Source of the DNA: Vicia villosa
Lineage: Eukaryota; Streptophyta; Magnoliopsida; Fabales; Fabaceae
Length of the DNA stretch: 64,000 nucleotides
Assembly: GCF_029867415.1 (NCBI RefSeq)
Contig: NC_081185.1
Coordinates: forward strand, 44,276,766-44,340,765
Direction: 5' to 3'
The first letter of the stretch is position 1, and each line of letters starts with the position of its first letter. Made by a program: the position numbers and the translations under genes. Below are positions 1 through 64,000 of this stretch, one piece after another. The notes under the pieces are model-generated. The model was not told the origin of the DNA and searched no databases. It worked only from the letters and a program-made list of their open reading frames with translations.

Positions 1-653
1 TTCGAAAGAACGCTATTCACCACTGGTAGGGAGTCTCAAGGACTCCGTCCCAACATGTATGTGTTCGACAATCGAACATCATCAAAAAGGTTTGATAGTC
101 CTCATCCTAAAGCTCGAAGAGTGACATTCAAGCTTCCGGCAGACATACCCATGGATAGATGGACGCAAGCTGGTGCAAGAAACAACAAGTGGCGAAGTTG
201 GGACCAAGGGGGAAGAACTGCAATGGCTTATAGAAAGCAATTCCAGACCTCAAATTGAGAGATGTACAAGTTGGAGAATTACAAGGGTAAAAATCCTATG
301 TCCAGATCCCAATGGAAAAGACACCAGAGGATGAAGAAAGCCTAGAAAGAATACAAGGAAAAAGGAGGTTGGAGAGTCTAGCAGCACCAAAATCCCAATG
401 CAGGGGGCACGATCAAGCAAACCTCCGTTAGAGCGCAACTTCATCAGTTCTAAAAATGAGAAAGAAAAGGAAAAGATGCACTCCATTCCTTGGAAAGAGG
501 ACGATAGAATGACAAATGACTTATTCAGACGGAGTGTCATCTATAAATTTCAATTGCAATGTTTTATCAGTGCTCCCTCACGAGTTTAACCAAGAAACAG
601 AAGCTGAAGATTGCAAGGAAGCTGGTGCAGAAGAGATGGCGAGACACTGACCT
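1..653 (+). pseudogene. Gag-protease spacer remnant of the Tat element
   Basis: Fragments are readable in changing frames. A 67-residue piece at 55-258 is rich in K, R and W (for example RWTQAGARNNKW), and a short acidic piece after about 560 leads into the protease frame at 654. This resembles the poorly conserved hinge between gag and protease of Tat elements, but no zinc knuckle or gag capsid motif is visible. Assignment rests mainly on position before the protease. Confidence 0.35.
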
Positions 654-1373
654 ATGTGTTATTATGTGCTAAATAACGGGGCGGTCGAGGAACAGAATGC
701 CTTCTTCGAGAGACCTGACCAAGGCATGAGAAACCATTTGAAACCACTTTATATAAGGGCCAAGATTGAAAATATTGGCATTAACAAAGTCCTAGTGGAT
801 GGAGGGGCAGCAGTGAATCTAATGCCACAATATATATTGAAAAGGATTGGTATGTTCGACACCGATATAAGGCCACATAACATGGTCTTGTCCAACTACG
901 AAGGCAAAATAGGGCAGACTTTGGGAGTTATCCAAGTGAATTTAACTGTGGGTTCGGTCACAAGGCCAACTACGTTCATGGTGATACCAGCAAAGGCAAA
1001 TTATAACCTTTTGCTAGGTAGAGAATGGATCCATGGAGTTACTGCAGTACCTTCAACAATGCATCAGAGGCTAACCATCTGGAGAGAAGATGGTATAGTG
1101 GAAAACATTGAAGGAGATCAAAGTTACTACATGGCTGAAGTCAACCAAGTCAACAAAACTAGTTTCGACAGGAATTTGGCCAACATAGGGCCATGCCATG
1201 CAACAGAAGATATATACTCCCCAAATAAGAATGCTTTATACTATTTATCCTTACACCCAAATGGATTTCAGTGGAACAGAGAAATAATGGACGGTCCAGA
1301 TGACACAGAACCTATCGAAGGATTACCAGCAATATGGCCAACTGGCTGGGACGAAGATGGTAATTATCCCTGA
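654..1373 (+). pseudogene. Retropepsin-like aspartic protease of the Tat element
   Basis: An open stretch of 239 residues carries the protease core. VLVDGGAAVNLMP (about residues 46-58, nucleotides 790-830) is the active-site loop in the DGGA form typical of Tat proteases, and NLLLGREWIHG further on is the second conserved flap/hydrophobic-Gly region. In a working element this enzyme cleaves the gag-pol polyprotein inside the virus-like particle. The frame runs out at 1373, and the following pre-RT region continues in another frame opened at 1300, so a frameshift separates protease from RT. No upstream gag is fused in frame. Confidence 0.75.
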
Positions 1374-2649
1374 GTCATCTTTCTTTGAAAAGATTTTGGC
1401 TTACGTAGCCGAGAACAAAAGAAAAGCGGCTCTCGAAGCTGAATTATCAAGTATGACTGTCAAAGCCATTCAAAAAGAGGCAGAAGCACCAGGCCCTGGG
1501 ATACATTTTATCCCTCAACCTCCTGACGACACAATTCAGGATGAGAAGATCTCAAGCGAAGAAACAAATCAAAGGCTGGATGCCATATATGATGAAGAAC
1601 CCCTGGGATTCGAGAAAGATCCAATGGCGTCAAACATAAAGATGTTAGCTCAAGACCCACTCGAAGAAGAAAATCTTGGAGACGAAAATCAAAAGAGGGT
1701 GACATACATCAATACAAAGTTAGAGCCAACCTTGAAGTCAAAAGTCATTGCGTTACTGAAAGAAAATAAAGATTGTTTCGCCTGGGACTATGATGAGATG
1801 CCTGGTTTAGGGAGAGATTTGGTCGAACTGAAGCTACCTATAAAAGAAGGGAAGAAGCCCATCAAGGAAACTACTAGAAGGTTCGCACCAGAAGTTCTTT
1901 CGAAGATCAAAACAGAGGTCGAAAAACTTCTTTGTTGCAAGTTCATCAGAACTACGAGGTATGTCGAATGGATTGCTAATATTGTACCTATTACTAAAAA
2001 GAATGGTTCATTAAGGGTATGTATAGATTTTCGTGATCTAAATGCAGCAACCCCTAAAGATGAATATCACATGCCTGTGGCAGAAATGCTAATAGACTCA
2101 GCGCAGGCTTCGAATACCTAAGTATGTTGGATGGATATTCTGGGTACGATAAAATTTTCATTGCAGAAGAAGATGTGTCCAAAACAGCCTTTCATTGTCC
2201 AGGGGCAATAGGCACCTACGAATGGGTCGTAATGCCCTTTGGTCTGAAGAACGCTGGGGCAACTTATCAAAGAGCAATGAATTCTATATTCCATGACTTT
2301 ATAGAAACATTCATGCAAGTGTACATAGATGACATTGTTATAAAATCTGTTTCAGATTACATTAAATCTTGACCATCTGAGCCAATCATTCGAAAGAATG
2401 AGAAAACATGGCTTAAAGATGAATCCCCTTAAATGTGCTTTCTTTGTGCAGGCTGGAGATTTCTTGGGCTTCGTAGTCCACAAAAAGGGAATAGAAATTA
2501 ATCAGAATAAAAAGAAGGCTATTGGGGAAACGAAGCCTCCATCTACGAAGAAAGAACTGCAATCTTTATTGGGAAAGATAAACTTCTTAAGAAGATTTAT
2601 CTCTAATTTGAGTGGACGCACGCAAGCTTTTTCCCCTTACTTCGGCTGA
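1374..2649 (+). pseudogene. Broken reverse transcriptase of the Tat element
   Basis: The pre-RT linker (DCFAWDYDEMPGL, near 1770) is followed by RT motifs: RFAPEVLSKIKTEVEKLL, then NGSLRVCIDFRDLNAATPKD (near 2010-2060), then in a new frame FGLKNAGATYQRAMN and the catalytic YIDD at 2322-2333. After another frame change near 2368 the thumb-side sequence HGLKMNPLKCAFF...LGFVV is readable to 2649. Frame breaks at about 2110-2124 and 2368-2398 mean no complete RT can be made. Catalytic residues survive although the frame does not, as expected for decay after insertion. Confidence 0.85.
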
Positions 2650-3140
2650 AGCAAGGAAGGTTCGAATGACATGCTGAACATCAAGATGCTTTTGAGAAAA
2701 TCAAGCAATATTTGATGCACCCATCAATATTGTCCCCCCCAAATGGGAAGAAACACATGCGCCTGTATATCTCAGCTTCAGATAATATAATAGGTAGCAT
2801 GTTAGCACAAGAAGATGAAAATGGTATCGAAAGAGCCATTTATTACTTAAGTAGAGTACTCAATGATGCAGAGACTAGGTATAGCGCAATAGAAAAACTC
2901 TGCCTTTGTTTATATTTCTCTTGTATTAAACTCAAGTATTATATAAAGCCAGTTGATGTTTACGTTTCATCTCATTTTAATGTCATTAAACATATGCTAT
3001 CTAAACCAATATTGCATAGTCGAATTGGCAAATGGGCTTTGGCCCTTACTGAGTACTCTCTAATCTTTCAACCCCTTAAGGAAATGAAAGGACAAATCGT
3101 GTCAGATTTCATTGCGGATCATGCAGTGGTTGAAAATCCT
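2650..3140 (+). pseudogene. First RNase H domain remnant (Ty3-type) of the Tat element
   Basis: After a frame break the reading frame from 2712 shows KKHMRLYISASDNIIGSMLA, then AIYYLSRVLNDAETRYSAIEK and LKYYI, the usual order of the RNase H domain directly behind a Ty3/gypsy RT. The first catalytic aspartate context, normally D near 'LYxxxSD', reads YISASD. The domain would remove the RNA strand during reverse transcription. In Tat elements this original domain is often degenerate because a second RNase H follows; here both are present in one frame to 3473. Confidence 0.75.
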
Positions 3141-3545
3141 CAGCAATATGTAGATTTGAAGCCTTGGAAGTTGTACTTCGATGGTTCAATGCATAAAGAG
3201 GGAAGTGGCGTTGGTATTCTCATAATTTCTCCTGATGGAATTCCAACAAAGCTCAAGTACAAAATTGAAGTCCCTTTATGTTCCAATAACGAAGCTGAGT
3301 ACGAAGCACTGATTGCTGGACTTGAAGCCTTGTTGGAATTGGGGGCAACCAGAGTCGAAATTAAAGGAGACTCAGGATTAGTGATAAAGCAACTGACAAA
3401 AGAATACAAATGTATCAAAGAGAATTTGATCATGTACTTTGTCATAGCAAATAGGCTGCTTAAAAAAATTTGAATATGTAGAGTTAAAGCACGTCTCAAG
3501 GGTGAACAATCAAGAAGCAAATTATTTGGCACAGTTAGCCTAAGG
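3141..3545 (+). pseudogene. Second, archaeal-type RNase H (aRNH) remnant of the Tat element
   Basis: WKLYFDGSMHKEGSGVGILI begins a second RNase H fold, followed by NNEAEYEALIAGLEALLELG and IKGDSGLVIKQL. These give the D...E...D catalytic set (YFDGS, EAEYEAL, GDSGL). Acquisition of such an extra, archaeal-like RNase H after the original one is a diagnostic trait of the Tat lineage. The frame ends with a stop at 3471-3473; similarity (HVSRVNNQEANYLAQLA) continues in another frame to about 3540 before another stop. The active-site residues look intact; the loss of function is by frameshift. Confidence 0.8.
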
Positions 3546-4963
3546 ATACAAAGTATCAAAAGAAAAATTGGAAGAATTGATCGAGGTAAGAGGCAAAGCA
3601 ATGGCCACAAAATTATCCCCAAGTGATTTGGAGAGCTCACAGTTAGGCTTCGCCAACGAAGAAGAATTTGAAGTCTTAAATATAGACTCCTTAGCAGATA
3701 CAGATTGGAGGAGTCCAATTGTAAACTACTTGAGAGATCCTTTGGCAGATACAGATAGAAAGGTGAAGTATAGAGCCTTATCATACTTCTTGATGGGAAA
3801 TGAATTGTTTAAGAAAACCCCTGAGGGAGTTTTACTAAAATGTCTGGGCAAAGCTGAAGCATACTTGGCACTCTCGAATGTACACAGTGGGGCACAAAAT
3901 GAAATGGCTCTTGTTCCGTTATGGAATGTATTGGCCCACTATGTTAAAAGATTGCATAGAGTTCGCCAAAGGTTGTCAAGAATGTCAAGAACACGCAAGT
4001 GTTCAACATGCGCCCGCAAATGAATTAAGTTCAATAATAAAACCATGGCCTTTCAGAGGTTGGGTATTAGACTTAATTGGAGAAATCCGTCCCACATCTT
4101 TCAAAGGTCAAAGATATATTTGAGTAGGAATAGACTACTTCACAAAATGGGTCGAAGCGATACCACTAGCCAATGTGGATCAGGAAGCTGTGATTGAGTT
4201 TATTCAAAGACACATTTTGTATAGATTTGAAATCCTAGAAAGTATAACCACAAATCAGGGACCAGTGTTTACTGGTCGAAAGATGCAAGAATTCGCGAAA
4301 GAGATGGGATTCAAATTGTTCACTTCCACACCTTATTATGCTCAAGCAAACGGACAAGTCGAAGCAGCCAATAAAGTGATAATCGGTCTGATAAAGAAAC
4401 ATGTAGGGAAGAAACCTAAGAATTGGCATAAAACCTTGGACCAAGCACTTTGGGCTTGTCGAACATCACCAAAGGAAGCAACTAATACTACACCTTTCCA
4501 GTTGACGTTTGGACACGATGCAGTACTCCCAGTCGAAATATACTTACAATCAGTCAGGATTCAGAGACAAGAAGAAATGATGATGAATGAGTTAGTTGAT
4601 CTGGACGAAGACAGACTTCGAGCGTTGGAAATGATAAAAAGGCAAAAAGAAAGGGTGTCGAGAGCATACAACGAAAAGGTGAAAGGTAAAACATTTATTA
4701 ACAATGACTTAGTTTGGAAAGTTATTTTGCCTATAGATCGAAAGAATCAAGCTTTAGGAAAATGGTCTCCACACTGGGAAGGACTTTTTCGAATCTTAAA
4801 AGTGTTTTCAAATAATTCTTATGAGATAGAAGAATTGGCAGAAGATCGCAGGATTTTAAGAGTGAATGGGAAGTATCTGAAAAGATACAAGCCAGTTTAT
4901 GCACGCAGTAAAAATTGCAAAAACGTAGACATTAAAAGTGTACGCCGGTGGCCAAAATGGTGA
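3546..4963 (+). pseudogene. Broken integrase of the Tat element, second catalytic Asp changed to Asn
   Basis: An N-terminal zinc-binding HHCC region spans a frame change near 3890: the cysteines sit in FAKGCQECQEHA. The catalytic core follows: first Asp in GWVLDLIGE (about 4066), an in-frame TGA at 4121-4123, then DYFTKWVEAIPLAN. At 4253-4255 the codon aat puts Asn in TTNQGPVF, where family members have the second catalytic Asp. The Glu is kept in ANGQVEAANK. C-terminal sequence GKYLKRYKP closes the protein at 4961-4963. With one frame change, one stop and the Asp-to-Asn change, the enzyme is dead. The core from 4175 to the end is otherwise a clean 262-residue frame. Confidence 0.85.
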
Positions 4964-5221
4964 AACAAGTACCAAAATGGCTTTATACCTAAATAAAGTG
5001 CGTAATATATAAACTAAGAAGACAAAACGATGCCAAAATATAGTTCATTAGGATTAACAATTAAAGGTACATTCATTCAGGAAGATTGCGTTTGCATGCA
5101 AACCAAAGTTACAAAAATGGGGCATGCTAAATACTGTCAAAAGAAGCGTTCAAAATTATAGACAACAAAGATAAAACTAAGGCCTACAACGCCTCCAACA
5201 ATGCCTCCAACAATGCATCCT

Positions 5222-5851
5222 TCAGTTGATCCTTTGTTCCAAACCTTCCAAGTGCAACAGGGGCACGCTTTCTGCTTCAAAAGGATCCAGGAATCCTTCC
5301 GTGCATATTTTCGTCACTAATCCCTGTTCAACAAACATGTGGGATAGCAACCTTCCATAGGGAAAACATGTCGCTATGCCTTGACGAGAAGTAGCAATAG
5401 CGACAGCTTCAGCAAGGTGTTTGAAAATCATCAAGGGAAAGTTGATTTTCTTTCCCCGGAGAGCACAGAGCATGAACTCCAGATCCTCCACCATGATGCT
5501 TTCCTGATCCTCATTTCGTGGGCGAAAGTTGCCCACAAGAAGTTGATGCCAAATCCTGCTAATTTTGGTGCTGAAAGGATCATTAGCCATGATGGCCCTC
5601 AAAATGGAAGAGGTGCTCATGGTGAAGGAGTTGTCAACAAAAACTTCTTCGGAGTTCTCGCATCTCAGCACTTCAGAGATGAACGAGGGAGAAATGGTAA
5701 TGTGGGATCCTCGAACGTGAGAAATAATGGTGGTTCTTCCTTCTGAATCCATCTGGAGGGATGCAAACATCCAGAAATCCGCCAGCATGTTTGGGTAAAC
5801 AGGCCCTTCCAGGATTCCTTGGTAAACCTGTAAGTGTTGGTTGGCAAACAA
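5222..5851 (-). CDS. Intact antisense ORF (209 aa) in the Tat element, putative plant transposon protein-like
   Basis: This frame lies 258 bp downstream of integrase, on the opposite strand. Extra antisense ORFs between pol and the 3' LTR are known in Tat-lineage elements. The protein has the general pattern of the 'putative plant transposon protein' domain (Pfam Transposase_32, from memory): VYPNMLADFW near the N-terminus, a SPSFISEVLRC segment, RIWHQLLVGNF, a KKINFPLMIFKHL helix, and FPYGRLLSHMFVEQGL near the end. No signal peptide or membrane segment is visible. It is uninterrupted although the sense pol around it carries many lesions. An in-frame Met at 5851 is the likely start; a longer alternative starts in another frame. 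Function is unknown, and the domain match needs a profile search. Confidence 0.6.
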   Translation of the reverse strand: MFANQHLQVYQGILEGPVYPNMLADFWMFASLQMDSEGRTTIISHVRGSHITISPSFISEVLRCENSEEVFVDNSFTMSTSSILRAIMANDPFSTKISRIWHQLLVGNFRPRNEDQESIMVEDLEFMLCALRGKKINFPLMIFKHLAEAVAIATSRQGIATCFPYGRLLSHMFVEQGLVTKICTEGFLDPFEAESVPLLHLEGLEQRIN

Positions 5852-6490
5852 TGCATCAACATTGATGTTTGTTCTGATCGAACTCTTCCACAGAAAGTTT
5901 AAACTCTTTCTTGATAGCAGATTTGATAGTGTTATAGGATAGAGGTGTCATTGTAGCAAGGGAATACAAGAAAGGAAAAACTTTGATGAAAATATGGAAA
6001 GAGGATGAATAAATGATCAGAATACCAAGGTTTATATAGAGAACGTTGGTCTTAAAGAGTGATTACTCTTTAAATCCTGATTGGACCGCGTGTGGTTCCC
6101 CCAAGGGAAGATAGGGAGTCCGCCGCTTCTAGCCTTGGAAGTTGAAGCGTAATCATTTTAGAAACTGATACACGCACGTCTTAAGTAGACGTTTTGAAAA
6201 AGTGATGTCATCATTTAATGATGGTTACGGCTAGTGGAGTAGAAACGTCAAATCAAAACTTAAGTGGCTGCGAAGGGTAATCATGTCACGTAGATACGCT
6301 ATCGAGGTCATTATGATAGTTGGAAAATAAATTTTGACAATTTAAGAATTGTTAAAATGTTATTTGTGACATTTGCAGAATATAATATATGGATAACTGA
6401 AAGGTAAATCGTGCATATATTCCTTAGCTAGTCTGATTACAAAATTAGGACAAAATGCGAAACGAAAAAATATTACAAGGGTTATAACAA
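5852..6490. other. Non-coding upstream region of the antisense ORF
   Basis: No ORF of note. Read on the minus strand it is the leader and promoter region of the antisense ORF (TATA at 6031-6038 and an ACGT-rich segment at 6150-6300). The far part (6310-6490) is AT-rich and featureless. Confidence 0.5.
6031..6038 (-). promoter_or_regulatory. TATA box candidate for the antisense ORF
   Basis: On the minus strand tatataaa stands 180 bp upstream of the 5851 start. Further upstream on that strand (6150-6300) are several ACGT cores (acgcacgtc, tagacgt, aaacgtc, tcacgtag), the typical bZIP-binding core. Together they look like a stand-alone promoter for the antisense ORF. Inference from motifs only. 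Confidence 0.45.
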
Positions 6491-6612
6491 TTAATTCAAG
6501 TCTTCAGGAAGATTATTCTTCATGTTGGAATATTGGGATGCCCATAGTGACAGACGGCGTTCGATTAGTGCTTGCTGTTTTTTCAGCTCTTCGATTTCTG
6601 GTACTAATTTCT
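6491..6612 (-). pseudogene. Fragment of a coiled-coil protein C-terminus, Tat-associated
   Basis: The last about 39 codons of a minus-strand frame read LVPEIEELKKQQALIERRLS and end ...NNLPEDLN followed by a stop at 6491. The heptad-like, charged sequence is unlike the low-complexity translation before it, which comes from the (CA)n tract, so only this tail is likely to be real. I infer it is the C-terminal end of another antisense Tat ORF, cut off at the microsatellite. The 14-nt string cgttcgattagtgc occurs at both edges (about 6556 and 6618), so slippage or recombination may have removed the rest. Confidence 0.4.
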
Positions 6613-6633
6613 GTACCGTTCGATTAGTGCACG

Positions 6634-6651
6634 CACACACACACACACACA
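6634..6651 (+). repeat. (CA)n microsatellite
   Basis: Nine CA units, directly followed by a 28-bp sequence (6651-6678) that recurs at 8192-8219 behind a (TA)n tract. Confidence 0.95.
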
Positions 6652-8147
6652 TAATTTTATTACAAAATATATTAAAACAATATTTATTTAAATTATTTAT
6701 TTTAAATTTTGTTGCTGGTCTATTTCTTGTAAACACATATTCATTTTTATTTTAAAATTGCCAAATCTCCATGGTTTAAAAGAGTGATTAAAATAGATAA
6801 CAATGAGTGAAGATAAAAGAAAAATAAAGAAAATAATTAATGGTGAGCTAAAAAAGAATGAATATTGTGAGAAAAAAGAATACGAAAGGGAAAAGAAAAT
6901 GGAGAGTGTTTAAAGTAGAGAGAAGAAAGGGAAATTTATAAAGATTTCCTCTTTGAGAGATTTTAATAAGACAATTATAACTCTTTATGCATGTTTGAAT
7001 ATGAGGACAAATCTGCTTAAAGATTGAGAGAATGATAAGATCTTGAATTCACTAAGTATTTATATAGAAGTTAATGTCTTTTAGCAATTTAGATATGATA
7101 CAATCTTTTTATCATTTAAATTTTCATTTCGTTAAGAAAATAAGCAAACACGTTAATACTTACTATCTACTTAATATTAAATATAACAAAAAAATATAAT
7201 AGTATAATATTTTATTTTTATTATCAGGCAGTAGTCTTATATGAAGATAATATTAATAATTTGAATTTTTATATATATTATAAAATTGTATTTATTTTCA
7301 AATGAAATTATATAGTTGCCTTTTGTTTCGAAGTAGTCTTTTAAATTAAAAATAAATTCAATTAAATTTTTTAAAATTAAAATTCATCTATATGTATTGG
7401 GCCGGTCCTGTATATTATTACAAATATTAGCGTGACTATAATATTTTATAATTACTATACATGTTTTTAGAAAAAAAGATACTTTTAATATTAAAATAAC
7501 ATGTAACTTTAAGTGGTTAAAAGTAAACATTAGAGCCGTTTTAACTAAAACTGTCAATGTAAAAATGATTTTAACCATTCTTCACCAATTTATTTATAAG
7601 AAGTAAAAGTACACTTTGAAAATTAAAACCATCATAATTTACTCTTTTTTTTAATGATATAATGACATAAAATAAATGTAAATAATAATAGCATATTCAG
7701 TAAATATGATCAGCAATAAATAAATCAATGAAATATAAAATTTAAATTATATACTATTTTAAAATTGACATGTTAAATAACTTTGTAATATAATTATTTC
7801 TGCAATAAACTTAATAACAACTCGTATAATTGACATGTGCCTTTGTGTTTAGGAAAAACACTTACTTTAGTACCATTTTATCTAAATTGAAATGCTTCAT
7901 AATTCTTTATATGTGTAATAAGATCTTTAAAAGATCAATGCGGATTAGTTATCAAGACTCAAAGTTCAGATATTAAGACATGTCATCAGAAACTTTATAT
8001 ATCAGAAAACATTGTTCTATTTCTGAATACCAGTTAATTGTAGGGAAACCTTAACAAAAAGTCAAATCATTACAACATAAAATATTAATTTTAACATCTT
8101 TAACTTTCTGTAGTAAAGTAGATATTAGATACTATTTATCAAACGTC

Positions 8148-8150
<3 letters not shown>
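6652..8150. other. AT-rich non-coding DNA, nothing recognised
   Basis: About 1.5 kb of very AT-rich sequence with only short chance ORFs. No LTR, terminal inverted repeat, tRNA or gene motif was recognised. It is bounded by the two microsatellites and their shared 28-bp neighbour. Confidence 0.6.

Positions 8151-8194
<44 letters not shown>
8151..8194 (+). repeat. (TA)n microsatellite
   Basis: About 22 TA units immediately left of the second copy of the 28-bp repeat and of the family A LTR. Confidence 0.95.
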
Positions 8195-8199
<5 letters not shown>

Positions 8200-8219
8200 A
8201 TTACAAAATATACTAAAAC
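8192..8219 (+). repeat. Second copy of a 28-bp direct repeat (first copy 6651-6678)
   Basis: The two 28-nt stretches, starting ataattttattaca and ending taaaac, differ at one position. Each follows a dinucleotide microsatellite. The right copy abuts the first base of the family A LTR, so aaaac is the candidate left target-site duplication of that element. Confidence 0.85.
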
Positions 8220-8779
8220 TGTAGTATCCCTAATTACTAGTCACCACTAATTATGCTAATGTTGGTAATTAGGTGTGATTATGGTGGTTGATAATTAGAG
8301 GAGGGTGATTAGAATGGAGTTAGTAAGATTACTCTTGTGTAAGATTTAAGAGAAGATTAGTAAGGTAATGACTTGGTCAAGTGAAGATAGCATGATTAGT
8401 AAATAAGGATTAAGTCTTAATCCAAGAGCTAATCTAGAAGTGGCATCATTAGTAATTAAGCCTTAGTGTCAAGGGCATTTGGATAATTGAATGGAATATT
8501 ATTTAAGTCAGAAACCAAGAGAAAAACCTCATTATCTCATTTCCATTATCTCTCTAAAAATCAGAATTTGAAGAGAAGAAAGAGTTTAGAGAGTGAGAGG
8601 GTGGGAGAAGGAGATGAAGAGAAGAAGAAGAAGAAGTCCACTCTCATCAAACCTCCATGGATGCGTGTGCAAGATGTTTGAGGATAACAAGGTTTTGACC
8701 TCATGAATCAAGCTTGGTTTAGTAGTCACCATCCTCTCTCCATCAATCAACAGAAGTGAGAATCTTCATCATCAATAAG

Positions 8780-10121
8780 GTGAGTTCCATTAGTTAGGAA
8801 CTTGGGGTAGGATTTGGGAACTTTGCATGATTAAGGGTTTAGACTGTGATTAATATCTTGCATGATGATTTAATCGGTCAAATATCAGTTCTTTTGATGC
8901 AATTGTATGATATGGAATGTTGAAATAGGATGGTGTTCAAATTTGGATTGTTAGGGAACCTATGGATGAGTTAGAACACTATTGGAACTGGTTTTATGCA
9001 AGAAAAATGTGATTTTTGCTTCTAGTTCAGTAAGCAATCGATTGCAGGGGTCAAGCAATCGATTGCGCTGTGAAAAATTGGCTTTCTGCGCTTCTGGTTC
9101 AGTGAGCAATCGATTGCACACTAGTGCAAATCGATTGCACCTGACAAAAAATCATCCCTTTACTGTTTCGACCATAACAGGAGTTCTGTAACTCAAAATT
9201 GGGCGCCACCGGAGGCATTGGAAAGCTAACAAAAAGGGATACGAGAAGCTTAATCTTCCACAATATTATCATACTATTAATTATTAATCAAATCCATGTG
9301 AATATTCTTGTACCTTGATTAGTAAAGATAAGGCTTGGATAATTGATTTGTTAATCATTCTAAAGGCCTTCGCGCCCGAGTGTTCCTTCAACTAGGTTGT
9401 AGACATCATGGAATGAGAAGTGATAGAAAATCAAAGCTAGATACATACACTAAAGATGTTTAGGTCTTATAGCTTGTGAAGTATTTCCAAGGATGCCCCT
9501 GTGCCATATATATTGCAGGCATTCCTCGAGTGTGTGATCTGAGGAATGGGCCGTGCTCCATAGTTCAGGAGCTATTCTTCGGGGATGAACTCCTGGAGAT
9601 GTGGGCCACACCTTCTCCCTTTCTCATCTCTTTGAGGGTGAATTTCTATGTGAGATTTGGGCCCTAGGATATTGGAGGAGTTGAATCGTGTGATACGATT
9701 CAATGTCGATTCCATGGTTCTCTATAATCATATGATTTACTTACCATGTAGATTGAAAAGGTATGCTTTTAGGTCTTGTTTCCGAGAGCAGATAGGCAGG
9801 TAATCCTGGAAGACCAGACCTTGAGGGTAGCTCCCAACAGAAGGTTGGAAGGTAAGTCTGGAAGACCTATTCTGGAGGAAACATGTACCTGATATTCGAA
9901 CATGTGATAGGTTCTTAGAGAATCCAATCGGGTGGTCAGTGGACACTCAATTGTGGTGCTACGAGTTAATAGGCTTTCCTATACTGGATAGTGATGAAAC
10001 CTTAGGATCTGAGATGGATCTGTAGTTTATGTATATACCCAGTAGAGCCGAGAGGACCCATAAGATAGGGGAACTCACTGAGATTTAGTAATCTCACCCC
10101 ATTCATCTTATTATTTTTCAG
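8780..10121 (+). other. Putative LTR-leader intron, family A
   Basis: AAG|GTGAGTT at 8779/8780 is a near-perfect plant splice donor, and TTATTTTTCAG|G ending at 10121 is a strong acceptor. Both are kept in the second LTR (donor at 13950, acceptor at 53533). Splicing would remove the palindrome module. Not proven; needs transcript data. Confidence 0.5.
9034..9227 (+). other. Paired-palindrome module, family A LTR
   Basis: Palindromes gcaatcgattgc lie at 9034-9045, 9055-9066 and 9106-9117, and gcaaatcgattgc at 9126-9138. Central CG positions are 9039, 9060, 9111 and 9132, giving spacing 21-51-21. Anchors gtaactc (9188) and ggaaagct (9220) follow 32 nt apart. The second LTR repeats the layout (centres 14208, 14229, 14280, 14301; anchors 14357 and 14389), with its first site mutated. 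Confidence 0.9.
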
Positions 10122-10376
10122 GTACTATGCAAGATTGAGTTTTTCTAGATGCTTGGATTGAGTGTTTTTTATCGGATGCCGTAAAGACTGTACCTGATCC
10201 TTTCTTTCGCTGTGTATCTTTATCATTGTGTAAACATATTCATTGTATCCATCTTCATGATTATTTTGAAATGTATACAGCTTATGTCTGTATTTCTGAC
10301 TTTTATATGTACTCAATACCAATTATTAGTATTCTGCTGATATGATTCTAGACACATATTGGTAGGGTATTACAGT

Positions 10377-10388
10377 TGGTATCAGAGC
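10377..10388 (+). other. Primer binding site, initiator tRNA-Met
   Basis: tggtatcagagc, complementary to the 3' end of plant initiator tRNA-Met, starts 2 nt after the LTR end. This is the usual PBS of chromoviruses. Confidence 0.9.
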
Positions 10389-13379
10389 CTGGTCGACCCT
10401 CGACCTAGCTGTGAGGCATTATTAGCAAACCTCCTTCTTCCTTATATATGTATGTTTCTAGATCGATTCTACTATCATGTTATTTAGTTGTTGAACTTGA
10501 TCAACTCACCAACTGGATACGTGATAGGTAGGATCGTGGCAGAGCTGCCACGGGGATGCGTTAGCCCCGAAGTGACTCGTGTGGTAGCAAAGGTCCAGTA
10601 AGGAATAGTTGATACCCCAGCTGTTGTGGTAAGGCCTAAGAAGACTAGAGTTCTAAGATTTCAATTGGATGGAGTGAACCTTCTCTAGAATCTTTGTAGT
10701 AGTGAAGTCGATCCATGAAGCACCTGAGTAGGAATGAAGTAGGGAAATTCCGTGATGAAGCTGAGATTGAAGCCATTAGGAATTCGTTACTCGATCATGG
10801 TGCCAGTAACAAACATGGACAGAGAAACCGTTGGACTGAAGACTTTGGGAGTTGGACAGAGATATTGGATCTTTCTAATTACTCTGGCCTAGGAAGTACT
10901 TGAGTGGATAAGATCTTTACACTCCGACTCGTTCTGGTGTACCTTAAGAGGTGAGTAGTCATATAGTGAATGGTTGATGGGACGAGTGGAATTGGTGACC
11001 TCCAATTTGGAAATCTAGGATATCTGATTTGGTGAAAGAAACTACTGCATCTCCTTGTTATTCTAAAATGAGTGAGTCCTAGAACTACGCTAGGCGGCAA
11101 CTGAGTGGATGGATATGGAGAATGCAGTAATCCCTGTTCCCTGCTAGTTGTGAATCATCTAATCTCGAGTGAAGCCGTAAAACTACGCTAGGTGTTGGGT
11201 ACTTAGATGAATTGAACTAGTGGTTGTCTAAAGCAGCAGTAGGTTGAATGCAATAGATGACTATTATTTGTAACCATAATATTCCTATATGGTGGGTGTT
11301 ATCATTGTAAATCTCTCGTGTGTGCCCTGTGTGAGTGAGTACATACTTGACATATGAACTCGAACTGGATTTGTAGTGAGTCAGATCTAGTTTGTTGCGT
11401 TCAATGGAGGTTAACCTTAAACGTGTGATTGGAAGGATATGAGTAGCGATGACCTCCGTTGAGATATGTTCAATCATCGTCAGTCGTGGCTATAGGATAT
11501 GGGTGTGGACCGTTATACACTACTGGGTAGGTTACTTGAGTGCATGGCCTCAGAGTTGGACCACCATGTTAGTACTACCAGACAGGTATAGCGCCACAGT
11601 ATCACTATCGTGCACGAGGCGCGTGAGTCGTCCTTTCCCGACAGATGTGGGACATTGTGATCTGGAACTCAAGGTAACATGAGATTGGTATTCGTGAGAT
11701 GTGAATCCAGATTCTCATACGGTAGGCGGGATAAGAATCCATATGTTGCACTCAAGGATTGGGGACTATGCGAGCAGGCAACAACGAGGTGAATTAGATT
11801 CTAATGCTACGCTATGAGGAGACCTTGAACGGCCGGGACCGCTTGAGAATTTTTGGATTTTACATAGTAGATAATTCTTGTTCCGTTAGAGTTAGTGAAC
11901 CTTTTGGCGTAATGTTCTAGATGGGATATGTGTGTGATCATCATATTCCGACCAACGCATTATGTGACTATTATTTAACATTAGTGATTAATGTTAGAAT
12001 GGACGAAGTATGTCTTGGGTTAGCTCGATGGGAGATGTATCGAGGGGAGTATCTGAAGATCCTCCGAAGTTAAATAAGGTCAGCCTCAGTAAGCAGAGGC
12101 ACATTGGTTTGGGAGTGTTGTCACTCCAACAATATAAATTCGTACGGTTGAGAAGAAACTGTATAAAATTTTGGAAGAGTTATCGTAGTTATACGATGTG
12201 GAAGTTGGTAAGGAAAGATGAACTCCTGTTCATTAAGTATATAGATATATATGTTCTGTAACCGAAGCATGCGACCAAGTTGTGTTTAAATGGACCTAAC
12301 ACATAATGATGAGGTAATTAGTGATCTAATTTTGGGAAATTACTCAACCTCGAGGAGTAGCTGGCTATTACTGTGTTGAGGACTGAGTGCGCGTGGTGTG
12401 GATGGACGTCAAGGAAAGAAGTTGATGTTGAGAGAGTAAGGGAAATGAAACTATCATTTGAGTCTACTGCTGGAGCAAGTCGATTTACAGTGGATGTACA
12501 TCGATTTGGTCTTTGGGAAATGAGTTTTGGGCAATAATGCAGTCAGTAAATCGATTTACATAAGGTGCAAATTGATTGTTGTCTGAATGGTAGTGGAAAA
12601 TCAGCAAGTTGTTGCTTGTGATGACTTTATTGGTTCGAACCTAACTTGAGCATCACATATCAGATTGGCATATGGTTGTTATTTCATCTTGAGATATATG
12701 ATGGGTATTCAGGAGTAACGTGTCTAGCTTTAGACGTTTTCGGATGAATTGGGAAGACTGAGATGACACTCAATTGGGTTTAGCCAAGGATTAATTGTGG
12801 TAACCTAATATCAGGGAAGACTTGATCAAAGTTGTTGGGTGGATAAGGCATTAATGATGAATTATCGGTATTGGGAGGAATAACTAAGATCCATAATGAA
12901 GCAAAGTGGTTACAAAGACTAGTGCTCATGTAGAAGAATTATATTAATGGAAATTTGAGTGTCATCAGTAGCCAATCTAGAAGAAGTAAGTGGAACAAAT
13001 AAGACCTTATAGAGTATTGAACAAGTTAAGATCAAAGGTTATTGCAGGAAACGTTAAGTAGAAGACGCCAAACGGAGTCAAGAGAACAGCCTCTACTAAG
13101 GTTGTACCTTGTACACTAGTGTTGTAAGTTGATTGGGTGATTAAAAGGAGATTTGACAGATCATCCATCTCATGCTTATTAAACTTATGTACTAGGACAA
13201 TTCATTGCAAGGACTTTCCAAGTTTAGGATACTATGAAGAATCACTAGAGTGCTAACACCCCTATGAGTAGTGTGATTCGTAATGGAACACGGATTGGAG
13301 AGAATAGAATGTTTATCGGAAGCATGGTAAGAAGTATCCTCACTGTGATTAAGAGAAAATTCAAGGACGAAATTTAATT
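10389..13379 (+). other. Family A internal region, first copy, no coding capacity
   Basis: About 3 kb with only short, unrelated ORFs. No gag, protease, RT, RNase H or integrase motif could be read in any frame. Segments 10389-10607, 11698-12275 and 12530-12545 recur in the second internal copy (53802-54623). Near the right end (about 13350-13375) the string 'aaggacgaaattt' is the conserved sequence that precedes the PPT in Tekay-type elements. A diverged paired-palindrome module lies at 12477-12577. Confidence 0.7.
12477..12577 (+). other. Diverged paired-palindrome module inside the family A internal region
   Basis: Sites tcgattta, atcgattt, aaatcgattt and aaattgatt have their central dinucleotide at 12481, 12502, 12552 and 12573: spacing 21-50-21, almost the LTR pattern. 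Further on (about 12634-12680) ttcgaacctaac and cagattgg resemble the block behind the LTR palindromes. Confidence 0.6.
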
Positions 13380-13392
13380 AAGGTGGGGAGAG
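13380..13392 (+). other. Polypurine tract, family A
   Basis: aaggtggggagag stands directly before the second LTR, the expected place for second-strand priming. Confidence 0.85.
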
Positions 13393-14568
13393 TGTAACAT
13401 CCCTAATTACTAGTCACCACTAATTATGCTAATGTTGGTAATTAGGCGTGATTATGGTGGTTGATAATTAGAGGAGGGTGATTAGAATGGAGTTAGTAAG
13501 ATTACTCTTGTGTAAGATTTAAGAGAAGATTAGTAAGGTAATGACTTGGTCAAGTGAAGATAGCATGATTATTAAATAAGGATGAAGTCTTAATCCAAAA
13601 GCTAATCTAGAAGTGGCATCGTTAGTAATTAAGCCTTAGTGTCAAGGGCATTTGGATAATTGAATGGAATATTATTTAAGTCAGAAACCAAGAGAAAAAC
13701 CTCATTATCTCATTTCCATTATCTCTCTAAAAATCAGAATTTGAAGAGAAGAAAGAGTTTAGAGAGTGAGAGAGTGGGAGAAGGAGATGAAGAGAAGAAG
13801 AAGAAGTCCATTTTCATCAAACCTCCATGGATGCATGTGCAAGTTGTTTGAGGATAACAAGGTTTTGACCTCATGAATCAAGCTTGGTTTAGTAGTCACC
13901 ATCCTCTCTCCATCAATCAACAGAAGTCAGAATCTTCATCATCAATAAGGTGAGTTCCATTAGTTAGGAACTTGGGGTAGGATATGGGAACTTTGCATGA
14001 TTAAGGGTTTAGACTGTGATTCAAGTCTTGCATGATGATTTATCGGTCAAATATCTGTTCTTTGGATGCAATTGTATGATATGGAATGTTGAAATAGGAA
14101 GGGGTTCGAATTTGGATTGTTGGGGAACCTATGGATGAGTTAGAACACTATTGGAACTGGTTTTATGCAAGAAAAATGTGATTTTTGCTTCTGATTCAGT
14201 AAGAAATCGAATGCAGGGGTCAAGCAATCGATTGCACTGTGAAAAATTGACTTTCTGCGCTTCTGGTTCAGTGAGCAATCGATTGCACACTAGTGCAAAT
14301 CGATTGCACCTGACAGAAAATCACCCCTTTACTGTTTCGACCATAACTGGAGTTCTGTAACTCAGAATTGGACGCCGTCGGAGGTATTGGAAAGCTAACG
14401 GAAAGGGCTACGAGATGCTTAAGCTTCCACAATATTATTATACTATTAATTATTAATCCAATCCATGTGAATATTCTTGTACCTTGATTAGTAAAGATAA
14501 GGCTTGGATAATTGATTTGTTAATCATTCTAAAGGTCTTCGCGCCCGAGTGTTCCTTCAACTAGGTGG
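13393..14568 (+). repeat. Family A second LTR, segment 1 of 3
   Basis: Collinear with 8220-9396 of the first LTR and interrupted at the ggtgg target site (14564-14568) by the SIRE-type array. Contains its own copy of the palindrome module at 14203-14396. Confidence 0.9.
14564..14568 (+). repeat. Target-site duplication of the SIRE array (left; right copy 31030-31034)
   Basis: ggtgg occurs exactly at both outer ends of the three-LTR array and nowhere at its inner LTR borders. This shows a single integration event followed, or accompanied, by tandem duplication. Confidence 0.9.
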
Positions 14569-15783
14569 TGAAGGATAGAAAAACACTTAGAAAGGGGGGT
14601 TTGAATAAGTGTAGCTTTAAAAACTTGACAGATAAAAATAAATTGCACAGTTATTTTTATCCTGGTTCGTTGTTAACTAAACTACTCCAGTCCACCCCCG
14701 CAGAGATGATTTACCTCAACTGAGGATTTAATCCACTAATCGCACGGATTACAATGGTTCTCCACTTAGTCAGCAACTAAGTCTTCCAGAGTCTTATGAT
14801 CACACACTGATCACTCCAGGAACAACTGCTTAGATACCCTCTAAGACTTTCTAGAGTATACTGATCCACACGATCACTCTAGTTACAACCTGCTTAGATA
14901 ACCTCTAAGACTTCCTAGAGTATTCTGATCCACACGATCACTCTAGTTCCTTACAACTTAATGTAATCAATTCTAAGAGTATTACAATTGCTTCTTAAAA
15001 GCTATAATCACAAACTGTGATATTTCTCTTAACGTTTAAGCTTAATCTCACTAATATATTACAACAGCAATGTAGTGAGCTTTGATGAAGATGAAGATTC
15101 TGAGCTTTGAGTAGAACAGAGTTTCAGCAAGTTAATATGAGTTGTTTTGGTGCAGAATCGTTAAAATCATTAACCTTGCTTCTCATCAGAACTTCATATT
15201 TATAGGCGTTGGAGAAGATGACCGTTGAGTGCATTTAATGCTTTGCGTGTTCCGTACAGCATCGCATTTAATGTTATACGCTTTTGTCAACTACCTCGAG
15301 CCTTGTTCACGCTGTGTCTACTGACGTAGCCTATAATAGCTTTTAACGTTCCTTTTGTCAGTCAGCGTAGCTTGCCACTTGTACTTCCTTCTGATCTGAT
15401 GTTTGTGAATACAACGTTTGAATATCATCAGAGTCAAACAGCTTGGTGCAAAGCATCTTCTGATCTTCTGACCTTGAAGTGCTTCTGAGCGTGATACCAT
15501 CAGAACTTCAGTGCTTCTGATCTCATGTTCTTCTGATGCTTCCATAGACCCATGTTCTGATTCTGCTTCGACCATCTTCTGATGTCTTGCCAGACCATGT
15601 TCTGATGTTGCATGCTGAACCCTTTGAGACAAAGCTTCTGAGCGCTGAATTATGCGTACTCTTTATATATTCCCTGAAAAGGAAATTGCATTGGATTAGA
15701 GTACCATATTATCTTAAGCAAAATTCATATTATTGTTATCATCAAAACTAAGATAATTGATCAGAACAAATCTTGTTCTAACA
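14569..15783 (-). repeat. SIRE-type LTR 1 (element 3' end)
   Basis: On the minus strand it begins tgttagaacaagattt and ends ctatccttca. It differs from LTR 2 at two positions that I could see (about 14667 and 14797). It carries TATA tatttata (plus-strand reading) at 15197-15204 and two catttaatg boxes upstream of it on the minus strand. A 17-nt hairpin (agaacaa-atc-ttgttct, 15763-15779) sits at its terminus. Confidence 0.95.
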
Positions 15784-15797
15784 ATCTCCCCCTTTTT
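15784..15797 (-). other. Polypurine tract of SIRE copy 1
   Basis: On the minus strand gaaaaagggggagat directly precedes the LTR. Copy 2 has its equivalent at 23406-23418. Confidence 0.85.
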
Positions 15798-15897
15798 CAT
15801 GATGACAAAAACATATATAAATGATATGAATTTGCGATCAGAAAGAGCAGACGGCAAAAGACAAATTACACAGCTATAGCATAAGCATATGAATATG

Positions 15898-15950
15898 TCT
15901 CCCCCTGAGATTAACAATCTCCCCCTGAGATAAATAATCTCCCCCTGAAA
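15898..15950 (-). repeat. Three PPT-like repeats downstream of the extra ORF
   Basis: On the minus strand 'tcagggggaga' occurs three times at about 20-bp intervals, each like the true PPT core aggggg agat. A further PPT-like site with similar flank lies at 16741-16757. Copy 2 repeats these at +7622. Confidence 0.8.
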
Positions 15951-16025
15951 TAAATACTCGAAGAACTTTAATAAAAGACTTCCCTGATTATTTCGGTAGA
16001 GACGATCACATAAGCTTCTGTCTTT

Positions 16026-16235
16026 AGAGAATTCATAGCTTCTGACTTCTGCTTCCATTGGACAGCTTCAGAACTAGAATTTCTTTAGATCCCTAGAACA
16101 CTCACAGCTTCTGATTCCTGCTTCCATCTAGGACAGCTTCAGAACTTGAGTTTTCTGGATCTTTAGAACATTCACAGCTTCTGATTTCTGCTTCCCTCGG
16201 ATAGCTTCAGAGCTTTGAATTTCTACCAACATCAC
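16026..16235 (-). repeat. Tandem repeat, about 70 bp x 3, SIRE copy 1
   Basis: Units starting at 16026, 16095 and 16165 share 'agaacattcacagcttctga' and 'gacagcttcagaact' with a few changes. They lie in the non-coding part between the extra ORF and the PPT. The region is saturated with ttctga/tcagaa. The same array is at 23648-23857. Confidence 0.85.
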
Positions 16236-16915
16236 TTCATGCTAGATTTGTATCAGAACATTGTTGAATGTACCAGAGCATCATCAGAGCATCTCTACAT
16301 CCTGAAATGTTACAGAACAAAAACTAAACGACAAAAGTCAGCATGAACGAGTCAGAACATAAAATGTATATTAGAACACATGATATGTATCAGAGCCATA
16401 TAGGCTAAAATAATGTATCAGAGCAAATAGAATTTTGTCAAAGCAAATAGACAAATATGGATCAAATTCTATTATCAGTGCTTCTGATTCATTCTTCTTT
16501 CTTGCTTCTGATTTCTGAAGCTTGATAGAACTCAGCTTGCTTCAGTTTCCATGAGTTTATTCTTTTTACAGAATAACACTTCTTATGGTTTTGCTTCTTG
16601 TGTTTGCTTTGAAGATTCTCTTCACTTCTTTATACCTGCAAAACACTTAAGCCATATAGAACTTGCAGTTCTTGTTAGTAAATGTGTGGGAGCTTTACCC
16701 AGCAACTGATAGATTAATCAAATCATTTATCATTTATCTTCTCCCCCTTTTTGTCATAACATCAAAAAGAATATTTCAAAAGATTCAGATGCAAAGCAAG
16801 AGACAAAAGGAAAGAAACACAAATAACTTTTCATTGATTCCAACAAGAAAGATTACAAAAGAGGAATGCAGGAAAACAGATGCAACAAGGAAAGAAAACT
16901 ACACAGACCAAAAGA
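16236..16915 (-). other. Non-coding 3' region of SIRE copy 1
   Basis: No ORF with support. Rich in dispersed tcagaa/ttctga hexamers. Ends next to the stop codon of the 387-codon ORF. A second PPT-like stretch is at 16741-16757. Confidence 0.6.
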
Positions 16916-18079
16916 CTAAGATCCTAGCCTACGCAAAATCCGCGCCAGAACATCATGAATCCCGTCAGTGCTTGTAGCTTGCCTTGCCATGAAAGAGCGA
17001 AACTCAGCATTGGCTACTTCTTGCGTGTCCAAACGAGAAGCCAGCATAGCTTGATTCTGATGAAGAGCTTCCAAGGTCTCCATCAGAGCTGAGGTTTCAC
17101 CAGAAGAAGAGGCACCTGAATTTCTGCCAAAAGGGACAGCAATCTCAGCAGGGTGATCTTCTGGGAGATCTTCAGCTTGTGCATCTTCCATTTCCTCATC
17201 TGAGTCTGACTCAGAAGTAGCCTTAGCATATTCTGGTTCAGGCAGCTCAGAAGTTCCATCTTCCAACGCTTGAAGAATAGCTGCTAGGTTTGTTGGAGGA
17301 GTAGGACCAGCAACTTCAGCAGGATAAACCACTACTGGAAAGACCGTGTGAGGTGCTTTTTCAGAAGGGTTCATTCTGAACCAGTTGAATAGCCACTGAA
17401 AATCTCCAGTCAGCACAGGAAACCATGGTTTCCACACCACGATGTCTCTGCAGAGATTTTCTTCTTCTTCCAACTCATCTGCAGGTACCTTCTTCTCAAG
17501 AACACTTCTGTTCCTGATGAGATGGTGATAGCTGCTTTCACCAGCTTCCAACCGAAGACCACGAATACCAGGAGCTTCAGACATGATCCTTCTCTGAGTG
17601 TCTGTAGCCCTAACCAGAAAATCCTGACGAAAGGTATCCCAAAGGTTGCTTGTAGCATACTCATCCAGATGGTTAAGGTGAGCAGCACCCAGAATCTCCA
17701 ACCAGCCATTTACATCAGAATGTAAAAGCTCCAGATATGATTGAGTGGTAGGGGTTGGAGGGTTGACAGTGAACCTGGAGTCGGGAAGAACAACACTATA
17801 GGGATTAGGTGTTCTGGTGGGAAAAGGGTGTGAGAGAGATGACGAAATAACTGATGGATGGGTTGAAGGAGAGGAGATATCAGATGGTGAAGAAGGTGGT
17901 TCCGAGAGGATGAATGAGGAGGAAGAGGTGGTGGAGGTCTTTGAAGAGGGAGGTGATTGAGGGGTACCGTCAAGGGAGGTGATCCTTACTCTTTTTGGTT
18001 TGGTTTCTGGATCAGCAGTTGCCTTTCTCTTTTGTTTCCGATCATTATCTTGATTCCCAGAGCTTGACGATGGATTCAT
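16916..18079 (-). CDS. Extra ORF (387 aa) of SIRE copy 1, unknown function
   Basis: I do not recognise the family. It sits where SIRE/Maximus elements carry an 'env-like' extra ORF, but I see no signal peptide or membrane helix. Residues 14-32 are strongly basic (RKQKRK...KPKRVR), a plausible bipartite nuclear signal. Residues about 35-110 are low-complexity S/T/P. About 115-270 look globular (SYLELLHSDVNGWLEILGA, FQWLFNWFRMNP). About 289-312 are acidic (ESDSDEEMEDAQAED). The C-terminal 55 residues are helical (ALMETLEALHQNQAMLASRL). The start Met has its own upstream leader with a telo-box and TATA-like site rather than being fused to pol. Copy 2 differs at one residue (T here, M there at about 245). 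Confidence 0.75.
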   Translation of the reverse strand: MNPSSSSGNQDNDRKQKRKATADPETKPKRVRITSLDGTPQSPPSSKTSTTSSSSFILSEPPSSPSDISSPSTHPSVISSSLSHPFPTRTPNPYSVVLPDSRFTVNPPTPTTQSYLELLHSDVNGWLEILGAAHLNHLDEYATSNLWDTFRQDFLVRATDTQRRIMSEAPGIRGLRLEAGESSYHHLIRNRSVLEKKVPADELEEEENLCRDIVVWKPWFPVLTGDFQWLFNWFRMNPSEKAPHTVFPVVVYPAEVAGPTPPTNLAAILQALEDGTSELPEPEYAKATSESDSDEEMEDAQAEDLPEDHPAEIAVPFGRNSGASSSGETSALMETLEALHQNQAMLASRLDTQEVANAEFRSFMARQATSTDGIHDVLARILRRLGS

Positions 18080-18400
18080 GATGAAGTTGCAGATATTGGA
18101 AACTACTAGGGTTTATGATATGAATGTAAAGAGAGAGAACGAAAAAGAAACTGAATGCAAAGTGAGAGAAATATAAGAGGGAAAAGAAACGTTTGAAGAA
18201 TATAAAAAGAAAACTGAAAGAGAGTAAATGATGAAAAGCATTTAATGTTACGTGACGTGAGGAGAGATAATAATGACAAAAGACGTGATTTGCACAGTTA
18301 CCTAAGTAGACGTCCCCTCAACTGCACGCACGCTTGTCCAGGAATAGTGAACACGTGTTTACCATCTGGATGGCCAGTTACAGCTGTTTTGCTTTTAAAG
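18080..18400 (-). promoter_or_regulatory. Stand-alone promoter-like region of the extra ORF, copy 1
   Basis: Read on the minus strand toward the ATG at 18079: ACGT cores (acacgtgtt, gacgtct, cacgtcac, 18240-18360), a catttaatg-type box, a TATA-like tcttatattt (about 18172), a CT-rich leader, and the telo-box aaaccctag (18107-18115). This order is that of an ordinary plant gene promoter and 5' UTR. Copy 2 repeats it at 25702-26020. Motif-based inference. Confidence 0.5.
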
Positions 18401-18523
18401 AGATTCTGAATCAACTTAGACAATGAAACGTTAGTGATAACTGAATCACAATTTCTAATTGATTTCAATCAGAACTTCTTATAAAAAAATTCATTTCAGA
18501 AGATACTCATACATAAGAACTTC

Positions 18524-20300
18524 TCATCTTCTCATTCTGAGCTTGTTTCTGAAGACCCATTTTGTACCGATTATATTGAATCCATCTGGTCTAGGAACAA
18601 GATCCCAAACATCATTCCTTGTAAACTGATTCAGTTCTTCTTGCATAGCAATTATCCAGTCTGGATCTTCTAGAGCATGATCAACAGAAGTTGGCTCGAT
18701 CAAGGATACAAGACCTAATTGACAGTCTGCATTGTTCTTAAGGAATGCTCTTGTTCTGATAGGATCATCCTTCTTTCCAAGAATAACATCTTCTGAATGA
18801 CCAGAGATGAGTCTGGATGATCTTCTGACAGATGGTTCTTCAGAAATGCTTAGATCCTCCAGAGAAGCTGATACTTGATCTTCCGATTCTTTGCTTCTGA
18901 GAAGCTCTGCTTCTGATGCGTTGCTTCTTGGCTCAACAACTTCTGATATATCAATATCACAATCTGCAAAATTATCAAACTGCTTTGGTTTTTCAGAACC
19001 AAGCTTATCATCAAACCTGATATTGATTGATTCTTCTACAATCAATGTTTCAGTATTGTATACTCTGTAGCCTTTTGAGCGTTCAGAATATCCAAGAAGG
19101 AAACATTTTTGTGCTTTGGAATCAAACTTACCAATATGATCTTTAGTGTTCAGAATAAAGCATACACATCCAAAAGGATGGAAATATGAAATGTTGGGCT
19201 TTCTATTCTTCCACAATATAAGGAGTCTTATTTAGAATAGGTCTGATAGAGATTCTATTCTGAATATAGCATGCAGTGTTTATTGCTTCTGCCCAGAAAT
19301 GCTTAGCCATATTGGTTTCATTGATCATGGTTCTGGCCATTTCTTGCAGAGTCCTATTCTTTCGTTCTACAACTCCATTTTGCTGTGGAGTTCTAGGACA
19401 AGAGAAATCATGGGCAATACCATTTTCTTTGAAGAATTCTTCAAAGGATCTGTTCTCAAATTCACCACCATGATCACTTCTAACCTTTATGATTTTACAC
19501 TCTTTTTCAGATTGAATCTGAATGCAGAAATCAAAGAACACTGAATGAGACTCATCCTTGTGTTTCAAGAATTTTACCCACGTCCAGCGGCTATAATCAT
19601 CTACGATGACTAATCCATATTTCTTCCCTCTGACAGATGCTGTTTTGACTGGGCCAAACAGATCAATGTGCAAGAGTTCTAATGGCCTTGAGGTAGAAAC
19701 AACATTCTTGGACTTGAATGCAGGTTTGGAGAACTTGCCCTTCTGACATGCTTCACAAAGAGCATCTGATTTGAATTTCAGATTAGGGAGTCCTCTGACA
19801 AGATCCAGTTTGTTAATCTGAGAAATCTTTCTCAAACTAGCATGACCTAATCTTCTGTGCCAGACCCACTGCTCTTCAGAAACAGACATAAGACAAGTCA
19901 CCTTCTGACTCATAAGATCTTGCAGATCTGTCTTATAAATGTTGTTCTTCCTCTTGCCTGTAAATAGGATTGAGCCATCCTTCTGATTTACAGCCTTGCA
20001 AGACTTTTGATTAAAGATTATATCATAACCATTGTCACTCAATTGACTGATAGATAAGAGGTTATGTGTTAATCCTTCTACAAGAAGTACATTAGAAATG
20101 GAAGGAGAGTTACCAGACTTTATAGTTCCAGAGCCAATTATCTTGCCCTTCTGATCTCCTCCAAACTTGACTTCTCCTCCAGACTTAAGCACCAGGTCTT
20201 GGAACATAGACCTTCTTCCTGTCATGTGTCGTGAGCATCCAGAGTCCAGGTACCACGACATGTTGTGCTTTGTCCTTTTTGCAGCCAAGGATATCTGCAA
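18524..20300 (-). pseudogene. Protease-integrase ORF of SIRE copy 1, frameshifted by a 2-bp deletion
   Basis: Same protein as copy 2 (26146-27924) but split: the N-terminal 365 residues (20300 to 19203) contain the DSG protease motif, the HHCC pre-integrase zinc region and the complete D-D-E core. The frame then shifts at about 19217, where two bases present in copy 2 are missing (ccacaat-ata here). The C-terminal part resumes at 19216 and ends after the RT N-terminus (GTKWVFRNKL). Other differences from copy 2 are L for M after HID of the integrase and I for L in the middle of the linker. Only a protease-integrase fragment could still be made. Confidence 0.85.
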
Positions 20301-22104
20301 TAGGAATAATCTTATCCTTAGGTACCCACATTTTCTTGGGTCCTTTCTTGTTAGTTTTTCTCAAGTTCTGATTGAACTTGGGTTTAACATTGTAAGCAAT
20401 AGGAGGAACAGCATGATAATTTTTAATGTGAGTTTCATGATATTTCCTATGTTGTGTCACATGCTTTTTGGTGTGTGTTATGTGAAAACTTTGAGCATGT
20501 GAAGTGTGCCTAATATCATGGGAGTGGCCATACTTGAACTGATCATACAATGGCTTGTATGTGAATTTCATTTCATCAACAGGTTCAAGTTTGTATGGGT
20601 TTTCACCCTCAAAACCAATGCCGACTCTTTTGTTTCCAGACACAGCATATATCATAGAAGCTAGCTGACTTCTGCCAATACTTCTAGATAAGAACTTCCT
20701 GAAACTTAAATCATATTCTTTCAGAATATGGTTTAGACTGGGAGTGGATTTTTCTGAATCAGAAGGAGATCCAACATTATTGGATAATTTTAAAAGTTTT
20801 TCTTTTAATTCAGAATTTTCCAACTCAAGCTTCTTTGTTTCAAATTCAAATAGCTTTTTCAGCTTTTTGTATTTGAGACTAATCTGAGACTTGAATTCCA
20901 AAAGTTCTGTTAGACCGGAAACTAACTCATCTCTAGTAAGTTCAGAAAATACCTCTTCAGAATCTGATTCTGATGTAGATTCTGATCCGTCATCTTCTGT
21001 CGCCATCAGCGCACAGTTAGCCTGCTCATCTTCAGAGTCTGAATCATCTTCTGACTCATCCCAGGTTGCCATAAGACCTTTCTTCTTATGAAACTTCTTC
21101 TTGGGATTTTCCTTCTGAAGTTTTGGACATTCATTCTTGAAGTGTCCAGGCTCATTGCATTCATAGCACATGACCTTCTTCTTGTCAAATCTTCTGTCAT
21201 CAGAAGATTCTCCACGTTCAAATTTCTTTGAACTTCTGACGCCTCTGAACTTCCTTTGCTTGTTCTTCCAGAGTTGATTTAGCCTTCTGGAGATCAAGGA
21301 CAGTTCATCTTCTTCTTCAGATTCTGATTCTTCAGGATCTTCTTCTCTAGCCTGAAAAGCGTTAGTGCATTTCTTGATATTGGATTTTAATGCAATAGAC
21401 TTACCTTTCTTTTGAGGCTCATTTGCGTCCAGCTCTATTTCATGGCTTCTCAAGGCACTGATAAGCTCTTCCAGAGAAACTTCATTCAGATTCTTTGCAA
21501 TCTTGAATGCAGTCACCATAGGACCCCATCTTCTGGGTAAGCTTCTGATGATCTTCTTTACGTGATCAGCCTTGGTGTATCCCTTGTCAAGAACTCTCAA
21601 TCCAGCAGTAAGAGTTTGAAATCTTGAAAACATCTTTTCAATGTCTTCATCATCCTCCATCTTGAAGGCTTCATACTTCTGGATTAAAGCGAGAGCTTTA
21701 GTCTCCTTGACTTGAGCATTTCCTTCATGAGTCATTTTCAAGGACTCATATATGTCATAGGCCGTTTCCCTGTTAGATATCTTCTCATACTCAGCATGAG
21801 AGATAGCATTCAGCAAAACAGTTCTGCATTTATGATGATTCCTGAAAAGCTTCTTCTGATCATCATTCATTTCTTGCCTTGTCAGCTTTACGCCACTGGC
21901 ATTTACTGGATGTTTGTAACCATCCATCAGAAGATCCCATAGATCACCATCTAGACCAAGAAAGTAACTTTCCAGTTTATCTTTCCAGTATTCAAAGTTT
22001 TCACCATCAAATACCGGCGGTCTAGTATAACCATTGTTACCGTTGTGTTGCTCAGCAGAGCCAGATGTAGATGCAGGTGTAGACTTTGCAGTTTCATCAA
22101 CCAT
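20185..22104 (-). CDS. gag: Gag of SIRE copy 1 (639 aa)
   Basis: The protein forms the virus-like particle. It starts at an ATG 67 bp after the PBS. Residues about 25-230 match the copia-type gag (UBN2-like: NFEYWKDKLESYF, AYDIYESLKMTHEG, RWGPMVTAFKIAKNL). A CCHC zinc knuckle begins at C313 (CYECNEPGHFKNEC), followed by acidic, serine-rich and coiled-coil stretches. The last ~38 codons overlap the protease frame, which lies +1. Intact here and in copy 2; one residue differs (A/T near 130). With no frame-shifting or readthrough, only gag would be produced from this ORF. Confidence 0.9.
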   Translation of the reverse strand: MVDETAKSTPASTSGSAEQHNGNNGYTRPPVFDGENFEYWKDKLESYFLGLDGDLWDLLMDGYKHPVNASGVKLTRQEMNDDQKKLFRNHHKCRTVLLNAISHAEYEKISNRETAYDIYESLKMTHEGNAQVKETKALALIQKYEAFKMEDDEDIEKMFSRFQTLTAGLRVLDKGYTKADHVKKIIRSLPRRWGPMVTAFKIAKNLNEVSLEELISALRSHEIELDANEPQKKGKSIALKSNIKKCTNAFQAREEDPEESESEEEDELSLISRRLNQLWKNKQRKFRGVRSSKKFERGESSDDRRFDKKKVMCYECNEPGHFKNECPKLQKENPKKKFHKKKGLMATWDESEDDSDSEDEQANCALMATEDDGSESTSESDSEEVFSELTRDELVSGLTELLEFKSQISLKYKKLKKLFEFETKKLELENSELKEKLLKLSNNVGSPSDSEKSTPSLNHILKEYDLSFRKFLSRSIGRSQLASMIYAVSGNKRVGIGFEGENPYKLEPVDEMKFTYKPLYDQFKYGHSHDIRHTSHAQSFHITHTKKHVTQHRKYHETHIKNYHAVPPIAYNVKPKFNQNLRKTNKKGPKKMWVPKDKIIPIADILGCKKDKAQHVVVPGLWMLTTHDRKKVYVPRPGA

Positions 22105-22171
22105 CTTTTACTGAAGCGTTTTTCTCTTCATGAATCTTTTCTAAACACGGTTAAGTGCTTGCACCTTAGAA

Positions 22172-22188
22172 CCGGCGCTCTGATGCCA
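22172..22188 (-). other. Primer binding site of SIRE copy 1
   Basis: Minus-strand tggcatcagagcgccgg, 2 nt inside the central LTR, matches the initiator tRNA-Met PBS tggtatcagagc with one change at position 4. Confidence 0.8.
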
Positions 22189-22190
22189 AT

Positions 22191-23405
22191 TGAAGGATAG
22201 AAAAACACTTAGAAAGGGGGGTTTGAATAAGTGTAGCTTTAAAAACTTGACAGATAAAAATAAATTGCACAGTTATTTTTATCCTGGTTAGTTGTTAACT
22301 AAACTACTCCAGTCCACCCCCGCAGAGATGATTTACCTCAACTGAGGATTTAATCCACTAATCGCACGGATTACAATGGTTCTCCACTTAGTCAGCAACT
22401 AAGTCTTCCAGAGTCTTCTGATCACACACTGATCACTCCAGGAACAACTGCTTAGATACCCTCTAAGACTTTCTAGAGTATACTGATCCACACGATCACT
22501 CTAGTTACAACCTGCTTAGATAACCTCTAAGACTTCCTAGAGTATTCTGATCCACACGATCACTCTAGTTCCTTACAACTTAATGTAATCAATTCTAAGA
22601 GTATTACAATTGCTTCTTAAAAGCTATAATCACAAACTGTGATATTTCTCTTAACGTTTAAGCTTAATCTCACTAATATATTACAACAGCAATGTAGTGA
22701 GCTTTGATGAAGATGAAGATTCTGAGCTTTGAGTAGAACAGAGTTTCAGCAAGTTAATATGAGTTGTTTTGGTGCAGAATCGTTAAAATCATTAACCTTG
22801 CTTCTCATCAGAACTTCATATTTATAGGCGTTGGAGAAGATGACCGTTGAGTGCATTTAATGCTTTGCGTGTTCCGTACAGCATCGCATTTAATGTTATA
22901 CGCTTTTGTCAACTACCTCGAGCCTTGTTCACGCTGTGTCTACTGACGTAGCCTATAATAGCTTTTAACGTTCCTTTTGTCAGTCAGCGTAGCTTGCCAC
23001 TTGTACTTCCTTCTGATCTGATGTTTGTGAATACAACGTTTGAATATCATCAGAGTCAAACAGCTTGGTGCAAAGCATCTTCTGATCTTCTGACCTTGAA
23101 GTGCTTCTGAGCGTGATACCATCAGAACTTCAGTGCTTCTGATCTCATGTTCTTCTGATGCTTCCATAGACCCATGTTCTGATTCTGCTTCGACCATCTT
23201 CTGATGTCTTGCCAGACCATGTTCTGATGTTGCATGCTGAACCCTTTGAGACAAAGCTTCTGAGCGCTGAATTATGCGTACTCTTTATATATTCCCTGAA
23301 AAGGAAATTGCATTGGATTAGAGTACCATATTATCTTAAGCAAAATTCATATTATTGTTATCATCAAAACTAAGATAATTGATCAGAACAAATCTTGTTC
23401 TAACA
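22191..23405 (-). repeat. SIRE-type LTR 2 (shared central LTR)
   Basis: 1215 bp. It serves as the 5' LTR of copy 1 and the 3' LTR of copy 2: a PBS lies on its left and a PPT on its right. It has the consensus base at all four positions where LTR 1 or LTR 3 differ. No target-site duplication flanks it. Confidence 0.95.
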
Positions 23406-24537
23406 ATCTCCCCCTTTTTGATGATGACAAAAACATATATAAATGATATGAATTTGCGATCAGAAAGAGCAGACGGCAAAAGACAAATTACACAGCTATA
23501 GCATAAGCATATGAATATGTCTCCCCCTGAGATTAACAATCTCCCCCTGAGATAAATAATCTCCCCCTGAAATAAATACTCGAAGAACTTTAATAAAAGA
23601 CTTCCCTGATTATTTCGGTAGAGACGATCACATAAGCTTCTGTCTTTAGAGAATTCATAGCTTCTGACTTCTGCTTCCATTGGACAGCTTCAGAACTAGA
23701 ATTTCTTTAGATCCCTAGAACACTCACAGCTTCTGATTCCTGCTTCCATCTAGGACAGCTTCAGAACTTGAGTTTTCTGGATCTTTAGAACATTCACAGC
23801 TTCTGATTTCTGCTTCCCTCGGATAGCTTCAGAGCTTTGAATTTCTACCAACATCACTTCATGCTAGATTTGTATCAGAACATTGTTGAATGTACCAGAG
23901 CATCATCAGAGCATCTCTACATCCTGAAATGTTACAGAACAAAAACTAAACGACAAAAGTCAGCATGAACGAGTCAGAACATAAAATGTATATTAGAACA
24001 CATGATATGTATCAGAGCCATATAGGCTAAAATAATGTATCAGAGCAAATAGAATTTTGTCAAAGCAAATAGACAAATATGGATCAAATTCTATTATCAG
24101 TGCTTCTGATTCATTCTTCTTTCTTGCTTCTGATTTCTGAAGCTTGATAGAACTCAGCTTGCTTCAGTTTCCATGAGTTTATTCTTTTTACAGAATAACA
24201 CTTCTTATGGTTTTGCTTCTTGTGTTTGCTTTGAAGATTCTCTTCACTTCTTTATACCTGCAAAACACTTAAGCCATATAGAACTTGCAGTTCTTGTTAG
24301 TAAATGTGTGGGAGCTTTACCCAGCAACTGATAGATTAATCAAATCATTTATCATTTATCTTCTCCCCCTTTTTGTCATAACATCAAAAAGAATATTTCA
24401 AAAGATTCAGATGCAAAGCAAGAGACAAAAGGAAAGAAACACAAATAACTTTTCATTGATTCCAACAAGAAAGATTACAAAAGAGGAATGCAGGAAAACA
24501 GATGCAACAAGGAAAGAAAACTACACAGACCAAAAGA
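23406..24537 (-). other. PPT and non-coding 3' region of SIRE copy 2
   Basis: Near-identical to 15784-16915: PPT 23406-23418, three PPT-like repeats at 23520-23572, 70-bp tandem repeats at 23648-23857. One difference is g for c at about 23420. Confidence 0.85.
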
Positions 24538-25701
24538 CTAAGATCCTAGCCTACGCAAAATCCGCGCCAGAACATCATGAATCCCGTCAGTGCTTGTAGC
24601 TTGCCTTGCCATGAAAGAGCGAAACTCAGCATTGGCTACTTCTTGCGTGTCCAAACGAGAAGCCAGCATAGCTTGATTCTGATGAAGAGCTTCCAAGGTC
24701 TCCATCAGAGCTGAGGTTTCACCAGAAGAAGAGGCACCTGAATTTCTGCCAAAAGGGACAGCAATCTCAGCAGGGTGATCTTCTGGGAGATCTTCAGCTT
24801 GTGCATCTTCCATTTCCTCATCTGAGTCTGACTCAGAAGTAGCCTTAGCATATTCTGGTTCAGGCAGCTCAGAAGTTCCATCTTCCAACGCTTGAAGAAT
24901 AGCTGCTAGGTTTGTTGGAGGAGTAGGACCAGCAACTTCAGCAGGATAAACCACTACTGGAAAGACCATGTGAGGTGCTTTTTCAGAAGGGTTCATTCTG
25001 AACCAGTTGAACAGCCACTGAAAATCTCCAGTCAGCACAGGAAACCATGGTTTCCACACCACGATGTCTCTGCAGAGATTTTCTTCTTCTTCCAACTCAT
25101 CTGCAGGTACCTTCTTCTCAAGAACACTTCTGTTCCTGATGAGATGGTGATAGCTGCTTTCACCAGCTTCCAACCGAAGACCACGAATACCAGGAGCTTC
25201 AGACATGATCCTTCTCTGAGTGTCTGTAGCCCTAACCAGAAAATCCTGACGAAAGGTATCCCAAAGGTTGCTTGTAGCATACTCATCCAGATGGTTAAGG
25301 TGAGCAGCACCCAGAATCTCCAACCAGCCATTTACATCAGAATGTAAAAGCTCCAGATATGATTGAGTGGTAGGGGTTGGAGGGTTGACAGTGAACCTGG
25401 AGTCGGGAAGAACAACACTATAGGGATTAGGTGTTCTGGTGGGAAAAGGGTGTGAGAGAGATGACGAAATAACTGATGGATGGGTTGAAGGAGAGGAGAT
25501 ATCAGATGGTGAAGAAGGTGGTTCCGAGAGGATGAATGAGGAGGAAGAGGTGGTGGAGGTCTTTGAAGAGGGAGGTGATTGAGGGGTACCGTCAAGGGAG
25601 GTGATCCTTACTCTTTTTGGTTTGGTTTCTGGATCAGCAGTTGCCTTTCTCTTTTGTTTCCGATCATTATCTTGATTCCCAGAGCTTGACGATGGATTCA
25701 T
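24538..25701 (-). CDS. Extra ORF (387 aa) of SIRE copy 2, unknown function
   Basis: Same 387-residue protein as at 16916-18079 with one substitution seen (M in place of T in EKAPHxVFPV, from gtg/atg on the plus strand). A silent change also occurs near 25012. The basic N-terminus, S/T/P-rich linker, central globular part, acidic segment and helical C-terminus are as in copy 1. It lies downstream of the truncated pol and behind the same promoter-like region (25702-26020). Both copies being open after duplication does not prove selection, since the copies are very young. Confidence 0.75.
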   Translation of the reverse strand: MNPSSSSGNQDNDRKQKRKATADPETKPKRVRITSLDGTPQSPPSSKTSTTSSSSFILSEPPSSPSDISSPSTHPSVISSSLSHPFPTRTPNPYSVVLPDSRFTVNPPTPTTQSYLELLHSDVNGWLEILGAAHLNHLDEYATSNLWDTFRQDFLVRATDTQRRIMSEAPGIRGLRLEAGESSYHHLIRNRSVLEKKVPADELEEEENLCRDIVVWKPWFPVLTGDFQWLFNWFRMNPSEKAPHMVFPVVVYPAEVAGPTPPTNLAAILQALEDGTSELPEPEYAKATSESDSDEEMEDAQAEDLPEDHPAEIAVPFGRNSGASSSGETSALMETLEALHQNQAMLASRLDTQEVANAEFRSFMARQATSTDGIHDVLARILRRLGS

Positions 25702-26020
25702 GATGAAGTTGCAGATATTGGAAACTACTAGGGTTTATGATATGAATGTAAAGAGAGAGAACGAAAAAGAAACTGAATGCAAAGTGAGAGAAATATAAGA
25801 GGGAAAAGAAACGTTTGAAGAATATAAAAAGAAAACTGAAAGAGAGTAAATGATGAAAAGCATTTAATGTTACGTGACGTGAGGAGAGATAATAATGACA
25901 AAAGACGTGATTTGCACAGTTACCTAAGTAGACGTCCCCTCAACTGCACGCACGCTTGTCCAGGAATAGTGAACACGTGTTTACCATCTGGATGGCCAGT
26001 TACAGCTGTTTTGCTTTTAA
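25702..26020 (-). promoter_or_regulatory. Stand-alone promoter-like region of the extra ORF, copy 2
   Basis: As at 18080-18400: ACGT-rich segment, TATA-like site, CT-rich leader and telo-box aaaccctag just upstream of the ATG, in plant-promoter order. Confidence 0.5.
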
Positions 26021-26145
26021 AGAGATTCTGAATCAACTTAGACAATGAAACGTTAGTGATAACTGAATCACAATTTCTAATTGATTTCAATCAGAACTTC
26101 TTATAAAAAAATTCATTTCAGAAGATACTCATACATAAGAACTTC

Positions 26146-27924
26146 TCATCTTCTCATTCTGAGCTTGTTTCTGAAGACCCATTTTGTACCGATTATATTG
26201 AATCCATCTGGTCTAGGAACAAGATCCCAAACATCATTCCTTGTAAACTGATTCAGTTCTTCTTGCATAGCAATTATCCAGTCTGGATCTTCTAGAGCAT
26301 GATCAACAGAAGTTGGCTCGATCAAGGATACAAGACCTAATTGACAGTCTGCATTGTTCTTAAGGAATGCTCTTGTTCTGATAGGATCATCCTTCTTTCC
26401 AAGAATAACATCTTCTGAATGACCAGAGATGAGTCTGGATGATCTTCTGACAGATGGTTCTTCAGAAATGCTTAGATCCTCCAGAGAAGCTGATACTTGA
26501 TCTTCCGATTCTTTGCTTCTGAGAAGCTCTGCTTCTGATGCGTTGCTTCTTGGCTCAACAACTTCTGATATATCAATATCACAATCTGCAAAATTATCAA
26601 ACTGCTTTGGTTTTTCAGAACCAAGCTTATCATCAAACCTGATATTGATTGATTCTTCTACAATCAATGTTTCAGTATTGTATACTCTGTAGCCTTTTGA
26701 GCGTTCAGAATATCCAAGAAGGAAACATTTTTGTGCTTTGGAATCAAACTTACCAAGATGATCTTTAGTGTTCAGAATAAAGCATACACATCCAAAAGGA
26801 TGGAAATATGAAATGTTGGGCTTTCTATTCTTCCACAATTCATAAGGAGTCTTATTTAGAATAGGTCTGATAGAGATTCTATTCTGAATATAGCATGCAG
26901 TGTTTATTGCTTCTGCCCAGAAATGCTTAGCCATATTGGTTTCATTGATCATGGTTCTGGCCATTTCTTGCAGAGTCCTATTCTTTCGTTCTACAACTCC
27001 ATTTTGCTGTGGAGTTCTAGGACAAGAGAAATCATGGGCAATACCATTTTCTTTGAAGAATTCTTCAAAGGATCTGTTCTCAAATTCACCACCATGATCA
27101 CTTCTAACCTTTATGATTTTACACTCTTTTTCAGATTGAATCTGAATGCAGAAATCAAAGAACACTGAATGAGACTCATCCTTGTGTTTCAAGAATTTTA
27201 CCCACGTCCAGCGGCTATAATCATCTACGATGACTAATCCATATTTCTTCCCTCTGACAGATGCTGTTTTGACTGGGCCAAACATATCAATGTGCAAGAG
27301 TTCTAATGGCCTTGAGGTAGAAACAACATTCTTGGACTTGAATGCAGGTTTGGAGAACTTGCCCTTCTGACATGCTTCACAAAGAGCATCTGATTTGAAT
27401 TTCAGATTAGGGAGTCCTCTGACAAGATCCAGTTTGTTAATCTGAGAAATCTTTCTCAAACTAGCATGACCTAATCTTCTGTGCCAGACCCACTGCTCTT
27501 CAGAAACAGACATAAGACAAGTCACCTTCTGACTCATAAGATCTTGCAGATCTGTCTTATAAATGTTGTTCTTCCTCTTGCCTGTAAATAGGATTGAGCC
27601 ATCCTTCTGATTTACAGCCTTGCAAGACTTTTGATTAAAGATTATATCATAACCATTGTCACTCAATTGACTGATAGATAAGAGGTTATGTGTTAATCCT
27701 TCTACAAGAAGTACATTAGAAATGGAAGGAGAGTTACCAGACTTTATAGTTCCAGAGCCAATTATCTTGCCCTTCTGATCTCCTCCAAACTTGACTTCTC
27801 CTCCAGACTTAAGCACCAGGTCTTGGAACATAGACCTTCTTCCTGTCATGTGTCGTGAGCATCCAGAGTCCAGGTACCACGACATGTTGTGCTTTGTCCT
27901 TTTTGCAGCCAAGGATATCTGCAA
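26146..27924 (-). CDS. pol: Protease-integrase with truncated reverse transcriptase, SIRE copy 2 (592 aa)
   Basis: Protease: WYLDSGCSRHMTG, catalytic D19. Pre-integrase zinc region: H148, H153, C182, C185. Integrase core: D213 (HIDMFGPV), D276 (RSDHGGEF), E312 (VVERKNR), a proper D,D(35)E. A linker follows, then the RT N-terminus (PDWIIAMQEELNQF, GTKWVFRNKL) and a stop four codons later. The RT palm, YVDD box and RNase H are absent: sequence jumps straight into the extra ORF's upstream region. Ty1/copia pol is normally well over 1000 residues, so about half is missing. The frame is +1 to gag and overlaps its last 116 nt; the annotated first codon is TTG, and the real entry is probably by frameshift from gag. 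Copy 1 shares the truncation. Confidence 0.9.
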   Translation of the reverse strand: MQISLAAKRTKHNMSWYLDSGCSRHMTGRRSMFQDLVLKSGGEVKFGGDQKGKIIGSGTIKSGNSPSISNVLLVEGLTHNLLSISQLSDNGYDIIFNQKSCKAVNQKDGSILFTGKRKNNIYKTDLQDLMSQKVTCLMSVSEEQWVWHRRLGHASLRKISQINKLDLVRGLPNLKFKSDALCEACQKGKFSKPAFKSKNVVSTSRPLELLHIDMFGPVKTASVRGKKYGLVIVDDYSRWTWVKFLKHKDESHSVFFDFCIQIQSEKECKIIKVRSDHGGEFENRSFEEFFKENGIAHDFSCPRTPQQNGVVERKNRTLQEMARTMINETNMAKHFWAEAINTACYIQNRISIRPILNKTPYELWKNRKPNISYFHPFGCVCFILNTKDHLGKFDSKAQKCFLLGYSERSKGYRVYNTETLIVEESINIRFDDKLGSEKPKQFDNFADCDIDISEVVEPRSNASEAELLRSKESEDQVSASLEDLSISEEPSVRRSSRLISGHSEDVILGKKDDPIRTRAFLKNNADCQLGLVSLIEPTSVDHALEDPDWIIAMQEELNQFTRNDVWDLVPRPDGFNIIGTKWVFRNKLRMRR

Positions 27925-29728
27925 TAGGAATAATCTTATCCTTAGGTACCCACATTTTCTTGGGTCCTTTCTTGTTAGTTTTTCTCAAGTTCTGATTGAA
28001 CTTGGGTTTAACATTGTAAGCAATAGGAGGAACAGCATGATAATTTTTAATGTGAGTTTCATGATATTTCCTATGTTGTGTCACATGCTTTTTGGTGTGT
28101 GTTATGTGAAAACTTTGAGCATGTGAAGTGTGCCTAATATCATGGGAGTGGCCATACTTGAACTGATCATACAATGGCTTGTATGTGAATTTCATTTCAT
28201 CAACAGGTTCAAGTTTGTATGGGTTTTCACCCTCAAAACCAATGCCGACTCTTTTGTTTCCAGACACAGCATATATCATAGAAGCTAGCTGACTTCTGCC
28301 AATACTTCTAGATAAGAACTTCCTGAAACTTAAATCATATTCTTTCAGAATATGGTTTAGACTGGGAGTGGATTTTTCTGAATCAGAAGGAGATCCAACA
28401 TTATTGGATAATTTTAAAAGTTTTTCTTTTAATTCAGAATTTTCCAACTCAAGCTTCTTTGTTTCAAATTCAAATAGCTTTTTCAGCTTTTTGTATTTGA
28501 GACTAATCTGAGACTTGAATTCCAAAAGTTCTGTTAGACCGGAAACTAACTCATCTCTAGTAAGTTCAGAAAATACCTCTTCAGAATCTGATTCTGATGT
28601 AGATTCTGATCCGTCATCTTCTGTCGCCATCAGCGCACAGTTAGCCTGCTCATCTTCAGAGTCTGAATCATCTTCTGACTCATCCCAGGTTGCCATAAGA
28701 CCTTTCTTCTTATGAAACTTCTTCTTGGGATTTTCCTTCTGAAGTTTTGGACATTCATTCTTGAAGTGTCCAGGCTCATTGCATTCATAGCACATGACCT
28801 TCTTCTTGTCAAATCTTCTGTCATCAGAAGATTCTCCACGTTCAAATTTCTTTGAACTTCTGACGCCTCTGAACTTCCTTTGCTTGTTCTTCCAGAGTTG
28901 ATTTAGCCTTCTGGAGATCAAGGACAGTTCATCTTCTTCTTCAGATTCTGATTCTTCAGGATCTTCTTCTCTAGCCTGAAAAGCGTTAGTGCATTTCTTG
29001 ATATTGGATTTTAATGCAATAGACTTACCTTTCTTTTGAGGCTCATTTGCGTCCAGCTCTATTTCATGGCTTCTCAAGGCACTGATAAGCTCTTCCAGAG
29101 AAACTTCATTCAGATTCTTTGCAATCTTGAATGCAGTCACCATAGGACCCCATCTTCTGGGTAAGCTTCTGATGATCTTCTTTACGTGATCAGCCTTGGT
29201 GTATCCCTTGTCAAGAACTCTCAATCCAGCAGTAAGAGTTTGAAATCTTGAAAACATCTTTTCAATGTCTTCATCATCCTCCATCTTGAAGGCTTCATAC
29301 TTCTGGATTAAAGCGAGAGCTTTAGTCTCCTTGACTTGAGTATTTCCTTCATGAGTCATTTTCAAGGACTCATATATGTCATAGGCCGTTTCCCTGTTAG
29401 ATATCTTCTCATACTCAGCATGAGAGATAGCATTCAGCAAAACAGTTCTGCATTTATGATGATTCCTGAAAAGCTTCTTCTGATCATCATTCATTTCTTG
29501 CCTTGTCAGCTTTACGCCACTGGCATTTACTGGATGTTTGTAACCATCCATCAGAAGATCCCATAGATCACCATCTAGACCAAGAAAGTAACTTTCCAGT
29601 TTATCTTTCCAGTATTCAAAGTTTTCACCATCAAATACCGGCGGTCTAGTATAACCATTGTTACCGTTGTGTTGCTCAGCAGAGCCAGATGTAGATGCAG
29701 GTGTAGACTTTGCAGTTTCATCAACCAT
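27809..29728 (-). CDS. gag: Gag of SIRE copy 2 (639 aa)
   Basis: Identical in layout to copy 1: UBN2-like gag core, zinc knuckle CYECNEPGHFKNEC from residue 313, acidic Ser/Asp/Glu region, coiled coil, C-terminus overlapping the protease frame. The ATG lies 67 bp from the PBS and the leader is short. It is the gag nearest the intact outer 5' LTR and so the one a full-length transcript from LTR 3 would encode. One residue differs from copy 1 (T for A, from gtatt/gcatt near 29340). Confidence 0.9.
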   Translation of the reverse strand: MVDETAKSTPASTSGSAEQHNGNNGYTRPPVFDGENFEYWKDKLESYFLGLDGDLWDLLMDGYKHPVNASGVKLTRQEMNDDQKKLFRNHHKCRTVLLNAISHAEYEKISNRETAYDIYESLKMTHEGNTQVKETKALALIQKYEAFKMEDDEDIEKMFSRFQTLTAGLRVLDKGYTKADHVKKIIRSLPRRWGPMVTAFKIAKNLNEVSLEELISALRSHEIELDANEPQKKGKSIALKSNIKKCTNAFQAREEDPEESESEEEDELSLISRRLNQLWKNKQRKFRGVRSSKKFERGESSDDRRFDKKKVMCYECNEPGHFKNECPKLQKENPKKKFHKKKGLMATWDESEDDSDSEDEQANCALMATEDDGSESTSESDSEEVFSELTRDELVSGLTELLEFKSQISLKYKKLKKLFEFETKKLELENSELKEKLLKLSNNVGSPSDSEKSTPSLNHILKEYDLSFRKFLSRSIGRSQLASMIYAVSGNKRVGIGFEGENPYKLEPVDEMKFTYKPLYDQFKYGHSHDIRHTSHAQSFHITHTKKHVTQHRKYHETHIKNYHAVPPIAYNVKPKFNQNLRKTNKKGPKKMWVPKDKIIPIADILGCKKDKAQHVVVPGLWMLTTHDRKKVYVPRPGA

Positions 29729-29795
29729 CTTTTACTGAAGCGTTTTTCTCTTCCTGAATCTTTTCTAAACACGGTTAAGTGCTTGCACCTTAGAA

Positions 29796-29812
29796 CCGGC
29801 GCTCTGATGCCA
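29796..29812 (-). other. Primer binding site of SIRE copy 2
   Basis: Same 17-nt sequence as at 22172-22188, directly inside LTR 3 (two-base spacer). Confidence 0.8.
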
Positions 29813-29814
29813 AT

Positions 29815-31029
29815 TGAAGGATAGAAAAACACTTAGAAAGGGGGGTTTGAATAAGTGTAGCTTTAAAAACTTGGCAGATAAAAATAAATTGCACAGTTAT
29901 TTTTATCCTGGTTAGTTGTTAACTAAACTACTCCAGTCCACCCCCGCAGAGATGATTTACCTCAACTGAGGATTTAATCCACTAATCGCACGGATTACAA
30001 TGGTTCTCCACTTAGTCAGCAACTAAGTCTTCCAGAGTCTTCTGATCACACACTGATCACTCCAGGAACAACTGCTTAGATACCCTCTAAGACTTTCTAG
30101 AGTATACTGATCCACACGATCACTCTAGTTACAACCTGCTTAGATAACCTCTAAGACTTCCTAGAGTATTCTGATCCACACGATCACTCTAGTTCCTTAC
30201 AACTTAATGTAATCAATTCTAAGAGTATTACAATTGCTTCTTAAAAGCTATAATCACAAACTGTGATATTTCTCTTAACGTTTAAGCTTAATCTCACTAA
30301 TATATTACAACAGCAATGTAGTGAGCTTTGATGAAGATGAAGATTCTGAGCTTTGAGTAGAACAGAGTTTCAGCAAGTTAATATGAGTTGTTTTGGTGCA
30401 GAATCGTTAAAATCATTAACCTTGCTTCTCATCAGAACTTCATATTTATAGGCGTTGGAGAAGATGACCGTTGAGTGCATTTAATGCTTTGCGTGTTCCG
30501 TACAGCATCGCATTTAATGTTATACGCTTTTGTCAACTACCTCGAGCCTTGTTCACGCTGTGTCTACTGACGTAGCCTATAATAGCTTTTAACGTTCCTT
30601 TTGTCAGTCAGCGTAGCTTGCCACTTGTACTTCCTTCTGATCTGATGTTTGTGAATACAACGTTTGAATATCATCAGAGTCAAACAGCTTGGTGCAAAGC
30701 ATCTTCTGATCTTCTGACCTTGAAGTGCTTCTGAGCGTGATACCATCAGAACTTCAGTGCTTCTGATCTCATGTTCTTCTGATGCTTCCATAGACCCATG
30801 TTCTGATTCTGCTTCGACCATCTTCTGATGTCTTGCCAGACCATGTTCTGATGTTGCATGCTGAACCCTTTGAGACAAAGCTTCTGAGCGCTGAATTATG
30901 CGTACTCTTTATATATTCCCTGAAAATGAAATTGCATTGGATTAGAGTACCATATTATCTTAAGCAAAATTCATATTATTGTTATCATCAAAACTAAGAT
31001 AATTGATCAGAACAAATCTTGTTCTAACA
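29815..31029 (-). repeat. SIRE-type LTR 3 (element 5' end)
   Basis: 1215 bp. Two differences from LTR 2 seen (about 29874 and 30927). Its outer border is followed by the ggtgg duplication (31030-31034). Confidence 0.95.
30443..30450 (-). promoter_or_regulatory. TATA box of the SIRE 5' LTR
   Basis: Minus strand tataaata in gcctataaatatgaag. catttaatg boxes lie about 35 and 70 bp upstream on that strand. The same box is at 15197-15204 and in LTR 2. Confidence 0.7.
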
Positions 31030-31670
31030 GGTGGTAGACATCATGGAATGAGAGATGATAGAAAATCAAAGCTAGATACGTACACTAAAGATGTTTAGGT
31101 CTTATAGCTTATGAAGCTAACAATGTGAAACCAAGAGGCGAGGAGGTCTTACAACTTGGTGAAACTTGTGTACATCGATTAAGAAAATATGGATATGCTA
31201 AGGTGAACCTTAGGATACCCAAACCAAGAGATATTAATGGATGCTAACTTGATATTACTTTTTCCTATCTAGCGAGGACTTTCAAAATCCTACAATCTAA
31301 TGGTGTAGTAAGTATGAGACGAGGGGTTAGAGAACAGACATAAGGATAGTAACTGCGAGTAGGCATGTTACGTATATGTTGGCTATTTCTTGTGGAGTAT
31401 TTCCAAGGATGCCCCTGTACCACATATATTACAGGCATTCCTCGAGTGTGTGATCTCAGGAATGGGCCGTGCTCCATTTTTCAGGAGCTATTCTTTAGGG
31501 ATGAACTCCCGGAGATGTGGGCCAAACCTTCTCCCTTTCTCATCTCTTTGAGGGTGAATTTCTATGTGAGATTTAGGCCCTGGGATATTGGAGGAGTTGA
31601 ATCGTGTGATACGATTCAATGTCGATTCCATGGTTCTCTATAGTCATATGATTTACTTACCATGTAGATT
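31030..31670 (+). repeat. Family A second LTR, segment 2 of 3
   Basis: Resumes the LTR after the SIRE array. 31117-31394 (278 bp) is absent from the first LTR, where the junction shows short homology (tgaag/tggag), so a deletion in the first LTR is the simpler reading. Ends at the agatt target site of the Ogre-like insertion. Confidence 0.85.
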
Positions 31671-32579
31671 TGTTGCACCCCAAAATTTTCCCTCTTTACT
31701 TGAGCTATAAGTTATTAACGACGTTTATTTCGTCACTCGAAAATTGAAGAAAAATAATAAAGAGTTTTCATGGGTTTAAGAAGAAAGGCGTGAAAAATGG
31801 TCTAAACTGTGGAAATACAAGAAAATTCGCAAGTCATGTTTGGAAGGTGATATGAACTAAATTCCCGCGTTGTCCTGACCATTTCGACGATATCTACAAC
31901 TTTCGTGTTCGGCTCAGAAGCCAGTTCTTTGAGGAAGGTCGCCGGATTTACAATTTACTTGAGGTGTCGCGGTGAAAAACAGTGCTGAATGTAGGGTTTT
32001 GGACCTCGGAAGATGCATATCTCCCAATCCGCTCGTCGGATTCGCTTGAAAATTTAACTCGAGCTCCGTACCATCATTACCAAGATTTCATATGTTCGGA
32101 ACGAAGGCCAATTATGCACGGAAAATTCCCAGAATTTTAAGGATCGTCGCGTTGTTTCGGTAAAAAGTGTGTTTTCGAGTATGTCGCGCCTAGTTTGAAA
32201 ATTCATAACTTCTTCGATTTTTATCGTATGAAGTCCATTATGGCGGCATTTTCTTGGAAATTTCGTTATCTTCGATTCTTCGTCACACATGCTTGTTCAG
32301 ATTTTGAGCCGAAGATAGGGTTTTATCGAGTTCTTTGAGCGGTACTCACAAAATTCTGCACAGTCGCACCAGATGAATCGACGTTTCTCGTCATTCAAAT
32401 GCGTGTAATTTCTGCATCGCTTATCGGATTGAGACGATTCTCACGGCGACGAGTCAAGAATTTGGTCATCTTCACAGTGGCATCGGTTTCGTTCCGGGAT
32501 TCAGAGCCGAACCGAGTTTCCTTAAAAACGAGCCAAAATAAGACGCACCGAGGGCAATTTGGACATTTCGCGTTGACAA

Positions 32580-32587
32580 TATATAAA
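32580..32587 (+). promoter_or_regulatory. TATA box of the first Ogre-like LTR
   Basis: tatataaa followed by a CT/CA-rich leader (32590-32700). The right LTR has it at 50115-50122. Confidence 0.65.
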
Positions 32588-33780
32588 CATTTTGCTCTTC
32601 ACAAATCAAGGGGGAACTCTCACAATTTCAATTCACCAAAAGTTCAAAAACACTTTCTCTCAATTCTCTCTCAATCCTCTTGAATCAAAACCACAAATTA
32701 CATAGAACTTTCATCAAGATTCATCTATTTCCACCAAGATCAAGAACATGGATTGAAGAATCAAGATCGAAGTTCGAATTTCTCTTCCTCTCTCCACATA
32801 GAGTTGCGCGCCCTCTCTCTCTCTCTCTCTCACTTTGGATTCCGCGTTCGAGTTCGTGTCGCGTTCGTGTCGTGTTCGCGTTCGTATCGTGTTCGTGTTC
32901 GCGCTTCGGTTAGATCTTCATCCGATAAGCTTTCGGATCTTGAATTAAGTGCTTAATTGTTGATTATTATGTGAATTCGAATCTAGATCTACCTCTTGTT
33001 CTTGATTAATGGATGATTGATGATGATTGATCGGTGAATTTGTTCGTATTTTGCCCGAATTTGTCGTGTTCATGCGAATTGTGGTTGAATTTAGTATTGA
33101 TTGCATATAATTGATATCCGTTGATGATGAATTGTGACATTTGTGTATGGATCCTTGATTCGGTGTTGATTTTGTATGCATAATTGTTAAAATTCATGTA
33201 TGTTACTTGTGTCGCACTCAAAGTGTTTGTACAAATGCATGTGATAACTTTTTGCTCGATAAATGCCTTGCTTGATGCTATATGTTGTGTAGCTTGATCA
33301 CTATCGCGTGTGCAAATACTTGTTGCCTTTGTTGCATTCATGTAATTGTTGGTGATAATATTTGAATTGTGGTTTGGCTTGACGCGTCGCACTTTGCCCG
33401 ATTTGTTGTTATTTGACCTAATTGACTTGTGGATTCATGACTATCCTTCGCCAAGATGCTTTGTGCCTAATCGTTGAGAGCGATACATTTTTGGCTTGTG
33501 CTTAATCATTGAAATCGATATATGTGTGGTTTTGTTGCTTTGGTGCTTAAGGATTGTTCACTTATTGCTAATAGCATGCCTCACATTAATATTTGGTTTA
33601 CATATTCTCATATGCCATTGATTGTTACCGTGATATCGTGCTTTGTTTCCATGGGTGTTTCATTGTGTTTTGAATGTGTTTTGATGGCTTTTCATGATGC
33701 TTACAAGTTGGCATTGTTTCAAGTTGAGTGGAATTGGTTCCCAAACATAAAAAATAGCAAAAAAGTGTTTTTCTACAGCA

Positions 33781-33973
33781 GAACCCGGTTCCTAGGATGG
33801 AGGAACCGGTTCCCAGGTGTTTCGTTTGTGTTTGTCACTGTTTTTTGGACCAGGAACCGGGTTGTCCATTCCAGGAACCGGTTCCCCTGTCTGTTTCTTT
33901 TTCCTAACTTCTATCCTACGTAACTTTTTACTCGTAACTCCGATTTGCACGTTCTTTATATCGTCGGAAAGCT
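33781..33973 (+). other. Paired-palindrome module, Ogre-like LTR
   Basis: Palindromic sites gaacccggttcc, ggaaccggttcc, ggaaccgggtt and ggaaccggttcc have centres at 33786, 33807, 33858 and 33879: spacing 21-51-21, identical to family A. gtaactc (33934) and ggaaagct (33966) follow, again 32 nt apart. The right LTR repeats it (centres 51313, 51334, 51385, 51406; anchors 51461 and 51493). Confidence 0.9.
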
Positions 33974-34985
33974 TATGAGATGTACTATCTAGCTAGATGC
34001 TTTGTTTTCATTAATTTGTAGATCATCCATGTTTGATTTCTCTTTGACTTTTCATTGTCCATTTCATGTTTACATTACTTGTCCGTTTCCTTTCGCTATT
34101 AGTAATAACGCAATTCCGATTGCGATGTTTGTTATCTCTAACTTGTGTGCTAGTGTGCAAGGCTTATGGATAGTCACCGACCGGCGCTTATTGCTTGAGT
34201 GTTCCGCTTCACATGCGGAACACGATTTCCTTCATTCGTATTGTGTTCTCATCTCGGAGACACGATCCTCTTGCTTTATATCTGCTTGTTTGGTTTGCTT
34301 GTTCCTCTTGCAGGTGTATTATGATTGCGCTTGACGCGCATGTCGACCTTTATGTGCTTTCATGGCTAATCGGTGTGCTGACCATTTGCTTTTGCTTTGC
34401 TAGCTCACTCGCGGGATTCTTAGTTTCTTCGCTTTGCTTCACTTTAGTTTACGGATCATCATCCGTTCGGTATTGATTCCGTTTCATTTTATTTCTCTCG
34501 CACTTTATCGCTTTCTCGCATCATCCTTTAACATGAGAAGTAGGACCTAGACATGCATCTGGCCAAGTCCTTGAAAGAGGCTCTGTTTTTGTTGGTGTGT
34601 TTATATTTGTGCTTTGCGACAGGGAGTCACGGTGTAATAAGTCCTATATGGCACTCCGTTAAGTCCTCATGGAAGGCATGCGGAAAGGGTTAGCAATCAA
34701 CCCCCGCCTAGTCTCATCGAGTCCGTTTGGTATGCGCACGCTACGCGTCGCTTGCTTCCGAACCAGCACAAGATCTTGTTATCGAGTATGTCAGGAAAAG
34801 GGTTCATGCAGCCGGACCCCCGCCTTTCTTATAGCTCGCGTCGCTCGACATTGATGCTCGGTGTACGCACGCACCGTTTTCCTTTACGATCCGTGACGGC
34901 TTGGTTGCTGAGAGGGGTCCGCCCTCTTGTCTATGGCCCGATCATTTTCGCCAGGTCTAATGCTTGGTTGACTTGGGTTGAGTTG

Positions 34986-37032
34986 ACTTGGGGACGTCTC
35001 GACCTGTTGCTGGTCCAGACTCAGCAAGTCGATCCTAGCGCTTGTGTGTTTATCTTTGGGTGTTTTACTGCTTTGCATATTTACCTGTTTGCATTGCATT
35101 CTATGTGCGCTTTTACTTTTCTGCATCATATTCTGGACTGTCTGGATCTCTGTTTGTTGGGTGGGTGTTACAAGAGGTAAAAGGCCCAATACCCAGGCTA
35201 TGTGTGAACCATAGGAATCCTAGGATAGAGTGGGAGCATGGTTTGTCTCGAGGTGTACGTCTCGGGATGGATTATGTAACCACGAGCAGAGTAGTGGTTT
35301 CAAACGGAGGTATTATCGTCACCCGCTTCCGCGCTGTGATGATGCTTACCTTCGGGCGGACCGTATACTGCGTTTCATGACCTTACCTTGGCCTAGATTT
35401 TACCCCTGAGTGGGGCGGGAATTAATGATCATATAACAGGTACATTGTTGGTGACTGTTGTTCTCGTTCGTGGGTTACCGCTGTTCCTGTTTGTGGGGTA
35501 CTATGGTTCTTGTTCAAGTGGTAATCTATGTTCTATGGGTTTTGGTTCCGTGGATTGGCATTCTGTGTTCCGTGTGGTTTATCATTTGGAGCTGAACCTT
35601 TGAACTTGTGCCGTGTGATTTCTCGGCATCCCAGATATATCCAGTATTGTGGTTCCCACCACCTTGCATCATTGCATATTTACTTTCCAAAAAAATGATG
35701 TACAAAAAATAACTAGCATACATGTTCCTTTCATTTCTAATGAATCATATCTTTAAGCCTCGTGTTGAGCTTTTCTATCTCTTGCTTGCTAAAAATCAAA
35801 ACACGAGAATTCCTTGGAAATTGAATGAACACGACCTTGCATTCATATCATGCATTCCATACATCTCATGCATAACAGGTGTTCAGGATCAAGGGTCTCT
35901 TATTCAGATTTGGTACTTTCTCCAGACTTAGAGACTTGATTTGTTCTTATTGTGTGTTCAAAAATGGGTCAGGGAACAACTTTGTGGGAAGTTTACCAAG
36001 ATGAAAGTTCAGTTGGGGTTGTTTATGAAGACGTGCAAGTTATGACCCGTGCTTAAGGACTCTTAGTAAGAAAAACTCAGGAAGCATTTCGTGGATCTCT
36101 TCCACAATTTTGTGGTTTCTGAAGCTCCTAGTCAGCGGCTAATCTTCTTTCTCTCATGAATTCAAGGGGTATGTTCGTAGCAACGACAAAAGAGGTTCGA
36201 AAGACAAATCTATCTGATTCTCATGTCTTATGCTCAGTGGCTTCCATGCTTGCTTTATTTGCAACTGATTAAGCTACATATTGTGTGGATGTCTACAAGT
36301 TCTTTGCTTGATGACGATGACACTAGGTGTGAGTCCTATTCTGGGGCACCTGGTCATGATGTTGAGATATTCTAGTCTTTGAAGTTGCTTGGGGCTCCCG
36401 AACGAGGGATAAGCAAGACATTGTCTATCTTGAGCATTGCACCATTTGCATTGCTCGAATCCCTGATGCACTTACAAATTCCATGTGACTTCGCCAGAAT
36501 CTTCTGCCAGACAATAATCAAGAGTGATCTGTAAGGGCACACCTCTCATTCTCAAGGTTCTGCTTCACATCCTGAGTCACCTCCGCATCTTGGAGTTTCC
36601 TTGTCAATAGTCTTTTCTTGTCAACAGAGAAAGAAAGAGTAAGAAGCAAGTCGATGTAATCTCCATGCCTGGTGTTCAGTTTCTTTCCTGTTTGATGGAA
36701 TTTCAATCGGTTAAGATTCGTTGCTTTAGGTGTTTCTCACCACAGATAGCTCTCTTGATTTCAATGACAATACTTGGTGTTTTCCATTCTCGGGGAACCT
36801 GCTCACAATATTAAGCCTTACAAGATGTTGAGGTACAAAAAAGTCTAAGACTTGCTCGATTCAAAGATGTTTGAGTTTATTCGTAATGGTTTCTACTGGT
36901 CAATCCCATTTCATCTGCTGCAAGTAGAATGTTTGTTCTTCCTCGAGGAAGTAAGTCATGAGAATCACTTGCAATTGGCAATGCCAGAGGTTTCCTTCAC
37001 AACAACCGTTGTGTGTTCTAAGTAATGACTTT
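34986..37032 (+). other. Internal, non-coding region of the first Ogre-like element, left part
   Basis: Follows the truncated LTR. The part from about 35160 resembles the sequence found behind the PBS in Ogre-like elements, but no PBS remains. No gag or pol frame. One copy of the 'ggataagcaagac' repeat lies near 36395-36426 (two more at about 44697 and 44800). Ends at the acttt target site. Confidence 0.6.
37028..37032 (+). repeat. Target-site duplication of the Tekay-like insertion (right copy 44597-44601)
   Basis: acttt flanks both outer LTR ends. Confidence 0.9.
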
Positions 37033-37940
37033 TGTAACACCCCTCTAATACCCCACGGTAATTAACAAAATTAAATCAGAGTAAACATGCAAAGGGTGTC
37101 ACAATTCAAAAATAAAAGAAAACATACGTTCGGCATATGTCATGCATTCACTGAAACATCTGAATTATAACTCATTAGATAAAAATCATGTTTACACAGC
37201 GGAATCAAATCATCAAGTCAACATTACATTGTTAATGTATCAGACTTCAAATAAAATAAACAATAGAGTTATAATCGAAACTCAAAACATCGTGTTCCCA
37301 GTGTTACATCTATCAGAGCATGACACCGACACAACAACTAAACCGACTTATGAGCTAATCCTCACCAAGTCGAAAGCAGCTATCCTCAATCTAAAAATGT
37401 CAACAGTAAGGGTGAGTCTCATCACAGTTAACAAATGTTATTGCATCTTAAATAACAACACATCATAGTTATATTATTCACCCAATTTCATCATATTCAG
37501 ATTATCAGGAACATCCATCATTTACACAAACGTCAACAAAACACATCTTTCAAACAGACAATCATACTCAACATTAATTCAACAAAACACACAACCAACA
37601 CGTCATCAATATTTATAACACTGGAATACTTCCAATCATGTTATAAAAGTATGCATATGTATGAACTGACACTATGCATGTGGTACCAAAATTCGTGAAT
37701 CATATTCACAGGACTTCTCTCTACGATACTGCCCTTCAAATCGCTCACACCCCACATGGGCACACGATTAACCTCATCAAATGGGAATAACCCATGATCG
37801 ATCCAACGTCATCAAGGTACGGCCCTGCCGGCACAGATTCCACACAATGGGAATCATGCCCTTCACTGATCCAACACTCCCTTATGGATACAGTATCATC
37901 ATTGAACATGAATGAATGCAACATATACAACATACTTATA

Positions 37941-38034
37941 CCATCATCATCATCATTAACATCATCATCATTATCAAGTATGTTCATATATATTAACATC
38001 ATTCAATCACAATCAATCATCATCATCATCATTA
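37941..38034 (+). repeat. ATC-rich trinucleotide repeat in the Tekay-like LTR
   Basis: Interrupted runs of atc, present in both LTRs (right copy about 43360-43453). Confidence 0.85.
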
Positions 38035-38476
38035 AAGAACATACACGTGTCCACATCAATCATCGTCATCAATAAGAAGAACACACATGTATCCACATCA
38101 TTCCAAAACAATCAATCAACATCATACAATTTTCAACAATTCATCACATCATAATGTTTCTCAAAACAACATCTTATATTGTTACATTTCATCATATATG
38201 TCAACAATACATCATCCAATTAAACAAATCGTCACATGATTAATATTTCAACATAGCATGTATTTAACACATCTCATCACATATATGTACAATACATTGT
38301 TCACCAAGAAATAAAATCATATTTAAGAATAATTGGATTCACACCTCATTCCATCATTTAAACACGTAGGCTATCTCATAAGGTTCATCGTACTCGAAAC
38401 GGCACTAAAAACGGACCCACGGTTCGAAAGTTACACATCATTTAACTTTTCCAAGAAAACAACTAACGCTACAGCA

Positions 38477-38604
38477 CGCGGCGCAACCAAAGTTCGCGGC
38501 GCGACCTGAAGCCCACAAACACGATCGCGGCGCAAACCTATGCACGCGGCGCGATGCGAGAAAACAAGTACGCCTTCGCGGCGCCAACACTAGGACGCGG
38601 CGCG
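38477..38604 (-). other. Six-fold cgcggcgc cluster in the Tekay-like LTR
   Basis: Plus-strand starts 38477, 38495, 38526, 38545, 38577, 38596: three pairs, 18-19 bp within a pair and 50-51 bp from pair to pair. GC-rich islands in an AT-rich LTR. On the minus strand it is followed by gtaactttcgaacc (about 38434). In the right LTR the cluster is at about 43893-44020, with three sites mutated. Confidence 0.85.
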
Positions 38605-40710
38605 AACTGGCGATTTCACAGATTTTCGGGTCTGCGTCAGATCCTGCGATATGACTCCATCTGAGTCCAAAACTGACTCTAAACGTCATATACAGGCAGT
38701 TAATCATCAATTGCATCATTATTCATCATCACACATCAAAACAACACATAATCAATCAATAATCCATGCAATTTTCATCAATTCATAACCTCCCTAAACC
38801 CGACATATAATCCAATTGACTCAACAACATCCCTAATCAATATTATTATCCAAGAATACGATAATAGATGATAAACGGAGAGTCCCCCCTTACCTTAGCC
38901 AAGAGTTCTTGATTGGTCTCTCCCTCCATTGCTCCTCTTCACGTACCAGCTTTCCAATCCCTCATCTCCTCTGCTATGCTTTTCACGTTCCTTTCTCTTA
39001 TTCCCAATTCTTATTATTTTATAAAATAAACTTTAATTGGAATAAAACCTTTACTAACATAACACCCTCTCATTCCTTAACATCACACATGGCCCAACAC
39101 CATAACCATCCTTTTCCAATTAAATTCTACAAATCACCAATAATTCTAATTATTAATTAAATTTCCATTTAAACTAAAAATTAAAATATACGGGTGTTAC
39201 AACTCTCCCCCACTAAAAGAGTTTTCGTCCTCGAAAACATACCTCAAGTAACCAGCTCGTATAAGAGTCCTCCACCTGACTCTCCAGCTCCCAATTAACA
39301 TTACCATCGGTCAATCCTCAAAATCCATCTGACATAACCAACAGGAAGCATGTTTCATACATTCAAATCCCAGTTCTTACGTCGCATTCGACTATCCAAA
39401 AGTATACCACCCGCTATAGCTCCAAAAGGTTAACAACAACAGAACATTGAGGTACAACCTATACGATACGCTCAACAGCCGAGTAATACAATTACACAAT
39501 CTATAGTATGATCACACTGATCAACACTACAGTAATGCATACCATCTACCAAACCTACCAACCTTAGACATACTCTTCCATCTGAGCGATAAAATAATAC
39601 TTACGCTTTTCACCAACCGCTTCCTTCAAGAAACTCAATACTCATATTCCTATACCATTGAATTCCAATTATCTGTTTCCTCTTAAGTCACACCAGCAAT
39701 TATCCAACTTGTTACATTCCGATTTTTCCGCACTACTCTGATTACTCATCACAATCATCTATACCAAATAGATTTCTGAGTTTCACCCGATTCCGATTCT
39801 CTCTACTCATTCGTCCAAGAATCATTCTTCATCATTCATGGTACCAATTTACCATTTCAGTAATACTTACTCGCACTCAAAACAAGTTCCTGAGTTACTA
39901 CATCTATTAAACATCCTAACCATCAGAACAAGTACACACAAGTAGTTATAATTACACTCATCAGCCTCAATATACCATCTCTTGCAAAACAACTCAAATT
40001 GAGTTTCGCTCTTTTCTAAGAATTAAATCAATTTCTCCCTTCATAGAGTATAATTCCTCATTATATCTGGAAATCTACAATAACCCTTAACAACAACACC
40101 AGATTATTATGGCATCAAGTGGCATCAACTCTTCCTTTTAATTTCGCCGAATACATACTCGTTAACTACGTACAGCCATAATAACATATTCATCATCTCG
40201 ACAATCATTCAAAAGAGTTATAATTCTTCGACACGACATCCTTACATCCACTGGATTCTAAATCCAACATATAGATCAAGACATATTCCCTATGTAGGCT
40301 TCCGACATATTAATTCCTTACTTCCCGCGAGTAGTACTCATAACACTACTCCACATCACACTTTCGCTGTGCGACACTGATTACCCGTCTTTAAGTCATT
40401 TGTCCATCCTGTTGCACTCTTTCATATTCACCTCTTCATAAGTTCACACAACATAGTGAGTGATTATTCTCACGGCTTAGCATTCGTCACATCTTAAACC
40501 ATTAAGGTAACAAAATAAGCTTATCTCTTCTATATGATTCCATCTACTACCAACAAGAGATTTAGGGTGATCAAGTCCTAAATTTGTCAATATTAGTTGA
40601 AAATCATATTTAAGCATAAACCGTCGTTACTACATAATAGTGTCCCTTTCCGAGTTTACACCCAAACTCATTAACATCGTCATAGTCCAATAATTCACTA
40701 CGGTGTCCTT

Positions 40711-40908
40711 CTAGAATATCCTTCTGAAGCTCAAAACATCAGTTACACAAATCCAATCACTCAACCTCATTACATCGTTTTCGTCGATTCTGAATTCACC
40801 GCCTTTACTTTGGTAATTCAAAGTCAACTTATCGATCAACTCAACATCATCTTTCTGACCTTCTCTAATCTCGTCAAGAATACCATTAGTCATCTTTAGC
40901 ATACCCAA
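40711..40908 (-). pseudogene. Remnant of the RNase H-integrase linker of a chromovirus pol
   Basis: A 65-residue frame reads GMLKMTNGILDEIREGQKDD and GGEFRIDENDVMRL, then SDWICVTDV. These resemble the stretch between RNase H and integrase zinc finger in Tekay-type pol (spacer with 'I..GQ..D', 'F..D..G...f..RvCVP'). Neither neighbouring RNase H nor integrase can be read in any frame, so this is the last recognisable piece of the coding region. Assigned from memory of the family; a translated search would settle it. Confidence 0.5.
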
Positions 40909-42435
40909 TCTAACACTATTAGGAGTGCCTTCACATACTAACTCAAGTCTCTAAATTGTCCAATTAAATCCAACTCATTCATCATTAGCACCGACATTTT
41001 AAAGACTTCTTACGCAACACAATAGCACAACATTCATAACTCGTGGTTTTAATCCAAATCCTATTACATCCTTCACGTCCAAATATCATCCCACTCGGAA
41101 TCTCAACAAAGTCTTCCTCACGTCAACAAATGTTAGAAATTCCCTACAATTCTTCTTTTATACTTATCGTTACTTTGCCATCACAAATATGATTCCAAGG
41201 GTTCTAAAGTTTACTTCACCTTTACTACTAATTTACTCATTCACTAAAATCCATCGGTATTCAAATCATCTTTGTGACCGAACATCTCGTCGACTTATTC
41301 ATCAACAACATGTTCTACTCCACGTCGTTTCAAACAATCGCGGTAGTAGGCATTCTTATTCAACAAGTTTCACGCTTCCATAACCGACTTCAGAACCTCT
41401 CCTCATAGGGTCACTCTACTGTATTTATAACTCTTCCATAAATTAGAACACAATCCCTCCTCTTCGTAGGTTCAAACGGCACATTAATCCGACACTCGGA
41501 ACTCAAGATATGAATTTTCCAATCATTGCCCGAAAAATGCAACACTGACATCATGCAGCGATGCTCTATACGGTATTCTCAAATCTCTTCAAATGGTAAA
41601 TTCAATTCTTAAAATTACTCCTCAACAAACCTTCTAATTATTCCTTCGATCCATTCAACACTGACACTGACATCCCGTGCAGTACCAATAAACAAGCCTA
41701 GTTATATGAACAAGAGTAACCGTAACTTCACCTCTTTCCAACGCTTCAAACGGAACTCAATTCGGATGTCCAAAACTCCAGTTATGAATTTTCGAAGTTC
41801 CGCATCTATTCAGCAACTTTCCTGCGTTTTGCTTACGAAAATCTCTCTCCAAAACTCATTCTCTTCAACTCGATCACATTCCAAACAGCTCCTTATCATA
41901 TCTCTTCACTTCCAAACATTCTTATAATTTGAGCAACACATCCTATCGCCGAAGTGCGATTTCTGGAACATTACGACAATAATCCTCTTTGCAAACTTGC
42001 AGCTGAATCTCTTCCGAGACGTAAGGCTACTCAACTGACATCTTCGCAGTACACCAGTAGAGCTGACACATCGCAACTTTCCAATTTCCTTCTCTTACAA
42101 TAACTGTCAATTACCTCTAATCATCTTCCTTCAAGATGTTCCAACTCAATTCCCAGTGAAGTCTTAATTCCAAGTCACCTTCAACTCGGGAAACAACAAC
42201 TCCAACAACGCTCGCACTGTTGCCAACAACAGCCTACTGAATCAATCTTCTTACAACTGAAACATAACCGAGAAGCGAAGCTTCTCCCCCACTTGTTTCA
42301 ATCCAACACCTGCAACAAACAACCAAGTACCGACAGTGATTCACTCACATGTCGCGTACCAAGGAATAAAATGCCGACAATATACAACTGTCGCGCAACT
42401 CAACTGACTCAACAATTGGCCGGACGGACCGACCT

Positions 42436-42447
42436 GCTCTGATACCA
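42436..42447 (-). other. Primer binding site of the Tekay-like element
   Basis: Minus-strand tggtatcagagc, initiator tRNA-Met type, 4 nt inside the right LTR. Confidence 0.9.
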
Positions 42448-42451
42448 CTAT

Positions 42452-44596
42452 TGTAACACCCCTCTAATACCCCACGGTAATTAACAAAATTAAATCAGAG
42501 TAAACATGCAAAGGGTGTCACAATTCAAAAATAAAAGAAAACATACGTTCGGCATATGTCATGCATTCACTGAAACATCTGAATTATAACTCATTAGATA
42601 AAAATCATGTTTACACAGCGGAATCAAATCATCAAGTCAACATTACATTGTTAATGTATCAGACTTCAAATAAAATAAACAATAGAGTTATAATCGAAAC
42701 TCAAAACATCGTGTTCCCAGTGTTACATCTATCAGAGCATGACACCGACACAACAACTAAACCGACTTATGAGCTAATCCTCACCAAGTCGAAAGCAGCT
42801 ATCCTCAATCTGAAAATGTCAACAGTAAGGGTGAGTCTCATCACAGTTAACAAATGTTATTGCATCTTAAATAACAACACATCATAGTTATATTATTCAC
42901 CCAATTTCATCATATTCAGATTATCAGGAACATCCATCATTTACACAAACGTCAACAAAACACATCTTTCAAACAGACAATCAAACTCAACATTAATTCA
43001 ACAAAACACACAACCAACACGTCATCAATATTTATAACACTGGAATACTTCCAATTATGTTATAAAAGTATGCATATGTATGAACTGACACTATGCATGT
43101 GGTACCAAAATTCGTGAATCATATTCACAGGATTCTCTCTACGATACTGCCCTTCAAATCGCTCACACCCCACATGGGCACACGATTAACCTCATCAAAT
43201 GGGAATAACCCATGACCGATCCAACGTCATCAAGGTACGGCCCTGCCGGCACAGATTCCACACAATGGGAATCATGCCCTTCACTGATCCAACACTCCCT
43301 TATGGATACAGTATCATCAATGAACATGAATGAATGCAACATATACAACATACTTATACCATCATCATCATCATTAACATCATCATCATTATCAAGTATG
43401 TTCATATATATTAACATCATTCAATCACAATCAATCATCATCATCATCATTAAAGAACATACATGTGTCCACATAAATCATCGTCATCAATAAGAAGAAC
43501 ATACATGTATCCACATCATTCCAAAACAATCAATCAACATCATACAATTCTCAACAATTCATCACATCATAATGTTTCTCAAAACAACATCTTATATTGT
43601 TACATTTCATCATATATGTCAACAATACATCATCCAATTAAACAAATCGTCACATGATTAATATTTCAACATAGCATGTATTTAACACATCTCATCACAT
43701 ATATGTACAATACATCGTTCACCAAGAAATAAAATCATATTTAAGAATAATTGGATTCACACCTCATTCCATCATTTAAACACGTAGGCTATCTCATAAG
43801 GTTCATCGTACTCGAAACGGCACTAAAAACGGACCTACGGCTCGAAAGTTACACATCATTTAACTTTTCCAAGAAAACAACTAACGCTACAGCACGCGGC
43901 GCAACCAAAGTTCGCGGCGCAACCTGAAGCCCACAAACACGTTCGCGGCGCCAACCTATGCACGCGGCCCGATGCGAGAAAACAAGTACGCCTTCACGGC
44001 GCCAACACTAGGACGCGGCGCGAACTGGCGATTTCACAGATTTTCGGGTCTGCGTCAGATCCTGCGATCTGACTCCATCTGTGTCCAAACTGACTCTAAA
44101 CGTCATATACAGGCAGTTAATCATCAATTGCATCATCACACATCAAAACAACACATAATCAATTAATAATCCATGCAATTTTCATCAATTCATAACCTCC
44201 CTAAACCCGACATATAATCCAATTGACTCAACAACATCCCTAATCAATATTATTATCCAAGAATACGATAATAGATGATAAACGGAGAGTCCCCCGTTAC
44301 CTTAGCCAAGAGTTCTTGATTGGTCTCTCCCTCTATTGCTCCTCTTCACGTACCAGCTTTCCAATCCCTCATCTCCTCTGCTCTGCTTTTCACGTTCCTT
44401 TCTCTTATTCCCAATTCTTATTATTTTATAAAATAAACTTTAACTTTACTAACATAACACCCCCTCATTCCTTAACATCACACATGGCCTAACACCATAA
44501 CCATCATTTTCCAATTAAATTCTACAAATCACCAATAATTCTAATTATGAATTAAATTTCCATTTAAATTAAAAATTAAAATATACGGGTGTTACA
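42452..44596 (-). repeat. Tekay-like LTR, right (element 5' LTR)
   Basis: 2145 bp, near-identical to the left LTR. Ends gggtgttaca followed by the acttt duplication. Confidence 0.9.
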
Positions 44597-44601
44597 ACTT
44601 T

Positions 44602-47600
44602 GATAGCCAAGCGTCAGAGGTCATTGTTGGTCGCTGATAGTAATACAAGGTTCGTCCATTCAGTATGGTGATTTCTGTTTTAGTAGCTATGTTTAGGGCT
44701 CCCGACCGAGGGATAAGCAAGACTCTGTGTTCTTGAGTTCGCATCATTGGCAGCTCAAATCCCTAAAGCATTCATAAACTCCAGTCGCTGTTTTTTTGGG
44801 GCTCCCGACCGAGGGATAAGCAAGACGCCTTGTATCTTGAGTTTGTGCACCACTTGCACGACTCAAATCCCTAAAGTTGAATACTTACAATTCTTGTTTC
44901 CGAGATCTTCTTCCAGGAAGTGATCTAAAATGTTCTGACGTAACGCTTGATGTTTTCCTCTGGGGACACTTGGTTACCTGATTGAAGGTTGTCAGTCATT
45001 CAAAGACAAAGTTCAAGACCTGATTGACTCAAAGGCTATCACATTCGCATCTGAAGGCCAGAATTGAAGTTCTCCTCTGACTCAATGGATCTTCTGACGC
45101 AATAAGTCCATACGGAGAGGATCTCCTCAATGTTGGCAATTCCTAATTCATCATGCATGTTCATGTTTAAGCTTTCTTGTTTTGTTCAATACTGTTTGTA
45201 TGTAAAACTTGTTTATTTTTGAACTATAATCATAATGCATTGGATATGTTTGTCTTGAAAAAATCCATTCGCTTTTGCTCTTATATGTTTTTATATGCTT
45301 TTTGTGATACTAAACTCTTGTTAACAAAGCATGATAACTCCAAAGGGAGGATGATGAACATAATACCAATAACCTCAAATGGTATGCTTTTGAGTAGAAC
45401 CCTGTTGATGATGTACAGGCATTGTTTCAAATTCCCAAACACCGGAGATATAAGGGAGATAGACCCTCGTTAACCCCTCTGAGCCTTCGAAGTAGGAGTT
45501 TCTTTTCTATACGAAAAAACCCTCACATTTAACCCAGGGGCGGGTAGTGTTCAGTTAACCTGATCGAGCATTCAAAATTCATCAGGAGCACACATCTAAG
45601 GATACAACAATGGTAATCCTTCAACATATTGAGGAAAGTCAAATCCACAACGGTTATCCCTCACCTCAGGAGGTCGAGACATCAAGATTATCCCTCACAT
45701 CAGGAGGGAGAACAATTCAAAACTATATTGGTAATCCCTCACATCAGGAGGTCGAGAAAGGCGCAATACCACAATGGTAATTCTTCATCAATCAAGGACT
45801 CAGGCAGTCACAATCACTATCATTTCAACAAATCAAAGACAATGCACGATCTCACGACTTGTTCAAAAAAATAAGAAAAAAAAAAGAAAGCCCGCTAAGT
45901 TAACAACTTGAAAACAAGTGACTTAGGCAAAAGTTAGGGCATCCCGCTGGACATCCAACTCAAAATTCAAAAGAATTTGTCCAGGCAAAAGTTAGGGAAA
46001 TAAAAAAGAAAGCAAAGCAAAAGCGAAAAACAAGGATTACAAAATAAAAATCCTCAACAAAGAATTAAGTCGTGTGATCAGACACAAAAAACGAAAGGTA
46101 AAGTGACTGCCATGTCCGAACGCCTCATTGATTCCTCAATCATTTCAAACTCCTCTTGAAAGATGGATGCTTGTGTCGAGTTAACTGAACTTAGGATTGA
46201 AGAACATCACGAAGGGGGTGGGCACCAAATAACTTTGAGCCTAAAAAAACCCTTTTTTCTTAAACCGTGAACCTGGCCACGTTACAACCCTTAAAAGTCC
46301 TAATTGAAGCAGGGTTAATTCGAAAGCGGACTATACATGATAATACGGCAAGCTGACTCCTAGGAGATCCGCTAAGCGCTTGAGTTGGTATCACACCATC
46401 TTTCTTTAACAAAAAACTCGATGTTACGACATCCTTTCATAAAGTTTCTTTAAACTTCAAGACAAACGTACTCTTTGCATTAGAATTATATTCCTCATAA
46501 TAAACATTCTTTGCATATGAACAAGTGCTTAACATCAAGAAACTTTCCATCATGAACTTCAGATGAAAAGTCTATTCCTCCCGAAGGGCAAGTTGTCTTC
46601 AGAACTCTGTTGAGCAGAGGCAGCAATATTTCAAAGTCTGATCACCCTCAAGGGCACAAAAGAGTTTGAATACTTTGTCGAGCAAGTTTTCAGACAATCT
46701 GAGGCAATCAGGTCAAGATTCGAAGAATCTCTCGAGGTATTGATCAATCAGGGGCATTCACCCAAGCCTAGTTGAAGCTACCTCCAACACAGGCCATGCA
46801 GGGGCACGGTTTCAAAATTCTTGATACTGGGGCAAGTCAGTTTGATATGAACAGATATCAGAAGGTCCTTACAAGACGAATTTCTTCAAAGTCCTTACTG
46901 GCTGGGGCAAGGCACTATGCAGTGGCATTTTATCCTCATCAGGAGGTGTTCAGTTTAAAGTTCAGGTGTGAGCTAAACAACTTATGAACTTGAGAACTAT
47001 CAGGGTCGCCATCCTCAATAGTCTGAAGCTGAAAGTCCAATCTTTAGTGGCATCTTCGCATTTCAGTGTGATTTTCAAATCTCTTCCAGAGGTTGCAAGC
47101 GTTGGTTATTGGTATCCCTCAACCAGAGTCATGTCATGTGGACATCGAGTTCCTTTGCTTTAAGACCCTCGAGTCGTGAGTTTCCAACTTTTGTGTTGTG
47201 AGTTCTTTGCTTTCCGACCCTCGAGTCGTGAGTTTATTTCCTTTCCGACCCTCCTGTCGTGAGTTTATCTCCTTTCCGACCCTCGAGTCGTGAGTTTATC
47301 TCCTTTCCGACCCTCGAGTCATGAGTTTATTTCCTTTCCGATCCTCGAGTCGTGAGTTTATCTCCTTTCCGACCCTCGAGTCGTGAGTTTATCTCCTTTC
47401 CGACCCTCGAGTCGTGAGTTTACCTCATTTCCGACCCTCGTGTCGTGAGTTTATCTCCTTTCCGACCCTCGAGTCGTGATTATCTCCTTTCCGACCCTCG
47501 TGTCGTGAGTTTACCTCCTTTCCGACCCTCGAGTCGTGAGTTTGTTTCCTTTCCGACCCTCGTGTCGTGGATTTCTAACAGTTGCAGATAGTTGTCATAT

Positions 47601-49192
47601 ACACTTCAATGTGTCTGTAAGCCCATTACTTGTTGGCATCCTCGCAATCAATGTGAATCTGCAGAATCCTTTGAAAGCCAATGCTTGTCTGGTCTCTTTG
47701 AAGTCAACACTTGCTTGACATCTTAAGCCTACTTCCTGGTGGCACTCTCTCGGAAAGTCAATGCCTGTTTGATACTCCGGCCGATACTTGTTTGGTATTC
47801 TAATCCCTTCTTGCCTATCAACTCATTGAATCCATTGCCTGTATGGAAAGTTTCGAAGCCAAGATGTCTGACAATCTGTTTGCTCTTGCATTTGCCCATT
47901 GTGGGTGAACATCACTATCCTTTGCCATGTGAGGAATCCCGTGGATGTCATGCTATATCCTGGGGCATTTTCATATGTATATCTCGCAGGTACATTCTTT
48001 CGAGTACACCATGTCAGCGGGTTGGCGGATCTAGACAAGTGATTGATCCTCATTCCCCAACTGAGTGCATCTAGATGAGGTTTTCTTTGTTCCAAGATTC
48101 TCATCTCCTCAGCAAAGCACATTTCAACGAGATTTTCGTGCTTCAAAAGCCTTATTCCCGGTGGAATGTCTTCTCCCCAGTTGAATCATGATTGAATGGT
48201 ATCTGATTCCCCAACAAGCTCTTAATGAGGTTCCTTGCCCAAATGCCTCATTTTCCCCAGTAGAGCGCTTCTCTCTCCAACAAATTGACCTGTTTTCCCC
48301 AAGAGAGTCATCTTGTTCCCTAGTGGAGTTGCCTTAACAAAAGGTTCTTATGTTAAGTTCCTTATCCCCAGCGGATCTCTCATCTCCTCAGTGGATCGTT
48401 ATGCAGAAGTATTCATCTTCCCCACTGAATCTTTCCTCAGCAGAGGTTCACATGCATCCTCAACATAATCTGTTTCCGTCAAGGATTTCCCCAGCGGAAT
48501 GCATCCTGCACGAGCCAGTTGATCACTCTCCATCAGAGTTGTCTCCATGACTTGCCTTTATCTCCACATCACTAGAGTGTCGAGAATTTACTTCTCCAAT
48601 GAAGTTGCCAAGGTATTCCCCAAGCAGTTAATTGGGATATTCATATCCTCAAGCAGGATTTATTCCCCAGCCAGAGCTCGCGTCTAGATTTGATCATCTC
48701 CAGTAGATTTCTGATCCATCTTTGTCAGCTCGCAAGTTCTGACATCTAGTCACTCATCTTGTCATCCCCACATAGTTCTATACTCTCTACAGGACTGCTT
48801 CAGCAGTTCAGTGCTCCTCCGTTGTCTCCCTAAGCAACGTCCGAGTCATGCATCATTCGCATTACATTCTCTAAGCGTGTAGTGATTCCACTCTTGGAAT
48901 ACTATTCCATAAAACATTCATACATGCATCATGCATAAATCATGTCATACTTGTCTCTTTTTACAGGAAAGTTATCAAGTTTCAAAATGCCTCCCAGAGC
49001 GGCTCGCCTAATCATTACAGGCACTTATCCTGATGTTCGAATTAGAATAAGGGTGGTACATTCCTTCTTTATGCAAGATGGAATCCTCTATTGATCAAGA
49101 GCGCAAATTTTCGAGTTCATTCTGGTATTCAATCTCCTTCCACCTCAACGGTTCGAAATTTTCGTTTCTCACTCGTCAGGTTCAAGAAGTTT
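44602..49192 (+). other. Internal, non-coding region of the first Ogre-like element, right part
   Basis: No gag, protease or pol. Holds two copies of a 'ggctcccgaccgagggataa' repeat (44697, 44798), blocks conserved in the second Ogre-like element (about 45340-45560, 46180-46340, 46740-46920), a 31-bp tandem array (47210-47575) and a ccccag-rich stretch (48170-48700). The interval corresponds to the part between gag and 3' LTR of the second element. Confidence 0.65.
47210..47575 (+). repeat. Tandem repeat, 31 bp x about 12
   Basis: Unit built on tttccgaccctcgagtcgtg plus agtttatctcc; one unit is 4 bp shorter near 47478. Less regular units extend left to about 47160. Arrays of this kind in the 3' untranslated part are known for Ogre elements. 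Confidence 0.9.
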
Positions 49193-49205
49193 GAATAGGG
49201 GCAGC
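49193..49205 (+). other. Polypurine tract of the first Ogre-like element
   Basis: gaataggggcagc directly before the right LTR. Confidence 0.65.
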
Positions 49206-52200
49206 TGTTGCACCCTAAAATTTGCCCTCTTTACTTGAGCTATAAGCTATTAACGACGTTTATTTCGTCACTCAAAAATTGAAGAAAAATAATAAAGAGT
49301 TTTCATGGGTTTAAGAAGAAAGGCGTGAAAAATGGTCTAAACTGTGGAAATACAAGAAAATTCGCAAGTCATGTTTGGAAGGTGATATGAACTAAACTCT
49401 CGCGTTGTCCTGACCATTTCGACGATATCTACAACTTTCGTGTTCGGCTCGGAAGCCAGTTCTTTGAGGAAGGTCTCTGGATTTACAATTTACTTGAGGT
49501 GTCGCAGTGAAAAACAGTGCTGAATGTAGGGTTTTGGACCTCGGAAGATGCATATCTCCCAATCCGCTCGTCGGAATCGCTTGAAAATTTAACTCGAGCT
49601 CCGTACCATCATTACCAAGATTTCATATGTTCGGACCGAAGGCCAATTATGCACGGAAAATTCCCAGAATTTTAAGGATCGTCGCGTTGTTTCGGTAAAA
49701 AGTGTGTTTTCGAGTATGTCGCGCCTAGTTTGAAAATTCATAACTTCTTCGATTTTTATCATATGAAGTCCATTCTGGCGGCATTTACTTGGAAATTTCG
49801 TTATCTTCGATTCTTCGTCACACATGCTTGTTCAGATTTTGAGCCGAAGATAGGGTTTTATCGAGTTCTTTGAGCGGTACTCACAAAATTCTGCACAGTC
49901 GCACCAGATGAATCGACGTTTCTCGTCATTCAAATGCGTGTAATTTTTGCATCGCTTATCGGATTGAGACGATTCTCACGGCGACGAGTCAAGAATTTGG
50001 TCATCTTCACAGTGGCATCGGTTTCGTTCCGGGATTCAAAGCCGAACCGAGTTTCCTTAAAAACGAGCCAAAATAAGACGCACCGAGGGCAATTTGGACA
50101 TTTCGCGTTGACAATATATAAACATTTTGCTCTTCACAAATCAAGGGGGAACTCTCACAATTTCAATTCACCAAAAGTTCAAAAACACTTTCTCTCAATT
50201 CTCTCTCAATCCTCTTGAATCAAAACCACAAATTACATAGAACTTTCATCAAGATTCATCTATTTCCACCAAGATCAAGAACATGGATTGAAGAATCAAG
50301 ATCGAAGTTCGAATTTCTCTTCCTCTCTCCACATAGAGTTGCGCGCCCTCTCTCTCTCACTTCGGATTTCGCGTTCTAGTTCGTGTCGCGTTCGTGTCGT
50401 GTTCGCGTTCGTATCGTGTTCGTGTTCGCGCTTCGGTTAGATCTTCATCCGGTAAGCTTTCGGATCTTGAATTAAGTGCTTAATTGTTGATTATTATGTG
50501 AATTCGAATCTAGATCTACCTCTTGTTCTTGATTAATGGATGATTGATGATGATTGATCGGTGAATTTGTTCGTATTTTGCCCGAATTTGTCGTGTTCAT
50601 GCGAATTGTGGTTGAATTTAGTGTTGATTGCATATAATTGATATCCGTTGATGATGAATTGTGACATTTGTGTATGGATCCTTGATTCGGTGTTGATTTT
50701 GTATGCATAATTGTTAAAATTCATGTATGTTACTTGTGTCGCACTCAAAGTATTTGTACAAATGCATGTGATAACTTTTTGCTCGATAAATGCCTTGCTT
50801 GATGTTATATGTTGTGTAGCTTGATCACTATCGCGTGTGCAAATACTTGTTGCCTTTGTTGCATTCATGTAATTGTTGGAGATAATATTTGAATTGTGGT
50901 TCGGCTTGACGCGTCGCACTTTGCCCGATTTGTTGTTATTTGGCCTAATTGACTTGTGGATTCATGACTATCCTTCGCCAAGATGCTTTGTGCCTAATCG
51001 TTGAGAGCGATACATTTTTGGCTTGTGCTTAATCATTGAAATCGATATATGTGTGGTTTTGTTGCTTTGGTGCTTAAGGATTGTTCACTTATTGCTAATA
51101 GCATGCCTCACATTAATATTTGGTTTACATATTCTCATATGCCATTGATTGTTACCGTGATATCGTGCTTTGTTTCCATGGGTGTTTCATTGTGTTTTGA
51201 ATGTGTTTTGATGGCTTTTCATGATGCTTACAAGTTGGCATTGTTTCAAGTTGAGTGGAATTGGTTCCCAAACATAAAAAATAGCAAAAAAGTGTTTTTC
51301 TACAGCAGAACCCGGTTCCTAGGATGGAGGAACCGGTTCCCAGGTGTTTCGTTTGTGTTTGTCACTGTTTTTTGGACCAGGAACCGGGTTGTCCATTCCA
51401 GGAACCGGTTCCCCTGTCTGTTTCTTTTTCCTAACTTCTATCCTACGTAACTTTTTACTCGTAACTCCGATTTGCACGTTCTTTATATCGTCGGAAAGCT
51501 TATGAGATGTACTATCTAGCTAGATGCTTTGTTTTCATTAATTTGTAGATCATCCATGTTTGATTTCTCTTTGACTTTTCATTGTCCATTTCATGTTTAC
51601 ATTACTTGTCTGTTTCCTTTCGCTATTAGTAATAACGCAATTCCGATTGCGATGTTTGTTATCTCTAACTTGTGTGCTAGTGTGCAAGGCTTATGGATAG
51701 TCACTGACCGGCGCTTATTGCTTGAGTGTTCCGCTTCACATGCGGAACACGATTTCCTTCATTCGTATTGTGTTCTCATCTCGGAGACACGATCCTCTTG
51801 CTTTATATCTGCTTGTTTGGTTTGCTTGTTCCTCTTGCAGGTGTATTGTGATTGCGCTTGACGCGCATGTCGACCTTTATGTGCTTTCATGGCTAATCGG
51901 TGTGCTGACCATTTGCTTTTGCTTTGCTAGCTCACTCGCAGGATTCTTAGTTTCTTCGCTTTGCTTCACTTTAGTTTACGGATCATCATCCGTTCAGTAT
52001 TGATTCCGTTTCATTTTATTTCTCTCGCACTTTATCGCTTTCTCGCATCATCCTTTAACATGAGAAGTAGGACCTAGACATGCATCTGGCCAAGTCCTCG
52101 AAAGAGGCTCTGTTTTTGTTGGTGTGTTTATATTTGTGCTTTGCGGCAGGGAGTCACGGTGTAATAAGTCCTATATGGCACTCCGTTAAGTCCTCATGGA

Positions 52201-53161
52201 AGGCATGCGGAAAGGGTTAGCAATCAACCCCCGCCTAGTCTCATCGAGTCCGTTTGGTATGCGCACGCTACGCGTCGCTTGCTTCCGAACCAGCACAAGA
52301 TCTTGTTATCGAGTATGTCAGGAAAAGGGTTCATGCAGCCGGACCCCCGCCTTTCTTATAGCTCGCGTCGCTCGACGTTGATGCTCGGTGTACGTACGCA
52401 CCGTTTTCCTTTACGATCCTTTCATTTTCGCGAGGTCTAATGCTTGGTTGACTTGGGTTGAGTTGCTCCCCTTGGCTATGGCGGGACCGCTTTTCTACCA
52501 TTCGGTCAGTACCGTTGGTTTTGTTTGCTTTACGAGCGGAGCTCGTTTGTGTGATATTATTGTTTGTTTCCCTTATCCCTCGTAGGTTGATAGTTTAGTT
52601 TAGATTTGTACCCTTTGTATGATAACATTAGGTAGCAAGATTTCCCCCCTTAGCTTAGGTTTTCCTCATGCATCTTTTAAAACACAAACCACACTCTTTG
52701 ATTTTCTTTTCTTAAGAGCTTGTTATTTCCGCTCCATTCCCAAGCATAAGTCTCCAAAGGTCGAGCAGCGGAGTGCGAATGTAACTCGTTAACCTAAAAA
52801 ACACAAAACAAACAAAATTTAGTTAGCCGAGCTACGGTACCTCTGATTCCGCAAAACAGATACGTAGGCAGCGGGGTAGGGCCCGTGCGAGTATAACTCT
52901 TTCTTTTCCCTACATTTTGCATGCATTTTAGTCCAGATTAGCGCAGTTTGCTTACACATCCATAGTTTTAGACACAGGCGTGGATACCATCGAGTACGAT
53001 GGGCGCGTGGGGTGCTAATACCTTCCCCTCGCGTAACCGACTCCCTTACCCTTTTTCTCTGGTCGTGAGACCGTTGTTTTGTTTTGTGGTTTGCTGGCAT
53101 TCCCTTCCTTTTCAGGATAAATATGTTAGTGGCGACTCTGTTAATTTTCGCGGTAGCGACA
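49206..53161 (+). repeat. Right LTR of the first Ogre-like element
   Basis: 3956 bp, complete. TATA at 50115-50122, donor ccg|gtaagc at 50452, palindrome module 51308-51500, acceptor ttcctcttgcag ending at 51840. The 3' part (52466-53161) has the 'gatacgtaggcag'-type sequence common near the end of Tat-group LTRs and is missing from the left LTR. Confidence 0.9.
50452..51840 (+). other. Putative LTR-leader intron, Ogre-like element
   Basis: Donor CCG|GTAAGC and acceptor TTCCTCTTGCAG|G, 1389 bp apart, enclosing the palindrome module. The left LTR has lost the donor (G to A). Confidence 0.45.
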
Positions 53162-53787
53162 AGATTGAAAAGTTATGCTTTTAGGTCATGTTTCTGAGAG
53201 CAGATAGGCAGATAATCCTGGAAGACCAGACCTTGAGGGTACCTCCCAACAGAAGGTTGGCAGGTAAGTCTGGAAGACCTATTCTGGAGGAAACATGTAC
53301 TTGATATTTGAACATGTGATAGGTTCTTAGAGAATCCAATCGGGTGGTCAGTGGACACTCAATCGTGGTGCTACGAGTTAATAGGTTTTCCTATACTGGA
53401 TAGTGATGAAACCTTAGGATCTGAGATGGATCTGTAGTTTATGTATGTACCTAGTAGAGCCGGGAGGACCCATAAGATAGGGGAACTCACTGAGATTTAG
53501 TAATCTCACCCAATTCATCTTGTTATTTTTCAGGTACTGTGCAAGATCGAGTTTTTTCTAGATGCTTGGATTGAGAGTTTTTGATCGGATGCCGTGAAGA
53601 CTGTACCTGATCCTTTCTTCCGCTGTGTATCTTTATCATTGTGTAGACATATTCATTGTATCCAACTTCATGATTATTTTGAAATGTATACAACTTATGT
53701 CTGTATTTCTGACTTTTATATGTACTCAATACCAATTATTAGTATTCTGCTGATATGATTCTAGACACATATTGGTAGGGTATTACA
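53162..53787 (+). repeat. Family A second LTR, segment 3 of 3
   Basis: Resumes after the Ogre-like element at the duplicated agatt. Collinear with 9749-10374 and ends ttaca. Instead of flanking host DNA it is followed by a PBS and internal sequence, which shows the tandem arrangement. Confidence 0.9.
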
Positions 53788-54623
53788 ATTGGTATCAGAG
53801 TCTGGTCGACCCTCGACCTAGCTGTGAGGCATCATTAGCAAACCTCCTTCTTCCTCATATATGTGTGTTGCTAGCTCGATTCTACTATCATGTTATTCAG
53901 TTGTTGAACTTGATCAACTCACCAACTGGATACGTGATAGGCAGGATCGCAGCAGAGCTGCCACGAGGATGCGTTAGCCCCGAAGTGACTCGTGTGGTAG
54001 CAAAGGTCCAGTAAGGAATAATTGAGATGTGAATCCAAATTTTCATACGGTAGGCGGGATAAGAATCCCTATGTTGCACTCAAGGATTGGGGACTATGCG
54101 AGCAGGCAACAGCGGGTGAATTAGATTCTAATGCTACGCTATGAGGAGACCTTGGACGGTCGGGACCGCTTGAGAATTTTTGGATTTTAAATCGTAGATA
54201 CTTCTTGTTCCGTTCGAGTTATTGAACCTTTAGGCATAATGTTCTAGATGGGATGTGTGTGTGATCATCATATTCCGACCAAAGCATTATGTGACTATTC
54301 TTTAACATTAATGATTAATGTTAGAATGGACGAAGTATGTCTTGGGTTAATTCGATGGGAGATGTATCGAGGGGTGTATCTGTAGATCCTCCAAAGTTAA
54401 ATAAGGTCAGTCTCGGTAAGCAGAGGCACATTGGTTTGGGAGTGTTGTCACTCCAACAATATAAATTCGTACGGTTGAGAAGAAACTGTATAAAATTTTG
54501 GAAGAGTTATCGTAGTTATACGATGTTGAAGTTGGTAAGGAAAGATGAACTCCTGTTTATTAAGTATATAAATATAGATGTTCTATACCGAAGCATGTGA
54601 CCAAGTTGGGGCAATAATGCAGT
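53788..54623 (+). other. Family A internal region, second, deleted copy
   Basis: PBS tggtatcagagt at 53790-53801 (last base changed). Collinear with the first internal copy but lacking the equivalents of about 10609-11697 and 12276-12529. Broken off at about 54623 by the next LTR. Confidence 0.85.
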
Positions 54624-55937
54624 AGTCATACCCCAAAATTTGCCCATCTCACTTCTCCTTTCAAGCTCATAACAAAGTTCAAGACTCAAAGATACATTCT
54701 CCTAAACAATGGCTCAATGAACTAGGGTTTTGATTTCTCTGAAGAAAATCAATGAATCAAAGTCTACAATGGATCTCACATGGCTTATGATATTTCAAAA
54801 TATATCTATGGCAAAGTACAAGCTTCAATTCCAAAGATTGCCCAGTCAATTGCTCAAAAAGTCAACAGTCGACTAGTTTGACCTAAAAGACAGCTGTGGT
54901 CAAAGTACAGTCAAAATTCTTGATTTTTGGTCATCATCCTTATTTTGAGGTGTCATTCATCATTTGATCAAGGAATTGATCGTGATTCATCAAGGAGAGC
55001 TCAGAAATCATCAAAAGTCCAAGTTGCTAATTTAGGGTTTTTAGGAGAAAGTCAACCCAACTTTGACTGATCATATCTTTCTCATACTTCATCAGAAATT
55101 CCCCAACCAAAGCTCATTCTCAAGGAAATTTGATTCTTTACAACTTTGATGTTTGGCCCAAAGTCAAGAAATGCTTCCGCATAAGAGATATAAGCCAAAA
55201 CATTACAGGTCCTTCTAGAAGATCGCAAAAAGCAGTTTTTTGTCAGGAGCCATATCTTCAAATTAAAATCCTCAAATGCAAAATATGTTCCAAAGTGGCT
55301 TGTAGAGGACATCTTGGGCTTTCCAAAAAGTCCTAGATCACTTCCATATGATCAAAATTGAAATAGATATGAGGTGTACAAGGTTGTCAAATTTCAAGAG
55401 ACATGTGAAACCCTAATTGCATAACTTTGTACCTTTTAAGCTAATGAGCCTAAGACTTACATTCCAAACATGCTCATAAGCCTAATAAGGACCTATAAAA
55501 CCTTCTTCATATTTTTTTTATTTTTATTTACATTTATTTATATTTTTATTCAAATAAAAGCTAAATAAATTAAGTAAAATGCTAAAATAAATGGATCAAT
55601 TTTCATGGCGTGGTCATTAATCATATGGGGGGCCAAGAATCACCTAGGAGACCAATGAATTTCGTTGGTCCTTGGTTTGGATTTATATTTTTATTTATTT
55701 TTTATTTTTATGCAAATTAAATCAAAATAAAATAAAATAAATGTGAAAATTGGTGCATGATTTGATTATTCAATCAAAGATCATTCTTGGAGCTCAAGTC
55801 AATCATACAAATTTGATTGGAAAAAGATTGATCAAAAATAGAAAGATTTATACACAATTTTCAATCAAATTTTCTCATATTTCCAAATCACCAATCACAT
55901 GATTTCTTTCCCAAGTAATTGACCTAATTTCTTCTCT

Positions 55938-55945
55938 TATAAATA
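55938..55945 (+). promoter_or_regulatory. TATA box of the second Ogre-like LTR
   Basis: tataaata, followed by gaaaaccctagccctt (telo-box-like aaaccctag at 55974-55982) and a donor CAG|GTAAGG at 56106. Acceptor matches lie at 56462, 57498, 57674 and 57770. Confidence 0.65.
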
Positions 55946-56787
55946 GCTAACACATTCAGCCTCCAAAGGGACGAAAACCCTAGCCCTTAGAGTACCTCCA
56001 AAAGTTCCAAAAATCTCAAGAAAGTTGAATTTTCATTTTGATATTTGGAGTCCTTTTCACGTCCAACCAATCATCCCAGGTTGCTCACCAGGTGCCCAAG
56101 TACAGGTAAGGACCCTAGACTCACTCCCATGCTACGAATACATGCATATCCCATCACTCATATTTCTCTTATTTTGGTTTGCTTTCGTTTTACATGTACC
56201 ATGGCCTTTTAACGTGTTTTGATGTTTGCTCTAAGTTTATGGTGAATAACAGAAGGGGTATGAACCCTAAAATTTAAGCTCAGACGCATGTGGTGTGATT
56301 CACCATTGTTAGGGCTTCACACTTTTTCCTTCGAAACTCATGTGTGCAGGCCGAATCCGTCCAAACATGGGGCTCCATCGTAATCGCAAGAGGTTTATCA
56401 AGGGATCTGGGCGTTTTACTTGATTCATTAACGTGGATTTTTTTGAGTTTTTTTACTTGCAGGTTTGCTACGAAATTGTCATAACTAATGCCCAGAAAAC
56501 CGTAGCTAAACCGTGCCAGAACTGTAGCTAAAACTTCTGCAGTTCTTCATTGGAGAAGACGATCCGCGTGGCCTTTCACGCTTTCCCCCATTGGTCGGTC
56601 AACCATCCAGATTCTCTCTCCACGCGTGGCTAGTCTCTGTTTGCTGGTCAATAAGTCCAATCACTCACACTTCCTGATTCGCTCCTGTCAGCGTGTGGGG
56701 TCCAGCAATTGACATCACTTTGAATTCCCATCATGGTATTTGTTTTCTATTTATTATTTGTTTCTAAATAATTATCAGCGAAAAATG

Positions 56788-56850
56788 ATGGCACAGTTGG
56801 TGAAGATGTTGACAAGCATGATCTCAAAGACCTGGGTTCGAACCCAAGAA
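56788..56850 (+). other. tRNA-like segment inside the LTR
   Basis: tggcacagttggtgaaga resembles a pol III A box/D arm, and gggttcgaaccc (56834-56845) is a perfect B box/T loop about 45 nt downstream, the spacing seen in tRNA genes and tRNA-derived SINEs. Acceptor-stem pairing is poor, so it is not a tRNA gene; a SINE head or captured tRNA relic is likelier. Confidence 0.4.
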
Positions 56851-58705
56851 TTTTGCAGTTTTTCTTTGTTTTCCTTAAGTTGCAGATTCGGTACTCTTCT
56901 CCGAGATATGACTACGGTGCATCCTCCCCCTCCACCATCGGATTTACACAAGAGTAGATCTAACGCTCCTCTACCGCAAGACTACCATGGACCTTCAACA
57001 CTCAACCACATAGGAATAGAGCTAAGTTATTTTCAATTTTTTTTATTAGATAAACCTTTTTTTGTTTTCTTTCTTTATATATTATTTTTTTTAGTAAAAT
57101 TATTTTTAGTTAAATATTTTATTTATTAAATAAATATTTTCATGACTCTTTAATTTATTTAATCGAACTTTCGATTTTCTTAAATTCTCTAATATATTAA
57201 ATTATTCACTTTTCATGTTTAAACCAGTTGCTTTAAACCTTGGTTTTATTTTAGCTATTTTTCATCATGACCACTAATCACTGTTACTGGTAGGTGTTGT
57301 CCATTAACCCTAGTCTAGGTTTTTGCCTATTTCTTCTATTAACCATAATTAACTTTTGGCCCATTCAGGGTTTGCCTTTTGCCTTGCCTGTCTTTTTGGC
57401 TGCCTGAATTATTACCATTTTAATTTTTGATCTGTCACGTTATAATTGTTAAGTTCATTAATGCACTAACATTTCTCTTCTTTGTGCCCAATTTTCAGGG
57501 TTAACCAAGATCCTTCAGCCACGCGCCATACAAGATCAAAAAAGCTAAGTTTCTATTTTTTGTTTAACATCATTTTATTTTTTATTTCCCCTTATGAATT
57601 AAAATAGGGTTTGCCTCAATAGTCAATGAATCTGTAATACACTAACCCTTATTTATTTTCCTTGTAATTTTCAGAATTGATCAAGGGTTCGAGGAAGATC
57701 AAGGCATTCAAGGATTTTGATTAATTATTGTTCCCTCTTATTTTCTGTCTTCATTTCCCCTTCCCCGCAGGTGTTTATTGTAATAGCGTAGGACTTTTAT
57801 TTTTCTGCCTTTAATTTCTGCATTTTTAAACTGCGTGGTTAGTAATCTTAGGGAGTGCAACCCTGAATTGAACATAGAATCACTAATTATAAGATAAATA
57901 TTTGAATTTAATCACTTGATTGTGCACCCACACACCTTTAGGGTAACCCTTCTTGTTGCCTGTTGCCTTATTATCTGTTGCCTCTAATTATACTAAAAAT
58001 AGTCAAGTCCCTCGATTCTGAGGGTACCTAAAGCAAAGGTTGCCTTATTCGGTGATATCATCAATTTTGTCCCTCGAAGCTGCCTCGGTAAAACATGATG
58101 ATTGTCCCAATTGCTAAGGTATCCTCGCCTGTTGCCTAAAGATTAAATGACTATTATATCCTTCCCTTAGACTACCTGCCCTCTTTATGGCAGGGACAGT
58201 CTTGTGACGAACGATAATTTCTCGATGACCTTTTACATCCAGTAAAAGGACTTCCTACCCTCCTATGGTATGGATAGCCCTGAAAAGCTAAAAGAAAAAT
58301 TTTTCTAACTTAGGGTAATTGCTTTTTAATTGCTTGCTCTTATTTCAAATTTAAATTCAAATCAAAATATTTTCCCACTTCATTTCAAAATCAAATTTCA
58401 AAAAGACTACGCTTATTTACAAGTTAGAGTTCTTATTCAAATTTCTATTCACACCCTACTTTTAAACAATTCAAACATTTTGAAAAACAAAAGTGAGCTA
58501 AGCAATTAAGAGCCCATGGATAACCATGGATACAAAGGGTGCCTTACACTTTCCCTTTGTATAAATTACCCCCCGAACTCAAAATTTCTTTTAAAGGTTT
58601 TTTCTGTTCTTTTAGCCTTTCTTTAAATTGGATAAAATAAAAGTCGGTGGCGACTCTTGCTTACCGCGACATTTTCTAAAAAGTCAGTTCACCGTATTAC
58701 AGAAC

Positions 58706-58724
58706 TGGCGACTCTGCTGGGGAT
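58706..58724 (+). other. Primer binding site, tRNA-Arg
   Basis: tggcgactctgctggggat is complementary to the 3' end of a plant tRNA-Arg (one apparent difference, from memory). It lies 4 nt behind the LTR. tRNA-Arg priming is characteristic of Ogre elements. Confidence 0.8.
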
Positions 58725-59862
58725 ATGATTTCGAATAAAAGAGGGGTTACCTTAAAGTTTAGGATTCACTTAATTGTTTTCAATTGTTTGCTTTATATTT
58801 GTGGGCCTGTTTGGGTTTACTTTTGTGAAAGATCCTAACCTGGATCTGAGAACCTTAGGTAAATGGCATGAGACCAAGGAGACTGCACGGCGTATACTGA
58901 TGCGGTTGATATGGTGGCCATCGTTAGTGTGACACATTGGTTTGTCCTGGTGTTCCTTGGGATCCGACTTGAGGGAAACACTAGGCTGCTGCGTGGTGTC
59001 ATTAAGCACTAATTTGCCCCTAGAACCCTAGTTGAACTTGATTTTGGCCTATTAGAAAGTAGCAAGATGGCTGGCTTTGGTTCCGACTGAAGTTGGTTGA
59101 TACTCGAAGCTACACTCATATGGACTGGACTTTCAGGACATTTTCGGTCGGTGATTCGATTGCTGAACTGAAATAAGTGCCTTCGAGAAAGGTCAATGAT
59201 ATGAGCTCCCTAGAACCCGATCTTTATATAGGACAAGTTGAACCAACTTAACTTCAGTGGGAAGGGTACTTACCTACGGACTTCATGCAAGCCTTTAAAC
59301 CTAAGGACACTTGTGTGACTTGTTGGTGTTTGCTACTAACCTTTGTTTTCCTTGAAGGTTTTGTTAAAAGACTTGTTTGCCCTTACTATCTTACGACATA
59401 CCTGATGCATTGCATTCGCATAACATCATGACATCATAACATAGCATGATTGACTAACCCTTTCAAGGATCTTAGGGATTTAGGGCGCACAATTTCAGGT
59501 ACTCTTATCAAGGACTGAATTCCTAATCAAGGGGCAAGAGGATTTATTTTCCTCTGGCCACACACCTTCCAATTCAGAGACTCGGTACCTATCAAGAGGC
59601 AAGAGGATTTATTTTCCTCTAGCCAAGTACCTTCAAATTCAGAATCAAAGGCGATGACCCACTCGATATGGTGAGCTTGATTCCCATAGAAGAACATCCA
59701 AAAATCAGATTCTTCAAACGAAGATGCGACCAAATCATTTTCTGACGATGCTAACTAAATTTCTTAAAGATCCTTTAAAGCATTGCATTTGCATTCATAA
59801 CATCGCATAACAGGTTTCCATAACAGGTCTCTCATCTTATCTCGTTGTTTATTTCAGCACAA
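58725..59862 (+). other. Leader of the second Ogre-like element
   Basis: Non-coding. Contains a 65-bp direct duplication (59526-59656), each unit with an agagga...tcctct hairpin. The last bases before the gag ATG, atttcag|caca, look like a splice acceptor. Confidence 0.6.
59526..59656 (+). repeat. 65-bp tandem duplication with hairpins
   Basis: Units start at 59526 and 59591 (atcaagRggcaagagga). Each includes agagga-tttattt-tcctct, a 6-bp stem with a short loop. Confidence 0.85.
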
Positions 59863-61248
59863 ATGGATCTCGAGCAATCAGTCAAAGACCTTCAGGCTCA
59901 GAATGCCCAGTTCCAAGCTTTGATTCTGAAATTGTCTAAGGGGCAAGAAGAGCTGAAAACCCTCTTGACCAAGAAGGAGAAGAAGCCCAAAAGATCAATT
60001 AATGCCATTCGCTTGAGGAAAAGATTCAGAGGTCCTGTTAAGAGAACCAATGAAGCAAAAATTCCTGAAGACAGTGACGATGATCAAGATGACCATGCTA
60101 GCATCAAAACTGATGCAAAGAGCAACCATGATTCTATCAAGCCCTCTGAGGAAGAAGAGGACTATTACTATGAGGACGAACATCCTGATGACAAGTACAA
60201 GCTGCTGGAAGAATGTATGAAAGCCATGGAGATTTAGAAGGTACCTGGGTTAGATTTTGAGGAGCTAGGACTCATCTCTGGAGTGGTCATCCCTCCGAAG
60301 TTCAAGACTCCGACCTTTGCTAAGTATGATGGAGTCTCCTGTCCTAAGCTTCACTTAAAGTCCTATGTGAGGAAGATTCAGCCTCATACTGCTTACAAGA
60401 TGCTATGGATCCACTTTTTTCAAGAGAGCTTATCTGGAACTCAACTAGAGTGGTACTATCAATTGGATGGTGCCAACATTCATACATGGGAAGACTTGGC
60501 AACTGCTTTCTATAAGTAATACCAATACAATGCTGACCTCGCGCCGACTCGCATGCAACTACAAAACATGTCTATGGGTCAGAAGGAAAGTTTTAAAGAG
60601 TACGCTCAGAAATGGAGGGATCTGGCCGGAAGAGTTCAACCTCCTTTAGCTGACAGAGAGTTGGTCGACCTGTTTATGAGTACACTGACTGGTCCTTTCT
60701 ATATTCATTTGATGGGGAGTTCGTCATCTGGTTTTACTGATTTGATACTAACTGGAGAGCGCGTAGAAAGCGGAATCCGAAGTGGTAAGATTCAAGTGGC
60801 TACTTCATCTGGTGCTACGAAAAAGCCGTATAATGGGAAGAATGAAGTCAATGCGGTGTACAACCAGAAAAGTCGTAATGAACGCAACCTATCTGTTGGG
60901 GCAGTTCCACATCAACGATGCAAGCCAGAAGCACCTAAGCGTCAATTCACCAACATCAACATGTCATTAGATCAGGTGCTGCAATATCTGTTGAAGGCAG
61001 GAATGATTACTGTGAGGGATCCTCCTCAACACATCAACACTTCCTCTGCTAAGCACAATCCAAACGTACGATGCGCCTATCATTCTAATAGTCCCGGGCA
61101 CAACACTAATAGCTGATGGACATTGAAGATTAAGATCCAAGACATGATCGATGCTGGTGAAATCGAGTTCTACCCTCCTGAGACTCCTAACGTGATCACT
61201 CCTCCCATGCCTAATCACAACAAGATTGCTAATGGTGTGGATGGCTAA
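59863..61248 (+). pseudogene. gag: Gag of the second Ogre-like element, three in-frame stops
   Basis: One reading frame runs from the ATG at 59863 to the TAA at 61246-61248, with no frameshift but with stops TAG 60235, TAA 60517 and TGA 61114. The N-terminus is a coiled coil (LEQSVKDLQAQNAQFQALIL), then a basic and an acidic stretch. The gag core reads IPPKFKTPTFAKYDGVSCPK, IHFFQESLSGTQLEWYY, ESFKEYAQKWRDLAGRV, LTGERVESGIRSGK, typical of Ogre gag. Near the end, CAYHSNSPGH is the metal-binding knuckle, and the TGA falls where its last cysteine is expected. Two stops (TAG, TAA) are explained by C-to-T change in a Gln codon. A full gag cannot be made. Confidence 0.85.
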
Positions 61249-63314
61249 GAAAGATGGACTTTTAAATCATTAAATTTACTTTCATTTGCAATTTCTTTCC
61301 TGTTTGTTTGAACATTCGAATTGTGATAGACATTATCTGTTTTAATAATCATCAGTAGTGCATTGCATATGTTTGTATCGAATAAATTATTTTGCTATCA
61401 CTCATTTTAAATTGTGTATTTACTTTGCATATGTTTTGTGTTTATTCAACTCCTGCTAAGCTGTAAGCCTTTTGAGGGAGGATGACGAAAATGATACCGC
61501 AACCTCATACAATATGCTTTTGAACGGACTATGCTGACGATGTACTGGCATTGTTTCAATTCCTAAACAGTGGAGATATAAGGATGATAATCCCTCGTCA
61601 ACCCCTTTTGAGCCTAAGAAGTAGAAGTTTTCTTTCATGTGCAAATTGAAACCTTTAATCATAACCCGGGGCAGGGTAGATTCTCAATTAACTCAATTAT
61701 ACCAGTTGCCTTACACAAGTGATGATGGATTCCCGTAATTCTCAAGACATGCGGTCAATATCCACCAAAAATAAAAAGATGTTGAGTCAAAACCTATGAA
61801 GGAGACTTATTAAAAATCGAAACATCCCGCTGACTGTAATCTCAAAATAAACAGTTCAGGCAAAAGTTGGGGTTAACAAAGTCAAAAAAAGGTCACTACA
61901 AATCCTCGACAAAAGAAAACATTACAAAAAAGATGACTGTCTGTCCAAATAAACCTCCGGTACTTTAACCATCATCAAATATCAATGTTACAACTTCAAG
62001 CTTTGCTAAGGCTTAAACGCAGAGTTAACTGAGCATAGGATCGAAGAACGTCACGAAGATTGGGATGGGTATAAATAAATTTTTGAGCCATTATCCTTTG
62101 TTTCTTAAACCGTGAACCAAGCCACGTTACAACCCTTGAAAGTCCTAACTGAAGCATGGTTAGTTCGAAAGCATACTATCACCAAAAAGGTATCATGACT
62201 CCTTAAGGTTTACCACAAATGCTGAGTTGATATTTCGTTTTTACAAACATCACGTTTTTATAAACATCACGCTTTTACATCTCCTGTTTTAATGTTTTTC
62301 AAAAAAACAAGACAGACATATACATTGCATCTCATGAATTCATTATTAAACATATTCTGCTACATAATTTCAAGTGTTAGCATCAGAAAGAATCTGCACA
62401 GGGTACGACTAATGACTAAAAATCATCCCGACAGACGAAGCCACTTCAGCAACAACACCTCTTACACTGACTCAGTTGATTAGAAATCAATGAATACAAG
62501 GGGCACGACGTGCTTTGTCCAATCAATCTGGGGAAATCAGGTCAAAATTCCGAGAATCTCTCAAAGAATACAAATCAATCAGGGGCATGCACCCAAGTGG
62601 GTCTGAAGCTACCTCTCTATCAGTCAGGGGTATCATCCCCAGTTTATGATTACTAGGGGCAGGTCTCCCATAGTACACATCTCATAAGGTCCCCACAAGG
62701 CGAATCTCTCCAAGGTCCCTACTAACTGGGGCAAAGCTATGCAAGGCATGTTCAACACTCATTGGTGTGTTTCAATCAATACGAATCCAGGAATGGCAGT
62801 TAATATAATACTGGGGGCAATGTTCAAGACATCCATGTCTTCCCATAGATCATATCCCCACAGAGCACTCTTCAAGAAGCTATCTTCGAATAAGTTCTCC
62901 TCTAAATCCACCATCTCCATAAAGGTTAGCACTCACAGTCGAGCTGAGTCAGATGGAACATCGAAGATTCTATTCATCTCTCTTATCCCCAGTTGGGTAC
63001 ATCAAGATCAACCATTCAAATTGCTTCTTTCCCCAAGCAGAAGCCAAAGATCCCTAGCTGAGTATCCTCGAGCATGAAGCGGGAGTTACTATCATCATTG
63101 ACGACATGTTGCATACATACATCATTCATAATCAATCATTACATAAATACATACCATGCATCATGGCATTGCATGCTGCTAACTTTGTTTTTTCAAGTAA
63201 GTTCCCAAGCGGACAAATATCATCAGACAACTTATCAACTCTAACAAGCAGATTTTCTTCTCCAAAAGCAATTCAGATGAAGATTCGTTATGATAATCAT
63301 TCCTATCAAACTCC
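61249..63314 (+). other. Non-coding region behind gag in the second Ogre-like element
   Basis: Where protease and pol should be there is no coding sequence. Blocks at about 61470-61690, 62030-62180 and 62580-62740 are conserved with the first Ogre-like element in the same order. The remainder shows no recognised feature. Confidence 0.65.
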
Positions 63315-63770
63315 CATCATATTAGTCCCCTGGAAAGGATATCTACATCAGTCCCCTGGCAGTAATCAAAATCCTTCTCATCATGTTAGTCCCCTGGCGG
63401 TGATCAGTTGGTCCTTATCATATTAGTCCCCTAGCAATGATATTTACATCAGTCCCCTGGCAGTAATCGAAATCCTTCTCATCATGTTAGTCCCCTGGCG
63501 GTGATCAGTTGGTCCATATCATATTAGTCCCCTGGCAATGATATTTACATCAGTCCCCTGGCAGCAATCGAAATCCTTCTCATCATGTTAGTCCCCTGGC
63601 GGTGATCAGTTGGTCCTTATCATATTAGTCCCCTGGCAATGATATCTACATCAGTCCCCTGGTAGTAATCAAAATCCTTCTCTTCATGTTAGTCCCCTGG
63701 CGGTGATCAGTTGGTCCTTATCATATTAGTCCCCTGACAATGATATCTTCATCAGTCCCCTGGCAGTAAC
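63315..63770 (+). repeat. Tandem repeat, 101 bp x about 4.5
   Basis: The landmark gttagtcccctggcggtg occurs at 63385, 63486, 63587 and 63688, exactly 101 bp apart. Each unit holds three agtcccctgg submotifs. Confidence 0.95.
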
Positions 63771-63775
63771 AACAA

Positions 63776-64000
63776 ACTTTCAAAGATCTAATTCAGTTAC
63801 TACGAACGGTGCTGACACGATCGACCTTCAAAGATCTAATTCTATCATCACGAACGGTGTAGACACGATCATCTTTCCAAAGTCTAATTCAGTTACTACG
63901 AACGGTGCTGACACGACAAACTTTCAAAGATCTAATTCAGTTACTACGAATGGTGCTGACACGATTGACCTTCAAAGATCTAATTCTATCATCACGAACG
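63776..64000 (+). repeat. Tandem repeat, about 48 bp x 5 or more
   Basis: Units beginning aaagatctaattc at 63782, 63830, 63879, 63926 and 63974. Two alternating variants (cagttactacgaacggtgctg and ctatcatcacgaacggtgt) suggest a higher-order repeat. Runs off the window end. Confidence 0.9.

Follow-up and report, generated by a model that had tools for sequence, protein, structure and literature searches.

The LTR retrotransposons of Vicia villosa carry arrays of short palindromic sites whose spacing is real and general. The sites and their spacing are found with three palindromes, at thousands to tens of thousands of places in the genome, and the symmetry of the sites is limited to 12 bp. On balance, we think that the module is a cis-regulatory DNA array of LTR retrotransposons, i.e. 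a set of predicted sites for a homodimeric DNA-binding protein, and that such arrays most likely act on LTR transcription.

Palindrome arrays in the window

The window, i.e. the whole stretch of 64,000 nucleotides that was analysed, carries the module in LTRs that we call family A and Ogre-like. The lineage names are unconfirmed because the pieces tested yielded no coding sequence for either family A or Ogre-like; family A may be of the Ty3/gypsy type, a guess from the start of its LTR. The family A 5' LTR bearing the module lies at 8220..9754 on the plus strand (by self-comparison, with approximate ends), and further pieces of it recur at 13393-14566, 31022-31116 and 31389-31670. A Copia-type element of the form LTR-internal-LTR-internal-LTR (Retrotran_gag_2 and zf-CCHC on the minus strand) occupies 14569-31029, where it is apparently inserted into the A 3' LTR; its halves are 99.85% identical.

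The original prediction placed four sites in each of three LTRs, with centres spaced 21-51-21. Self-comparison agreed with this for the family A 5' LTR (centres 9039, 9060, 9111 and 9132), and the same spacing holds, as claimed, in the second family A LTR (14208, 14229, 14280 and 14301) and in the Ogre-like 5' LTR (33786, 33807, 33858 and 33879). The Ogre-like 3' LTR has the 21-51-21 spacing again, with centres at 51313, 51334, 51385 and 51406. Sites 1, 2 and 3 of the A 5' LTR are GCAATCGATTGC (9034..9045, 9055..9066 and 9106..9117), whereas site 4 is the imperfect CAAATCGATTGC (9127..9138). The A 3' array (14203..14307) consists of GAAATCGAATGC at 14203, GCAATCGATTGC at 14224 and 14275, and CAAATCGATTGC at 14296. 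The array of the Ogre-like 5' LTR (33781..33885) consists of GAACCCGGTTCC at 33781, GGAACCGGTTCC at 33802 and 33874, and GGAACCGGGTTG at 33853. A weak fifth site stands upstream of site 1 in both families, by 50 bp in A (GGAACTGGTTTT, 8984..8995) and by 51 bp in Ogre-like (GGAATTGGTTCC, 33730..33741), and the Ogre-like 3' array (51257..51412) has the same five sites as its 5' counterpart. In other words, there are 4 or 5 sites per LTR in family A and Ogre-like.

The earlier description needs some correction. Self-complementary sites of 12 nt were claimed throughout, and perfect palindromes are indeed present at 3/4 sites of A5', at 2/4 of A3' and at 2/4 of each Ogre-like LTR; the remaining sites deviate from the palindrome, and sites 1 and 3 of the Ogre-like array are odd-length variants (AACCCGGTT, AACCGGGTT). 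The statement that the sequence changes completely between families does not apply to A and Ogre-like, as both cores match AAYCGRTT; an unrelated version, GTCGAC, is present elsewhere in the genome. A third, decayed module, absent from the earlier description, lies at 12476..12579 with centres spaced 21-50-21; it contains TAAATCGATTTA at 12547 and the decayed copies CAAGTCGATTTA at 12476, TACATCGATTTG at 12497 and CAAATTGATTGT at 12568. For the word AAYYRRTT the commonest spacings in the window are 72 (7 cases) and 21 (4 cases).

An LTR box of the form RTAAC...GTAACTC...GGAAAGCT was observed directly 3' of some arrays. In the A 5' LTR it reads ATAACA...GTAACTC...GGAAAGCT (9174..9227, plus strand, with GGAAAGCT at 9220); the others are at 14343..14396 in the A 3' LTR and at 33920..33973 and 51447..51500 in the Ogre-like 5' and 3' LTRs, all on the plus strand. 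A pattern that names no palindrome (RTAACT, then GGAAAGCT or a close form within ~60 bases) had 4 matches in the window and 2 in a 200-kb blind sample, and an array was directly upstream in 6/6. Not every array is accompanied by the box, however: GGAAAGCT occurs in 4/15 loci from the search with the exact 12-mer pair, the pattern has no match in loci L121-L125, and in the third module the box is broken.

Spacing across the genome and host elements

The blind sample consisted of twenty 10-kb stretches taken at round coordinates from the window's own 2.03-Gb genome, with no palindrome named. In the 264 kb made up of the window and these stretches, the commonest distances between paired palindromic 12-mers were 72 (16), 22 (8), 21 (6), 144 (6) and 50 (5), and three first-order Markov replicas of the 264 kb contained 0 such pairs. 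A stricter array scan, which misses the Ogre-like LTRs and L118, returned seven arrays (both A LTRs, L104, L107 once, L110 twice and L117) and 0 in five Markov replicas. The layout is present in 3/20 blind stretches, namely L107 (two arrays of GTAACCGGTTAC, 22-50-22-50-22), L117 (22-30-22-50-22) and L118 (GTCGAC core, 22-50-53-21), all from the blind scan; the palindrome class of L118 recurs genome-wide in LTR-like layouts.

The blind sample also holds palindromic repeats with other or irregular spacing, among them GAGATGCATCTC (L104, L107, L109), AAAAGCGCTTTT (L110) and ACGTTTAAACGT (L105). Longer palindromes of the TTCGGAGATGCATCTCCGAA type are irregularly spaced at L104:1177-1345 and at L109:763-875 and 2120-2260. 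Dense AAAGCGCTTT palindromes at L110:6894-7363 have irregular spacings of 12-46 and 101 bp; one guess is that they represent the subterminal repeats of some DNA transposon.

Repeat counts over the whole genome (2.03 Gb) are lower bounds. Pairs of the form AATCGATT-N{0,30}-AATCGATT (at most 38 bp) occur at at least 22,069 places, compared with 122 for the reversed control. AACCGGTT pairs occur at at least 8,243 places with N{0,30} (reversed control 1,495) and at at least 7,034 with N{31,61} (control 1,652), and both counts contain another kind of repeat, seen in 7 and 6 of the first 50 listed. The unrelated palindrome GTCGACCT, with N{0,30}, gave at least 22,300 and at least 22,485 places on the two strands (control 10 and 10), and the exact family A 12-mer pair with its 9-bp spacer gave at least 491 (control 0). 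As a side observation, TTGGCCAA pairs at most 38 bp apart number 1,495 genome-wide, far above TTAGCTAA (122).

The spacings were read from the first-listed places on contig C1 only, where copies of one family recur and the places are not independent. Among the matches listed, the two sites of a pair were 21/22 bp apart in 48/50 cases for AATCGATT, 40/43 for AACCGGTT (7 places at 30 dropped) and 69/72 for GTCGACCT. The gaps between pairs were 50-53 bp in 18/19 listed cases for AATCGATT (one neighbour pair 144 bp apart dropped), 33/44 for AACCGGTT (6 at 66 dropped, and the search pattern restricts the gaps to 39-69) and 25/42 for GTCGACCT (dropped gaps: one of 0, two of 101 and two of 112). The dropped AACCGGTT rows are of the repeat type seen in L122, one of the 6 being judged by length alone. 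Gaps of 39-41 bp form a second class in GTCGACCT, with 16 of the 42 listed, compared with 0 for AATCGATT and 1 for AACCGGTT, and gaps of 42-49 bp are absent from these 42. The control palindrome GATGCATC is also repeated (at least 525 places vs 4 in its control), but 0/50 of its listed matches are at 21/22: the spacings are 25 (5), 28 (2), 30 (3) and 34-38 (40). The original prediction that the spacing stays constant across families while the palindrome differs is thus borne out by the genome counts and listed spacings for AATCGATT, AACCGGTT and the unrelated GTCGAC version.

The periodicity was expressed as resultant length, which for the 116 GTCGACCT spacings was 0.92 at 10.0 bp, 0.85 at 10.3 and 0.77 at 10.5. 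A set of 21 arrays with 86 spacings, most of these arrays having been retrieved by searching for such pairs, gave 0.83 at 10.2 and 0.80 at 10.5. We note that these values are dominated by the 21-bp class and that the best-fitting period varies with the set of spacings. A strict rule of whole helical turns is weakened by AACCGGTT gaps of 47, 49, 55 and 65, which are off whole turns.

Viral contigs gave 0 matches to a three-site pattern. Two-site patterns found 54 and 31 viral loci with no convincing four-site array, and we read the matches listed as chance, coding repeats or one shared viral sequence. Prokaryote genome contigs had 0 matches to a four-site pattern. Viral contigs L003, L004, L006, L022, L041, L043, L044 and L053 have in common a conserved AATCGATTCTAG...AATCGATTCTAG pair, which lies close to CATGTATGT and has a spacing of 21 bp; it is either a coincidence of spacing or a separate site of the viral contigs.

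Arrays of the same layout recur at distances as would be expected of two LTRs in one element. Chosen examples are 6,984, 8,936 and 8,928 bp (GTCGACCT search), 5,978 and 5,519 bp (exact 12-mer pair search) and 4,696 and 6,425 bp (AACCGGTT search). In one copia family the LTR arrays are, as judged by coordinates, ~4.7 kb apart, a distance with little space for an extra gene.

L107 is a Sirevirus-like Ty1/copia element with gag (copia gag), a pol that contains RVT_2 and rve, and an ENV-like ORF; the sole Pfam match of this ORF, Transposase_32, is below the cut-off. Its first array has 6 sites upstream of gag, in what is from its position the presumed 5' LTR, ~115 bp before the TATA-like TATATAAA. 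The second array, with another 6 sites at 8811-8988, lies in the linker between pol and the ENV-like ORF. In L121 an array spaced 33-51-33 is within the open Ty1/copia pol frame, where it encodes four VTGY repeats. This array (L121:1-800) has its AACCGGTTACG...CGTAACCGGTT words in common with the arrays ~2.8 kb before and ~1.8 kb after it.

Duplex DNA, RNA pairing and descent

The dyad symmetry was examined in 103 sites, many of which were retrieved by pattern and hence have ascertained cores. Pairs 1-6 of the dyad are Watson-Crick in 87-99 of the 103 sites each and pair 7 in 43/103, i.e. the symmetry covers 12 bp. Beyond the 12-mer, flank complementarity across a site pair is 18/46 at position 7 and 21/46 at position 8, as against 39/92 and 36/92 within single sites. 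The joint change of the paired sites had been taken as covariation and hence as evidence of pairing in RNA or single-stranded DNA. We do not retain this argument, since complementarity stops at the 12-mer and is not clearly longer across pairs than within sites. Covariation is mimicked here because copies of one self-complementary word pair automatically, and the comparison of dyad and flank complementarity found no compensatory arm changes beyond one repeated palindrome. In L118 the identical word TGCGTCGACCTA is present in 4/5 sites even though it is self-complementary only in part, its outer bases deviating. Taken together, the 12-bp limit of the symmetry, the flanks with no clear added complementarity across pairs, the partial-dyad copies of L118 and the gaps of ~40 and ~51 bp, which differ by one helical turn, speak for dimers of a protein on duplex DNA.

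The predicted arrangement would be as follows. Each 12-bp dyad site would fit one homodimer of a sequence-specific DNA-binding protein. The sites of a pair, 21/22 bp apart, would be separated by two helical turns, and the pairs, with a further ~40 or ~51 bp between them, by about four or five turns. The bound dimers would then be on roughly one side of the helix and may act jointly on the LTR promoter. We infer that a protein binds these arrays, that its dimers cooperate, and that the arrays serve in transcription or help the element to escape silencing; the binder may be a protein of the host or of the element. The position of the L121 array is a point against, as a promoter role is less obvious inside a coding frame.

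A different reading is that the arrays work as RNA or single-stranded DNA: neighbouring sites would form 12-bp stems, or two RNA copies would pair with each other, in packaging, dimerisation or reverse transcription. The predicted RNA folds were better than those of shuffled sequences in 7/7 cases (z -2.1 to -9.8), and some arrays are in transcribed parts, i.e. between pol and the ENV-like ORF in L107 and in pol in L121. The hairpins between neighbouring sites that had been proposed earlier appear in the minimum-energy fold of 4/7 sequences (A3', the third module, L118 and L124) and in the L107 centroid; the minimum-energy folds of A5', Ogre-like and L107 differ and pair sites 1-4 and 2-3 instead. 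However, strong folds and hairpins tend to arise from any repeated palindrome. All arms are dyads in their own right, a property that is not required for a hairpin, there is no clear added complementarity past the 12-mer on the stem side, and the 40/51-bp gaps are almost as fixed as the spacing within pairs. Moreover, L118 retains four identical copies of a partial-dyad word. We consider a structural role in RNA or single-stranded DNA unlikely.

Slightly less likely, in our opinion, is simple inheritance, in which a single ancestral LTR module would have kept its spacing through descent and would have no present function. A comparable box follows the arrays of A, Ogre-like, L117 and L118, and in this region A and Ogre-like show measurable similarity. 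Their downstream identity is 0.47 as the best of 13 shifts and 0.26 in strict register, compared with a background of 0.243 (sd 0.044, highest 0.385), and the two are homologous in this stretch. The spacers between the palindromes behave otherwise: their identity is 0.373 against a background of 0.266 (sd 0.059), and 45/794 offsets are equally good. With the spacer identity near background and the array spacing unchanged, the sequence between the sites is therefore nearly randomised while its length is kept. Shared ancestry, which according to the original prediction would reduce the equal spacing to simple homology, is thus found downstream in A and Ogre-like; it does not account for the near-background spacers or for a copia element that has the geometry too, without a GGAAAGCT box at its arrays. 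It is also difficult to reconcile with descent alone that there is one palindrome per array and that the palindromes differ between arrays.

Relatives of family A were compared at 4 of the 15 fetched loci, two of which, L086 and L087, probably represent the LTR pair of a single element. The array was free of gap columns in 4/4, while upstream identity is 0.55-0.80. The palindromes keep 47 or 48 of 48 bases and the spacers 43-54 of 57; sites 1-2 are fixed by the search pattern and sites 3-4 are free.

Two further readings we regard as improbable. One involves host small RNAs: hairpins of LTR transcripts would feed silencing, or the palindromes would diversify to evade it. This was described for maize Sirevirus palindromes, which lie in the LTR regulatory region, have predicted structure and were read via RNA structure and small RNAs (Bousios 2016, as cited in PMC10760457 and PMC5311732). 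Our arrays are like them in LTR regulatory location and predicted structure, as far as the citing descriptions go, but small RNAs leave the fixed gaps between pairs unexplained. The least probable reading is a nucleosome-positioning or chromatin element with a 72-73-bp period of about half a nucleosome, which agrees with pair-to-pair distances of 71-74 in 18/20 (AATCGATT) and 12/13 (AACCGGTT) listed neighbouring pairs, whereas GTCGACCT arrays use 60-62 as well (16/47 among the matches listed) and positioning has no obvious need of 12-bp dyads.

Relation to known elements

The closest known kind is the repeated motif (RM) of Sireviruses. As described in the main text of PMC2829016 (Bousios et al. 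2010), RMs are multi-copy LTR palindromes that lie 5' of the TATA box and recur ahead of the ENV gene. The palindrome varies between elements and is called Sirevirus specific. A CGG-CCG core is reported, although the RM of Tnd-1, ACAATCGATTGT, is without it. The criteria are at least eight copies in the linker and 3' LTR, the clusters border CpG islands, and the RMs could not be assigned a shared binding site of any one factor there. The arrays described here are similar in that multi-copy palindromic dyads are found in the A and Ogre-like LTRs and in the presumed LTR of L107. L107 alone also has the RM placement, i.e. an LTR array before a TATA-like sequence and further copies upstream of an ENV-like ORF, and family A shares its core with the Tnd-1 RM ACAATCGATTGT as given in that text. 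In contrast, the CGG-CCG core was not seen here, the cores being AATCGATT, AACCGGTT and GTCGAC, and one spacing rule is common to three palindromes and to elements of more than one type. In the main text of PMC2829016, as distinct from its supplementary Figure S4, no distance rule between RMs was found.

A parallel of another sort is offered by the VANC target arrays of VANDAL transposons, which the part of PMC5735166 considered here describes as dense arrays of short, family-specific motifs bound by a sequence-specific protein. VANC is a TE-encoded anti-silencing protein, its 9-base motif has one orientation, and the motifs shift together between related elements. Family-specific motif arrays that change together between related elements are the common feature; the VANDALs differ in being DNA transposons with a single-orientation motif and a known TE-encoded protein. 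PMC6911290 was discarded as a match, as the palindromes in the part of it considered sit at insertion sites and not in LTRs.

Searches of the literature, mostly at the level of titles and the first lines of abstracts, found nothing on AACCGGTTCC together with a retrotransposon, no such geometry in plant LTRs, and no ruler common to different palindromes and element types. As far as the literature searched can tell, the known part is therefore the Sirevirus RM and the new part is the spacing common to different palindromes and element types.

A wider and more tentative reading, which is possible though we would not call it likely, is that one geometry has arisen by convergence, or by exchange, in unrelated LTR retrotransposons of plants (Ty1/copia and others). 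These would use one protein architecture, with a private palindrome as the address, i.e. a family-specific code for activation or for escape from silencing, both in the LTR and internally. As different palindromes and element types obey one spacing rule, the binder to look for would be a dimeric protein able to stack at two helical turns, and LTR control regions could be located in unannotated genomes from geometry alone.
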